From a virus, in the IMG/VR virus record IMGVR_UViG_3300025141_013818, positions 1 through 41,310 of that record: a stretch of DNA of 41,310 bases. One strand, written 5' to 3'. Positions 1-41,310 of the stretch are shown piece after piece. A model generated the notes under the pieces. It saw nothing but the letters and a program-made list of their open reading frames with translations, was not told the DNA's origin and ran no database searches. A program made the position numbers and the translations under genes. Numbering within the stretch: position 1 is the first letter of the stretch; every line of letters starts with the position of its first letter.

Positions 1-1
1 T

Positions 2-103
2 ACGGGAGGAAACCTTGTTCAGGATGAAGTTCTAGAATTAGTACTGTCGGGCGCTATTTTGTCTACAAGCTCTTTTAGTGATATTTCAATAACGGCAACA
101 TAA
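2..103 (+). CDS. C-terminal end of an unknown protein (5' truncated)
   Basis: An open frame enters from the left edge and stops with TAA at 101-103, giving 33 residues ending in SDISITAT. The composition (G, S, T, I, V rich, no long charged runs) resembles the end of a beta-rich virion or fibre protein, but this is only an impression. The next gene starts one base after the stop, so the two are probably in one transcript. No function can be assigned. Confidence 0.5.
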   Translation, partial: TGGNLVQDEVLELVLSGAILSTSSFSDISITAT

Positions 104-104
104 T

Positions 105-314
105 ATGAAAATAGTTTTTACAGCGGGCTCTTTATACCAACAAATGCCTCCAACTGCTAAAATAGTTTTTAAAGCAGGGACGCTTGATCAGTCACTAGGC
201 GCGCCAGAAGCCGCAGCGGGCTATGGCAACGCAGTTATCGGGGTTGCGTCAGCAAATATTGGTTCTATAATTGGTGTGGCAACAGCAGATATTGACAATG
301 TATCGGATGCATAA
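105..314 (+). CDS. small repeat-built protein, function unknown
   Basis: 69 residues starting at an ATG one base after the preceding stop (TAATATG). The protein is built from short repeats: KIVFTAG (residues 2-8) recurs as KIVFKAG (19-25), and IGVASANIG (45-53) recurs as IGVATADID (56-64). There are almost no charged residues between the repeats and no signal peptide or membrane segment, which fits a small beta-structured virion component. Its position after the truncated gene suggests a shared structural role. The family is not recognised. Confidence 0.55.
   Translation: MKIVFTAGSLYQQMPPTAKIVFKAGTLDQSLGAPEAAAGYGNAVIGVASANIGSIIGVATADIDNVSDA
108..171 (+). repeat. 13-bp direct repeat inside the small repeat protein gene
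   Basis: AAAATAGTTTTTA occurs at 108-120 and again at 159-171. Both copies encode the KIVF motif in the same reading frame, so the DNA repeat reflects an internal duplication in the protein. Confidence 0.7.
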
Positions 315-361
315 TGGAAAAAGACTGGGCAGTTATAATACCTGGTTAACTATTTATTAAT

Positions 362-1006
362 ATGAAGAAACTGTTTGAAAATTGGCGATCTTATTTGAAA
401 GAAGGTGTAACTCGACGCCGGGGTGCGGAAGGGCAGGACGAGCGCGCCGCAGAATTAGGCTTGCGCGGTGATCAGTATCGGAAAATATTTGAATTTGATT
501 TTCTCGGCGCCGATGGACCGGTTATATTAGATCTTGAAACCTTTGATACTGCGTCATTATCATTTAAAGAAATTCGCGTTTTTAAAGACAAGGTAGAAAA
601 AAAATGGGTAATATTATGCCAAGATGGCGCCCCTGGTTTCCCGCAATGTGCAGATCTTAAGGGACCCATAAAGGGTCCGGAAGATCTTTATTCAAATGAG
701 AGGTCAACTGATAATTTGCGGAGCGCGGGGAATCAAGTTATAAAGCCTGATGAGGCCATGAAAAAAATTAATTTTGATAACACTCAAGTTCAGAACGCGC
801 TGGAATCACAGTTAAATTGGGCCAATGAACGAGGCTTGAGTGATGAGACCGCGGTGTGGATCAAGGTGGGCGGCGGTGGTAGCTGTCGTAGGCGCCCCTG
901 TCCGGCCTGGCCAATGACCATTGGTGATCTGCGCGCATATTATAATCCGGAAATATTGAAAAAGAGGAGCCTTACAAGGGTGCCCGTATATTTAGAAAAT
1001 AATTAA
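362..1006 (+). CDS. putative internal head protein with capsid-targeting-like N terminus
   Basis: 214 residues, start ATG at 362. The N terminus MKKLFENWRSYLKEG is a short amphipathic Lys/aromatic helix ending in L-K-E then G. T4 internal proteins carry a roughly 10-residue capsid targeting sequence (for example MKTYQEFIAE) that the prohead protease removes after an L/I-x-E site followed by a small residue. The match in layout and cleavage site suggests that the rest of this protein is packaged in the head, and possibly ejected into the host. The remainder is mixed alpha/beta. Near the C terminus lie a glycine run and the sequence CRRRPCPAW (residues 175-183). I recognise no enzymatic motif. 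The targeting role is inference; the gene itself is well supported by length and composition. Confidence 0.7.
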   Translation: MKKLFENWRSYLKEGVTRRRGAEGQDERAAELGLRGDQYRKIFEFDFLGADGPVILDLETFDTASLSFKEIRVFKDKVEKKWVILCQDGAPGFPQCADLKGPIKGPEDLYSNERSTDNLRSAGNQVIKPDEAMKKINFDNTQVQNALESQLNWANERGLSDETAVWIKVGGGGSCRRRPCPAWPMTIGDLRAYYNPEILKKRSLTRVPVYLENN

Positions 1007-1036
1007 CTTAGAATTTAAATTATTATTTATTATATA

Positions 1037-1052
1037 TTATAATATATTATAA
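1037..1052. promoter_or_regulatory. 16-bp perfect AT palindrome with TATAAT, upstream of gene at 1087
   Basis: TTATAATATATTATAA is a perfect palindrome in the 80-bp AT-rich gap between two genes. It contains TATAAT on both strands (1038-1043 on the + strand). No good -35 box lies 17 bp upstream (the sequence there is TTAAAT), so a sigma70 promoter is only possible. It could equally be a regulator site or AT-rich spacer. Confidence 0.3.
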
Positions 1053-1086
1053 GAAGAGCAGTTAATATTACTATAGTGAGGAATTA

Positions 1087-1389
1087 ATGACAGTAAACAA
1101 CAAAATTAATAAATTTTGGAAAAATGAATCATATCACCAGACTTACGAGTCCGCGGACTCTGCAAGAAATAAATTACTAAATATATGGGCAGAAAGTGGC
1201 CAACATAAAGGGATGCAAGTCAAGGTTCGAAGACTATCTCAGCGTTATGTGGTAAAAACTAGACTCCACCCAGACTTTGAAGAACCTAAACCTCTCAATA
1301 AGAAAAAGGAAAAGAAACGTGGGAAAAATAGCAGAAGAAATAGAGAAGCTGCAGCAAAAAGAGAACTTGACGCTGCCGGAACTGTTTGA
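1087..1389 (+). CDS. small basic protein of unknown function
   Basis: 100 residues, ATG preceded by the ribosome site GAGGA (1078-1082). The first 65 residues look globular. Residues 70-93 are strongly basic (repeated K, R and KKKEKK), which suggests nucleic-acid binding through a disordered tail. The 3' end overlaps another frame (1319-1489). No family is recognised. Confidence 0.6.
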   Translation: MTVNNKINKFWKNESYHQTYESADSARNKLLNIWAESGQHKGMQVKVRRLSQRYVVKTRLHPDFEEPKPLNKKKEKKRGKNSRRNREAAAKRELDAAGTV

Positions 1390-1489
1390 AAAGTATCCTC
1401 ATTTGGCCTCCTTGCAATTTCAGGAAATGAAAGAAGAGAATAGCTTAAATGAGGCCGGCGGAGACAAGCGCAAATTACTTCTTGATTGA
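1319..1489 (+). CDS. short helical protein overlapping the upstream gene in another frame
   Basis: The frame could start at a TTG (1277), but the GTG at 1319 is better placed: AAGGAAAAG lies just upstream, giving 56 residues. The product contains EEIEKLQQKENLTLPELFEKYPHLAS, a plausible amphipathic helix followed by a globular-looking stretch that does not resemble a random shadow frame. It overlaps the end of the preceding gene by 71 bp and stops just before the promoter of the RNA element. The alternative is a frameshifted tail of the 1087 gene. No function known. Confidence 0.45.
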   Translation: MGKIAEEIEKLQQKENLTLPELFEKYPHLASLQFQEMKEENSLNEAGGDKRKLLLD

Positions 1490-1510
1490 TTTACCTAGTG
1501 TCCCTATACT
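1482..1510 (+). promoter_or_regulatory. sigma70-like promoter in front of the tRNA-like RNA
   Basis: TTGATT (1482-1487) and TATACT (1505-1510) are separated by 17 bp. They match the consensus -35 and -10 hexamers at 4/6 and 5/6 positions. Transcription would begin near 1517, only a few bases before the 5' acceptor strand of the RNA element at 1521. Confidence 0.5.
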
Positions 1511-1520
1511 CTACGTATGG

Positions 1521-1600
1521 AGGGCAGTATCTCCTCGTTCTTATAAAGCGTAGAAAGAGTATTTGGTAACATATGGGTTCAAGCCCCGTCTGCCCTACCA
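1521..1600 (+). tRNA. tRNA-like RNA with encoded CCA and no recognisable D arm
   Basis: AGGGCAG (1521-1527) pairs perfectly over 7 bp with CTGCCCT (1590-1596), followed by discriminator A and an encoded CCA (1598-1600). The T arm is intact: stem ATGGG/CCCGT (1573-1577 and 1585-1589) around the loop TTCAAGC. The body is abnormal. No D arm with a GG-containing loop can be drawn between 1528 and 1533. The best anticodon arm is the bulged hairpin 1534-1553 with loop CTTATAA, which would give anticodon UAU (Ile, AUA). About 19 nt of unpaired variable region follow. It could be a divergent or degenerate tRNA, a tRNA mimic, or a tRNA altered by rearrangement. An alternative fold pairs ATACTCT (1506-1512) with AGAGTAT (1556-1562). 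It has its own promoter-like sequence upstream. Confidence 0.5.
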
Positions 1601-1615
1601 ATTTTAAAGGTGATT

Positions 1616-1879
1616 ATGACTACAAAAAAACAATATCTAGAAGAAGCAGTGCATTATTTAGGCGAGTACAATGAATTATCAAAATTGTATAAACCTACAA
1701 GAAAAATGCTCAAAGATGAGGCTCTTAAGGCCGGCATTGAGAGCCATATTCAGGAAAGAGTGGTTTTGAAGCGTGTTTTGAGATCTAAAAAAATTAAATT
1801 TGATGATAATCTACCAACCAGCGAATTAGTTCAATTAGCTAGGTTGGTTAAAGTTAACTTTGATAAATTGGATTATTAA
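1616..1879 (+). CDS. small helical protein of unknown function
   Basis: 87 residues from ATG 1616. AAAGG at 1606-1610 is correctly spaced for this ATG but overlaps the alternative in-frame GTG at 1610. The product is mostly helical and basic (TRKMLKDEALKAG, VVLKRVLRSKKIKFDD) without cysteines, a signal peptide or membrane segments. It starts 16 bp after the tRNA-like element and could be read through from that promoter. It is not a recognised family. Confidence 0.6.
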   Translation: MTTKKQYLEEAVHYLGEYNELSKLYKPTRKMLKDEALKAGIESHIQERVVLKRVLRSKKIKFDDNLPTSELVQLARLVKVNFDKLDY

Positions 1880-1880
1880 A

Positions 1881-1943
1881 ATGATTAAAGCAGAATATTA
1901 TGTGGTTGCGCGCCTGATCATCGAATCCGTTTGTGGAGATTAA
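1881..1943 (+). CDS. possible 20-residue minigene
   Basis: An ATG one base after the preceding stop opens a 20-residue frame (MIKAEYYVVARLIIESVCGD). It ends with a TAA one base before the GTG used by the next gene. The tight stop/start junctions on both sides suggest translational coupling rather than chance, but no clear ribosome site precedes it. It might be a leader peptide or the remnant of a larger gene. Confidence 0.3.
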   Translation: MIKAEYYVVARLIIESVCGD

Positions 1944-1944
1944 T

Positions 1945-2571
1945 GTGTCAGTTATAAAAGGGCTACAAGCTAAGCTAATAAAGGATCGTTTCTTTTCAGC
2001 GATGAAAAGCAAAGGATACGTTACTTTTGACAATAACAAAAAATACAATCTTAATATTATCGGTGTCCGAAGCGGCGATCATGATGCTACTAAATTTGAT
2101 GATTTGATGGTAGTTATCTACAGAGACGAAGATAAAGAATGGGTCGTTAATTCATATGAGATTACAACAGACCCGGGCCCAAATATTTTAAGAAAGCCAA
2201 TCAACAAAAAGGGTACTGCTATTTTGGTACCAGATCAATATAGAGGCACATGGAAGATTGGACCTCATGGAAAAACTCGATATACTGCTCTTACTCAAAG
2301 ATTGGGAAAAGTAAAGGTGTACAGAGATAATAACAAAGACAAGAAATTAGAAATGAGTGAGAGGACAATAGATGAAGGATACTTTGGAATAAATATTCAC
2401 AAACACGCTAGTTCATACGAAAGAGAATTTGTGAGAGGCGCCTCTGCCGGATGTCAAGTTTTTAAAAACACACAAAATTTTAATGAATTTATGGAACTCT
2501 GCCATATATCAGCAGATTTGTTTGATAATTCCTTTACTTATACTCTTATTAATGAAGAAGAATTAAGTTGA
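1945..2571 (+). CDS. L,D-transpeptidase-like cell-wall enzyme, endolysin candidate
   Basis: 208 residues from GTG 1945, chosen because TGGAG (1935-1939) is spaced properly for it; an upstream in-frame GTG lies at 1933. The C-terminal half holds H152 in GINIHKH followed by SAGCQVF with S167 and C170. This is the His...S-x-G-C arrangement of YkuD-type L,D-transpeptidase folds, which act on the meso-DAP peptides of peptidoglycan through a cysteine. VYRDNNKDKKLE (126-136) resembles a calcium-binding loop. There is no signal peptide, so release would need a holin or another route. It lies beside a lipoprotein and a membrane peptide, which would fit a lysis cluster. The family is recognised by motif only; it might act as a hydrolase rather than a transpeptidase. 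Confidence 0.6.
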   Translation: MSVIKGLQAKLIKDRFFSAMKSKGYVTFDNNKKYNLNIIGVRSGDHDATKFDDLMVVIYRDEDKEWVVNSYEITTDPGPNILRKPINKKGTAILVPDQYRGTWKIGPHGKTRYTALTQRLGKVKVYRDNNKDKKLEMSERTIDEGYFGINIHKHASSYEREFVRGASAGCQVFKNTQNFNEFMELCHISADLFDNSFTYTLINEEELS

Positions 2572-2585
2572 TATGAAATATTTAC

Positions 2586-2614
2586 TTTACAAAATTTAAA
2601 TTAGAAACTATAAT
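2586..2614 (+). promoter_or_regulatory. strong sigma70-type promoter for the lipoprotein cassette
   Basis: TTTACA (2586-2591) and TATAAT (2609-2614) are separated by exactly 17 bp. The -35 box differs from consensus at one base and the -10 box is perfect. The predicted start near 2621 leaves a 40-nt leader that ends in the ribosome site AAAAGGAG before ATG 2663. This is the best host-type promoter I see in the window. Confidence 0.65.
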
Positions 2615-2662
2615 ATTGACGCTAGCTTTTTAAAGCATTCAAAAATTAAAAGGAGATTATTA

Positions 2663-3028
2663 ATGAAGTTTTTAAGTATATTATTGTTGGTTTTGGGCTT
2701 AAGCCTCGCCGCATGTGAGGACGACACCGACGTCGAGACCCCGAATGAGACTGCACCTGCTGATGTGGTGACCCCGCCGGAGCCAGATGCCGGCACTACT
2801 GAAGAGGGTGACACTACAGCGGAAGAGGGTGACACTACGGCGGAAGAGGAAGCAGATACTACTGCGACTGAGGATGTTGTAGAGACCGAGGAAGAGGTTA
2901 CGGAAACCGAAACTGATGTAGAAGAGCCTGAGCCGGAGGAAACCCCCGGGGAAGATCCGACGGAGTTTAAGGAAACCAATTTCAGGTTTAGCACCCCAAC
3001 ACCGGGTTCACCGGGAGGAGATGACTGA
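2663..3028 (+). CDS. acidic phage-encoded lipoprotein
   Basis: 121 residues. The N terminus MKFLSILLLVLGLSLAAC is a type II signal peptide with lipobox LAAC and acylated Cys18, so the mature protein is anchored in the envelope. The mature part is an extended, disordered stretch rich in D, E, T, P and V, with the tandem repeat EEGDTTA, and it ends in G/P-rich sequence. AAAAGGAG and a near-consensus promoter lie upstream. A membrane peptide and a terminator follow, so it forms its own transcription unit. Phage lipoproteins of this kind can be superinfection-exclusion factors or outer-membrane spanins; the sequence does not decide between them. Confidence 0.75.
   Translation: MKFLSILLLVLGLSLAACEDDTDVETPNETAPADVVTPPEPDAGTTEEGDTTAEEGDTTAEEEADTTATEDVVETEEEVTETETDVEEPEPEETPGEDPTEFKETNFRFSTPTPGSPGGDD
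2801..2842 (+). repeat. 21-bp tandem repeat in the lipoprotein gene
   Basis: The unit starting GAAGAGGGTGACACTACAGC (2801-2821) is repeated at 2822-2842 with one difference, and a degenerate third copy begins at 2843. It encodes EEGDTTA. Such in-frame repeats can vary in copy number. Confidence 0.7.
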
Positions 3029-3113
3029 TATGGAAGTTACACTTGCTGTAGTGCTTTCTGCTGTCGTAGGATTTGCCACTGGCTATTTCCTCGTCAAAAA
3101 GAACGTTCTGTAA
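3021..3113 (+). CDS. single-span membrane micropeptide
   Basis: A frame of 30 residues from ATG 3021, or 27 from ATG 3030. The strong site GGAGG (3014-3018) lies 2 bp from the first start and 11 bp from the second, so the start is undecided. VTLAVVLSAVVGFATGYFLV forms one hydrophobic helix, followed by KKNVL, which predicts a cytoplasmic C terminus. The frame overlaps the end of the lipoprotein gene by 8 bp and precedes a terminator. It is likely co-expressed with the lipoprotein as an inner-membrane partner, for example in a spanin or exclusion pair. It is too short for family assignment. Confidence 0.55.
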   Translation: MTDMEVTLAVVLSAVVGFATGYFLVKKNVL

Positions 3114-3138
3114 AATAAAATTTAATATTTAAATTTCG

Positions 3139-3176
3139 AACCCGCCCGTGACATTCAGTTGCCGGCGGGTTTTTTT
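3139..3176 (+). terminator. rho-independent terminator
   Basis: AACCCGCC (3139-3146) pairs with GGCGGGTT (3164-3171) and runs into seven Ts (3170-3176). It closes the lipoprotein cassette and stands between the convergent + and - strand genes. On the - strand the hairpin lacks a good U tract, so it mainly serves the + strand. Confidence 0.85.
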
Positions 3177-3178
3177 AT

Positions 3179-3883
3179 TTAATGCAAAAAGTTCCAAAGT
3201 GTTGTGTAAGTGGGAGATACAGCAATATGGTGAAACCTCGCATGTACAGAATGAATCATACCAACTAATTCGCCATTTGAATTAAGAATTGGAGAACCCG
3301 AAGAGCCTTGGGTTGTTGGTATCGTATAATAGGCTCTCAAGTCAACGTTCGCAGAATAATGCCCCTCAAACAACAATACCATTTCTTTATGAGATATTCC
3401 CAGCGGCGATGCAATATTATAGATTTTGTCTGCATATTCAGGCCTTTTCCCTGCCAGTTTAAGCGGTGGCCCTGTTATTTCTTCACTATATAACAAACAT
3501 ATATCTGAGTTGAAGTCGACTTTCGCCACCTTTCCTTCAAACTCTTTGTTATCTCTATCAACTAACACAAATTTTACTTCATGGCCATGCACTTCCTTTT
3601 GGCCAATTATTTGATTGTTAGAGTTACACACATGCGCAGCAGTTAATATAAAATATTTATTTTTGATTTGTACAATCGCACCTGACGCGGTAGCATAGGG
3701 AATAATGCTTTGCGGCATTATACAGCTGGCCCTCGCACATTCTTCATCAATTAGCATCGCGTCGACCCTAATAAAGGATTTTTTAGCTGTCATCAGCTTC
3801 TTATTGACCTGAGTATTAAACGCACAACTAATTAATAGTGATACAAGAAGCAATAAAGGGATTAGAAATTTAGTTCGAGTCAT
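3179..3883 (-). CDS. trypsin-like serine protease lipoprotein
   Basis: 234 residues and the only clear - strand gene here. The signal peptide ends in lipobox LISC (acylated Cys20). The chymotrypsin-fold triad is visible: His84 in LTAAHVC, Asp127 in NSDICLL and Ser195 in GSSGSPI, with V8/HtrA-like spacing. No PDZ domain is present. It is predicted to be an envelope-anchored protease facing the periplasm or outside. The start has no obvious Shine-Dalgarno sequence. The gene converges on the lipoprotein cassette and diverges from phoH, which suggests an acquired accessory gene. Its substrate is unknown; candidates are surface receptors, competing phage or colicin proteins, or its own virion proteins. 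Confidence 0.8.
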   Translation of the reverse strand: MTRTKFLIPLLLLVSLLISCAFNTQVNKKLMTAKKSFIRVDAMLIDEECARASCIMPQSIIPYATASGAIVQIKNKYFILTAAHVCNSNNQIIGQKEVHGHEVKFVLVDRDNKEFEGKVAKVDFNSDICLLYSEEITGPPLKLAGKRPEYADKIYNIASPLGISHKEMVLLFEGHYSANVDLRAYYTIPTTQGSSGSPILNSNGELVGMIHSVHARFHHIAVSPTYTTLWNFLH

Positions 3884-3888
3884 ATAAT
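3883..3888 (+). promoter_or_regulatory. possible -10 box upstream of phoH
   Basis: TATAAT lies in the narrow divergent gap, 27 bp before ATG 3915, at a suitable distance for a short leader. No convincing -35 box is found 16-18 bp upstream, so a promoter here is tentative. Confidence 0.25.
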
Positions 3889-3914
3889 AATTAGTGAGGT
3901 ACAGGAAGCAAATT

Positions 3915-5228
3915 ATGAAAAAAACCTATGTAATTGATACTAATGTGTTTTTAACAAATGCAAATTCAATATTTGAATTCAAAAATAACGATATCGTCGT
4001 CCCCCTCAAAGTCTTGGATGAAATAGATAAACATAAAAAGAGACAAGACGGTGTCGGCCTAAATGCTCGTTCAATAATAAGGATCCTTGATGGCTTAAGA
4101 ACCAGGGGCAACTTACACAAGGGCGTTAGATTAGCTAAGGGCCGCGGCATTATTTATGTTAAGGGTTACGATATAAAAGATGCTCCCGCCGGCTGCGATT
4201 TGAAAAGCGCCGATAACGAGATTATCACGACTGCTATAACAGAGATGAAGGCTAATGAGAGGAGAAGAGTCGTTGTAGTTACGCGAGATATCAATATGCG
4301 AGTCAAGTGTGATTCTTTAGGCATTATAACAGAAGATTATGTGCCCAATAAGATTGTGTCTGATGAAACAAAACTATTTACCGGCTTTGCGAAACATCTA
4401 GTAGACGATCAACTAATAGATCAGTTTTACGAGGGCGAGGAAATAAAATTTGATAAAGAAGAGGTTAAATTCAAGTTTAAACCAAATCAGTTTGTAATGC
4501 TTGTCTCTAATGCGAATGAGAAGAAGACAGCCCTCGCACGCTTTATGAATTATAATATGCCGCTAAAGAAGGTGGTTGAGTTTCAACACGGACTTTGGGG
4601 TTTGCGCCCTCGCAACAAAGAACAAACGTTCGCTTTTGACCTTTTAATGGACAATAATGTGCCAATTGTTACCCTAATAGGCAAGGCGGGGTGTGGTAAG
4701 ACCCTTTTGGCCATCGCCGCTGGTTTAGAGCAAGTAATCGAAACAAAAAAGTACAAAAAGCTGGTTGTTTCGCGTCCGGTCCAGCCCATGGGCAAAGATA
4801 TTGGCTTTCTTCCGGGGACAATGGAAGAAAAAATGAAACCTTGGCTTATGCCTATTCAGGATAATTTAGAATTTTTAATGAATGGTCAGCACAAATCAAT
4901 GGCCATGTTTTTTGAGGATGGGACAATTCAAGTTGAGGCCTTAACATATATAAGAGGTCGCTCGATTAATAATGCGTTCATTATTATTGATGAGGCGCAA
5001 AATTTAACAATTCACGAATTAAAGACTATAATCACTAGGGTGGGTGAAAACACCAAGGTAATATTAACAGGAGATATAGAACAGATTGACAGTATATATT
5101 TAGATGCAACCTCTAACGGACTTTCTCATGCGGTCGAAAAATTAAAGAAATATGAATTAGCCGGCCATATGACCCTGATCAAGGGTGAAAGATCGAAGGT
5201 TGCGACCCTGGCATCAAAAGTTTTATAG
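3915..5228 (+). CDS. phoH: PhoH-family protein with PIN domain (PhoH2 type)
   Basis: 437 residues from ATG 3915, preceded by AGGA; a GTG at 3894 would add 7 poorly supported residues. N-terminal PIN ribonuclease domain (about 1-145) with acidic residues D8 in VIDTNVFL, E36, D100 in SADNEI and D125 in TRDINM. C-terminal PhoH ATPase (about 225-437) with Walker A GKAGCGKT (256-263) and Walker B AFIIIDEAQN (354-363). PIN-PhoH proteins couple RNA unwinding to RNA cleavage in bacteria. PhoH genes are frequent in marine phages, where the role is unresolved despite the link to phosphate in the name. All key residues appear intact. Confidence 0.9.
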   Translation: MKKTYVIDTNVFLTNANSIFEFKNNDIVVPLKVLDEIDKHKKRQDGVGLNARSIIRILDGLRTRGNLHKGVRLAKGRGIIYVKGYDIKDAPAGCDLKSADNEIITTAITEMKANERRRVVVVTRDINMRVKCDSLGIITEDYVPNKIVSDETKLFTGFAKHLVDDQLIDQFYEGEEIKFDKEEVKFKFKPNQFVMLVSNANEKKTALARFMNYNMPLKKVVEFQHGLWGLRPRNKEQTFAFDLLMDNNVPIVTLIGKAGCGKTLLAIAAGLEQVIETKKYKKLVVSRPVQPMGKDIGFLPGTMEEKMKPWLMPIQDNLEFLMNGQHKSMAMFFEDGTIQVEALTYIRGRSINNAFIIIDEAQNLTIHELKTIITRVGENTKVILTGDIEQIDSIYLDATSNGLSHAVEKLKKYELAGHMTLIKGERSKVATLASKVL

Positions 5229-5238
5229 TGAGGATAAA

Positions 5239-5550
5239 ATGGAAGTAATTAACGCAAAAGAATTTAATAAAAACCCAACGTTGGCCAAACTAGTTGAGCC
5301 TGAAAACGATCTTAAGAATTTCTTGGTTGAATACGTGGGTGAAAAGTGTGATCCCGAGGATCAAGAAGTAACGGTGGAAATGATAGTGGAAATAATGGCA
5401 GCAGAATTCCCGGAGTTTATATTAGCGATAGCAGAGGAAAACTGGATTAGAGGCTACCAACAGGCCGTCGAAGATATTGATATAGGCCGCGAGGAAATGG
5501 AAAGACAAAAAAATGAGCAAGAAGATAATCAATCACATACAGGAGAATAA
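5239..5550 (+). CDS. small acidic protein of unknown function
   Basis: 103 residues from ATG 5239, preceded by TGAGGA; an upstream frame extension to 5185 overlaps phoH and is rejected. The protein is acidic and helical with a charged C terminus (GREEMERQKNEQEDN). No cysteines, signal or membrane segment. It overlaps the next gene by 38 bp, so the two are probably translated together. The family is not recognised. Confidence 0.65.
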   Translation: MEVINAKEFNKNPTLAKLVEPENDLKNFLVEYVGEKCDPEDQEVTVEMIVEIMAAEFPEFILAIAEENWIRGYQQAVEDIDIGREEMERQKNEQEDNQSHTGE

Positions 5551-6190
5551 TCAAAAATTACCAGAATATAATCTTGGATCGGTCCAGGTTATTGTTAAGG
5601 ATCGTTTTACCAAAAGCATTGATATTTTATCTGTTTTTAATGATATTCTTTCATATATACCAGACCACTTTATTGAGCTAGTCGATGTGATTTATATTGG
5701 CGAGTTTGATTTTCTTCTTAAAAGAGAGGTCAATTCCATTTATTTAGACGGCGCGATTTACATAACTAATCAACAAGACGACGCGCAAGATTTTAAAGAT
5801 GATTTAATACATGAAATAAGCCATGCCGTCGAGGATAATTATAAACAGTTTATTTATGAAGACGGTTTGATTGAAGGTGAATATTTTGGAAAATTAAAGC
5901 GTCTGAAGTCCACACTATCACACGAGGGATATGATACTAGTAACATTAGTTTCTTTAACACTAAGTTAAATAAAGAGTTTGATGAATTCTTGTATAAAGA
6001 CGTCGGCTATGGGCCCCTGCGCGTACTAACAGACGGCTTGTTTTTGGCGCCATATTCAGTGACTTCTCTGCAGGAATACTGGGCCAGAGGTTTCGAAGAG
6101 TATTATTTAGGAGAAAGAGTTTACCTTAAAGCTTTGTGTCCTTATATTTATAATAAATTACAACTACTTGAAAGTAGCGGAGGAAATTAA
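5513..6190 (+). CDS. putative zinc metallopeptidase (HExxH)
   Basis: 225 residues. HEISH (100-104) within DLIHEISHAVED is a classic zincin motif: two zinc-binding histidines and the catalytic Glu. A downstream Glu in SLQEYWARGFEEYY (around 188) could be the third ligand. There is no signal peptide, so it probably acts in the cytoplasm or in the virion. It overlaps the preceding gene and lies 2 bp upstream of the next. Substrates are unknown; a prohead maturation role is possible but nothing near it proves this. Confidence 0.65.
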   Translation: MSKKIINHIQENNQKLPEYNLGSVQVIVKDRFTKSIDILSVFNDILSYIPDHFIELVDVIYIGEFDFLLKREVNSIYLDGAIYITNQQDDAQDFKDDLIHEISHAVEDNYKQFIYEDGLIEGEYFGKLKRLKSTLSHEGYDTSNISFFNTKLNKEFDEFLYKDVGYGPLRVLTDGLFLAPYSVTSLQEYWARGFEEYYLGERVYLKALCPYIYNKLQLLESSGGN

Positions 6191-6192
6191 TT

Positions 6193-6555
6193 ATGAAAAT
6201 AGAGCTTAAAGAAGATTTAGAGAATGAAAAATTAACCTTGTCGGTAACAGTTGAACGACGTAAGTGGACTAGTCAAGAGATAGAAACATTCTACTGGGCA
6301 GACGTAGAGAAACATATAGCAGAGAATTATACTGTACCGAAGGGATATACTCTTACGCCCCGGGTAAAGGGACACAAGGTTGAGAGCAATTACGCTGATC
6401 GCCTTCACAGAGTTTGGGAATTCGATTTAAAGAAGAATATTGTTGTTAAAACAATCTCAGCCAAGGCCACAGGCGCCACCAAGAAAGCAACACCAAAGAA
6501 AGCTAAAAGTAATACAACTAAGAAGACTGCGGCCAAAACCAAGAGCGGGGCCTAA
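6193..6555 (+). CDS. small protein with histone-like basic tail
   Basis: 120 residues, ATG preceded by GGAGG (6179-6183). Residues 1-85 look like an alpha/beta domain (SVTVERRKW, VWEFDLKK). Residues 88-120 are a K/A/T/P tail (TGATKKATPKKAK) similar in composition to histone H1 and bacterial nucleoid proteins, which suggests binding to DNA or RNA. The stop codon is immediately followed by the GTG of the nuclease gene, so the two may be coupled. Function unknown. Confidence 0.65.
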   Translation: MKIELKEDLENEKLTLSVTVERRKWTSQEIETFYWADVEKHIAENYTVPKGYTLTPRVKGHKVESNYADRLHRVWEFDLKKNIVVKTISAKATGATKKATPKKAKSNTTKKTAAKTKSGA

Positions 6556-7341
6556 GTGACTCGAAAACATGTTTCTTTTTCTGAATTGAAAGTCTGGAAT
6601 GAATGTGCCTACAAACACAAATTGGCTTATATAGATGAAGTTAAAAAGTTTGTGGGCAATGAATATACTGCATTTGGCAAAGCAATACATGATACTTGTG
6701 AGAAATCTGTATTAAGCAGATCTGCCATAGATCAAAAGTCTTACTTTGCTCACCGGTTCTTAAAAGAAGTGCAGGACCTTTTTGAGAAAGGCGTTGAAGT
6801 GGATAAAACCCTGCTTAGAGATATGAAATTTCAAGCGGAAAATTTGGTGAAATATATTATGCCGGGCCTAAAAGAGTATTTTGGAGATTATGAAGTTATT
6901 TCCGCTGAAGAGAGCCTGTATCTTCCAATTGATGGCATCGAACACAACTATAAGGGATATATTGACCTTGTTCTCAAAACTAAAGATGGGAAATATCATA
7001 TTATCGACTGGAAGACATGTTCCTGGGGTTGGGACACAAGAAGAAAGTCTGATAGGATGACAACATATCAGTTAGCATATTATAAATTTTTCTTTGCTAA
7101 GAAGCATGATATTAACCCAGATAATATTGAGACTCATTTTGCTTTGCTAAAAAGAACAGCGAAGAAAAATAAGGTTGAGATCTTTAAAGTTTCGAGCGGG
7201 AACAAAAAAATAGAAAATTCACTTAAACTATTGAAAAAAGCAGTTTATAATATAAAAAACAAACGATATATAAAGAATCGTTTATCTTGCACATCTGGCT
7301 ACGGATGTGAATTTTATAACACGCAATATTGTAATAGGTAA
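6556..7341 (+). CDS. PD-(D/E)XK nuclease of the RecB/Cas4 type
   Basis: 261 residues, GTG start directly after the upstream TAA. Motifs in order: SFSELKVWNECAYKHKL (7-23), GKAIHDT with H45, GYIDLVL with D137, IIDWKT with D151 and K153 (catalytic D-x-K), and QLAYY with Q172. This is the RecB-family exonuclease core. Cys17 together with C245, C251 and C259 could hold an iron-sulfur cluster as in Cas4 and AddB, although the spacing (C-x5-C-x7-C) is not the usual one. Likely role: processing of DNA ends in phage replication or recombination, or host DNA breakdown. No cas genes lie nearby. Confidence 0.8.
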   Translation: MTRKHVSFSELKVWNECAYKHKLAYIDEVKKFVGNEYTAFGKAIHDTCEKSVLSRSAIDQKSYFAHRFLKEVQDLFEKGVEVDKTLLRDMKFQAENLVKYIMPGLKEYFGDYEVISAEESLYLPIDGIEHNYKGYIDLVLKTKDGKYHIIDWKTCSWGWDTRRKSDRMTTYQLAYYKFFFAKKHDINPDNIETHFALLKRTAKKNKVEIFKVSSGNKKIENSLKLLKKAVYNIKNKRYIKNRLSCTSGYGCEFYNTQYCNR

Positions 7342-7344
7342 AAA

Positions 7345-8598
7345 ATGAAAGAAAAACTCAAGGTATTGGTCTTGGCGGATCATCCGTATTCGCCGTCTGG
7401 GGTTGGCACCCAAACACGATTCATGGTCGAACACCTCTTGGGAACAGGAGAATATTCGTTTATTTGTTTAGGCGGAGCTGTTAAACACCAGGATTATAAC
7501 CCTCAGAAATTTGAACAGTGGGGAGATAATTTAGTGGTTTATCCTGTTGACGGATATGGCACACAAGAAATGATCAGATCTATTATTAGAACTGAACGTC
7601 CGGACATTTTATGGTTTATGACGGATCCTAGATTCTTTCCTTGGTTGTGGGAGATTGAAGATGAGATTCGCTCATTAATTCCTATGGTTTATTATCATGT
7701 ATGGGACAACAAACCATACCCACATTATAATAAAATCTGGTATGATTCAACTGATCTTGTTGTCTCTATTTCGAAGGTAACACAGGATATTGTTGAGAAC
7801 GTTGCGCCTGATGTAGAATCGATTTACCACCCCCACGCAGTTAATCCTGAATTTTATAAGCCATTGCCAGCGGAAGAGGTTACAGAGCTACGTAACAAAT
7901 CTAATATATCAGATGATAAATTCGTTGTTTTTTGGAATAGCAGAAACGCCAGAAGAAAACAATCAGCAACGCTAATTCATTGGTTTAAAGAATTTCTGGA
8001 TAAAGTAGGTCATGATAAAGCACAATTAATCATGCACACCGAACCTTCTGACCCTAACGGACCAAATCTAGTCGAAAACATCAGCATGCTGGGATTAACA
8101 AATGGAGAGGTTCAATTTTCAACACAAAAATTAGACTTCCCTGAACTGGCTGGATTATATAATATTGCAGATATAACAGTCTGCATATCAGATGCGGAGG
8201 GCTTTGGATTATCTACTTTAGAATCTTTGTCTTGTGGGACCCCAATTATTGTTAATATGACCGGAGGCCTCCAAGAGCAGGTAACTGATGGTGAAAATTG
8301 GTTCGGTGTCGGAATCGAACCTTGTTCAAAAGCGATTATTGGCTCACAAGAGATTCCATATATCTTTGAAGATCGAATTAATAAAGACAAATTTATTGAC
8401 GCTCTCATGAGTTTATATGAGATGAGCAAGGAGGAGCGCCAAGCACTCGGCGCCCAGGGCCTTGAACATGTACTGAAAAATTATAATTTTGAGGAATATG
8501 GTAAGAAATGGGATCAAATACTCAAAGATGTCCACGAGAAACATGGATCTTGGGAGACTCGTAAGAATATTAAAACGTGGGAATTATTAGAGGTTTAA
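7345..8598 (+). CDS. GT-B glycosyltransferase, family 4-like
   Basis: 417 residues. The N-terminal Rossmann half begins KVLVLADHPYSPSGVGTQ. The C-terminal nucleotide-sugar domain has the family-4 E-x7-E motif at E285-E293 (AEGFGLSTLESLSCGTP), followed by GG and a closing amphipathic helix. The enzyme would transfer a sugar from an NDP-sugar to a glycan acceptor in the cytoplasm. It is the first gene of a 13-kb glycan cluster, 3 bp after the nuclease gene and 1 bp before the next glycosyltransferase. Donor and acceptor cannot be predicted. Confidence 0.85.
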   Translation: MKEKLKVLVLADHPYSPSGVGTQTRFMVEHLLGTGEYSFICLGGAVKHQDYNPQKFEQWGDNLVVYPVDGYGTQEMIRSIIRTERPDILWFMTDPRFFPWLWEIEDEIRSLIPMVYYHVWDNKPYPHYNKIWYDSTDLVVSISKVTQDIVENVAPDVESIYHPHAVNPEFYKPLPAEEVTELRNKSNISDDKFVVFWNSRNARRKQSATLIHWFKEFLDKVGHDKAQLIMHTEPSDPNGPNLVENISMLGLTNGEVQFSTQKLDFPELAGLYNIADITVCISDAEGFGLSTLESLSCGTPIIVNMTGGLQEQVTDGENWFGVGIEPCSKAIIGSQEIPYIFEDRINKDKFIDALMSLYEMSKEERQALGAQGLEHVLKNYNFEEYGKKWDQILKDVHEKHGSWETRKNIKTWELLEV

Positions 8599-8599
8599 T

Positions 8600-9865
8600 A
8601 TGAAGAAAGTTTTACTTAAGGGCCCAGTGCTCACACAATCCGGATATGGGCATCACGCAAGAACTGTCTTGCGTGCACTACGCACCAGAGAGGACCTATT
8701 TGACATCTATATACAGCCAATTACTTGGGGTCACACAAGTTGGATGTGGGAAGATAATGAGGAGAGAAAATATATCGACAGTCTCTTAGAGAAGACTATT
8801 AAATATGTTTCAGAGAAAGGAGCATTTGATATATCTTTACAGGTTTCCATTCCTAGTGAATGGGAGAAGATTGCACCTGTTAATATAGGTGTTACTGCTG
8901 GTATTGAAACTACCAAGGTTTCTCCAAAATGGGTTGAAAAGTCTTATCTAATGGATAAGATTCTCACTATTAGTGAACACTCAAAGTTGTCATATGAAAA
9001 TACAGAAGTTGAGGTCATCAATGAGCAGACTGGTGAAAAGGTTAGCGTAAAGGCCAAAGGTCCAATTGAATATGTTTCTTACCCAGTGAGAATATTCGAA
9101 CCAAGCAAAATCGACCTAAACCTTCAAACTGATTTTAATTTTTTGGCAGTGGCTCAACTAAGTCCTCGTAAAAATGTTGATCAATTGATTAAATGTTTTG
9201 TCGACAAGTTTGGTGATAATGAAGATGTAGGCTTAATTATTAAGGCTAATATGGCTAAAAATTCATTAATCGACAGAAAACATACATTAGCTGGTTTTAA
9301 GAGAGCTTTAGAACAATTTAAGGATAGGAAGTGTAAAATTTACCTTTTACATGGATATTTGAATGACAATGAGATGGCTGGTTTATATACTCACTCAAAA
9401 ATTAAAGCGCTTATATCTGCGACTCATGGAGAAGGCTTCGGTTTACCAATTTTTGAAGCAGCATATTATGGCCTTCCTGTAATAGCGACAGACTGGTCTG
9501 GTCATTTAGATTTTCTCTACAAGTCGATGAAACAAAAAAATGGCAAAGTTAAAAAGAAGCATATGTTTTCGAGAATTAGTTATACTCTCGCTCCTGTACA
9601 AGAGGCGGTTGTGTGGGACGGTGTAATAGAGAGGGGCTCTATGTGGGCTCACCCAGAAGAGGGTTCAATCAAAATGAACTTAGAAGAGGTGTATAAAGAT
9701 TACGGCCGGTTCAAGAAAAGGTCAAAAGAGCTTCAGAAATGGGTTTGTGAAGAATTCAATGAAGAAAAACAATATAAGAATTATATAAATTGCCTATCAG
9801 AATGGAGCCCATTTTCATCAGAAGAAATAGATGATTTGTTTAGCGAACTTATGACGGAAGAGTAA
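8600..9865 (+). CDS. GT-B glycosyltransferase, family 4-like
   Basis: 421 residues. Carries QLSPRKNVDQLI at the start of the C-terminal domain and the E-x7-E motif at E278-E286 in GEGFGLPIFEAAYYGLPV. The N-terminal half opens with GPVLTQSGYGHHARTVLRAL, a glycine-rich loop typical of the acceptor domain. The stop overlaps the ATG of the next gene by one base (TAATG). Divergent from its neighbours, so it probably adds a different sugar or linkage. Confidence 0.85.
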   Translation: MKKVLLKGPVLTQSGYGHHARTVLRALRTREDLFDIYIQPITWGHTSWMWEDNEERKYIDSLLEKTIKYVSEKGAFDISLQVSIPSEWEKIAPVNIGVTAGIETTKVSPKWVEKSYLMDKILTISEHSKLSYENTEVEVINEQTGEKVSVKAKGPIEYVSYPVRIFEPSKIDLNLQTDFNFLAVAQLSPRKNVDQLIKCFVDKFGDNEDVGLIIKANMAKNSLIDRKHTLAGFKRALEQFKDRKCKIYLLHGYLNDNEMAGLYTHSKIKALISATHGEGFGLPIFEAAYYGLPVIATDWSGHLDFLYKSMKQKNGKVKKKHMFSRISYTLAPVQEAVVWDGVIERGSMWAHPEEGSIKMNLEEVYKDYGRFKKRSKELQKWVCEEFNEEKQYKNYINCLSEWSPFSSEEIDDLFSELMTEE

Positions 9866-11481
9866 TGATTATATTTATATCTGATTTTTTCTCTGATCAG
9901 GTCACTGGCGGCGCCGAACTAACTACCGACGCCATTATTGAATCATCTCTGTTCCCTGTTAATAAGATATTATCTAAACAGGTTACTTTAGAAGTAATGA
10001 AAAAACACAGAGATGATTTTTGGATATTTGGCAATTTTTCAGGGTTGAACAAAGAAGCTATTGTATATGCTATAAAAAACCTAGATTATTCTATAATAGA
10101 ATATGATTATAAATTTTGTCAATTTAGATCAGTTAAGAAACACATCAAACATGAAGATAAGTGTGAATGCGAAAAAGGGGTTATTGGAAAACTAGTAGCT
10201 TCTTTTTTTGCAAGATCAAAAATGAATTTTTGGATGTCCCAGAAACAATTGGAAATATACCAAGAACGTTTTCCATTTCTGCAACACAATAACACTGTCC
10301 TAAGCTCTGTTTTCTCAGATAAGACCATGGATTATCTAAAAAAGCTAGATACCAGCGATAAAAATGATAAATGGATCATCTTAAAGTCTCCTTCATGGAT
10401 TAAGGGGACGGAAGACGCAATTCATTATGCTGAAAAGGAAAATCTAGACTATGAGCTAGTCTGGGGCCTAGAGCATAAGTATCTTTTGCAAAAATTAGCC
10501 TCTTCAAGGGGCTTAATATTTTTACCTCGTGGTAGAGATACTTGTCCTCGTTTAGTATTAGAAGCTAAAATACTAAATTGTGAGTTAATCCTAAATGATG
10601 AAGTGCAGCATAAAGATGAAGAATGGTTTACTAACAAAAACACAATTATTGAGCATCTTCATACCCGCGGCTCTGTTTTTTGGAGAAAAATAGAAGAAAT
10701 CGCGCCCGATAAGCTTAAAATCACGAAAAATAGCCCAAAAGGCGCCCATAACCTAAAAATCGTTGTTCCGTTCTATAATGCGGAAAAATGGCTCCCAAAG
10801 TGTATAAAGAGCCTAAAAATACAAGATTATGGGCATTTTGAGTGCTTTTTGATCGATGATGTATCCTCTGATGACAGTTATAACGCTGCAAAACGTGCTA
10901 TAGGGCCAGATAAACGCTTTAAACTTGTTAAGAACAAGAAAAAGCGTTATGCTTTAGGAAATATATCTAGAACAATAGAAAAAGCTGATTGCGAGGATAA
11001 CGACATCATTATTTTGATTGATGGTGATGATTGGTTGGCTAGTTCATATAGTTTGTCAACTTTGGCATGCGCTTACGATGAAAAAGATTGTTTGATGACT
11101 TACGGAAACTATGTATACAATCCGACCGGTCAAAGAGGTATAGAGCCATCACAATACCCGGATGAAGTGATAAAAAATAATTTATTTCGCGAAGACACCT
11201 GGCGCGCCTCACATTTGAGGAGTTTTAAGTATTCTTTGTGGAAAAACTTAAATCATGATGATCTTAAAGATGAAGAGGGCAATTATTACGCTATGGCATA
11301 TGATCAGGCTATAATGTTACCTCTTCTGGAAATGGCTTCTACTAGATCAAGATATATTGAAGACACTCTTTATGTTTATAATAAGGACAACCCTATAAAC
11401 GTCGATAAAATAAAAGCTGAGCAACAATACGCCACAGCTCGGAAAATCAGAAAAAAGAAAAAGTATACGGCGGTGCAATGA
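9865..11481 (+). CDS. two-domain glycosyltransferase (GT-B-like plus GT2)
   Basis: 538 residues. Residues 1 to about 290 resemble a GT-B enzyme: an opening ISDFFSDQVTGGAELT, then RGRDTCPRLVLEAKI, but without a clean E-x7-E. From about residue 295 a GT-A family 2 domain starts with LKIVVPFYNAEKWLPKCI, has FLIDDVSSDDSY, and carries the metal/nucleotide motif DGDDWLA at D386-D389. The fusion suggests that two successive sugar additions are carried out by one polypeptide. The end overlaps the next gene by 4 bp (ATGA). Confidence 0.8.
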   Translation: MIIFISDFFSDQVTGGAELTTDAIIESSLFPVNKILSKQVTLEVMKKHRDDFWIFGNFSGLNKEAIVYAIKNLDYSIIEYDYKFCQFRSVKKHIKHEDKCECEKGVIGKLVASFFARSKMNFWMSQKQLEIYQERFPFLQHNNTVLSSVFSDKTMDYLKKLDTSDKNDKWIILKSPSWIKGTEDAIHYAEKENLDYELVWGLEHKYLLQKLASSRGLIFLPRGRDTCPRLVLEAKILNCELILNDEVQHKDEEWFTNKNTIIEHLHTRGSVFWRKIEEIAPDKLKITKNSPKGAHNLKIVVPFYNAEKWLPKCIKSLKIQDYGHFECFLIDDVSSDDSYNAAKRAIGPDKRFKLVKNKKKRYALGNISRTIEKADCEDNDIIILIDGDDWLASSYSLSTLACAYDEKDCLMTYGNYVYNPTGQRGIEPSQYPDEVIKNNLFREDTWRASHLRSFKYSLWKNLNHDDLKDEEGNYYAMAYDQAIMLPLLEMASTRSRYIEDTLYVYNKDNPINVDKIKAEQQYATARKIRKKKKYTAVQ

Positions 11482-12392
11482 ACATACATCTAGAAAATGT
11501 AAATCTACAGAGTACTTCTGGCCCAAACCACTTTGCATCAAAATTAATCAAATATTTAGATGCTACATTTGAATCAGAACAAAAGCCGGATATTAGACTT
11601 TGTTTTATAGAGGCTCATGAACAATATTCCGACGGTATACCTTTAGTCCAGCGTTTAGACGGTATATACTTTAATAAAACACAAAATTATAAGCTTCAAA
11701 ATACGAATATTAGAAGGACCTATAATAACGCCAACGGCGTCATATTCCAAACGAATTTTAATAAAAAATTAATAACGAAATATTTTGGAAATCATAAAAA
11801 TTCAGTTGTTATCCATAATGGAGCAGATACTGAATATATCAAGAATATTAAGCCTTTACAAGACAAAATATTTGATAAATACGAAACTATTTGGTCTTGT
11901 GCCTCTTCGTGGAGACCGCATAAGCGTTTACAAGAAAATATTAAGTATTTTTTGGAGCACTCTTCACCAAAAGACTTATTGGTTATTGCTGGTCATACTG
12001 ATATCGATATTACTAACGACGAAAGAGTAATATATGTCGGCAATTTGAATATTGAACAGCTGATCTCTTTATACAAAAGATCTGACAACTTTATACATTT
12101 GGCATGGCTTGATCACTGTCCTAACGTTGTTGTAGATGCCAGAGCATCTGGGTGTAGAATAATATGTTCCAGCTCTGGAGGGACAAAAGAGATCGCTGGT
12201 TCTGATGCAATAATAATAGAAGAGAACGAGTGGGATTTTCAGCCTGTTGAACTGTATAAGCCACCAAAGCTTAATTTCAGTAGACGAATTAAAAATAAGT
12301 TTGAAAGTGATTACAACATGAAAGTTGTGGCCACAAGGTACAAGAATTTTTTAGAAGAGGTTGTAAATGAAAATTTATACATTAAAAGCTAA
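11478..12392 (+). CDS. GT-B glycosyltransferase, family 4-like (compact)
   Basis: 304 residues, shorter than the usual 350-420. QRLDGIYFN and NGVIFQTNF in the N-terminal half, then VIHNGAD, and a C-terminal LDHCPNVVVDARASGCRIICS followed by GGTKEI. This is the donor-site pattern of family 4, although the first Glu of E-x7-E is replaced by Asp and the second by Asp or Ala. ATGA overlap with the preceding gene and a 26-bp overlap with the next point to translational coupling. Strongly AT-rich codon use. Confidence 0.75.
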   Translation: MNIHLENVNLQSTSGPNHFASKLIKYLDATFESEQKPDIRLCFIEAHEQYSDGIPLVQRLDGIYFNKTQNYKLQNTNIRRTYNNANGVIFQTNFNKKLITKYFGNHKNSVVIHNGADTEYIKNIKPLQDKIFDKYETIWSCASSWRPHKRLQENIKYFLEHSSPKDLLVIAGHTDIDITNDERVIYVGNLNIEQLISLYKRSDNFIHLAWLDHCPNVVVDARASGCRIICSSSGGTKEIAGSDAIIIEENEWDFQPVELYKPPKLNFSRRIKNKFESDYNMKVVATRYKNFLEEVVNENLYIKS

Positions 12393-13281
12393 TGAAAATT
12401 GGATTTGTGATCGATTTGTTGAGGAATGGATAAGATACAATGGCGCTATCCACGAACCAGACCCAAACAAATCAGATATTATTTGGGTATTATCGTCTTG
12501 GCAATGGAGAAATATTCCTTTAAGTTTATTAGCTAATAAGAAAGTTGTAGTTACTATACATCATATTGTGCCTGAAAAACTTAAACAACAGCAATATAAA
12601 AATTTTAAAGAGCTGGAAAAATTTGTTGATGTTTACCACGTTCCAAGCAAAAAAAGTTACAATCAAGTAAAACTGTTTACAACAAAAACAATTAAACAGA
12701 TTCCTTTTTGGGTAAATCAAAATTTATGGTTTCCTTTAAATAAAGAAGATATTAGAGAAAAATATAAATTTAATAAAAATGCATTTTTGATAGGCTCTTT
12801 CCAGAGAGATACAGAAGGAAGTGATTTAAAAAGCCCAAAACTTGAAAAAGGACCAGATTTATTTTGTGATTATGTTGTCGAGGAATCTAGAAAAAGAGAT
12901 AATTTAGAAGTTATTTTAGCCGGCTGGCGCAGGCAATATGTAATCAAACGATTACAGGAGAATAATGTGCCTTTTAAATATTTTGAATTATGTGATTTTC
13001 ATACTTTGAACGACCTATACAATAGCTTAGATTTATATGTAGTTTCTTCTAGATATGAAGGAGGCCCACAAGCTATAGTAGAATGCGCAATAACAAAAAC
13101 TCCGATTATTTCAACAGACGTTGGTTTAGCCTCAAGCATATTATCATCAGAAAGTATTTTTTCACCCGAGGAGGAAGAAGAAGCAAAACCAAATATTGAA
13201 TATGCATATAATAATGTGCTAAAGTATATTATACCTCAAGGGTTTAACGCTTTCGTTGAAATGTTTGAAGAGTTAATATAA
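12367..13281 (+). CDS. GT-B glycosyltransferase, family 4-like
   Basis: 304 residues. The acceptor half includes VVTIHHIVP and VYHVPSK; the donor half includes IGSFQRDTEGSD and the E-x7-E motif in SSRYEGGPQAIVECAITKTP. It starts inside the preceding gene (26-bp overlap) and ends one base before the next ATG. Very AT-rich. Likely a cytoplasmic sugar transferase in the same glycan pathway. Confidence 0.75.
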   Translation: MKIYTLKANENWICDRFVEEWIRYNGAIHEPDPNKSDIIWVLSSWQWRNIPLSLLANKKVVVTIHHIVPEKLKQQQYKNFKELEKFVDVYHVPSKKSYNQVKLFTTKTIKQIPFWVNQNLWFPLNKEDIREKYKFNKNAFLIGSFQRDTEGSDLKSPKLEKGPDLFCDYVVEESRKRDNLEVILAGWRRQYVIKRLQENNVPFKYFELCDFHTLNDLYNSLDLYVVSSRYEGGPQAIVECAITKTPIISTDVGLASSILSSESIFSPEEEEEAKPNIEYAYNNVLKYIIPQGFNAFVEMFEELI

Positions 13282-14205
13282 ATGAAAATATTTTTTAACA
13301 GAAAGCCGGTTGATGGCCCATGGGGCGGAGGAGCAAGCTTTACTAGGAATATGTCAAAATATTTTTTGGATAATGGCCATGAAGTTATCTATGAATTAAA
13401 AAAAGATATTGATTTGATTTTTATGATTGATCCACGACCAAACGAAAATGGGTGTTCTGTAAACGAGATTTTAGATTATAAAAATTATTTTCCAAATACT
13501 AAAGTCTGTCATAGAATTAACGAATGTGACAAACGAAAAAATACTGATTTTATAGATCAGCTTATCTTAAAATCAAACGCCTCAGTAGCAGATATGACCA
13601 TATTTATTAGTGATTGGTTAAAAAAATATTTTATTGAAAAAGGCTTTTCCAAAGATTCAGTTTCCATATACAATGGTTGCAACGGTAATTTTTTCTATAC
13701 TAAAAAGCATGATTTACACGATCGCCCAAGGCTTGTAACCCATCATTGGTCTGATAACTGGATGAAGGGTTTTGACTTATATACAAAAATAGATGAATAT
13801 TTAAGTGAAGATAATGATTTTGAATTTACCTATATAGGAAGATATTACAAAGGATATCGACCAAAAAACACGCGTATTATACAACCTATACACGGGGATC
13901 AACTAGGCGAAGAATTAAGGAAACATGATATTTATGTAACTGCTAGCAGATACGAACCATGTGGAATGCATCATATTGAAGGTTCAGCCTGCGGTCTCCC
14001 AGTTTTATATCATGAAGACGGCGGCGGGATAAACGAGCTTTGCCACAACCATGGTGAGTCTTTTAAAAATTTTGATGATTTTATTGCAGCGCTCAACAAG
14101 GTAAAGAAGCACTATAAAGAATATGTTAATAAAATAAACCATGATTTTCTTCTTGCAGAAAGATGTTGTAAACAGTACTATGAATTTATAAACAAAGGAA
14201 TATAA
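13282..14205 (+). CDS. GT-B glycosyltransferase, family 4-like
   Basis: 307 residues. MKIFFNRKPVDGPWGGGASF gives the N-terminal glycine loop; SIYNGCN and VTHHWSDNWMKGFD mark the domain junction. The E-x7-E motif lies in SRYEPCGMHHIEGSACGLPV, then GGGINEL. This N-terminal signature is also known to me from glycosyltransferases of large DNA viruses and marine phages (recollection, not a search). It abuts genes on both sides with no gap. Confidence 0.75.
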   Translation: MKIFFNRKPVDGPWGGGASFTRNMSKYFLDNGHEVIYELKKDIDLIFMIDPRPNENGCSVNEILDYKNYFPNTKVCHRINECDKRKNTDFIDQLILKSNASVADMTIFISDWLKKYFIEKGFSKDSVSIYNGCNGNFFYTKKHDLHDRPRLVTHHWSDNWMKGFDLYTKIDEYLSEDNDFEFTYIGRYYKGYRPKNTRIIQPIHGDQLGEELRKHDIYVTASRYEPCGMHHIEGSACGLPVLYHEDGGGINELCHNHGESFKNFDDFIAALNKVKKHYKEYVNKINHDFLLAERCCKQYYEFINKGI

Positions 14206-14778
14206 ATGGATGAAGGTGTAATATTAGAAAACATACCAGATAAAAGAGAGAACAAGGGTACTACCAGTTTAAAATTTAAGAAAGATTTAATTGAATTTTA
14301 TAAAGATAAAAACAATGACACAATTATCGAGCTTGGAACCCATTTCGGATATTCTACTAAGGTTCTAAGCCATCTTTTCGAAAATGTTATAACTTTTGAC
14401 AATAACTATGAAAAAACTTGTCTTGCCCGGGCCTTTAATCAAAAAAGAGATAATATAACTTATTTTACTGAAGATGCATATAAATATCATTGGTGGGAAA
14501 CATCTAATCAAGTAAGTGCTGTCTTTATTGACACAGTACATGTATACAACAATGTTGTGATGGACATTGAAAATTGTCTAAAAATTAACAATGAATGTCA
14601 TATAATCTTTGATGATTATGGTATGTTTACAGATGTAAAAAGAGCTGTCGACGAATATATAGAAAATAAAAAACTTGAATTTATAAAATTTATTGGTGAA
14701 CCAGCTGGTTCCGATTGTAGACCTGGTAAAATATTGAAAGATTGGGAGGGAGTCATATGCAAGATAAACCAAAAATAG
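14206..14778 (+). CDS. class I SAM-dependent methyltransferase-like protein
   Basis: 190 residues. Motif I is IIELGTHFGYSTKVL (45-59), followed by an acidic strand end ITFDNN, and later VFIDTVHVYNNVVMDIENC and HIIFDDYG, as in the CmcI/Methyltransf_24 group. Members methylate sugars or small metabolites. A role in capping or modifying the glycan made by the neighbouring transferases is likely by context. Overlaps the next gene by 22 bp. Confidence 0.65.
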   Translation: MDEGVILENIPDKRENKGTTSLKFKKDLIEFYKDKNNDTIIELGTHFGYSTKVLSHLFENVITFDNNYEKTCLARAFNQKRDNITYFTEDAYKYHWWETSNQVSAVFIDTVHVYNNVVMDIENCLKINNECHIIFDDYGMFTDVKRAVDEYIENKKLEFIKFIGEPAGSDCRPGKILKDWEGVICKINQK

Positions 14779-15611
14779 CTATTGTTATGCACGGTCAAGC
14801 TGGAACTTCTAATAAATATGGAACAGGTACCGAATTAGATGTGGAACTATCTTATAAACATTTTAAAAAACATATTTTAGATAAAAACCCTAATGTTGAT
14901 GTTTTCATGCATAGTTGGTCGACTGATAGAAGAGAGAAACTAGTAAATTTATATTCTCCCAAGATTGATTATTTTGAGCCTCAGATTACATTTGATTTTG
15001 AATATACTGTCGGTGATCCCAATGGTCCTGGCGGAGAGATTAGCAAATGGAAAGATGGTAAATTTAAGGGCCTAGATAATTTGAGATTTCATGGACTTTT
15101 CAGCAGGTGGTACTCGGCTAAAATGGCCAATGAACTTAGATTGATTAATCAATGTCAAAACAATTTTGTTTATGATTATGTTATGTTAACTAGATATGAT
15201 TTAGCATATGTTGAAGATTTTGATTTTTCTAGTTTTGACACAGGGAAGTTTTATGCAATTCCGCCGATAAGTCATCACGGAATTCAAGATTTATGGTTTA
15301 TAGGATCTGACAAAGATATGACTTTGCTTTGTCAGATGTATGATTGGATTAAAAAAATAAATCATTTTCCGCATAAATTTACACACAGTCATTGGTTGAC
15401 ATTAAAATTTATAAACAATGTTGGTTTAGATGAAAAATTAGATTTTTTTGGTAGCGAAAGACCATGGGGTCAGGGTCCCGTGGGCGCCAAACTAGGTCCA
15501 AGTCCTTTAGTGAGAGACCATTATAACATTGCTGAAAAGACGCCTGATTCTGCCATGGGTGAAGTTAGAAACAAATTAAGACAAATTAGTGAAAGAAAGA
15601 TAACTTGGTAA
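14757..15611 (+). CDS. putative glycan-biosynthesis protein, GT-like
   Basis: 284 residues from ATG 14757, chosen because GGGAGGGAG lies just upstream; the frame extends to 14742. Opens IAIVMHGQAGTSNKYG and has VDVFMHSWSTD and YDYVMLTRYDLAYVEDFDF. The strand plus RYDL motif recalls GT-A-like proteins of capsule and LPS loci, where it sits near the nucleotide site. Further on, HHGIQDLWFIGSDKDM. No firm family. The position inside the glycan island makes a transferase role likely. Confidence 0.5.
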   Translation: MQDKPKIAIVMHGQAGTSNKYGTGTELDVELSYKHFKKHILDKNPNVDVFMHSWSTDRREKLVNLYSPKIDYFEPQITFDFEYTVGDPNGPGGEISKWKDGKFKGLDNLRFHGLFSRWYSAKMANELRLINQCQNNFVYDYVMLTRYDLAYVEDFDFSSFDTGKFYAIPPISHHGIQDLWFIGSDKDMTLLCQMYDWIKKINHFPHKFTHSHWLTLKFINNVGLDEKLDFFGSERPWGQGPVGAKLGPSPLVRDHYNIAEKTPDSAMGEVRNKLRQISERKITW

Positions 15612-15628
15612 ATAAAAGGAGATTTAAA

Positions 15629-15685
15629 TTGAACAAGCCGCACATGACTGAAAGAGAAATTGATTTTTTTACAGGCAAGGTATGA
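15629..15685 (+). CDS. possible 18-residue minigene before the HAD-cupin gene
   Basis: A TTG start 7 bp after a strong AAAAGGAG (15614-15621) opens an 18-residue frame ending in EIDFFTGKV. Its TGA overlaps the next ATG (ATGA). The good ribosome site and coupling suggest it is translated, perhaps only to feed ribosomes to the next gene. It may be what is left of a deleted gene. Confidence 0.35.
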   Translation: MNKPHMTEREIDFFTGKV

Positions 15686-16386
15686 AAATGAACAACATAA
15701 AACACAAAACAATTTTTTGCGATATAGACGGTACTCTAATTAAACATTTCGGCGACCAAACTAAACAAATAAAAGAAAAACCTGTATTGCTTGATGGAAC
15801 AATAGAGAAGCTCAACAGTTGGGATAGGCAGGGATATAGAATAATTTTAGTTACTGGCCGTCGAGAAAGTACAAGAAAAATCACTAAAAAGCAGCTTAAT
15901 CAACTAGGGATATTTTATGATAAGTTGATAATGGGTCTTTCTGGCGCTGAAAGAGTATTAATAAATGATAGGAAATCTGATGGCCGCAATACTGCACATG
16001 CTTTTAATATCGACAGAAATTTTGGTATTAGGAATATAGATCTAAATGAGAATACTCGTCCATGGGGTAGTTATGAAACACTACTAGATTCTACTGAATG
16101 TAAAGTAAAAAAGATTATTATCAAACCAGGTCAACAGCCAAGCTATCAGTACCACAATAAGAGATCAGAATGCTGGGTAGTCACGCAAGGCCATGGTTTA
16201 GTTACGTTAAACGGAGAAGAAAATGAAGTTCAACCTGGATCAATTATAGAAGTACCCGCTGGCGCCAAACACAGAATAAAAAATATTGATAAAAATAAAG
16301 ATTTGGTTTTTATTGAGGTGCAAACTGGAACTTATTTTGGAGAAGATGATATTGTAAGACTTGAGGATCAATATGACAGAGACTAG
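15682..16386 (+). CDS. HAD phosphatase fused to a type II phosphomannose-isomerase cupin
   Basis: 234 residues. The N-terminal HAD part carries the nucleophile motif CDIDGTL (D14, D16), the motif LVTGRRES and the acidic motif INDRKSDGRN. The C-terminal cupin part starts with NTRPWGSYETLL (about 120) and has KPGQQPSYQYHNKRSECWVV, PGSIIEVPAGAKHRI and GEDDIVRLEDQYDR. These last elements are typical of the C-terminal isomerase domain of PMI/GDP-mannose pyrophosphorylase enzymes. The fusion could interconvert hexose phosphates and remove phosphate in one protein. It overlaps the next gene by 14 bp, which places it in the sugar-precursor step of the island. Confidence 0.8.
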   Translation: MKMNNIKHKTIFCDIDGTLIKHFGDQTKQIKEKPVLLDGTIEKLNSWDRQGYRIILVTGRRESTRKITKKQLNQLGIFYDKLIMGLSGAERVLINDRKSDGRNTAHAFNIDRNFGIRNIDLNENTRPWGSYETLLDSTECKVKKIIIKPGQQPSYQYHNKRSECWVVTQGHGLVTLNGEENEVQPGSIIEVPAGAKHRIKNIDKNKDLVFIEVQTGTYFGEDDIVRLEDQYDRD

Positions 16387-17950
16387 TGTTTTAATTACAA
16401 CTAGTGGTATTGGAAGCCGTCTTGGAAACATTACTGAGTATACAAACAAGTGTTTAGTAAGAGTAGGTGATAAGCCAGCGATATCTTATATTATTGAAAA
16501 TTATCCCCAAGATACACAATTTATTGTAACTCTTGGCTACTATGGCTACCATGTGCGCAGCTTTTTAGAAATTGCATACCCAGGCAAGAATTTTACTTTT
16601 ATTGAGGTTGATAATTATAGCGGCCCAGGAAGTAGTCTTTGTTACTCTATTTTGCAGGCTAAAGATGTTTTACAGAGACCTTTTATATATCATGCATGTG
16701 ACACAATAGTACAGGAGCCGTCGCCTGATTTAAACAATAATTGGTGCGCAGGGTTTAAAAAAGGTTTGGGATCTCAATATCGAAGTTTAAACGTTGTTAA
16801 TAATTGCGTTAGCAAGATTAACGATAAAGGAGAGATACACTACGATTTTGATTATATTGGCCTGTGTGGTATAAGAGATTATGAACTATTTTGGCAAAAA
16901 ATAGAAGAACTATATGCAACAGACCACTTAGACTCACAACTATCAGATTGTGACGTTATCAATCTAATGCTTGAGACGGTTAGCTTTAAACATATGGAGT
17001 TTAAAAATTGGTTAGATATAGGAAACGTAGATAGCCTCGAAACAGCTAGAAGCAAGATAGAAAATACATTCGACGTGTTAAACAAAGTTGATGAATCAAT
17101 TTTTTTAGTTGAAAACCATATTATTAAATTTTTTCATAACGAAGAGATGTGCGCAAATAGAATATTTCGTGGGCGTCAGTTAGAGGGCCTTGCACCCTCA
17201 ATAGTTTCTTATAAAAATAATTTTTATAAATACAAATACGTGGAAGGAGAATTATGTGCCACGATAGCTAATCGATCAAATTTTGATGAACTTTTAAATT
17301 GGGCATCTAACAATCTATGGAAGCCTAATTCTAAAAAAGATATATCGAATTTATGCGAGAATTTCTATTTTGAAAAAACCTATAAAAGGATAAACGATTT
17401 TTTTAACAAAACCAATGATCAGGACAAGACAACGACAATTAATAATTTAGTGATACCTCCAATATTTGAAGTGATAAAAAAAATTGACAAAGAATGGCTT
17501 TGCAACGCAAAACCATATCAGTTCCACGGAGATTTTATATTAGATAATATAATAAAAACTAAAGAAGGATTTTGCCTTTTAGATTGGAGGCAGGACTTTG
17601 GTGGAGATCTAAAATCGGGAGACATATATTATGATTTAGCAAAACTAGGCCACAATCTAGTTCTAAACCATGAAAATATAAAAAATAATCATTTTACGAT
17701 AGAAAATCATAATGGCGAAATTACATGCGATATATTAATAAATTTTAGATTACTCGAATGTCAAAAAACATTTCAGACCTTCTTGACTGAAAATAATTTT
17801 GATGTAGAAAAAGTGAACGTTCTGACTTCGCTTATTTGGCTAAACATGTCGGCGTTACATGAACATCCTTTAGATAAATTTCTATTTTACTTTGGAAAAT
17901 ATAATCTAGCTGTTAATTTGAGAGAAATACAAAATGAAATCAGAGAATAA
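16373..17950 (+). CDS. sugar or choline nucleotidyltransferase fused to a choline/aminoglycoside-kinase-like domain
   Basis: 525 residues from ATG 16373 (GAGGA 5 bp upstream; a TTG lies at 16361). Residues 1 to about 230 form a nucleotidyltransferase: SVLITTSGIGSRLGN with the G-x-G-x-R loop, K26 in NKCLVRVGDKPAI, and HACDTI for the metal site. Residues from about 240 onward form an APH/choline-kinase fold, with HGDFILDNII (H385, D387, N392) and LLDWRQDFGGD as catalytic and metal-binding motifs, then YYDLAKL. The order resembles LicC (CTP:phosphocholine cytidylyltransferase) joined to LicA (choline kinase). Both steps for activating a small alcohol or sugar would be on one chain. Substrate not determined. 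Confidence 0.75.
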   Translation: MTETSVLITTSGIGSRLGNITEYTNKCLVRVGDKPAISYIIENYPQDTQFIVTLGYYGYHVRSFLEIAYPGKNFTFIEVDNYSGPGSSLCYSILQAKDVLQRPFIYHACDTIVQEPSPDLNNNWCAGFKKGLGSQYRSLNVVNNCVSKINDKGEIHYDFDYIGLCGIRDYELFWQKIEELYATDHLDSQLSDCDVINLMLETVSFKHMEFKNWLDIGNVDSLETARSKIENTFDVLNKVDESIFLVENHIIKFFHNEEMCANRIFRGRQLEGLAPSIVSYKNNFYKYKYVEGELCATIANRSNFDELLNWASNNLWKPNSKKDISNLCENFYFEKTYKRINDFFNKTNDQDKTTTINNLVIPPIFEVIKKIDKEWLCNAKPYQFHGDFILDNIIKTKEGFCLLDWRQDFGGDLKSGDIYYDLAKLGHNLVLNHENIKNNHFTIENHNGEITCDILINFRLLECQKTFQTFLTENNFDVEKVNVLTSLIWLNMSALHEHPLDKFLFYFGKYNLAVNLREIQNEIRE

Positions 17951-18953
17951 AACCAATATTTATATTGGACCAATGTCTAAAAACATAGTCGATTCAGTAA
18001 TACAATATTGTAGTGATAACGATACACAAATTGGTTTAATTCCTTCTAGAAGACAAGTTGAATACAACGGAGGCTATGTTAATAACTGGAAAACAAAAGA
18101 ATTTGCTTCCTATATTCAGTCAAAAACTTCCAAAGTCAAGATTCAACGCGACCACGGAGGTAGATTACAGGGAAATGGAAGCACCGACTTTTTAAAATCA
18201 TATGAAGAGGACGCTTTGTCTAATTTTGATTTAATACATATCGATCCATGGAAAAAATTTGTTGATATAGAAGAGATGATAGAAGAAACAGCTAAAAATA
18301 TAGAATTATGTTATTCTGTTAACCCTGAATGTTATTACGAAGTAGGAACAGAAGAAGCCATACATGGGTACACAGCGAATGAACTAAACTATTTCTTATC
18401 CGGCTTAAAAGATAGATTAGAACTTTTATGGAAAAAGATAAAATTCGCAGTTATCCAATCAGGTACAAGAATAATAGGAACTGAAAATACAGGTATATTT
18501 GATGCCAAAAAATGTAAAAAAATGATTGATGTCTGCCGGCACCATGGTATCATGTCTAAAGAGCATAACGGAGATTATCTTAGTCTACAAGGCGTTAAAA
18601 CTAGATTTGGTTTAGGATTAGACGGGATTAATATCGCGCCGCAATTTGGAGTTTCGGAAACAAAAATAATAGTTGAAGAGTTAAAGAAGAACAAACAAGG
18701 AGAATTATTAAATAATTTTTTTGATTTATGTTATTATAGTAATAAATGGAGAAAATGGTTGAGAAAAGATATCCAAGTTAATAAAAATACAAAAGATTTA
18801 ATCCTTGCTGTAAGTGGCCATTATGTTTTTGCAGATCCAAATTTTATATCTATAAAACAAAATATTGATAATATTGATGAAAAAATTATAATGGTCCATA
18901 AAAAAATGATACAAAATTTAATTCCTGTTTCTTGCCCAGGAATAAAATATTGA
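17934..18953 (+). CDS. TIM-barrel aldolase-like protein (GatZ/KbaZ-like?)
   Basis: 339 residues, overlapping the previous gene by 17 bp. NIYIGPMSKNIVD and IGLIPSRRQVEY near the start, then KIQRDHGGRLQG, DLIHIDPWKKF, CYYEVGTEEAIHGYT, FAVIQSGTRIIGTENTG and IMSKEHNGDYLS. Repeated strand-loop units with acidic or His tips suggest a TIM barrel related to tagatose-bisphosphate aldolase subunits or other class II sugar aldolases. Its place between a nucleotidyltransferase-kinase and an FkbM methyltransferase points to making a precursor for the glycan. Family assignment is tentative. Confidence 0.45.
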   Translation: MKSENKTNIYIGPMSKNIVDSVIQYCSDNDTQIGLIPSRRQVEYNGGYVNNWKTKEFASYIQSKTSKVKIQRDHGGRLQGNGSTDFLKSYEEDALSNFDLIHIDPWKKFVDIEEMIEETAKNIELCYSVNPECYYEVGTEEAIHGYTANELNYFLSGLKDRLELLWKKIKFAVIQSGTRIIGTENTGIFDAKKCKKMIDVCRHHGIMSKEHNGDYLSLQGVKTRFGLGLDGINIAPQFGVSETKIIVEELKKNKQGELLNNFFDLCYYSNKWRKWLRKDIQVNKNTKDLILAVSGHYVFADPNFISIKQNIDNIDEKIIMVHKKMIQNLIPVSCPGIKY

Positions 18954-19555
18954 AACATAAAGTAAGATTAAAAGATAATACCTACTTTAATATTGATATT
19001 GAGACAGGTGATTATATTATAGACTGTGGAGCAAACGTTGGTAATATTACTGAATATTTTCAATCTCTCGGAGCAATTGTAATAGCTTTCGAGCCTAATA
19101 AATTTGCTTTTGATATTTTACAAGAAAGATTTAAGAATAATAAAAGAGTAAAATGCGTGCAAAAGGGTGTTTCTGGCAAAAAAGGTACAGGTACTAAGAA
19201 ATTGTTTCTTCATGAAAGAGCAAAAGAAAACCAAATTTTATGGTCTACTGGCTCTTCTATAATAAAAGATAAAGGCAACGTAAATGAACATGATTATATA
19301 GACGTAGAAATGGTAGATTTGTGCGCATTTTTAAAATTTCTTAAAAGAGAAGTGAAAGTGTTAAAAATTGATATCGAAGGCGCCGAAGTTGAATTGTTAA
19401 ACGATCTAATGGATGAGGGTTTATTACGAAAGATACCTTATATTTTTGTGGAAACGCACGAAGAAAAGGCACCTTCTCTTTATGACACAACTAAAAAGCT
19501 TAAACAAAGAATAAAAGATGAAAATTATTCAAATATAAATTTGAATTGGATATAA
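18950..19555 (+). CDS. FkbM-family methyltransferase
   Basis: 201 residues from TTG 18950, which has AGGA 7 bp upstream and overlaps the preceding stop (TTGA); a longer TTG start lies at 18932. DYIIDCGANVGNITEYF is motif I, IVIAFEPNKFAFDIL carries the acidic ribose-binding end, VKVLKIDIEGAEVELL is the FkbM signature, and IFVETHEEK follows. The family O-methylates sugars and polyketides. Here it would methylate the surface glycan. Confidence 0.8.
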   Translation: MKHKVRLKDNTYFNIDIETGDYIIDCGANVGNITEYFQSLGAIVIAFEPNKFAFDILQERFKNNKRVKCVQKGVSGKKGTGTKKLFLHERAKENQILWSTGSSIIKDKGNVNEHDYIDVEMVDLCAFLKFLKREVKVLKIDIEGAEVELLNDLMDEGLLRKIPYIFVETHEEKAPSLYDTTKKLKQRIKDENYSNINLNWI

Positions 19556-19564
19556 GGAGAAAAA

Positions 19565-20452
19565 ATGTCTAGATGTTTAGTAACGGGCCACAAGGGTTAT
19601 ATTGGCTCTCGGTTATATAAGAAATTAAAAGAAGAAGGTCATGAAGTTATTGGTATAGATCTTATGTCCGGCCAAGACATAAATGCAATTGACGGATTAA
19701 CAGAAGCAAACGACGGAAAATTTCAAGTTTTTTGGTCGAACTTCCGTCCGGAATATGTTTTTCACATGGCTTGTATACCTAGAGTCGGTTATAGTATAGA
19801 ACACCCCGTTGCAACGATGAAGAACAATGTTATAGCAGGTAGTAATGTATTAAATTTTGCGAGAAAGATTGGGGCAAAAAGAGTAATATATTCAAGCTCT
19901 TCATCTATTGTTGGAAACGGCGCCGGCCCAACCAGCCCATATGCTTTACAAAAATTAACAACGGAAATAGAGACAAAATTATATTCAGAATTATATGATA
20001 TTGATACTGTCTCTCTTAGATACTTCAATGTATACTCTGAAGACCAGCCTGCCGAAGGGCCATATGCAACAGCAATATCAAATTGGATGAAATATATAGC
20101 CCATAATAAGACGCCATTCATAACTGGCGATGGCGAACAAAGAAGAGATATGGTTCACGTTGATGATGTTATTTCTGCAAATATTTTTGCTATGGAGCAC
20201 AAGGAAAGCTTTGATGGAATAGTTTATGACGTGGGAACAGGAAAGAATATTTCTTTAAATGAGGCGGTGGATATAATACATAAATATTTTCCAAATATTG
20301 AATTTGAGAAGCGGCCGAGCAGGCCAGGCGAAGTCTTATTAACAAAAGCCGACACAGAAGGGTTAAAAAAGCTAGGCTGGTGTGCTACAATAAGCGTAGA
20401 GGAAGGAATTGATAGTTGTTTCCGAAAACTAAAAGGAGAAAAGAGATGTTAA
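19565..20452 (+). CDS. NAD-dependent sugar epimerase/dehydratase (GalE-like extended SDR)
   Basis: 295 residues, preceded by AAGGAG. The dinucleotide-binding motif is TGHKGYIG (7-14). Catalytic Ser in YSSSSSIVG (109-117) and Y126-x3-K130 in SPYALQKL. RDMVHVDDVI and VYDVGTGKNISL are typical of the C-terminal substrate domain. The enzyme converts NDP-sugars, for example by 4-epimerisation or dehydration. Last gene of the glycan island, followed by small unrelated genes. Confidence 0.85.
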   Translation: MSRCLVTGHKGYIGSRLYKKLKEEGHEVIGIDLMSGQDINAIDGLTEANDGKFQVFWSNFRPEYVFHMACIPRVGYSIEHPVATMKNNVIAGSNVLNFARKIGAKRVIYSSSSSIVGNGAGPTSPYALQKLTTEIETKLYSELYDIDTVSLRYFNVYSEDQPAEGPYATAISNWMKYIAHNKTPFITGDGEQRRDMVHVDDVISANIFAMEHKESFDGIVYDVGTGKNISLNEAVDIIHKYFPNIEFEKRPSRPGEVLLTKADTEGLKKLGWCATISVEEGIDSCFRKLKGEKRC

Positions 20453-20619
20453 AATTATCAGATGAAGCATTAGGAGCAGTCATGATGGCCCTACAAAAAT
20501 CACTTTTGGAACAAAGCGATATTGTTCCCGTATTAAAGGGATTTGATTTTAAAGTCAACGAGGGGGATGAGCTTTATGTTATGAACCCTCCGATTGTTAA
20601 AATGAACGATGAGGAATAA
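20446..20619 (+). CDS. small conserved-looking phage protein
   Basis: 57 residues from ATG 20446, which has AAGGAGAA just upstream; a longer frame from 20416 is rejected. LSDEALGAVMMALQKSLLEQ is an amphipathic helix, followed by a short beta segment ending VMNPPIVKM. It overlaps the epimerase by 7 bp and shares a base with the next start. Function unknown. Confidence 0.65.
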   Translation: MLKLSDEALGAVMMALQKSLLEQSDIVPVLKGFDFKVNEGDELYVMNPPIVKMNDEE

Positions 20620-20879
20620 TGCCAAAGTACTTCTACATATGTGCTGATTGTGAAGCAGAGGTTGATTTTTACCACTCAATGAGTGAAAAAATGACTGATT
20701 GCACACTATGTGGACGCGCGGACTCTCTAACCAAGAAGCCTTCAAATTTCTCTCTAAATAAACAAAAAAAAGAGAAAAAGGTAGGTGATTTAGTCAAAGA
20801 GTCCATAGAAGATTTCCGACAAGACTTAGACCAGGAAAAGGAGAAGATTAGAAGTGAATTTTATGACCCAAATGAGTAA
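20619..20879 (+). CDS. FmdB-type zinc-ribbon protein
   Basis: 86 residues. MPKYFYICADCEAEVDFYHS and CTLCGR give two CxxC knuckles (C8, C11, C28, C31) that would bind one zinc, as in the FmdB putative regulatory family. A disordered charged helix follows (about 50-86). Phage copies are common and mostly uncharacterised. Closely packed with its neighbours, starting at the last base of the previous gene. Confidence 0.75.
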   Translation: MPKYFYICADCEAEVDFYHSMSEKMTDCTLCGRADSLTKKPSNFSLNKQKKEKKVGDLVKESIEDFRQDLDQEKEKIRSEFYDPNE

Positions 20880-21252
20880 ATATATATTTTGGATTTCCCT
20901 GATCCTAAACGGAATATTGTTAATGTTCCTCGTCGGCGTTATTCCGTTCTTATTATATCTTAGTGTGTTGTTTAATATACTTTTAATTTGGTTTTCTTTC
21001 AAAACCCTACGTAGAACCAGCAATGCAGAAGAAGATCTGTTTGCTCTTATGGGTGAGATGGAGCAATTCTTGGAACAACTAGAAAGCATCCACGGGATGG
21101 AAATGTATTACGGAGACACAGAGCTGCAAAATTTAATTAACGGCTCAAAAGACCTGATTAATAATTTTATTGACGTTCAGGCAAAATATTTTGATGTAGA
21201 GGTAGAATTTGAACCAGACGACGAAGCCGAAGAAGAAGCGAAAGAAGAATAA
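20854..21252 (+). CDS. two-span membrane protein with acidic cytoplasmic tail
   Basis: 132 residues from GTG 20854, the start with the best ribosome site (AAGGAG 10 bp upstream); ATG 20863 and 20872 are possible. Two hydrophobic helices at about 8-30 and 31-49, then a soluble, mainly helical part (NAEEDLFALMGEMEQFLEQL, LQNLINGSKDLINNFID) and an acidic end DDEAEEEAKEE. No known holin signature. The overlap with both neighbours suggests coupled expression with the sigma factor gene. Confidence 0.65.
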   Translation: MNFMTQMSKYIFWISLILNGILLMFLVGVIPFLLYLSVLFNILLIWFSFKTLRRTSNAEEDLFALMGEMEQFLEQLESIHGMEMYYGDTELQNLINGSKDLINNFIDVQAKYFDVEVEFEPDDEAEEEAKEE

Positions 21253-21910
21253 TTATTTTACAAAAGTTCATGAAAACGCAATCATTAGCTATGCATTAAC
21301 TGATGATAAAATTATTAGGACCGAACTTTATATAGAACTTATTGGCCCTGCTCTTGATGAAATGGTTGATAAGATTGTATATACGTATAAATTCAATAAT
21401 TTACCAAATATTGATTATCTCAAAGACGATTGTAAAATATGGCTAATGACAATACTAGACAAATATGACCCTAGTAAAAAGTCGAAAGCATTTTCTTATT
21501 TTAGTGTTATCACTAAGAATTGGTTTATCCACAAGGTAAAACAGAACTCTAAAAAGCTCAAGCGAGATCTTCAATATGAGAGTATAACTTCCGCGGTCGA
21601 GTCCGAACAGTTAGTAGAAACCAACCCATATGAGATTGACAGAGAAACATATGAGTTTTGGCAGCACCTCTTTAGAGAAATGGACAGCTGGGACAAACTT
21701 AAACTAAAAGATAATGAAAGAAAGGTCTTAGAGGCGATTAAAATTCTCTTTAACAGCATTGATGAAATTGAAATTTTTAATAAAAAAGCTATTTATCTAT
21801 ACATGAGAGAAATAACTGGTTTAAATACCAAACAAATAGTTAATAATCTCAATAGAATACGAAAGCGATATAGGAATTTTAAAAGCGAATGGGTAAAGGG
21901 AAACATATAA
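21209..21910 (+). CDS. putative late-transcription sigma factor, T4 gp55-like
   Basis: 233 residues; the likely start is TTG 21209 with AGAGG 6 bp upstream, since no ATG or GTG lies near the start of the frame. YDPSKKSKAFSYFSVITKNWFIHKVKQ (about 92-118) resembles sigma region 2 of gp55-type factors, where an aromatic-rich helix contacts the promoter -10 region. A helix-turn-helix-like end (YMREITGLNTKQIVNNLNRI) may be a region-4 analogue, which T4 gp55 lacks. It would direct host RNA polymerase to late genes. It sits directly upstream of the structural block. Confidence 0.65.
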   Translation: MNQTTKPKKKRKKNNYFTKVHENAIISYALTDDKIIRTELYIELIGPALDEMVDKIVYTYKFNNLPNIDYLKDDCKIWLMTILDKYDPSKKSKAFSYFSVITKNWFIHKVKQNSKKLKRDLQYESITSAVESEQLVETNPYEIDRETYEFWQHLFREMDSWDKLKLKDNERKVLEAIKILFNSIDEIEIFNKKAIYLYMREITGLNTKQIVNNLNRIRKRYRNFKSEWVKGNI

Positions 21911-22185
21911 ATTCACAAACTCTTATAGAGGATGCCCTAGAAAATGTTAAAGAAGATAGAGCCATGGCGTCAACCCTTCTTATAGAGCTTATGAAGATCT
22001 TGAAAACTGATGAAACAAAACATCAGTATTCTGGTCCTGTCGCCGCAAAATACCTGGAAACCCTTCAGCGTTCAAATGAACAAATGGTAAAGCTGGCGAC
22101 ACTATTATCAAAAAAAGAAAATGTCACTTCTGGTTTGTCTTCATTAGAAAAGTCTGATATATATGATTTAATTAAAGAAGAATAG
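21889..22185 (+). CDS. small helical protein of unknown function
   Basis: 98 residues, overlapping the sigma factor by 22 bp. Wholly helical, with TLIEDALENVKEDRAMASTL and KYLETLQRSNEQMVKLATLL. It might be a sigma partner (T4 gp33 is also small and helical) or a packaging subunit, but no sequence motif supports either. The position between a transcription gene and the structural genes is the only clue. Confidence 0.6.
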   Translation: MGKGKHINSQTLIEDALENVKEDRAMASTLLIELMKILKTDETKHQYSGPVAAKYLETLQRSNEQMVKLATLLSKKENVTSGLSSLEKSDIYDLIKEE

Positions 22186-22200
22186 TGGAGGCTATTTTGC

Positions 22201-25200
22201 ATGGCTAAAACACAACCGGCATGGCATGAACACAAGAAGTTAGATATAGGTGAATTGAACCACCTTAATCAGCAGCTTTTCAGTACTCGTTATAACACGA
22301 ATCAGAAGTTTACTGATACTTTGCGAGAGATTTTCCGTGATCACTATTCTTATGATATAATGGACGGCACCGGTCCCTACCTGGCCGTGGTTTTGAAGGT
22401 ACTGTCCGGCCCTCAAGTCAACAACGAAGCCTCAACTAACGATGGTTCCCAATCTAAAACAACCGAACATCTTGAGGGTGATGAAGCGCCTTTAATACAG
22501 TCAAAAAAAGATGCCGGCAAACCACCGCCTTTAAAGGTTATAGCTAGGATACCAGAGTTCGACCGTGACATTGACTGGCCAGACGACGCCGGCGACGCGG
22601 CAAGAATATCTGCTCATGGAGAATACCATGAGATCATTGATAACGGAACTAAGAATTTAGAAAAAATAGGGCCCGGGTCAACCATTCTTGTTCAGTACTC
22701 AAACAAGGAAAACACTGTAAGTCCCACCGGCCGCCCAGTCGGCTTTATCATTGGCCTTCATGAGCCTGGTGTTTTTAGTAAGATTTCCGTAATTGATTCC
22801 CCTCAAGATAGCTTTAATAAGGAGTGTAAGACCTCTGTTGACAGAAACACCCCTGCCGGCAATTTATATTTTGGGAACACCGAGGAGAACCCAAATGAGA
22901 ACCCGGGTCCCCCAATCCGTAAATTGAAAGGTAAAATTTTAACAGGAATGTTCGGGAATGGTTCTGAGCAAACAAAACAACACTTCGAGGAGTGCTTAAG
23001 AAATTCTGCTATTTCTAAGAAACACAAAATTAAGGGCCCCGCTCCTGATTCTAACAGTGCTTTTATATGGGTTGGCCATTTGAGAAACAATGGTCATTTA
23101 GACCTGTTAAATCGGCCTATTGATATGGGCAGGGAAACAATAATATATGCCCCGATGATGCTTGACCTTTCATCGCCAATTGAAATAAAATACTATTTCC
23201 ACGACGCCCGCGGCTTTGGTAACGCATGGTTGTCCGGTCCTAATATCACACCTGATGTCGCCGCAATGGATCATGAATATCCCGGTAATGATTTTAAAGA
23301 AAAAATAGCCCCTGGTATTAAAGACATGATTAAAGATGGCCGAAATTTAATTTTAGTAATACCAGAAATGGCCCATTCGTCTGGATATGCGACAGGCGGA
23401 CCCCAAAGAATGTTTGTTGACCCAATAGATCGGGCTGCAGTTATTGAGCGTCTTGAGACAATAAGCGGTAGACAATGGGGCGGAGACGAAGGTGGGGAAG
23501 ATTTAGTGCAGATCACACCTTTCGCAAAGAGGGAACTACACACATTTGATGGTTCTTATTCGGGTGGTAAATTTGGTTTATTTCATCAAGAGGTTATAGA
23601 AGTGCTGGACGAGCACCTAGGTACAATTTACGATAAGATTGAATTTGTTTCTATCTTAGCAGATGGAATCTCGGGAGTATCTCTTGCTTCTATTGTTAAT
23701 AAAACACCTTATTCTGCTGCACATTCGAATGGCGAGTCGAGCTTTAAAGATGTCCCGATTAGAAGAATTGATTATATTGATTATGGCAATATAAATAATT
23801 TGGCATATTATAGTAATCTTGGACAAAGAACGCCTGCATATGCTATATATAAAGATTATTTACTGGAACAAGCTGACGGGCCCTTTTATATTGAGTTTAA
23901 CCACATCTCTTCTCCGACTAGTACAAAAAATCACCCATTTTTTAGTGAGTTGGGAACTTCATATGCTGAAAAGTATGCTAAAAACAATGGCTCCGTCGGC
24001 GGTTTGGGCGAAAGGAAATTTAGTTTTACTATTAATGAGGGGACTAAAGAAAATTGCTTAAGCATGCATCAATCATCTACGGATTTGGTGGCATATGCTT
24101 TTAGTATGGTAAACGATTTTATACCTTCGTTTTCTGGTTTACCAGGTAAATCAAATGCTAATAGCTCGAAGCGTCCGGCCCACAATTCTGTCCCTGACCA
24201 TGCATATGCTGCTTTGGTGAGACCGTCTTCTGCGACAGTGGCAAAAATACAAAAACAACAGGAATCACTGCGCGCCAAGATTGAGCATTTCGAGAATCTG
24301 CTTTTATTCATAAATGGCGATGTTAGCCAACTCTGTTCCGCAGCGAGCAACAATTTATATAAAGTGTATTGTAACGAGGGGAAGCCAGTTATTGGCCAAT
24401 CTAGCGTATTTTTCCGTGATTATTTATCTTATTTGGATGATAAGAAGAAATTTATAAAACTTGGACTTTTGGCTGAATATGAATTTGGCTTAACAAAGAT
24501 AAAAAACAACCCACGCGCCTTGCAAGAAGCTTTAAGTGAGATAAAGATTGGCTTATCGGAGACCATAATCAACAATGATATGGGCGTTGGAGCGGCTCAA
24601 TTTTCTATAGACGACCAATGGGACAGCTTAAGAGTCAAATTTGATCCTGCTTTTTTTATAAATGACCTGGGATATCTTGATTCTGGCGATATCGAGAGTG
24701 GCTATTTAGCAATTATAGCCGAACAGCTAGCAAGAGAAGAAGCATTGGAAATTTTTAAAAATTCTCTAGACAGCGCTATCAAAGTTGCAGGACCAGCACC
24801 ACCGCCAACAACTCCAAAGTGTGATCCTCCACCGGTAAAAATTCAAGATATAGTTCTACCACCACCACCAGCCCCGGCCCCTCCGGTTGTTAATCCTGCC
24901 GGCGCCCCATTCGCATGCGACGGGAAGAGACTCACTGTGCCCACGACATATTCCGAGTTGGTTACTATGATACCATATTATCCGAAAAAATCAGACTTTA
25001 CATTTTCCGGTAGATATTCCACTTCGAAAACAGGCCTAAAAACAAAGGTTGAGGGTGGCTATCAAATTGGTACGTTTAAGTATTTAGCTCGCGGCAAGAA
25101 CAATACTACTCGCGAGGTCGAAAGCCTGCCTGTATGGAAGTGCCTTGTTCCTTTGATAGAGCGCGCCTGGCAACAGGCATGTGCAGTCTCTGGCTACGTG

Positions 25201-25866
25201 CCATTTAAAGTTACAAATTCTATTCGTGGCAGCCATGGCCACGGCGGCGTAACAGCCTATAATGCTCCAGGTCTTTCTCTTCACGCTCTTGGGTTGGCCA
25301 TTGACTTTGATCCACAGTTATCAGGATGGGCCAAGGGTTCTAAGCCGATTAATAGTGTATATACAGGCGCTTGGACTGGAACGTTACTACAACGACACGG
25401 GGAAGAACTATACAATTTGGGGGTTTTCAAACATAATCCTTCTCGTTTCATGAAAAATGCTCTCGAAAGTGGCGTTCCTCGACTGGCTGAAGATTGGAAA
25501 GGCGCCCCCGACGCGTATAGGACAGATCGGTCCAGATATTCTAAGGTCATGAAGGCCGCTAGCGGCTCACCAATTGTTCCTATTGATGCCAATCCAACAT
25601 TATGGATGGTTACTTTCTGTGAATTATCTGGCATGAAAGTAGGAAATGGTCAATTTTTAAAAAAACGATATCGAGGAGGAAAAGATTGGTCCGCGGTGGA
25701 AAAAGCTAGAATAGCACAAATATATGGTATACCTAATATTATAGATCGCGTCCGCGCAATATCTTGGAAAACAACCTCTGTAGAGGATCATATGCATTTT
25801 CATTTTTGGGGGGGAAAATCGCTAGTCCCGTGGAGCGAAATTAAGGAAGCTAGGAAAAACAGGTAA
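22201..25866 (+). CDS. large tail/baseplate hub protein with C-terminal M15 peptidase domain
   Basis: 1221 residues. Residues 1 to about 860 show no motif I recognise. A proline-rich linker (864-903) leads to a C-terminal domain with SLHALGLAID (S1026, H1028, D1035) and DHMHFHF (H1197, H1199). This is the S-x-H...D...H zinc site of VanY/M15 D,D-carboxypeptidases and endopeptidases. As part of a tail protein it would cut peptidoglycan cross-links at infection, as gp5 lysozyme does in T4, though by a different chemistry. It is followed by a spike candidate and baseplate genes. The hub assignment is inferred from neighbours; the peptidase domain is clear. Confidence 0.8.
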   Translation: MAKTQPAWHEHKKLDIGELNHLNQQLFSTRYNTNQKFTDTLREIFRDHYSYDIMDGTGPYLAVVLKVLSGPQVNNEASTNDGSQSKTTEHLEGDEAPLIQSKKDAGKPPPLKVIARIPEFDRDIDWPDDAGDAARISAHGEYHEIIDNGTKNLEKIGPGSTILVQYSNKENTVSPTGRPVGFIIGLHEPGVFSKISVIDSPQDSFNKECKTSVDRNTPAGNLYFGNTEENPNENPGPPIRKLKGKILTGMFGNGSEQTKQHFEECLRNSAISKKHKIKGPAPDSNSAFIWVGHLRNNGHLDLLNRPIDMGRETIIYAPMMLDLSSPIEIKYYFHDARGFGNAWLSGPNITPDVAAMDHEYPGNDFKEKIAPGIKDMIKDGRNLILVIPEMAHSSGYATGGPQRMFVDPIDRAAVIERLETISGRQWGGDEGGEDLVQITPFAKRELHTFDGSYSGGKFGLFHQEVIEVLDEHLGTIYDKIEFVSILADGISGVSLASIVNKTPYSAAHSNGESSFKDVPIRRIDYIDYGNINNLAYYSNLGQRTPAYAIYKDYLLEQADGPFYIEFNHISSPTSTKNHPFFSELGTSYAEKYAKNNGSVGGLGERKFSFTINEGTKENCLSMHQSSTDLVAYAFSMVNDFIPSFSGLPGKSNANSSKRPAHNSVPDHAYAALVRPSSATVAKIQKQQESLRAKIEHFENLLLFINGDVSQLCSAASNNLYKVYCNEGKPVIGQSSVFFRDYLSYLDDKKKFIKLGLLAEYEFGLTKIKNNPRALQEALSEIKIGLSETIINNDMGVGAAQFSIDDQWDSLRVKFDPAFFINDLGYLDSGDIESGYLAIIAEQLAREEALEIFKNSLDSAIKVAGPAPPPTTPKCDPPPVKIQDIVLPPPPAPAPPVVNPAGAPFACDGKRLTVPTTYSELVTMIPYYPKKSDFTFSGRYSTSKTGLKTKVEGGYQIGTFKYLARGKNNTTREVESLPVWKCLVPLIERAWQQACAVSGYVPFKVTNSIRGSHGHGGVTAYNAPGLSLHALGLAIDFDPQLSGWAKGSKPINSVYTGAWTGTLLQRHGEELYNLGVFKHNPSRFMKNALESGVPRLAEDWKGAPDAYRTDRSRYSKVMKAASGSPIVPIDANPTLWMVTFCELSGMKVGNGQFLKKRYRGGKDWSAVEKARIAQIYGIPNIIDRVRAISWKTTSVEDHMHFHFWGGKSLVPWSEIKEARKNR

Positions 25867-25873
25867 GTAATAT

Positions 25874-27274
25874 ATGAGTATAGACGATAAAAATTTAGAG
25901 ATTGTAGTAACTGAAGAACAACAGTCCAGTGTTACAGTCTACAAGTACGTAGTTTGGACTCCAGGCAAAGAAGTCGTTGAGGCAGGGAAGTCTAAAAATC
26001 CTGAAAAAATAAAGAAAAAAGTACTTGAGGCTAAAAAGAAGTGGCCCGAAGCTGAAATTATTGATGAAGCCGGCGTACTAACAGAAGAAAAGAAGATTTC
26101 AACAAACAAAAAGAAAAAAAACCAGCTTATTCCTCCTTTGAAAATGGGACAATTTGGTTCTCAAACAGGACAAGATGTAAGGGCATTTGATGCAGCTGCC
26201 ATGTCTACTTTCGGCAGTGGCGGATCATCCGGGTTTGGATCCTTGCCGGGATTAAGTATAGACCTAGATAGATTAACTAAGAAGGCCAGAGATACATCAG
26301 GAATGTCAGAAAAGAGACGCAAAGAATATGAAAGTCTCACAGAAAAACAGAAAGCAGAAAAGAAGTGCAGCGGCGTTTTTGGTACAAAGAGACTGCAGGC
26401 CATGACTGATAGAGAAAACTTGCCAAGCGAAGTTGAGGTAGGCCGCGGCCTAGATAATAATGCATACATCATTATTGGAAATGACCGGGTTAGTAAGCCA
26501 CACACGGGTTATGGGGGCAAAGGCCATACACAATGTGACGCTATTGATATCGTAGCCGGCCTTGGTGGATCATACCCAAAAGAAGTTGAAAAAACAAAAT
26601 CAGAATCAGGAGATGTTATAGAATCGTCAATTAAAACAAACCCAAATTTTTACGTAGATTCTGCAAGAATTTATATCTCTCAAAAGACTGATGTCGACAA
26701 GAACTTCGGCCTTTGTGAGTTCGCCAAAAAACAAAATGGTTTTCAAGATGATAAAGATGATGACATCTTTGGCAAATACGGCGCAAAATCTGCTGTTGCG
26801 ATAAAAGCAGACAATGTGAGGCTGATTGGAAGGGAGTCAATAAGAATAGTGACTGGCACTGACGCAAAGAACTCACAAAGCGGCGCCACTCGGTCAAAAT
26901 GCGGGATTGAATTGGTTGCTATGAATGAAGTAGAAGAATTACAGCCATTAGTTTTAGGAGACAATCTCGTCGAGGCATTAGAGAAAATTTTAGAGCGCAT
27001 GAAAGCTTTTGAAGACTATATGCATGCACACATACAATACCAGATGGAATTCAATCGCGCGGCTCAGAGTCACACGCATATGTCGCCATTTTTTATAAAC
27101 CCTACAATGGTATCAGAAACCATGACGACTTCTGGCTTTAAAATGGATGTAGATAATGCGGTGAAGACAGAGCGTTCAACACTGGTTAACACTATCAACA
27201 TTGCCGGCGTGAGAAAAAAATATCTAACGCCGGGAGATGAATATATTAACAGCAAGCTTAATAAAACGAACTAA
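25874..27274 (+). CDS. putative baseplate spike or puncturing protein
   Basis: 466 residues, ATG 7 bp after the hub gene. Acidic/basic N terminus, a glycine-serine stretch (about 112-122), then VEVGRGLDNNAYIIIG and SAVAIKADNVRLIGRESIRIVTG. These alternating beta strands are typical of intertwined spike beta-helices in gp5/gpV-type proteins. Near the C terminus, a helix (NLVEALEKILERMKAF) and SHTHMSPFF suggest a metal-binding or fold-closing tip. Order and size fit a tail spike seated on the hub. Assignment is by pattern and context. Confidence 0.6.
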   Translation: MSIDDKNLEIVVTEEQQSSVTVYKYVVWTPGKEVVEAGKSKNPEKIKKKVLEAKKKWPEAEIIDEAGVLTEEKKISTNKKKKNQLIPPLKMGQFGSQTGQDVRAFDAAAMSTFGSGGSSGFGSLPGLSIDLDRLTKKARDTSGMSEKRRKEYESLTEKQKAEKKCSGVFGTKRLQAMTDRENLPSEVEVGRGLDNNAYIIIGNDRVSKPHTGYGGKGHTQCDAIDIVAGLGGSYPKEVEKTKSESGDVIESSIKTNPNFYVDSARIYISQKTDVDKNFGLCEFAKKQNGFQDDKDDDIFGKYGAKSAVAIKADNVRLIGRESIRIVTGTDAKNSQSGATRSKCGIELVAMNEVEELQPLVLGDNLVEALEKILERMKAFEDYMHAHIQYQMEFNRAAQSHTHMSPFFINPTMVSETMTTSGFKMDVDNAVKTERSTLVNTINIAGVRKKYLTPGDEYINSKLNKTN

Positions 27275-27286
27275 TTAGAGAAACAC

Positions 27287-30200
27287 ATGACAACAATTGA
27301 AAAAATATTACCGCCGGCCGATGCGCCCCTGCCGCCGTCTCTCTTTGTGAGTGACCCCACTTTAGAGGCCCAACTACAGCCGACTTCTGATCATTATATT
27401 GGAGAGTTAGAAGTCCCGGAAGACGGAGATCCTTATTTACCAGTTCGTTTGGCGCCTACGCCTGGCGACCGTATATATGGTTGGGAGGACGAAGGTTACG
27501 AGTTTATAGAGTCTAGCGTACTTGACAAGTATCGGCCAGACACGCTTCCAATTGGATATCCTATAACAATCACAGAAGTTGTGGTTAGCAATACTGGCAC
27601 TTGGGTTGGCTTTGTATATGATGACCCGTCAGAGCCGAATGAAGAGGATACAAATCAGTCCTACTCTGGAAGACTCGTATATACACATGCAAAATATCTA
27701 CGCGTAAAGCAATCTGCACGTCCATTGCCATATGTATCGAAAAAAATAATTCCCGAACTTGAGGCCTCATCGGTTGCCCTCCCAGGCCTCGACCCGGTCG
27801 ACCCAATGCTGCAAAATTGGCTCAAGTTGCGGCCAAATGATGTTAGATTATCTTATTATGATTTTTACCATTATAATGTTGAAACTTTTGGTGAAAAATT
27901 AACATACACTTCTAATTTTATTGCCACCAACCCCGTTGCGAGATATACCGAGGGCCATTTCTACTTTATTCTTGGCGAACTCCCTCGGGAAAGCGAACAG
28001 GAAGTTGTAAATAGTATATCTGATACCGGGATCGCTGAGGAGGAACAAATAGAAGAGGGCAAAAAACAGTCTTCTTATAAAACCTACAGTGCTATAAAGC
28101 AAGTGGCTTGGGACAATCTGATGGATTATCTCGGCAAGAACACTACCGGTGGTAATCAACAGCTGCGAGATGAATTGTATGAAAATCACTTTGTTTTGGC
28201 TGCCTCAAAAGTTAATACCAATTCAGCCAATCCTAACAACCAGAAAATGCTTTTCGCCATACGCGCAAGCTATCTGGACGCCATTCCTGACACAAGAAGA
28301 CTCTATAGCAGAGATTTTGCAGAGGATTCTGAGTTCTATAGTGGTAAGAATTATGCCATTACTCTTTCATTAAAAGACATTGAGGTTATATGTACGGAAA
28401 TTTCTAATATCTTTAAGAAAATTAAAAGTAAAATAAAATCATCAGCCAAGAAAGTGGTGAATTTGGATGATTCAGATTACGATTTAGGTATACAAATAGA
28501 AGTAATCGAAGAATTTCCCAAGATTTTAAATGACTTCTTAATAAGACAGACATATCCTGGTTCAACTAATCAAGACTTTGTTTCTAGTTTGTTGAAAACT
28601 GGAATTAAAACTTCAGACGATCACTTAGTCCAGCTGGGCATCAAGGATAATGGTTTAACTGGTGCTGGAGTGAGGGAAACGGTATCGTATGTTTTATTTT
28701 CTCCTGATCCAAAAACTTTAGAGGACGAAGAGAGTGCTAACTTCAATTTATTTCATTTTGATCCATTTTTAGAAGAGGACTCTCAATCTCCTCCCCGAAG
28801 CGCAATTGCGTTAAGAATAGGTCTTCCTAGAATCCGCGAGGAATTAGCTGGGATTTACGGAACTCGTGCGTTACATATGATATTATCTTATAATAATGTC
28901 AAGAGTATATTGGCGAACGAAAGGCAGGCGCTTTATGATAATTGGCCAGAATTCTTAACAAGATATTGCGTACCGCCTTTAAAAATATATCTAGCGGACG
29001 ACCCTGCTAAGGTTTCAAAAGGAAAGCTCAACTGTGATGAATTAATAAAGCGGCTTAATGCTTCCGGTCCGAATGTGGGCGTAGAGGAAAAATTAATCCA
29101 GGAGCAGATTTATAATAGTCCTGAGTGTATGGAAAAATATTTTAATCAGTTTAAGAAGGACACTCCCGCCACGTCTCCGGAACTTACAAAGAAGGGTCTG
29201 GAGAAAAAGTCAGAAGAAATGGATCCAAAAAAGAATGATTTTTCAGAAAATGAGTATTTTAAGATTTTATATACCGGATTCTTTAATGTGCTGGATCCAC
29301 AAGCATTAATTTCTTTAATTTTGGCCTGCATACAGAAAAAGCTAGGCATGCCCCTAACCGCAGAGGCCATATGCGAAGCAGCGATTATACAACTGCTCAA
29401 TTCTTTAGGCATCGAACAAATTGAAAAGATAATGATTGTGAATGCGATGTTGGATATCGATAATCCAAGTTCGCAAGCAGTCATAGAGGCTCTTGGCCAT
29501 GCCCCCAATCCTGCGGCTGCGCCGAAGGGCGCGGCCTATTCTACGACGGTATCAGGCCAACCAACAGGAGAATATTCAAAAACCGCCGCTGGACCGGGCA
29601 CGGTAATTAATAATGAGGGCACTACTGCCTTTGAGTATGAGATTATTCTCGTTGCTGGTGGCACTAAGTCAATAGAGGTAGCTCCGGGCGAGAGCTATAC
29701 ACTAAAACCTGGAGAACATACTATCCACTTTACACCAATACTTGATGAGTCTTATCAAAGCGCCCCCATCGCAACTGCCATGGCAGCTTCGGCAGACTTT
29801 AATAAAGATGGTGTAGTAACTAAAGAAGAGCTTGAACAATATCAAAAACAAATAACCCTTATTGAAATTGTTAAAAATCTAGAAAAAACCGGTGGTTTCG
29901 TGTCGCTAGTCCCTGCTCCGGGTTATCAGAGAGAAGTTATTGACTCAGAAAGAGATAGACTATTAGAATTAGGATATACAAAGAAAGAAGCAGACGCTAT
30001 TCTTGTTAACACTGGATTCTTGGTTTTAAGCGAGGATATAAATCAAAATAGCGAAAGGTTGGATATCGGAGGTCTCGATTTGGGGCCCCTTGGTCCTGTC
30101 CGTACGCCATCGGTTATACGGGCCGCTGAACAAGATGCACAAAATTGGTTAGCTTGGATGAAAAGAGTTGTTGACCTGCAGGGTATATGTGAATTAATCG

Positions 30201-33200
30201 TTGGTTCTGTTTTGGATGGGCTACAGGACTTACTTACAGACCCAGTAGGGTTTTTGGGCAACTTTGGAGACGGATGGTGGGAAGATTTTGTTGAAAAGCT
30301 CAAGAGACAGTTTTCTTTTCCAACTCCATCAATGGCTTTTCCTGATTCGTTACCAACAGACAGCCGCATGGGCGATTTTTATGAACAAATTTTTAAATCA
30401 ATTCTGGCTGCTTTGTCACAAATGTTAGGCCAAATGGTTCAAATGGTAATCCGCGAAGCGCTAGATAAGTGCTTAGAAGAGAATGATGATCTTGGTCCTG
30501 GTCCAAACCCTACCACTAGCCGGCCAACGATACCTTTGCCAACTTTGCAGAGGATGAATTTGCCAACAATTAATGGAGTCCCAGATGCTGATATTGTTGC
30601 TTGGATGAAAGACATATTAGATAATTTATCCACTGGACAACTTTGCGCCCTTCTTCGCGAAGACGCATCGAAGCAAACTCTCTATGATTGTTTAGAGAGG
30701 ACAAAAGCTTTTTGGCCGAATGTATTTGAAAATGGCGTGAATACTATTTACGAAATTCGGGTGATTTTCGCGAAGATAGGAGAAGAATTAAATCTAGACA
30801 TATGCACCGTCTTGCAGCCTTCTTCTCCTGTGATTGGAGATATTTGTGATGCTGCTTTCGACAGCGACGCCCGGTGCGAGGAATTGCAAAAGGCCGGCTT
30901 AACAAAGGAAGAGTGCGAGGCACAAATAGAAAAGGAATTAAATGATCTTAAGCAAAAGGTCCTCGGCCTCTCTGAACTAGCCTTCCCTTCCGCAAATCCA
31001 TTAGGCGGCATGCCCACTTCACCCTGTGCTATGGGTGGTAGCTTCCAGATCCCACCCGGGGTTGAACACACAATGTCCCGCGTTACGGATAACATGTTGG
31101 ACACACTCAAGCGTTCCTTGTTGGACGACTTAAACGCTCTTAAGTTTTTCTCAATGCCACCGCGCGCAATATTGGCCGCCAACGATCCAGATGAGATGAA
31201 AAAAGCTCAACAAATGTTTGTCGATGCGGTTAAAAACCCCTTTACTGTCGAATGTTTGGCTTTTATTGGAGATGTAAGATCCTTTGAAACACAAGATATA
31301 ATAAGTTATGGCTTATCTTATAATCGCTATTTGCATTATGGCGACCATACAACTAAGGGAGAAAATATAACAGATTCAGACATAGGCGAGGTATTAGATG
31401 GTTATTTTCTTGAATGGCAAGATAAACATAATAATCCTGAAAATCTTAGAGAAAGCGAGAACCTCAGACCAATTACGATCGACGCTGGGTACCCGTTCAT
31501 CGAGACCGCAATCGCTCATCCGCTGTTCGATTATCAGGAAAATTTTCTGTATTTTTCCAATTGGGCCGCATCATTCGAAGGCGCCACGCACGCCGAGAAA
31601 GAACTAGGGCAAAAAATAACTGATGCATTACAGGAAAACATTAAACCGCTTAATTTACATAACTTAATTTATACTCCAAAAATGTTGCGTGATTTTCGCG
31701 GCTTCGGCTCCATCGAGGGCGATTGGGATAGCGATTCACGACTCGTCCCGGGTATTCCGAGCCCCCAAGGGCCCGCCGGCGGGCATGACGCGGCCCAATC
31801 AAAGTGGAACAAGAATAATAATTATCTAAGTAATTATTATTCTTTGGATACAAAATTAAAAGATATACATCCGGACCCCTTGGTATGGCTTGTTATGCTT
31901 CGAAATTTTACTGGTATACTTCACTCTACAAGCGTCGGCACCCTGGGCGATGGCTTCTGGGATCCGGGCAATCAGTTCTGGGATCAGCAGGCCAACATCA
32001 CCCCATGGAGTACATACCTAACCCAGTCCGCCGGCCTTAGACGCCTTTATGAAATACAAAAAAGTAGCAAGTTTGAGAGTGAGATCATTGCAAGATGTTT
32101 TATAGAACTGACTGTAGCAGAAGCAATTGGCTTAGAAGACGATAGAGTAAAAAAACTATATCCAAATCTTGCAACTCCGATAAGCTCTGCCGAAGGCGTA
32201 ATATTCACCAGGAGTTGGCAAATGACATCGGTCCTCAGCTGGGAGAAACCCCTAGAGGGCTCGCCCCTTCCAGAACTCACAACCCAGACGTGGTTCTCAG
32301 GCACAACGGAGTCCGGCGACGTTGGGAGCAACACCACCGGATTAGAGCTGCCCAGTTTTATGCCGCTGTATCTTGTTTTCAAGCAAGTTTTTAGAGATCC
32401 GGATAGTCCCTTAAACGCTTCTGCGGGCGAAATGATTGATTATTTTTCCTTAAGGGAGGAGCCTGTAAGCCCAGAATTGCTTGAGAGCCTGCAAACAGAC
32501 TCGGCTTACTCAAATAAAGATAAATATCGATATCCTCGCGCCTTCGACGCCAACGCCAATTCAGACAATATTTTTCAGGCCCACTCGATGATGGAACTAT
32601 ACAGTAATTTTAACCCAAATATCCTTTTATACGATATGCCATTCACTGAGACAATTGCGGCCGGATTGGATGGTAAAGCCAAAACAACTGAAATACTAGA
32701 TGCACTAAGCGGCAAATACTCAACAAATGACCAAATAGGTGCGTTGTTGGACAGTATTAAATCTAGTAAAAGCAAGGAAACTCTTTTATATCAAAATGTA
32801 CATCCTGGTATCTCCGACAAATTAGCAAAATTGACTAGCCCCCCGTCAGACATCTCAACAGTAGTAAAAGCCCCCATTCGCAGAACAAGCGATGATAATA
32901 TACCACCAGATCCGCTTTCCCACGGCTTCACGGATCCCAACGGCATCGCGGAAGAAAGCAAGATAGTTAATCCGAGATATAACTTTAATTTTGGCAAGAG
33001 ATATAGTTCTGATGTTGAAGGTCTTGTTAACAATATATATGGCGGAAAATTCAATGGACTAGACAGTACTGTCAAAAATTATCAGACTATCATCCCACAA
33101 TCTGAGGAGATAAAAAATGAATTTATAGCTTCTGGGTTTATGGTTGATCAAGCGCCGTCCCCTGATGGCCCATGGAAACTTGACCCCTATAACCATAAGG

Positions 33201-36200
33201 CGCAAACGTTCGGACGCCTACTTACTCATAAATTTATGGAGAAGTTTAACAAGTACGCGGTTACTAGTGCGGAACAAGCAGAAATAGACTCTATGGAAGC
33301 TGCTTTGTCGACATATTGTTATTCTGCTTTACAGTTCGCCTATTCGGGTCAAATGTTCATGAAACTTAAGAATTCTCGTTTACACAAACGAAAGTTTATG
33401 AAAAAATTGTGGGATAAAATTCTCAAAAGCCCGTTAAATAGTAGCAAAGTAGACCCAGAATGTCAAGAGGTGTTTGATCAACTTGGTATCACACCACAAT
33501 CTGATAAGGACGATGTTGAAACAGATTTCTTTAACTTAAGTGAAGTGAAGCCAAAGATAATGAAGATGTATAAGAATACTCTCTGCAAGGATCTCTACGA
33601 GGGCACACAAGAAGAGAGTTCTGTTAAAAAATCGTTATTTAACGGTGTAATTAAATTAATAATTAAAGTCTATTCATTAGAAATGTGCCTATCGGGTATC
33701 ATATCCTGGGATAGTTTTGATATTTCTGACATTTACAGAGACGACTTGATGGTTAAAATCATTGTCAAAAACATCAAGAAAGATTTTGATATTGATATAA
33801 TTTCTTATTATGCCAACGAGGTCATAAAGAATGAATTGCCCGAAGCACAGGCTGATTTATTCCTGGAACGTAGTTCATTAGAGTACTTAATTGAAAAAGA
33901 AAGTAAAAGTATTGCTGATACAGTTAAGAAGATCTTCAAGTTTGGAACGCCATTATCTACTGACTTAAAGTTAAATACGGTGAAGAATTCCAATCCGGAT
34001 TTTGTTACACAATATCAAAGCCGGTTTGGGAAATATGATCCGGAAGACCCTAATAGTTTTAATCCCGCTTTACGCAAAGGCTTATTTGATCAGTCACGGC
34101 ACGAGTATGTCGTCGACGCGGAATTAGAAAATAATATTTACACAATGAATTATGGTGGTAATAAGAGTGAATTATATAATTCAGCCGTCGCGACCGATAA
34201 CAGTGCAGGCGATCCTTTTGACCTGTTTGGACTCAAACATCATGATAGGAACAAATCGCGATTTCACTCTCTACCCATGACATTTCATCCATTTATTAAT
34301 AATGATGAAAATATTGATCTTGGGGCATATAAACAATTGACAGTGCCTTATTTAGGGGCGGGCAGCGCCACTTCTGAACCATTAAACGACTATAAATTAG
34401 AATATATAAGAAAACGCAATGCGCAAAGGAACATACTTGGCAATGCTGATCCGTTTGGGAAAGAAAGTTTCCAAGAAGTGTTGTATGGCAATGACCTGAA
34501 TGCTAAATTGGGCAATATTACTTTTCAACCTTATGTCCGCGTTGAGGAAATATCTTTAGATGAGGCTTCAAAATATAGTGTAACAAAGTGGATTAAGGGC
34601 GGCCAAGTTACCGAGCCATGCGAAGATGCCTCAACCATAACATTTGACATGTCTGATTATTTGGATGACATGTTTGAATATTTCAATTCTGTACGCTTAG
34701 ACAGTGGTAATATATTTGGATGTCACCTATATGAGTATATCCCGCTATCTGCTTGGAGTTATTTTTATAGCAATTTATTTATGGAATATCTTGAGTCTGT
34801 TGTCGACGAATCAACCGGATTAAAGCCTTTAAAAGAATTGTATGATGAATACGGTCTTAAGCCTTTCTTTAAAAAAGTGTGTTATGGCCTGCGAATGACT
34901 TATTCGACAAATGCCCTTACTCATAATTCTGGCTTCATGAATATAATAGACCGTGAACTTTCTGCGCCGGCATCGACGGGCCCTTATGCTAATAGTCTGA
35001 AGAAAGTAAAATCTCTTTATTCACATAGGCCACACATGTCTGGTTTGCAAGATCTTGAGGAAAGGCGATTATCAAGTGAATTACAAATACCTATCGCCGA
35101 GGTTGAGAGAGAAATCCACTCAGTGGAAAGAAGCCAATCGTTTACTCTAGGCAACAATAAAAAACTTATTCCAATGTCTGAATTGGGAAGCTATTACAGT
35201 TTAAAGAATTCAGATATTGGATCGTTTAATGCCCTATCTGGAAATGATGCAGCAATGAAATTTTTGGTTAATAATCCACAACAATTTTTCTATAAGAATG
35301 TTGCGCAAGGGCTGCTTGGTGAAATGAAGAGAACACCAGAATTTAGGCTATTGTTCGATCATTTATTACCAATGCAGCGATACATGGCAATGGCCTTCTT
35401 ATATTCTGGAGAAGGCATGTCAAAATTTATTCCAGAACCAACAGATGTTTTGGATGAAACCAAAAACTCTCTTAAAATGATGATGGAGACGCTATTAAAC
35501 GCGGATGATTACAAGTATTTACCTGAGCCCGTTAAAAATGCAATACCAAACTTAGAAATGCGTAAGGCCGGCGGAACTCGTGGTTTAGAGTCGGATGTTA
35601 CCAAGCAAATGCTTATGTTATTACTTAAAGCACCCTTACTAGTTCTTAAGGGTTTTGTTGAGGCTACAGATCCCGCAGTTATGTTAGCAAGAAAGATTGT
35701 TGAAATTACCAATACAATCGCGCAAACTACATTTGCCGCAATTGATGCTAGCCTACAGGCAGCAAAAGCAGCGCAGGATGGCATTGTTAGTGGTGCTGAG
35801 GCCTCAATGATGCAATTGGAGATGACTGCTCAATTTGCTTTATCTGCGTTAGGGAGTTTAAAAAACGCCCTCCCGGGCGAACTAAGCAACGCAGTAAGTC
35901 TTCCGGAAGAAGGCGCGCCAGTTGCTGACTGGGAGATAAGCATCGAGGATCCTCCGGCGGACGCATTGGCCGGCAATGAAGAAGAATGGGAGAAATTCAA
36001 AGAGTCATTTAACGAGCTAAGTGCTATGATCACAGATTACAAAGCGTTTAAATCGGAATATGAAATAGCCAAGGCAAAGGCTGATGAGATACAACAAGAT
36101 ATTCAGAACGTTAAAGAAGATGCAAAAGAGGTTTTTGATTCTATCTTCAATTCACCATACTTAGTACCTGGGATGTGGGCAGCAATGCTACCCTCAATGA

Positions 36201-36364
36201 TTCCTTTCGGCGGCGGCATCGTTCCACCTCCATTTTTCGCCGGCCCGCCGAGCACAGTTCCTGGTATGATTTACATCGCGTTACTACTTATAGATGCAAT
36301 AGAAGAAAAAACTCACGATGATACATATACTGACGATTCGCCAAATTGTGAAGAGGAACTATAA
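27287..36364 (+). CDS. giant structural protein of the tail/baseplate, 3025 residues
   Basis: One uninterrupted frame of 9 kb. No single family explains it. The N-terminal 140 residues are beta-rich (TPGDRIYGWEDEGYEF). A beta-sandwich-like part lies around 765-825. An EF-hand follows at D837-E848 (D-x-N-x-D-G-x-V...E), then cysteine-bearing helices. A helical stretch (about 2880-2955) precedes a hydrophobic Pro/Gly/Met segment (about 2963-3000) like a membrane-insertion region. It could be a tape-measure or a large baseplate/tail-fibre component. Position between the spike and gp25-like genes favours the baseplate, while its size and hydrophobic end also fit a tape measure. No peptidase motif seen. 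Confidence 0.7.
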   Translation: MTTIEKILPPADAPLPPSLFVSDPTLEAQLQPTSDHYIGELEVPEDGDPYLPVRLAPTPGDRIYGWEDEGYEFIESSVLDKYRPDTLPIGYPITITEVVVSNTGTWVGFVYDDPSEPNEEDTNQSYSGRLVYTHAKYLRVKQSARPLPYVSKKIIPELEASSVALPGLDPVDPMLQNWLKLRPNDVRLSYYDFYHYNVETFGEKLTYTSNFIATNPVARYTEGHFYFILGELPRESEQEVVNSISDTGIAEEEQIEEGKKQSSYKTYSAIKQVAWDNLMDYLGKNTTGGNQQLRDELYENHFVLAASKVNTNSANPNNQKMLFAIRASYLDAIPDTRRLYSRDFAEDSEFYSGKNYAITLSLKDIEVICTEISNIFKKIKSKIKSSAKKVVNLDDSDYDLGIQIEVIEEFPKILNDFLIRQTYPGSTNQDFVSSLLKTGIKTSDDHLVQLGIKDNGLTGAGVRETVSYVLFSPDPKTLEDEESANFNLFHFDPFLEEDSQSPPRSAIALRIGLPRIREELAGIYGTRALHMILSYNNVKSILANERQALYDNWPEFLTRYCVPPLKIYLADDPAKVSKGKLNCDELIKRLNASGPNVGVEEKLIQEQIYNSPECMEKYFNQFKKDTPATSPELTKKGLEKKSEEMDPKKNDFSENEYFKILYTGFFNVLDPQALISLILACIQKKLGMPLTAEAICEAAIIQLLNSLGIEQIEKIMIVNAMLDIDNPSSQAVIEALGHAPNPAAAPKGAAYSTTVSGQPTGEYSKTAAGPGTVINNEGTTAFEYEIILVAGGTKSIEVAPGESYTLKPGEHTIHFTPILDESYQSAPIATAMAASADFNKDGVVTKEELEQYQKQITLIEIVKNLEKTGGFVSLVPAPGYQREVIDSERDRLLELGYTKKEADAILVNTGFLVLSEDINQNSERLDIGGLDLGPLGPVRTPSVIRAAEQDAQNWLAWMKRVVDLQGICELIVGSVLDGLQDLLTDPVGFLGNFGDGWWEDFVEKLKRQFSFPTPSMAFPDSLPTDSRMGDFYEQIFKSILAALSQMLGQMVQMVIREALDKCLEENDDLGPGPNPTTSRPTIPLPTLQRMNLPTINGVPDADIVAWMKDILDNLSTGQLCALLREDASKQTLYDCLERTKAFWPNVFENGVNTIYEIRVIFAKIGEELNLDICTVLQPSSPVIGDICDAAFDSDARCEELQKAGLTKEECEAQIEKELNDLKQKVLGLSELAFPSANPLGGMPTSPCAMGGSFQIPPGVEHTMSRVTDNMLDTLKRSLLDDLNALKFFSMPPRAILAANDPDEMKKAQQMFVDAVKNPFTVECLAFIGDVRSFETQDIISYGLSYNRYLHYGDHTTKGENITDSDIGEVLDGYFLEWQDKHNNPENLRESENLRPITIDAGYPFIETAIAHPLFDYQENFLYFSNWAASFEGATHAEKELGQKITDALQENIKPLNLHNLIYTPKMLRDFRGFGSIEGDWDSDSRLVPGIPSPQGPAGGHDAAQSKWNKNNNYLSNYYSLDTKLKDIHPDPLVWLVMLRNFTGILHSTSVGTLGDGFWDPGNQFWDQQANITPWSTYLTQSAGLRRLYEIQKSSKFESEIIARCFIELTVAEAIGLEDDRVKKLYPNLATPISSAEGVIFTRSWQMTSVLSWEKPLEGSPLPELTTQTWFSGTTESGDVGSNTTGLELPSFMPLYLVFKQVFRDPDSPLNASAGEMIDYFSLREEPVSPELLESLQTDSAYSNKDKYRYPRAFDANANSDNIFQAHSMMELYSNFNPNILLYDMPFTETIAAGLDGKAKTTEILDALSGKYSTNDQIGALLDSIKSSKSKETLLYQNVHPGISDKLAKLTSPPSDISTVVKAPIRRTSDDNIPPDPLSHGFTDPNGIAEESKIVNPRYNFNFGKRYSSDVEGLVNNIYGGKFNGLDSTVKNYQTIIPQSEEIKNEFIASGFMVDQAPSPDGPWKLDPYNHKAQTFGRLLTHKFMEKFNKYAVTSAEQAEIDSMEAALSTYCYSALQFAYSGQMFMKLKNSRLHKRKFMKKLWDKILKSPLNSSKVDPECQEVFDQLGITPQSDKDDVETDFFNLSEVKPKIMKMYKNTLCKDLYEGTQEESSVKKSLFNGVIKLIIKVYSLEMCLSGIISWDSFDISDIYRDDLMVKIIVKNIKKDFDIDIISYYANEVIKNELPEAQADLFLERSSLEYLIEKESKSIADTVKKIFKFGTPLSTDLKLNTVKNSNPDFVTQYQSRFGKYDPEDPNSFNPALRKGLFDQSRHEYVVDAELENNIYTMNYGGNKSELYNSAVATDNSAGDPFDLFGLKHHDRNKSRFHSLPMTFHPFINNDENIDLGAYKQLTVPYLGAGSATSEPLNDYKLEYIRKRNAQRNILGNADPFGKESFQEVLYGNDLNAKLGNITFQPYVRVEEISLDEASKYSVTKWIKGGQVTEPCEDASTITFDMSDYLDDMFEYFNSVRLDSGNIFGCHLYEYIPLSAWSYFYSNLFMEYLESVVDESTGLKPLKELYDEYGLKPFFKKVCYGLRMTYSTNALTHNSGFMNIIDRELSAPASTGPYANSLKKVKSLYSHRPHMSGLQDLEERRLSSELQIPIAEVEREIHSVERSQSFTLGNNKKLIPMSELGSYYSLKNSDIGSFNALSGNDAAMKFLVNNPQQFFYKNVAQGLLGEMKRTPEFRLLFDHLLPMQRYMAMAFLYSGEGMSKFIPEPTDVLDETKNSLKMMMETLLNADDYKYLPEPVKNAIPNLEMRKAGGTRGLESDVTKQMLMLLLKAPLLVLKGFVEATDPAVMLARKIVEITNTIAQTTFAAIDASLQAAKAAQDGIVSGAEASMMQLEMTAQFALSALGSLKNALPGELSNAVSLPEEGAPVADWEISIEDPPADALAGNEEEWEKFKESFNELSAMITDYKAFKSEYEIAKAKADEIQQDIQNVKEDAKEVFDSIFNSPYLVPGMWAAMLPSMIPFGGGIVPPPFFAGPPSTVPGMIYIALLLIDAIEEKTHDDTYTDDSPNCEEEL
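31811..31844. repeat. 14-bp perfect inverted repeat inside the giant gene
   Basis: AAGAATAATAATTA (31811-31824) and TAATTATTATTCTT (31831-31844) are exact inverted copies around a 6-nt loop. It lies within coding sequence for N/Y/S-rich residues near 1512, at the boundary of a GC-rich patch. The stem is AT-rich, so it is weak in RNA, but the symmetry is unusual. Confidence 0.7.
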
Positions 36365-36374
36365 GGAGTAATTA

Positions 36375-36752
36375 ATGAACGGAATAGGGCCAGAACTACC
36401 GCTTAACAGAGATCATCGTTTTGGACTATTTTCTCTAATTACCAATTATAGGGATGAAGTAAGGCAAAATTTTAAAAATTTACTTCTTACCGCACCCGGA
36501 GAGCGCGTGATGATACCAGACTTCGGCGTAGGACTTAGGCACTTTTTGTTCGAACCATCTCCTCAAGCAATTCCTGGAATAAGACAAAGGATAAGTTCGC
36601 AAGTAGCAAAATTTATGCCGTATATAAAAATCAATAAACTGCAATTTAATTCAAGCAAAGATTCACATGCTTTATCCATATTCATTGAATTTGATGTGCC
36701 AAGTATTAACCTTTCAACTTCTATGGTCCTTCAGTCCGAGGATGTTAACTAA
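36375..36752 (+). CDS. baseplate wedge protein, gp25-like
   Basis: 125 residues, preceded by AAGGAG. FGLFSLITNYRDEVRQNF, LLLTAPGERVMIPDFGVGLR and FLFEP are the GPW/gp25 family core, including the T-x-x-G-E-R and PDFG turns. Family members (T4 gp25, P2 gpW, T6SS TssE) form part of the wedge that nucleates the sheath. Followed after 2 bp by the gp6-like gene, the usual pairing. Confidence 0.9.
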   Translation: MNGIGPELPLNRDHRFGLFSLITNYRDEVRQNFKNLLLTAPGERVMIPDFGVGLRHFLFEPSPQAIPGIRQRISSQVAKFMPYIKINKLQFNSSKDSHALSIFIEFDVPSINLSTSMVLQSEDVN

Positions 36753-36754
36753 TC

Positions 36755-38551
36755 ATGTCGAAAAAAGATAAAAAACTAATAAGATACACAAACAGGGAAT
36801 TTAATTCTATTAAAGAGGGTTTAATAGAATATACAAAAAGATATTATCCGGACATACATAAAGATTTTTCAGACGCATCATTTGGTTCCCTGATGCTTGA
36901 TACAGTTGCGTATGTGGGTGACACGCTTTCTTTTTATTTGGATTATCAAGCAAATGAGTCGTTTTTAGATACAGCCATAGAATATGATAATGTGGTCCGC
37001 CTAGGCGAACAAGTTGGTTATAAACAACCTTTGAGAGCTAATTCGTTTGGAACAGTAGTAATATATATATTGGCGCCCGTTATAACAACTGGCGCAGCCC
37101 CAGATACAAATTATCTTCCGGTGTTGGCCAGGGGAACAAAGTTCTCTTCCGATTCAGGTCAAGCATTTTCTTTAATTGATGATATAGATTTTGCGAATCC
37201 CAACAATGAAATTGTCGTGGCCACGGCGAACGATGCCGACGGCACGCCGACTGCTTTTGCTGTCAAGGCCTACGGGAGGGTAATATCTGGAGAAGAAGAA
37301 CAAGAAATAGTAAATGTTGGCGATTTTACTAGATTTTTAACAATTCCGCTTTCAGATCCAAACATAACAGAAATAGTTTCTATCGTAGATGCAGAAGGGC
37401 ACGAATATTTTGAAGTAGACTACCTTTCGCAGGACACAGTGTTCAGATCTGTTGTTAACAAAGACCCAGCAACACGGGATTATGTACCAAATATTATTGT
37501 AACCACATCAGTTCCGCGCCGCTTTGTTACCTTTAACAGAAATGGTAGAATAGAAGTTAAGTTTGGTTATGGCTCTGACTCAGCGCTAAAAACGGACAAT
37601 ATTTCACACCCCTCCAATATCGTCTTAAAGATGCACGGCCGCGGTTACGAGACGGACGAGAGCCTAGATCCATCTAAATTATTAGTAACTGATAAATTTG
37701 GTATTGCGCCGGCTAACACGACACTTACAATAACATACAGAAAAAATACTTCTGACAATGTTAATGTCGCTACTCGCGGACTTTCTTCGGTGGTTGACCC
37801 TATATTTGTTTTTGGTGAGAACGCGACGAATTCAAGTTCGATTTCTTTCGTTAGAGAGAGTCTTGAAGTTGTTAATGATGCGCCTATAACTGGTGATGTA
37901 AGTTTGCCGACGATTAACGAACTAAAACAAAGAGTTAATGATATTTTTGCATCTCAAAATAGGGCGGTTACATCTGACGACTATGAGGCCTTAATTTACA
38001 GAATGCCAGCTAAATTTGGCCGCTTGAAGCGCGCAAGAATTGTGAGAGACCACGATTCCTTTAAAAGAAACCTTAATTTATATCTTTTATCGGAAGACAC
38101 AGATAGAAATTTAATCACGAGCAGCCAAGTATTGAAAAATAACGTGAAAACCTGGCTTAACCATTACAGAATGATAAACGACACTATTGATATTCTAGAT
38201 CCTAAAATTGTTAATATTGCAATCAAGTTTTCAGCAGTAGTGGATTATTCTGAAGACAAGTTTGAAGCATTAAATGCCGCGATTACTGAAATTCAGAATA
38301 TGTTCTTAGAGAAGATGGATATTGGACAGCCTCTTTATATTACCAATATTTACGACAGACTAAATAATCTAGACGAAATTGTTGATGTAACAAGTGTGGA
38401 AATAGAAAATAAAGCTGGTGCACTGTACTCAGATAGTTCTATCAACATAGACCAATATATTTCCGCTGATGGTAGAATACTCTATGCACCAGAAAATGTC
38501 ATATATGAATTAAAATATCCTGCTTTAGATATTAAGGGGACAATTATATAA
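36755..38551 (+). CDS. baseplate wedge protein, gp6/baseplate J-like
   Basis: 598 residues. RYTNREFNSIKEGLIEYTKRYYPD and ASFGSLMLDTVAYVGDTLSFYLDYQANESFLDTA are typical of the N-terminal half of gp6/J proteins. The C-terminal half has DYEALIYRMPAKFGRLKRARIV and IYDRLNNLDEIVDV, as in baseplate J. The protein forms the inner ring of the wedge with gp25. The stop overlaps the next start (TAATG). Confidence 0.9.
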   Translation: MSKKDKKLIRYTNREFNSIKEGLIEYTKRYYPDIHKDFSDASFGSLMLDTVAYVGDTLSFYLDYQANESFLDTAIEYDNVVRLGEQVGYKQPLRANSFGTVVIYILAPVITTGAAPDTNYLPVLARGTKFSSDSGQAFSLIDDIDFANPNNEIVVATANDADGTPTAFAVKAYGRVISGEEEQEIVNVGDFTRFLTIPLSDPNITEIVSIVDAEGHEYFEVDYLSQDTVFRSVVNKDPATRDYVPNIIVTTSVPRRFVTFNRNGRIEVKFGYGSDSALKTDNISHPSNIVLKMHGRGYETDESLDPSKLLVTDKFGIAPANTTLTITYRKNTSDNVNVATRGLSSVVDPIFVFGENATNSSSISFVRESLEVVNDAPITGDVSLPTINELKQRVNDIFASQNRAVTSDDYEALIYRMPAKFGRLKRARIVRDHDSFKRNLNLYLLSEDTDRNLITSSQVLKNNVKTWLNHYRMINDTIDILDPKIVNIAIKFSAVVDYSEDKFEALNAAITEIQNMFLEKMDIGQPLYITNIYDRLNNLDEIVDVTSVEIENKAGALYSDSSINIDQYISADGRILYAPENVIYELKYPALDIKGTII

Positions 38552-40119
38552 TGGCTATTAAGAAGTATATCGCAGACAAAGACAACACAATAACCAATGC
38601 TTATCAACTGGATATATCCACTCGGGGCACTGGTTCGAACATGGGTGCTTCTGATATTCTTGAGGTGTTTTCAATATATGGCCAGCAAACCTTAACATCT
38701 TCTGCTGACACCGGCTCTGTAGAATTATCCCGCGCTTTACTTCAATTTCCAGTGTCAACTATATCAGCAGACCGAACTGCCAACACGATTCCCGGCTCAG
38801 GCAGTGTTAGTTTTTATTTAAGAATGTTTAACGCCCGCCATTCTGAGCAACTTCCGAAGAGTTTTACAGTTAATGTTTTGGCTGTATCACAATCTTGGGA
38901 GGAAGGCACCGGACTGGATATGGAGGGTTATACTGACAAAACAAAAGATGCTATCGATGGTTCGAACTGGACCAACCGTGCAAAAGCAACTGCCTGGGGC
39001 AAGCAAGGCGGCGAATATCACTCCTCTTCATATACTGCCGCCCAGACGATGCCCAACTACACATATACTTTTAGCGAGGGTTATGAAGATGTAGAACTGG
39101 ACATTACCGCAATGGTAGAGGAGTGGGTCGCGACAACACAGACGAACCATGGTCTTGGTGTATTTCTAACAGCCAGTTACGAGGGCTATGTTTCTAATTT
39201 TAATGGTTTGGATGATGGCCCAATTCTACATAATCCCGATGGTCAAAAGAAAAGCTTTTATACAAAGCGTTTCTTTTCACGGTCAAGTGAATTTTTCTTC
39301 AAAAAACCTGCAATTGAGGCGAGATGGGATTCAAGAACAAAAGACCAGCGAGGCACATTTTATTATAGTAGTTCCCTTGCTCCAGCAGTCGACAACTTAA
39401 ATACAATATATCTATATAACTACGTTCGAGGGGAGCTTAAAAATATCCCGGCAGTTGGAACAAGTCCAATTTTGGTTAGTATATACTCTGGATCTTCTGA
39501 TGATACCGCCCCAAACGGCTCAAAATTAGCTTTAAGTGCCGGCGGCGATGTAGCATCTGGTGGGGATTTAAATGTAACCGGTGGCTGGTCCTCTACTGGT
39601 GTTTACACTGCTTCTTTTGCCTACACAGGATCTTCCACATTAAAGACAATCTACGATGTTTGGCACAGTGGCAGCGTTGAATACAATACCGGCTCGATTC
39701 GGCCAAAAACACTATCTTCTCCAAATTGGAATCAATATGACCAATATGTGACGAAGATTACGAATTTGAAGCCCAAATATGTTAAAAACGAACAAGCGAG
39801 GTTTAGAGTGTTTGCTCGTCCTCGCAATTGGAGCCCGAATATTTATTCCGTTGCTTCAAGAGATATTGAGAACACGATTATTCCAAGCGCATCTTACGAA
39901 ATTCTTCGTATGGTCGACGAGCATACAGTAATTAATAATTCAACTGGCAGCGCAACTATGCATACTTATTTATCATATGATGTATCTGGAAGTTATTTTG
40001 ATTTAGATATGTCATTATTAGAACCTGGCTACCTATACGGGATTAAGATGGCTTATTATGTCGCAGGACAATGGAGAGAACAAGAAGAAGTGTTCAAATT
40101 TAGAGTTGAAGATAATTAG
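38551..40119 (+). CDS. DNRLRE-like virion protein, possible carbohydrate-binding
   Basis: 522 residues. From residue 1: YIADKDNTITNAY, then LSRALLQFPVSTI, FTVNVLAVSQSWEEGTGL, VELDITAMVEEWV and NHGLGVFLTA. The chain of strand motifs, W-E-E-G and D-I-T...V-x-x-W resembles DNRLRE/CBM-like beta-sandwich domains that often bind polysaccharides. Residues after about 290 form further S/T/G/Y-rich beta domains. Likely a baseplate-periphery or surface protein recognising host glycans. Family call by pattern only. Confidence 0.6.
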   Translation: MAIKKYIADKDNTITNAYQLDISTRGTGSNMGASDILEVFSIYGQQTLTSSADTGSVELSRALLQFPVSTISADRTANTIPGSGSVSFYLRMFNARHSEQLPKSFTVNVLAVSQSWEEGTGLDMEGYTDKTKDAIDGSNWTNRAKATAWGKQGGEYHSSSYTAAQTMPNYTYTFSEGYEDVELDITAMVEEWVATTQTNHGLGVFLTASYEGYVSNFNGLDDGPILHNPDGQKKSFYTKRFFSRSSEFFFKKPAIEARWDSRTKDQRGTFYYSSSLAPAVDNLNTIYLYNYVRGELKNIPAVGTSPILVSIYSGSSDDTAPNGSKLALSAGGDVASGGDLNVTGGWSSTGVYTASFAYTGSSTLKTIYDVWHSGSVEYNTGSIRPKTLSSPNWNQYDQYVTKITNLKPKYVKNEQARFRVFARPRNWSPNIYSVASRDIENTIIPSASYEILRMVDEHTVINNSTGSATMHTYLSYDVSGSYFDLDMSLLEPGYLYGIKMAYYVAGQWREQEEVFKFRVEDN

Positions 40120-40142
40120 TTGTATAGGTAGTTGGGAAACAA

Positions 40143-41310
40143 ATGAGCATAAAAGATCTATTCGACAAAGGACACTCATTAAAATTCGTCAAGAACAAGA
40201 CGCAGGATGATATTAGAGAGGACTTAGAGTCCCCTCGATATATCGATGCTTACTCTGAAAAAAGAGCACGTTTTGTCCCTGACGTTGATTTCACAACTGC
40301 GTCTAATTTCGCCCGGTTTGGCCTTGCAGAAGAATATTATGATCAGGCAATCAAGCGGATCTACCAAACTTACCCATATGATGGCTCTAGGGCAGAAAAG
40401 ATTGAGTGGGAAAATAATAGCACTTATTTAGACTTATTCCTGTTTGAAAACGAATATCCTCGGACAAACGGTTTTGTGACCTTTAATGGCACAACGAGTA
40501 CTCGAACTGAAACAGTTCCCGGCACTGCATTTCATTTTTCTTCATCCAGTCCAGAATATATTACATTTGCGGGCGGCCCACATGCGGATTCAGGCGGGGA
40601 TTATAAGAGTGAGTTTTCTGCCGGCCCATCTAAAACCGGAATTTCAAAAGCAAATGTATACCATACTGCCAGCCAACGAACCAGTAATTTAGAATTTGAT
40701 TTAGATAAGGGCGTGACAGTCGAATTTTGGATGAAAAAGGATGGCTTTGAAAGCACCTCCTACCCGATGTATGAATATATATTCAGCAACTATTCTGTTT
40801 CAGCAATAAATTCTGAGTATTTCACTATTCAAGCCATAGGGAATCTCAGCCAATACCATTTCTTCTTGACTATCTTTAGATCGTCAGAGGCTGCCTTTAG
40901 CATAACACTAGACACGGGCTTGACCTCTATCGCAGACGGCGTTTTCCACCACTATGCTATCACACTAAAGAAGAGTGGCACAAAAACAATTGCTAATATT
41001 TATGTTGATGGCGCACACGTTGAGAGAGTCGAGAGCGCCGATACTGTAAGCGCATTCACAGGCTCTCTTAACGGCACTATCGGCGCAAGCGGCCACTTAA
41101 CTACTGGCATAACGAAAGGCCTGGCCAATATTGTATCTTCTTCTTTCGACGAATTCAGATATTGGAAAACAGAGAGAGATGCGCAACAAATCGGCCGATA
41201 TTACAGAGATCAAATTGGCGGAGGCACAAATACTGATAATGTCAAATATGATGATGTAACAAATAAAGTCGACTTGGGTGTTTACTTTAAATTCAACGAG
41301 GGGATCACTG
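40143..41310 (+). CDS. LamG/concanavalin A-like virion protein (3' truncated)
   Basis: ATG 40143 opens a frame of 389 codons that runs off the window. The N terminus MSIKDLFDKGHSLKFVKNKT is a short attachment-like part, followed by PYDGSRAEKIEWENNS. A LamG-like jelly roll then begins near LDKGVTVEFWMKKDGF and continues with FHHYAITLKKSGTKT, NIYVDGAHV, NGTIGASG and FDEFRYWKTERDAQQIGRYY. This pattern (V-x-F-W, H-x-A-x-T, DG, D-E-F-R-x-W) is typical of Laminin_G_3 domains, which bind sugars. Probable tail fibre or surface adhesin. Confidence 0.75.
   Translation, partial: MSIKDLFDKGHSLKFVKNKTQDDIREDLESPRYIDAYSEKRARFVPDVDFTTASNFARFGLAEEYYDQAIKRIYQTYPYDGSRAEKIEWENNSTYLDLFLFENEYPRTNGFVTFNGTTSTRTETVPGTAFHFSSSSPEYITFAGGPHADSGGDYKSEFSAGPSKTGISKANVYHTASQRTSNLEFDLDKGVTVEFWMKKDGFESTSYPMYEYIFSNYSVSAINSEYFTIQAIGNLSQYHFFLTIFRSSEAAFSITLDTGLTSIADGVFHHYAITLKKSGTKTIANIYVDGAHVERVESADTVSAFTGSLNGTIGASGHLTTGITKGLANIVSSSFDEFRYWKTERDAQQIGRYYRDQIGGGTNTDNVKYDDVTNKVDLGVYFKFNEGIT

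Follow-up and report, generated by a model that had tools for sequence, protein, structure and literature searches.

The window analysed in this study comprises 41,310 nt of viral DNA (IMG/VR record IMGVR_UViG_3300025141_013818, positions 1-41,310, one strand), and its positions 1521-1600 (+) hold a putative tRNA gene of unusual layout. The 5′ strand of the acceptor stem (AGGGCAG, 1521-1527) pairs at 7/7 positions with the 3′ strand (CTGCCCT), which together with the discriminator A73 occupies 1590-1597, and an encoded CCA end, read from the sequence, follows at 1598-1600. Behind the 5′ strand lie TAT (1528-1530), representing U8, A9 and one further nucleotide, then CTC (1531-1533), a further CT, and an anticodon arm (CGTT-CTTATAA-AGCG, 1536-1550) whose UAU anticodon at 1542-1544 reads AUA (Ile), a codon that this phage uses 28.8 times per 1000 codons. 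The anticodon stem (CGUU/AGCG) has four pairs, one of them U-G, and closes a standard 7-nt loop (CUUAUAA) with U33. Next come the linker TAGAAA (1551-1556), GAG (1557-1559), which is the partner of CTC, and the segment TATTTGGTAACAT (1560-1572; family columns 40-52), followed by the T arm (ATGGG-TTCAAGC-CCCGT, 1573-1589) with 5/5 stem pairs, one U-G.

The 7-bp acceptor stem, the T arm with its conserved loop and the 7-nt anticodon loop with U33 are those of a canonical tRNA. What this RNA does not have is a D arm between the acceptor and anticodon arms: the 8 nt separating the two stems can form no hairpin and have their pairing partners 3′ of the anticodon arm. A sequence-only reading of the locus had noted the perfect acceptor stem, the T arm, the encoded CCA and the absence of a conventional D arm, and all of these hold. 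Its UAU anticodon is likewise correct, whereas the bulge that it placed in the anticodon arm is not, as CGUU pairs with AGCG without one.

Standard tRNA detection and the upstream region

Standard models find no normal cloverleaf at this locus. ARAGORN called 0 tRNAs on the window, and Rfam RF00005 scored 25.4 bits against 1521-1597, under its gathering score of 29. The Rfam gathering scan of the window returned no tmRNA or other curated family, the sub-threshold tRNA-like match being to RF00005 only. A few relatives exceed the RF00005 cut-off (32-34 bits; 3 of about 20 loci pass). Explanations as a tRNA fragment, an attP site or a tmRNA were dropped, the acceptor stem covarying and no tmRNA match being found.

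Upstream, promoter-like boxes (TTGATT-17 nt-TATACT, 1482-1510, +; 9/12 matches) are present as previously remarked. As a promoter starting transcription a few nucleotides before the tRNA they are only suggestive, because such sites are common locally, with 16 found in the region versus 6.5 expected.

A family of virus-encoded relatives

An exact 20-mer from the window matched no other viral contig, and degenerate core patterns were therefore required; the plasmid collection gave no match to the window copy. The first relative, in bajarodcaudo virus 1, is unannotated and lies within a tRNA gene array; its acceptor stem differs and is still paired at 7/7 positions. A degenerate core pattern with the anticodon left free recovered at least 120 viral contigs, and further patterns added more. 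Among 84,980 bacterial and archaeal genomes scanned, 8 contigs matched, all of them from MAGs. The resulting family is 80 nt long and nearly ungapped, counts at least 285 distinct sequences and is found in phage tRNA clusters. In its covariance model, members score above 85 bits and canonical tRNAs mostly below 26 and always below 32; the few intermediates at 44-47 bits look like further subtypes or damaged copies.

Some individual copies deserve mention. The RNA at L103:3190-3274 (-) resembles tRNA-Ile(UAU) but is divergent, scoring 46.8 bits with model R1 and 35.8 bits with RF00005. Its stretch ahead of the T arm is longer, it adjoins a standard GAU member of the family, and it is probably another subtype. 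A shortened GAU copy of 67 nt (L072:5165-5231), missing some of the D-loop region and some of the acceptor, stands beside two intact copies (GAU and UAU) and looks like a decaying duplicate. The otherwise different RNAs of loci L015 and L127 have in common an odd T loop, ATCATTC, which is not TTCRANN. On a 176-kb Prevotellaceae MAG contig, a tRNA-Ile(UAU) of this type (L124:5255-5334, -) lies between an ORF for a 943-aa beta-galactosidase-like protein and an AAA ATPase matching phage family phrog_4339, and may mark a prophage edge or be a rare host copy.

The window RNA is not a chance structure, and the proof of this is comparative. Its single-sequence folding stability is ordinary for its composition (z = -1.2), and chance was therefore judged by comparison with homologues. 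When 47 diverse homologues are compared, pairing is kept in 97.4% of pair cells and two-sided changes occur in 17/19 pairs, giving a covariation score of 0.820 versus 0.204 for shuffled alignments and at most 0.185 for slid partners. All seven acceptor pairs and the four pairs of the anticodon stem covary, and RNAalifold independently yields the same helices. In a mutual information analysis of 285 distinct sequences (Neff 127), helix pairs rank highest, and the top pairs outside helices are 23-47, 42-52, 23-77 and 47-77. Homologues keep the acceptor and T arm pairing through compensatory changes, and the RNA is tRNA-related, as had been proposed. Outside the helices, TAT is found in 283/285 distinct members, and the linker reads T-N-GAAA in all members of what we call type I, a constancy to be read with the fact that this motif doubled as a search seed. 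Other subtypes have different linkers in its place.

A D-stem equivalent around the anticodon arm and a proposed relocated D loop

A 3-bp helix formed by columns 11-13 and 37-39 encloses the anticodon arm, and we regard it as the equivalent of the D stem. The two strands (CTC 1531-1533 and GAG 1557-1559 in the window) covary, the variants being CTC/GAG, CCC/GGG, ACC/GGT, CGC/GCG, GCC/GGC, CAC/GTG, TCC/GGA and AAC/GTT. Between the 3′ strand of this helix and the T arm runs the motif U-A-R-N-N-G-G-N-N-N-C-A-Y, which can be read as a D loop comprising A14, R15, 16/17, G18, G19 and 20, with its last base as position 48. U8 and A41 never vary, which is what a U8-A14 pair would call for. Columns 42 and 52 are A-U in 103 and G-C in 15 cases versus 8 crossed (p = 1e-12), counted in sets in which the search had fixed neither base, and this covariation is of the Levitt type, like that of R15-Y48 in ordinary tRNAs. 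A contact between G18G19 and the T loop is presumed rather than read from covariation, because near-invariant bases cannot covary.

In the window, the corresponding positions are 1561 (A14-like), 1562 (R15), 1565-1566 (G18G19-like), 1567 (U20-like) and 1572 (Y48-like). The window member has a T at 1562 (column 42), and its own Levitt pair is for this reason an atypical T-T.

Given the D-loop motif and the 42-52 covariation, it is the order of the parts that has changed: the D-stem 5′ strand is followed by the anticodon arm, the D-stem 3′ strand, the D loop and the T arm. The 19-22 nt behind the anticodon arm, which had been left as an unexplained tail, are accounted for as the second strand of the D stem plus the relocated D loop. 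We refer to RNAs with this order as relocated tRNAs.

Anticodons and amino acid identity

A scan by topology alone, which ignored both the anticodon and the base following GG, yielded 319 distinct sequences from 4.45 Mb of fetched loci and 0 matches in reversed, complemented and shuffled controls. Their anticodons belong to Ile in 224 and to Arg in 95 cases, with no others; the two synthetases concerned, IleRS and ArgRS, are both of subclass Ia. The Ile-box anticodons are UAU (139), GAU (74) and CAU (11), and those for Arg are ACG (43), UCU (32), CCU (14), UCG (4) and CCG (2). Position 20, which follows GG, carries U in 224/224 Ile and A in 95/95 Arg members, figures that carry a bias in that two seed patterns fixed U after GG for part of the Ile set; two others did not, and of the patterns leaving this base free one gave 48 U and 2 G, the other only A. 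The discriminator is A in every Ile member and G, A or T (5 members) in the Arg class. A dedicated search for anticodons combining A35 with a base other than U at 36 gave no match, so that this core was not encountered with Leu, Phe or Val identity.

These bases match what is known of synthetase recognition. A20 is the main determinant of E. coli ArgRS, Arg identity depending also on C35 and A/G73, and the identity elements for Ile are the anticodon, the discriminator and D-loop bases including D20 (PMC9976931; also PMC8318970). From these published sets, the family carries the anticodon and A73 in its Ile members and A20, C35 and A/G73 in its Arg members, bar the five with T73.

Genomic context and phage range

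Relocated tRNAs sit within tRNA arrays, for instance between tRNA-Trp and tRNA-Met in Kehishuvirus tikkala. Three whole contigs have canonical tRNAs for 19 amino acids with only Ile missing: G001 (62 kb, 32 canonical tRNAs) and G002 (28 kb, 29) each carry a relocated GAU, and G003 (128.5 kb, 24) carries both UAU and GAU. Where a canonical tRNA-Ile is present, the relocated tRNA mostly supplies the other anticodon, being complementary in this sense at 14 + 18 loci and not at 2 + 4 (p = 4e-5; table [14,2],[4,18], with loci deduplicated and not fully independent). Streptomyces phage EGole and Kehishuvirus tikkala, for example, each pair a canonical UAU with a relocated GAU. Because some loci have the same anticodon in both kinds of tRNA (2 UAU/UAU, 4 GAU/GAU), gap filling is not universal. 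In the 41-kb window the relocated tRNA is the sole tRNA found, and the evidence for gap filling comes from other phages.

Type I is carried by Streptomyces phages related to EGole, Samisti12 and Yaboi, by crAss-like phages and by a 462-kb uncultured phage. Its members are nearly always without annotation and were once labelled tRNA-Leu. Both identities can occur together, as in Streptomyces phage Yaboi, where Ile(GAU) and Arg(CCU) are each of the relocated type. A second subtype (type II) is a tRNA-Arg(UCU) with the linker A...CGUUAACC, found in E. coli phages phi92, inny, 121Q and Bas93, in Klebsiella phage Sugarland and in a Felixounavirus. At least 80% of the type II query is covered by 233 phage records, and its E. 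coli-phage version is absent from the 5,426 E. coli genomes searched. The host named in the inny record is E. coli K-12 MG1655. Linkers beyond types I and II exist and are rarer.

Two observations on annotation may be added. In phi92, 121Q, Felixounavirus VpaE1 and inny, the tRNA-Arg(UCU) is either unannotated or labelled 'tRNA', 'tRNA-OTHER' or tRNA-Leu. At L144:1455-1816 (-), a tmRNA gene (RF00023, 57.9 bits) adjoins a relocated tRNA-Ile, and the annotation of Yaboi also includes a tmRNA.

Discussion

In this study, we describe a locus at 1521-1600 that very probably encodes a functional elongator tRNA-Ile of the phage (UAU, codon AUA), folded otherwise than as a cloverleaf and with its D loop transposed. 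It belongs to a large family of Ile and Arg tRNAs encoded by viruses, most of them unannotated, and from the sequences compared here bacterial viruses appear to translate with this relocated-D-loop fold. Direct support comes from the covariation of the helices, the Levitt-type covariation of columns 42 and 52, the restriction to Ile and Arg, the association with position 20 and the complementarity with canonical tRNAs.

Other readings of the same RNA were weighed. The sequence-only reading had considered a mimic or decoy. Such an RNA would be processed like a tRNA but would occupy host enzymes, nucleases or T-box leaders and not translate, a role that would suit a non-standard fold whose processing signals (acceptor and T arm) are intact. 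Yet nothing would oblige a mimic to preserve U33, an intact anticodon, A37, position 20 and the discriminator in accord with Ile or Arg identity, or to carry anticodons that complement the other tRNAs of the same phage. The anticodon, position 20 and the discriminator in fact co-vary as charging by IleRS or ArgRS requires, and the anticodons fill canonical gaps; we consider a decoy highly improbable. The same reading had also offered a truncated tRNA, and we weighed a degenerate pseudogene or a tRNA fragment, for example an attachment site, as well. The ARAGORN miss and the score below the Rfam cut-off would be expected of such a remnant, but it is refuted because the helices covary: compensatory changes are seen in all of them, and the structure is kept over hundreds of distinct phage sequences. 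The handful of matches among bacterial and archaeal genomes is also unlike the expectation for a host fragment, and we give this explanation practically no weight.

An RNA that is functional and truly D-armless, like mitochondrial tRNA-Ser, with the GG stretch forming a long variable region that does not reach the T loop, is in our view improbable. The conventional D arm is indeed missing, and D-armless tRNAs are charged and used in mitochondria, with an artificial one functioning in E. coli (PMC7609411, PMC11551756). Against this, the near-invariant GG, the U-A-R motif and the Levitt-type 42-52 covariation point to a working D loop, and every Arg member has A after GG, where ArgRS expects A20. 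In D-armless mitochondrial tRNAs the functions of D stem and D loop are absent, whereas here a D-stem equivalent and a D-loop motif are conserved with covariation.

How a functional relocated tRNA might work can be outlined from its layout. Most likely it would be transcribed together with the phage tRNA array or close to it; in the window, the weakly supported promoter-like boxes may serve it separately. It would then be trimmed and charged by host IleRS, Arg members being charged by ArgRS. In the D stem, the 5′ strand would run directly into the anticodon arm and the 3′ strand would follow the arm, so as to form one long bulged anticodon/D helix in place of the coaxial D/anticodon stack of an ordinary tRNA. 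The elbow would be rebuilt from the D loop in the variable region, immediately 5′ of the T arm. We infer an overall L shape along with transcription, processing, charging and ribosomal use, the last of which would increase the Ile and Arg tRNA supply of the infected cell or make it complete.

The relation to known tRNAs can be stated in some detail. With canonical bacterial tRNA-Ile and tRNA-Arg (RF00005), the relocated type has in common the 7-bp acceptor stem, the T arm with a TTCRA loop, the 7-nt anticodon loop, U33, A37, the identity bases at the discriminator and position 20, the equivalents of G18G19 and R15-Y48, and residence in phage tRNA arrays. It differs in that its D stem encloses the anticodon arm and its D loop comes after that arm, and in being mostly missed by ARAGORN and under the Rfam cut-off. 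D-armless mt-tRNAs, such as mammalian mt-tRNA-Ser(AGY) and those of nematodes, are mitochondrial and shortened, whereas the phage type belongs to bacterial viruses, is 80 nt long and retains its D-stem equivalent and D-loop motif elsewhere in the molecule. The artificial D-armless mini HisT of E. coli (PMC11551756) is likewise a non-cloverleaf tRNA in a bacterial translation system; mini HisT is, however, engineered with the whole D arm deleted, while the phage type is natural and keeps the D-loop functions. tRNA-Sec and allo-tRNAs are also natural tRNAs, with unusual stem lengths, but their parts follow one another as acceptor, D arm, anticodon arm, variable region and T arm, a succession that is changed in the phage type.

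A review of non-canonical natural tRNAs makes no mention of phages or viruses (PMC7609411), and a 2024 paper in NAR describes all known bacterial tRNAs as cloverleaf (PMC11551756). In the part of the journal literature that was searched, we found no account of the relocated-D-loop fold; an earlier description may exist. If relocated tRNAs are charged and used, the statement that all known bacterial tRNAs are cloverleaf would be wrong for infected cells. Phage tRNA inventories, in which many genomes appear to be without Ile or Arg, would have to be revised, and standard tRNA finders would need a new model. The family would also be a natural system for testing which features of a tRNA are required by synthetases, EF-Tu and the ribosome, and a new scaffold for orthogonal tRNAs. 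Since cultured phages carry unannotated members, a direct test is possible.

Why such a fold should exist is a matter on which we can offer only tentative views. Compatible with a functional relocated tRNA, but rather doubtful, is selection of the fold for escape from host factors of defence, decay or toxin systems that read or cut canonical tRNA-Ile and tRNA-Arg. The virus-confined distribution and the presence of two identities only would fit, and tRNAs are known targets of phage defence (PMC12851939); known anticodon nucleases, however, read the anticodon loop, which is conventional in relocated tRNAs. As a conjecture that we would not call probable, we suggest that the family represents a second natural topology of cytosolic-type tRNA, near-confined to bacterial viruses and to the two subclass Ia identities Ile and Arg. 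In it, a D loop 3′ of the anticodon arm would keep the L shape and the identity elements, and the arrangement would have been selected for resistance to a host activity that recognises ordinary tRNA-Ile or tRNA-Arg.

Additional observations in the window

Other parts of the window have features of their own. An ORF at 3179-3883 (-) has a lipoprotein-like signal and a trypsin-like GSSGSP motif and adjoins a PhoH-like gene (3894-5228). Judged by eye from the translations, ORFs resembling glycosyltransferases, methyltransferases and nucleotidyltransferases form a long series over 7345-19555, and their number is unusually high for a fragment of a phage. One 3025-aa ORF spans 27287-36364, just upstream of a gp25-like baseplate wedge gene (36375-36752).
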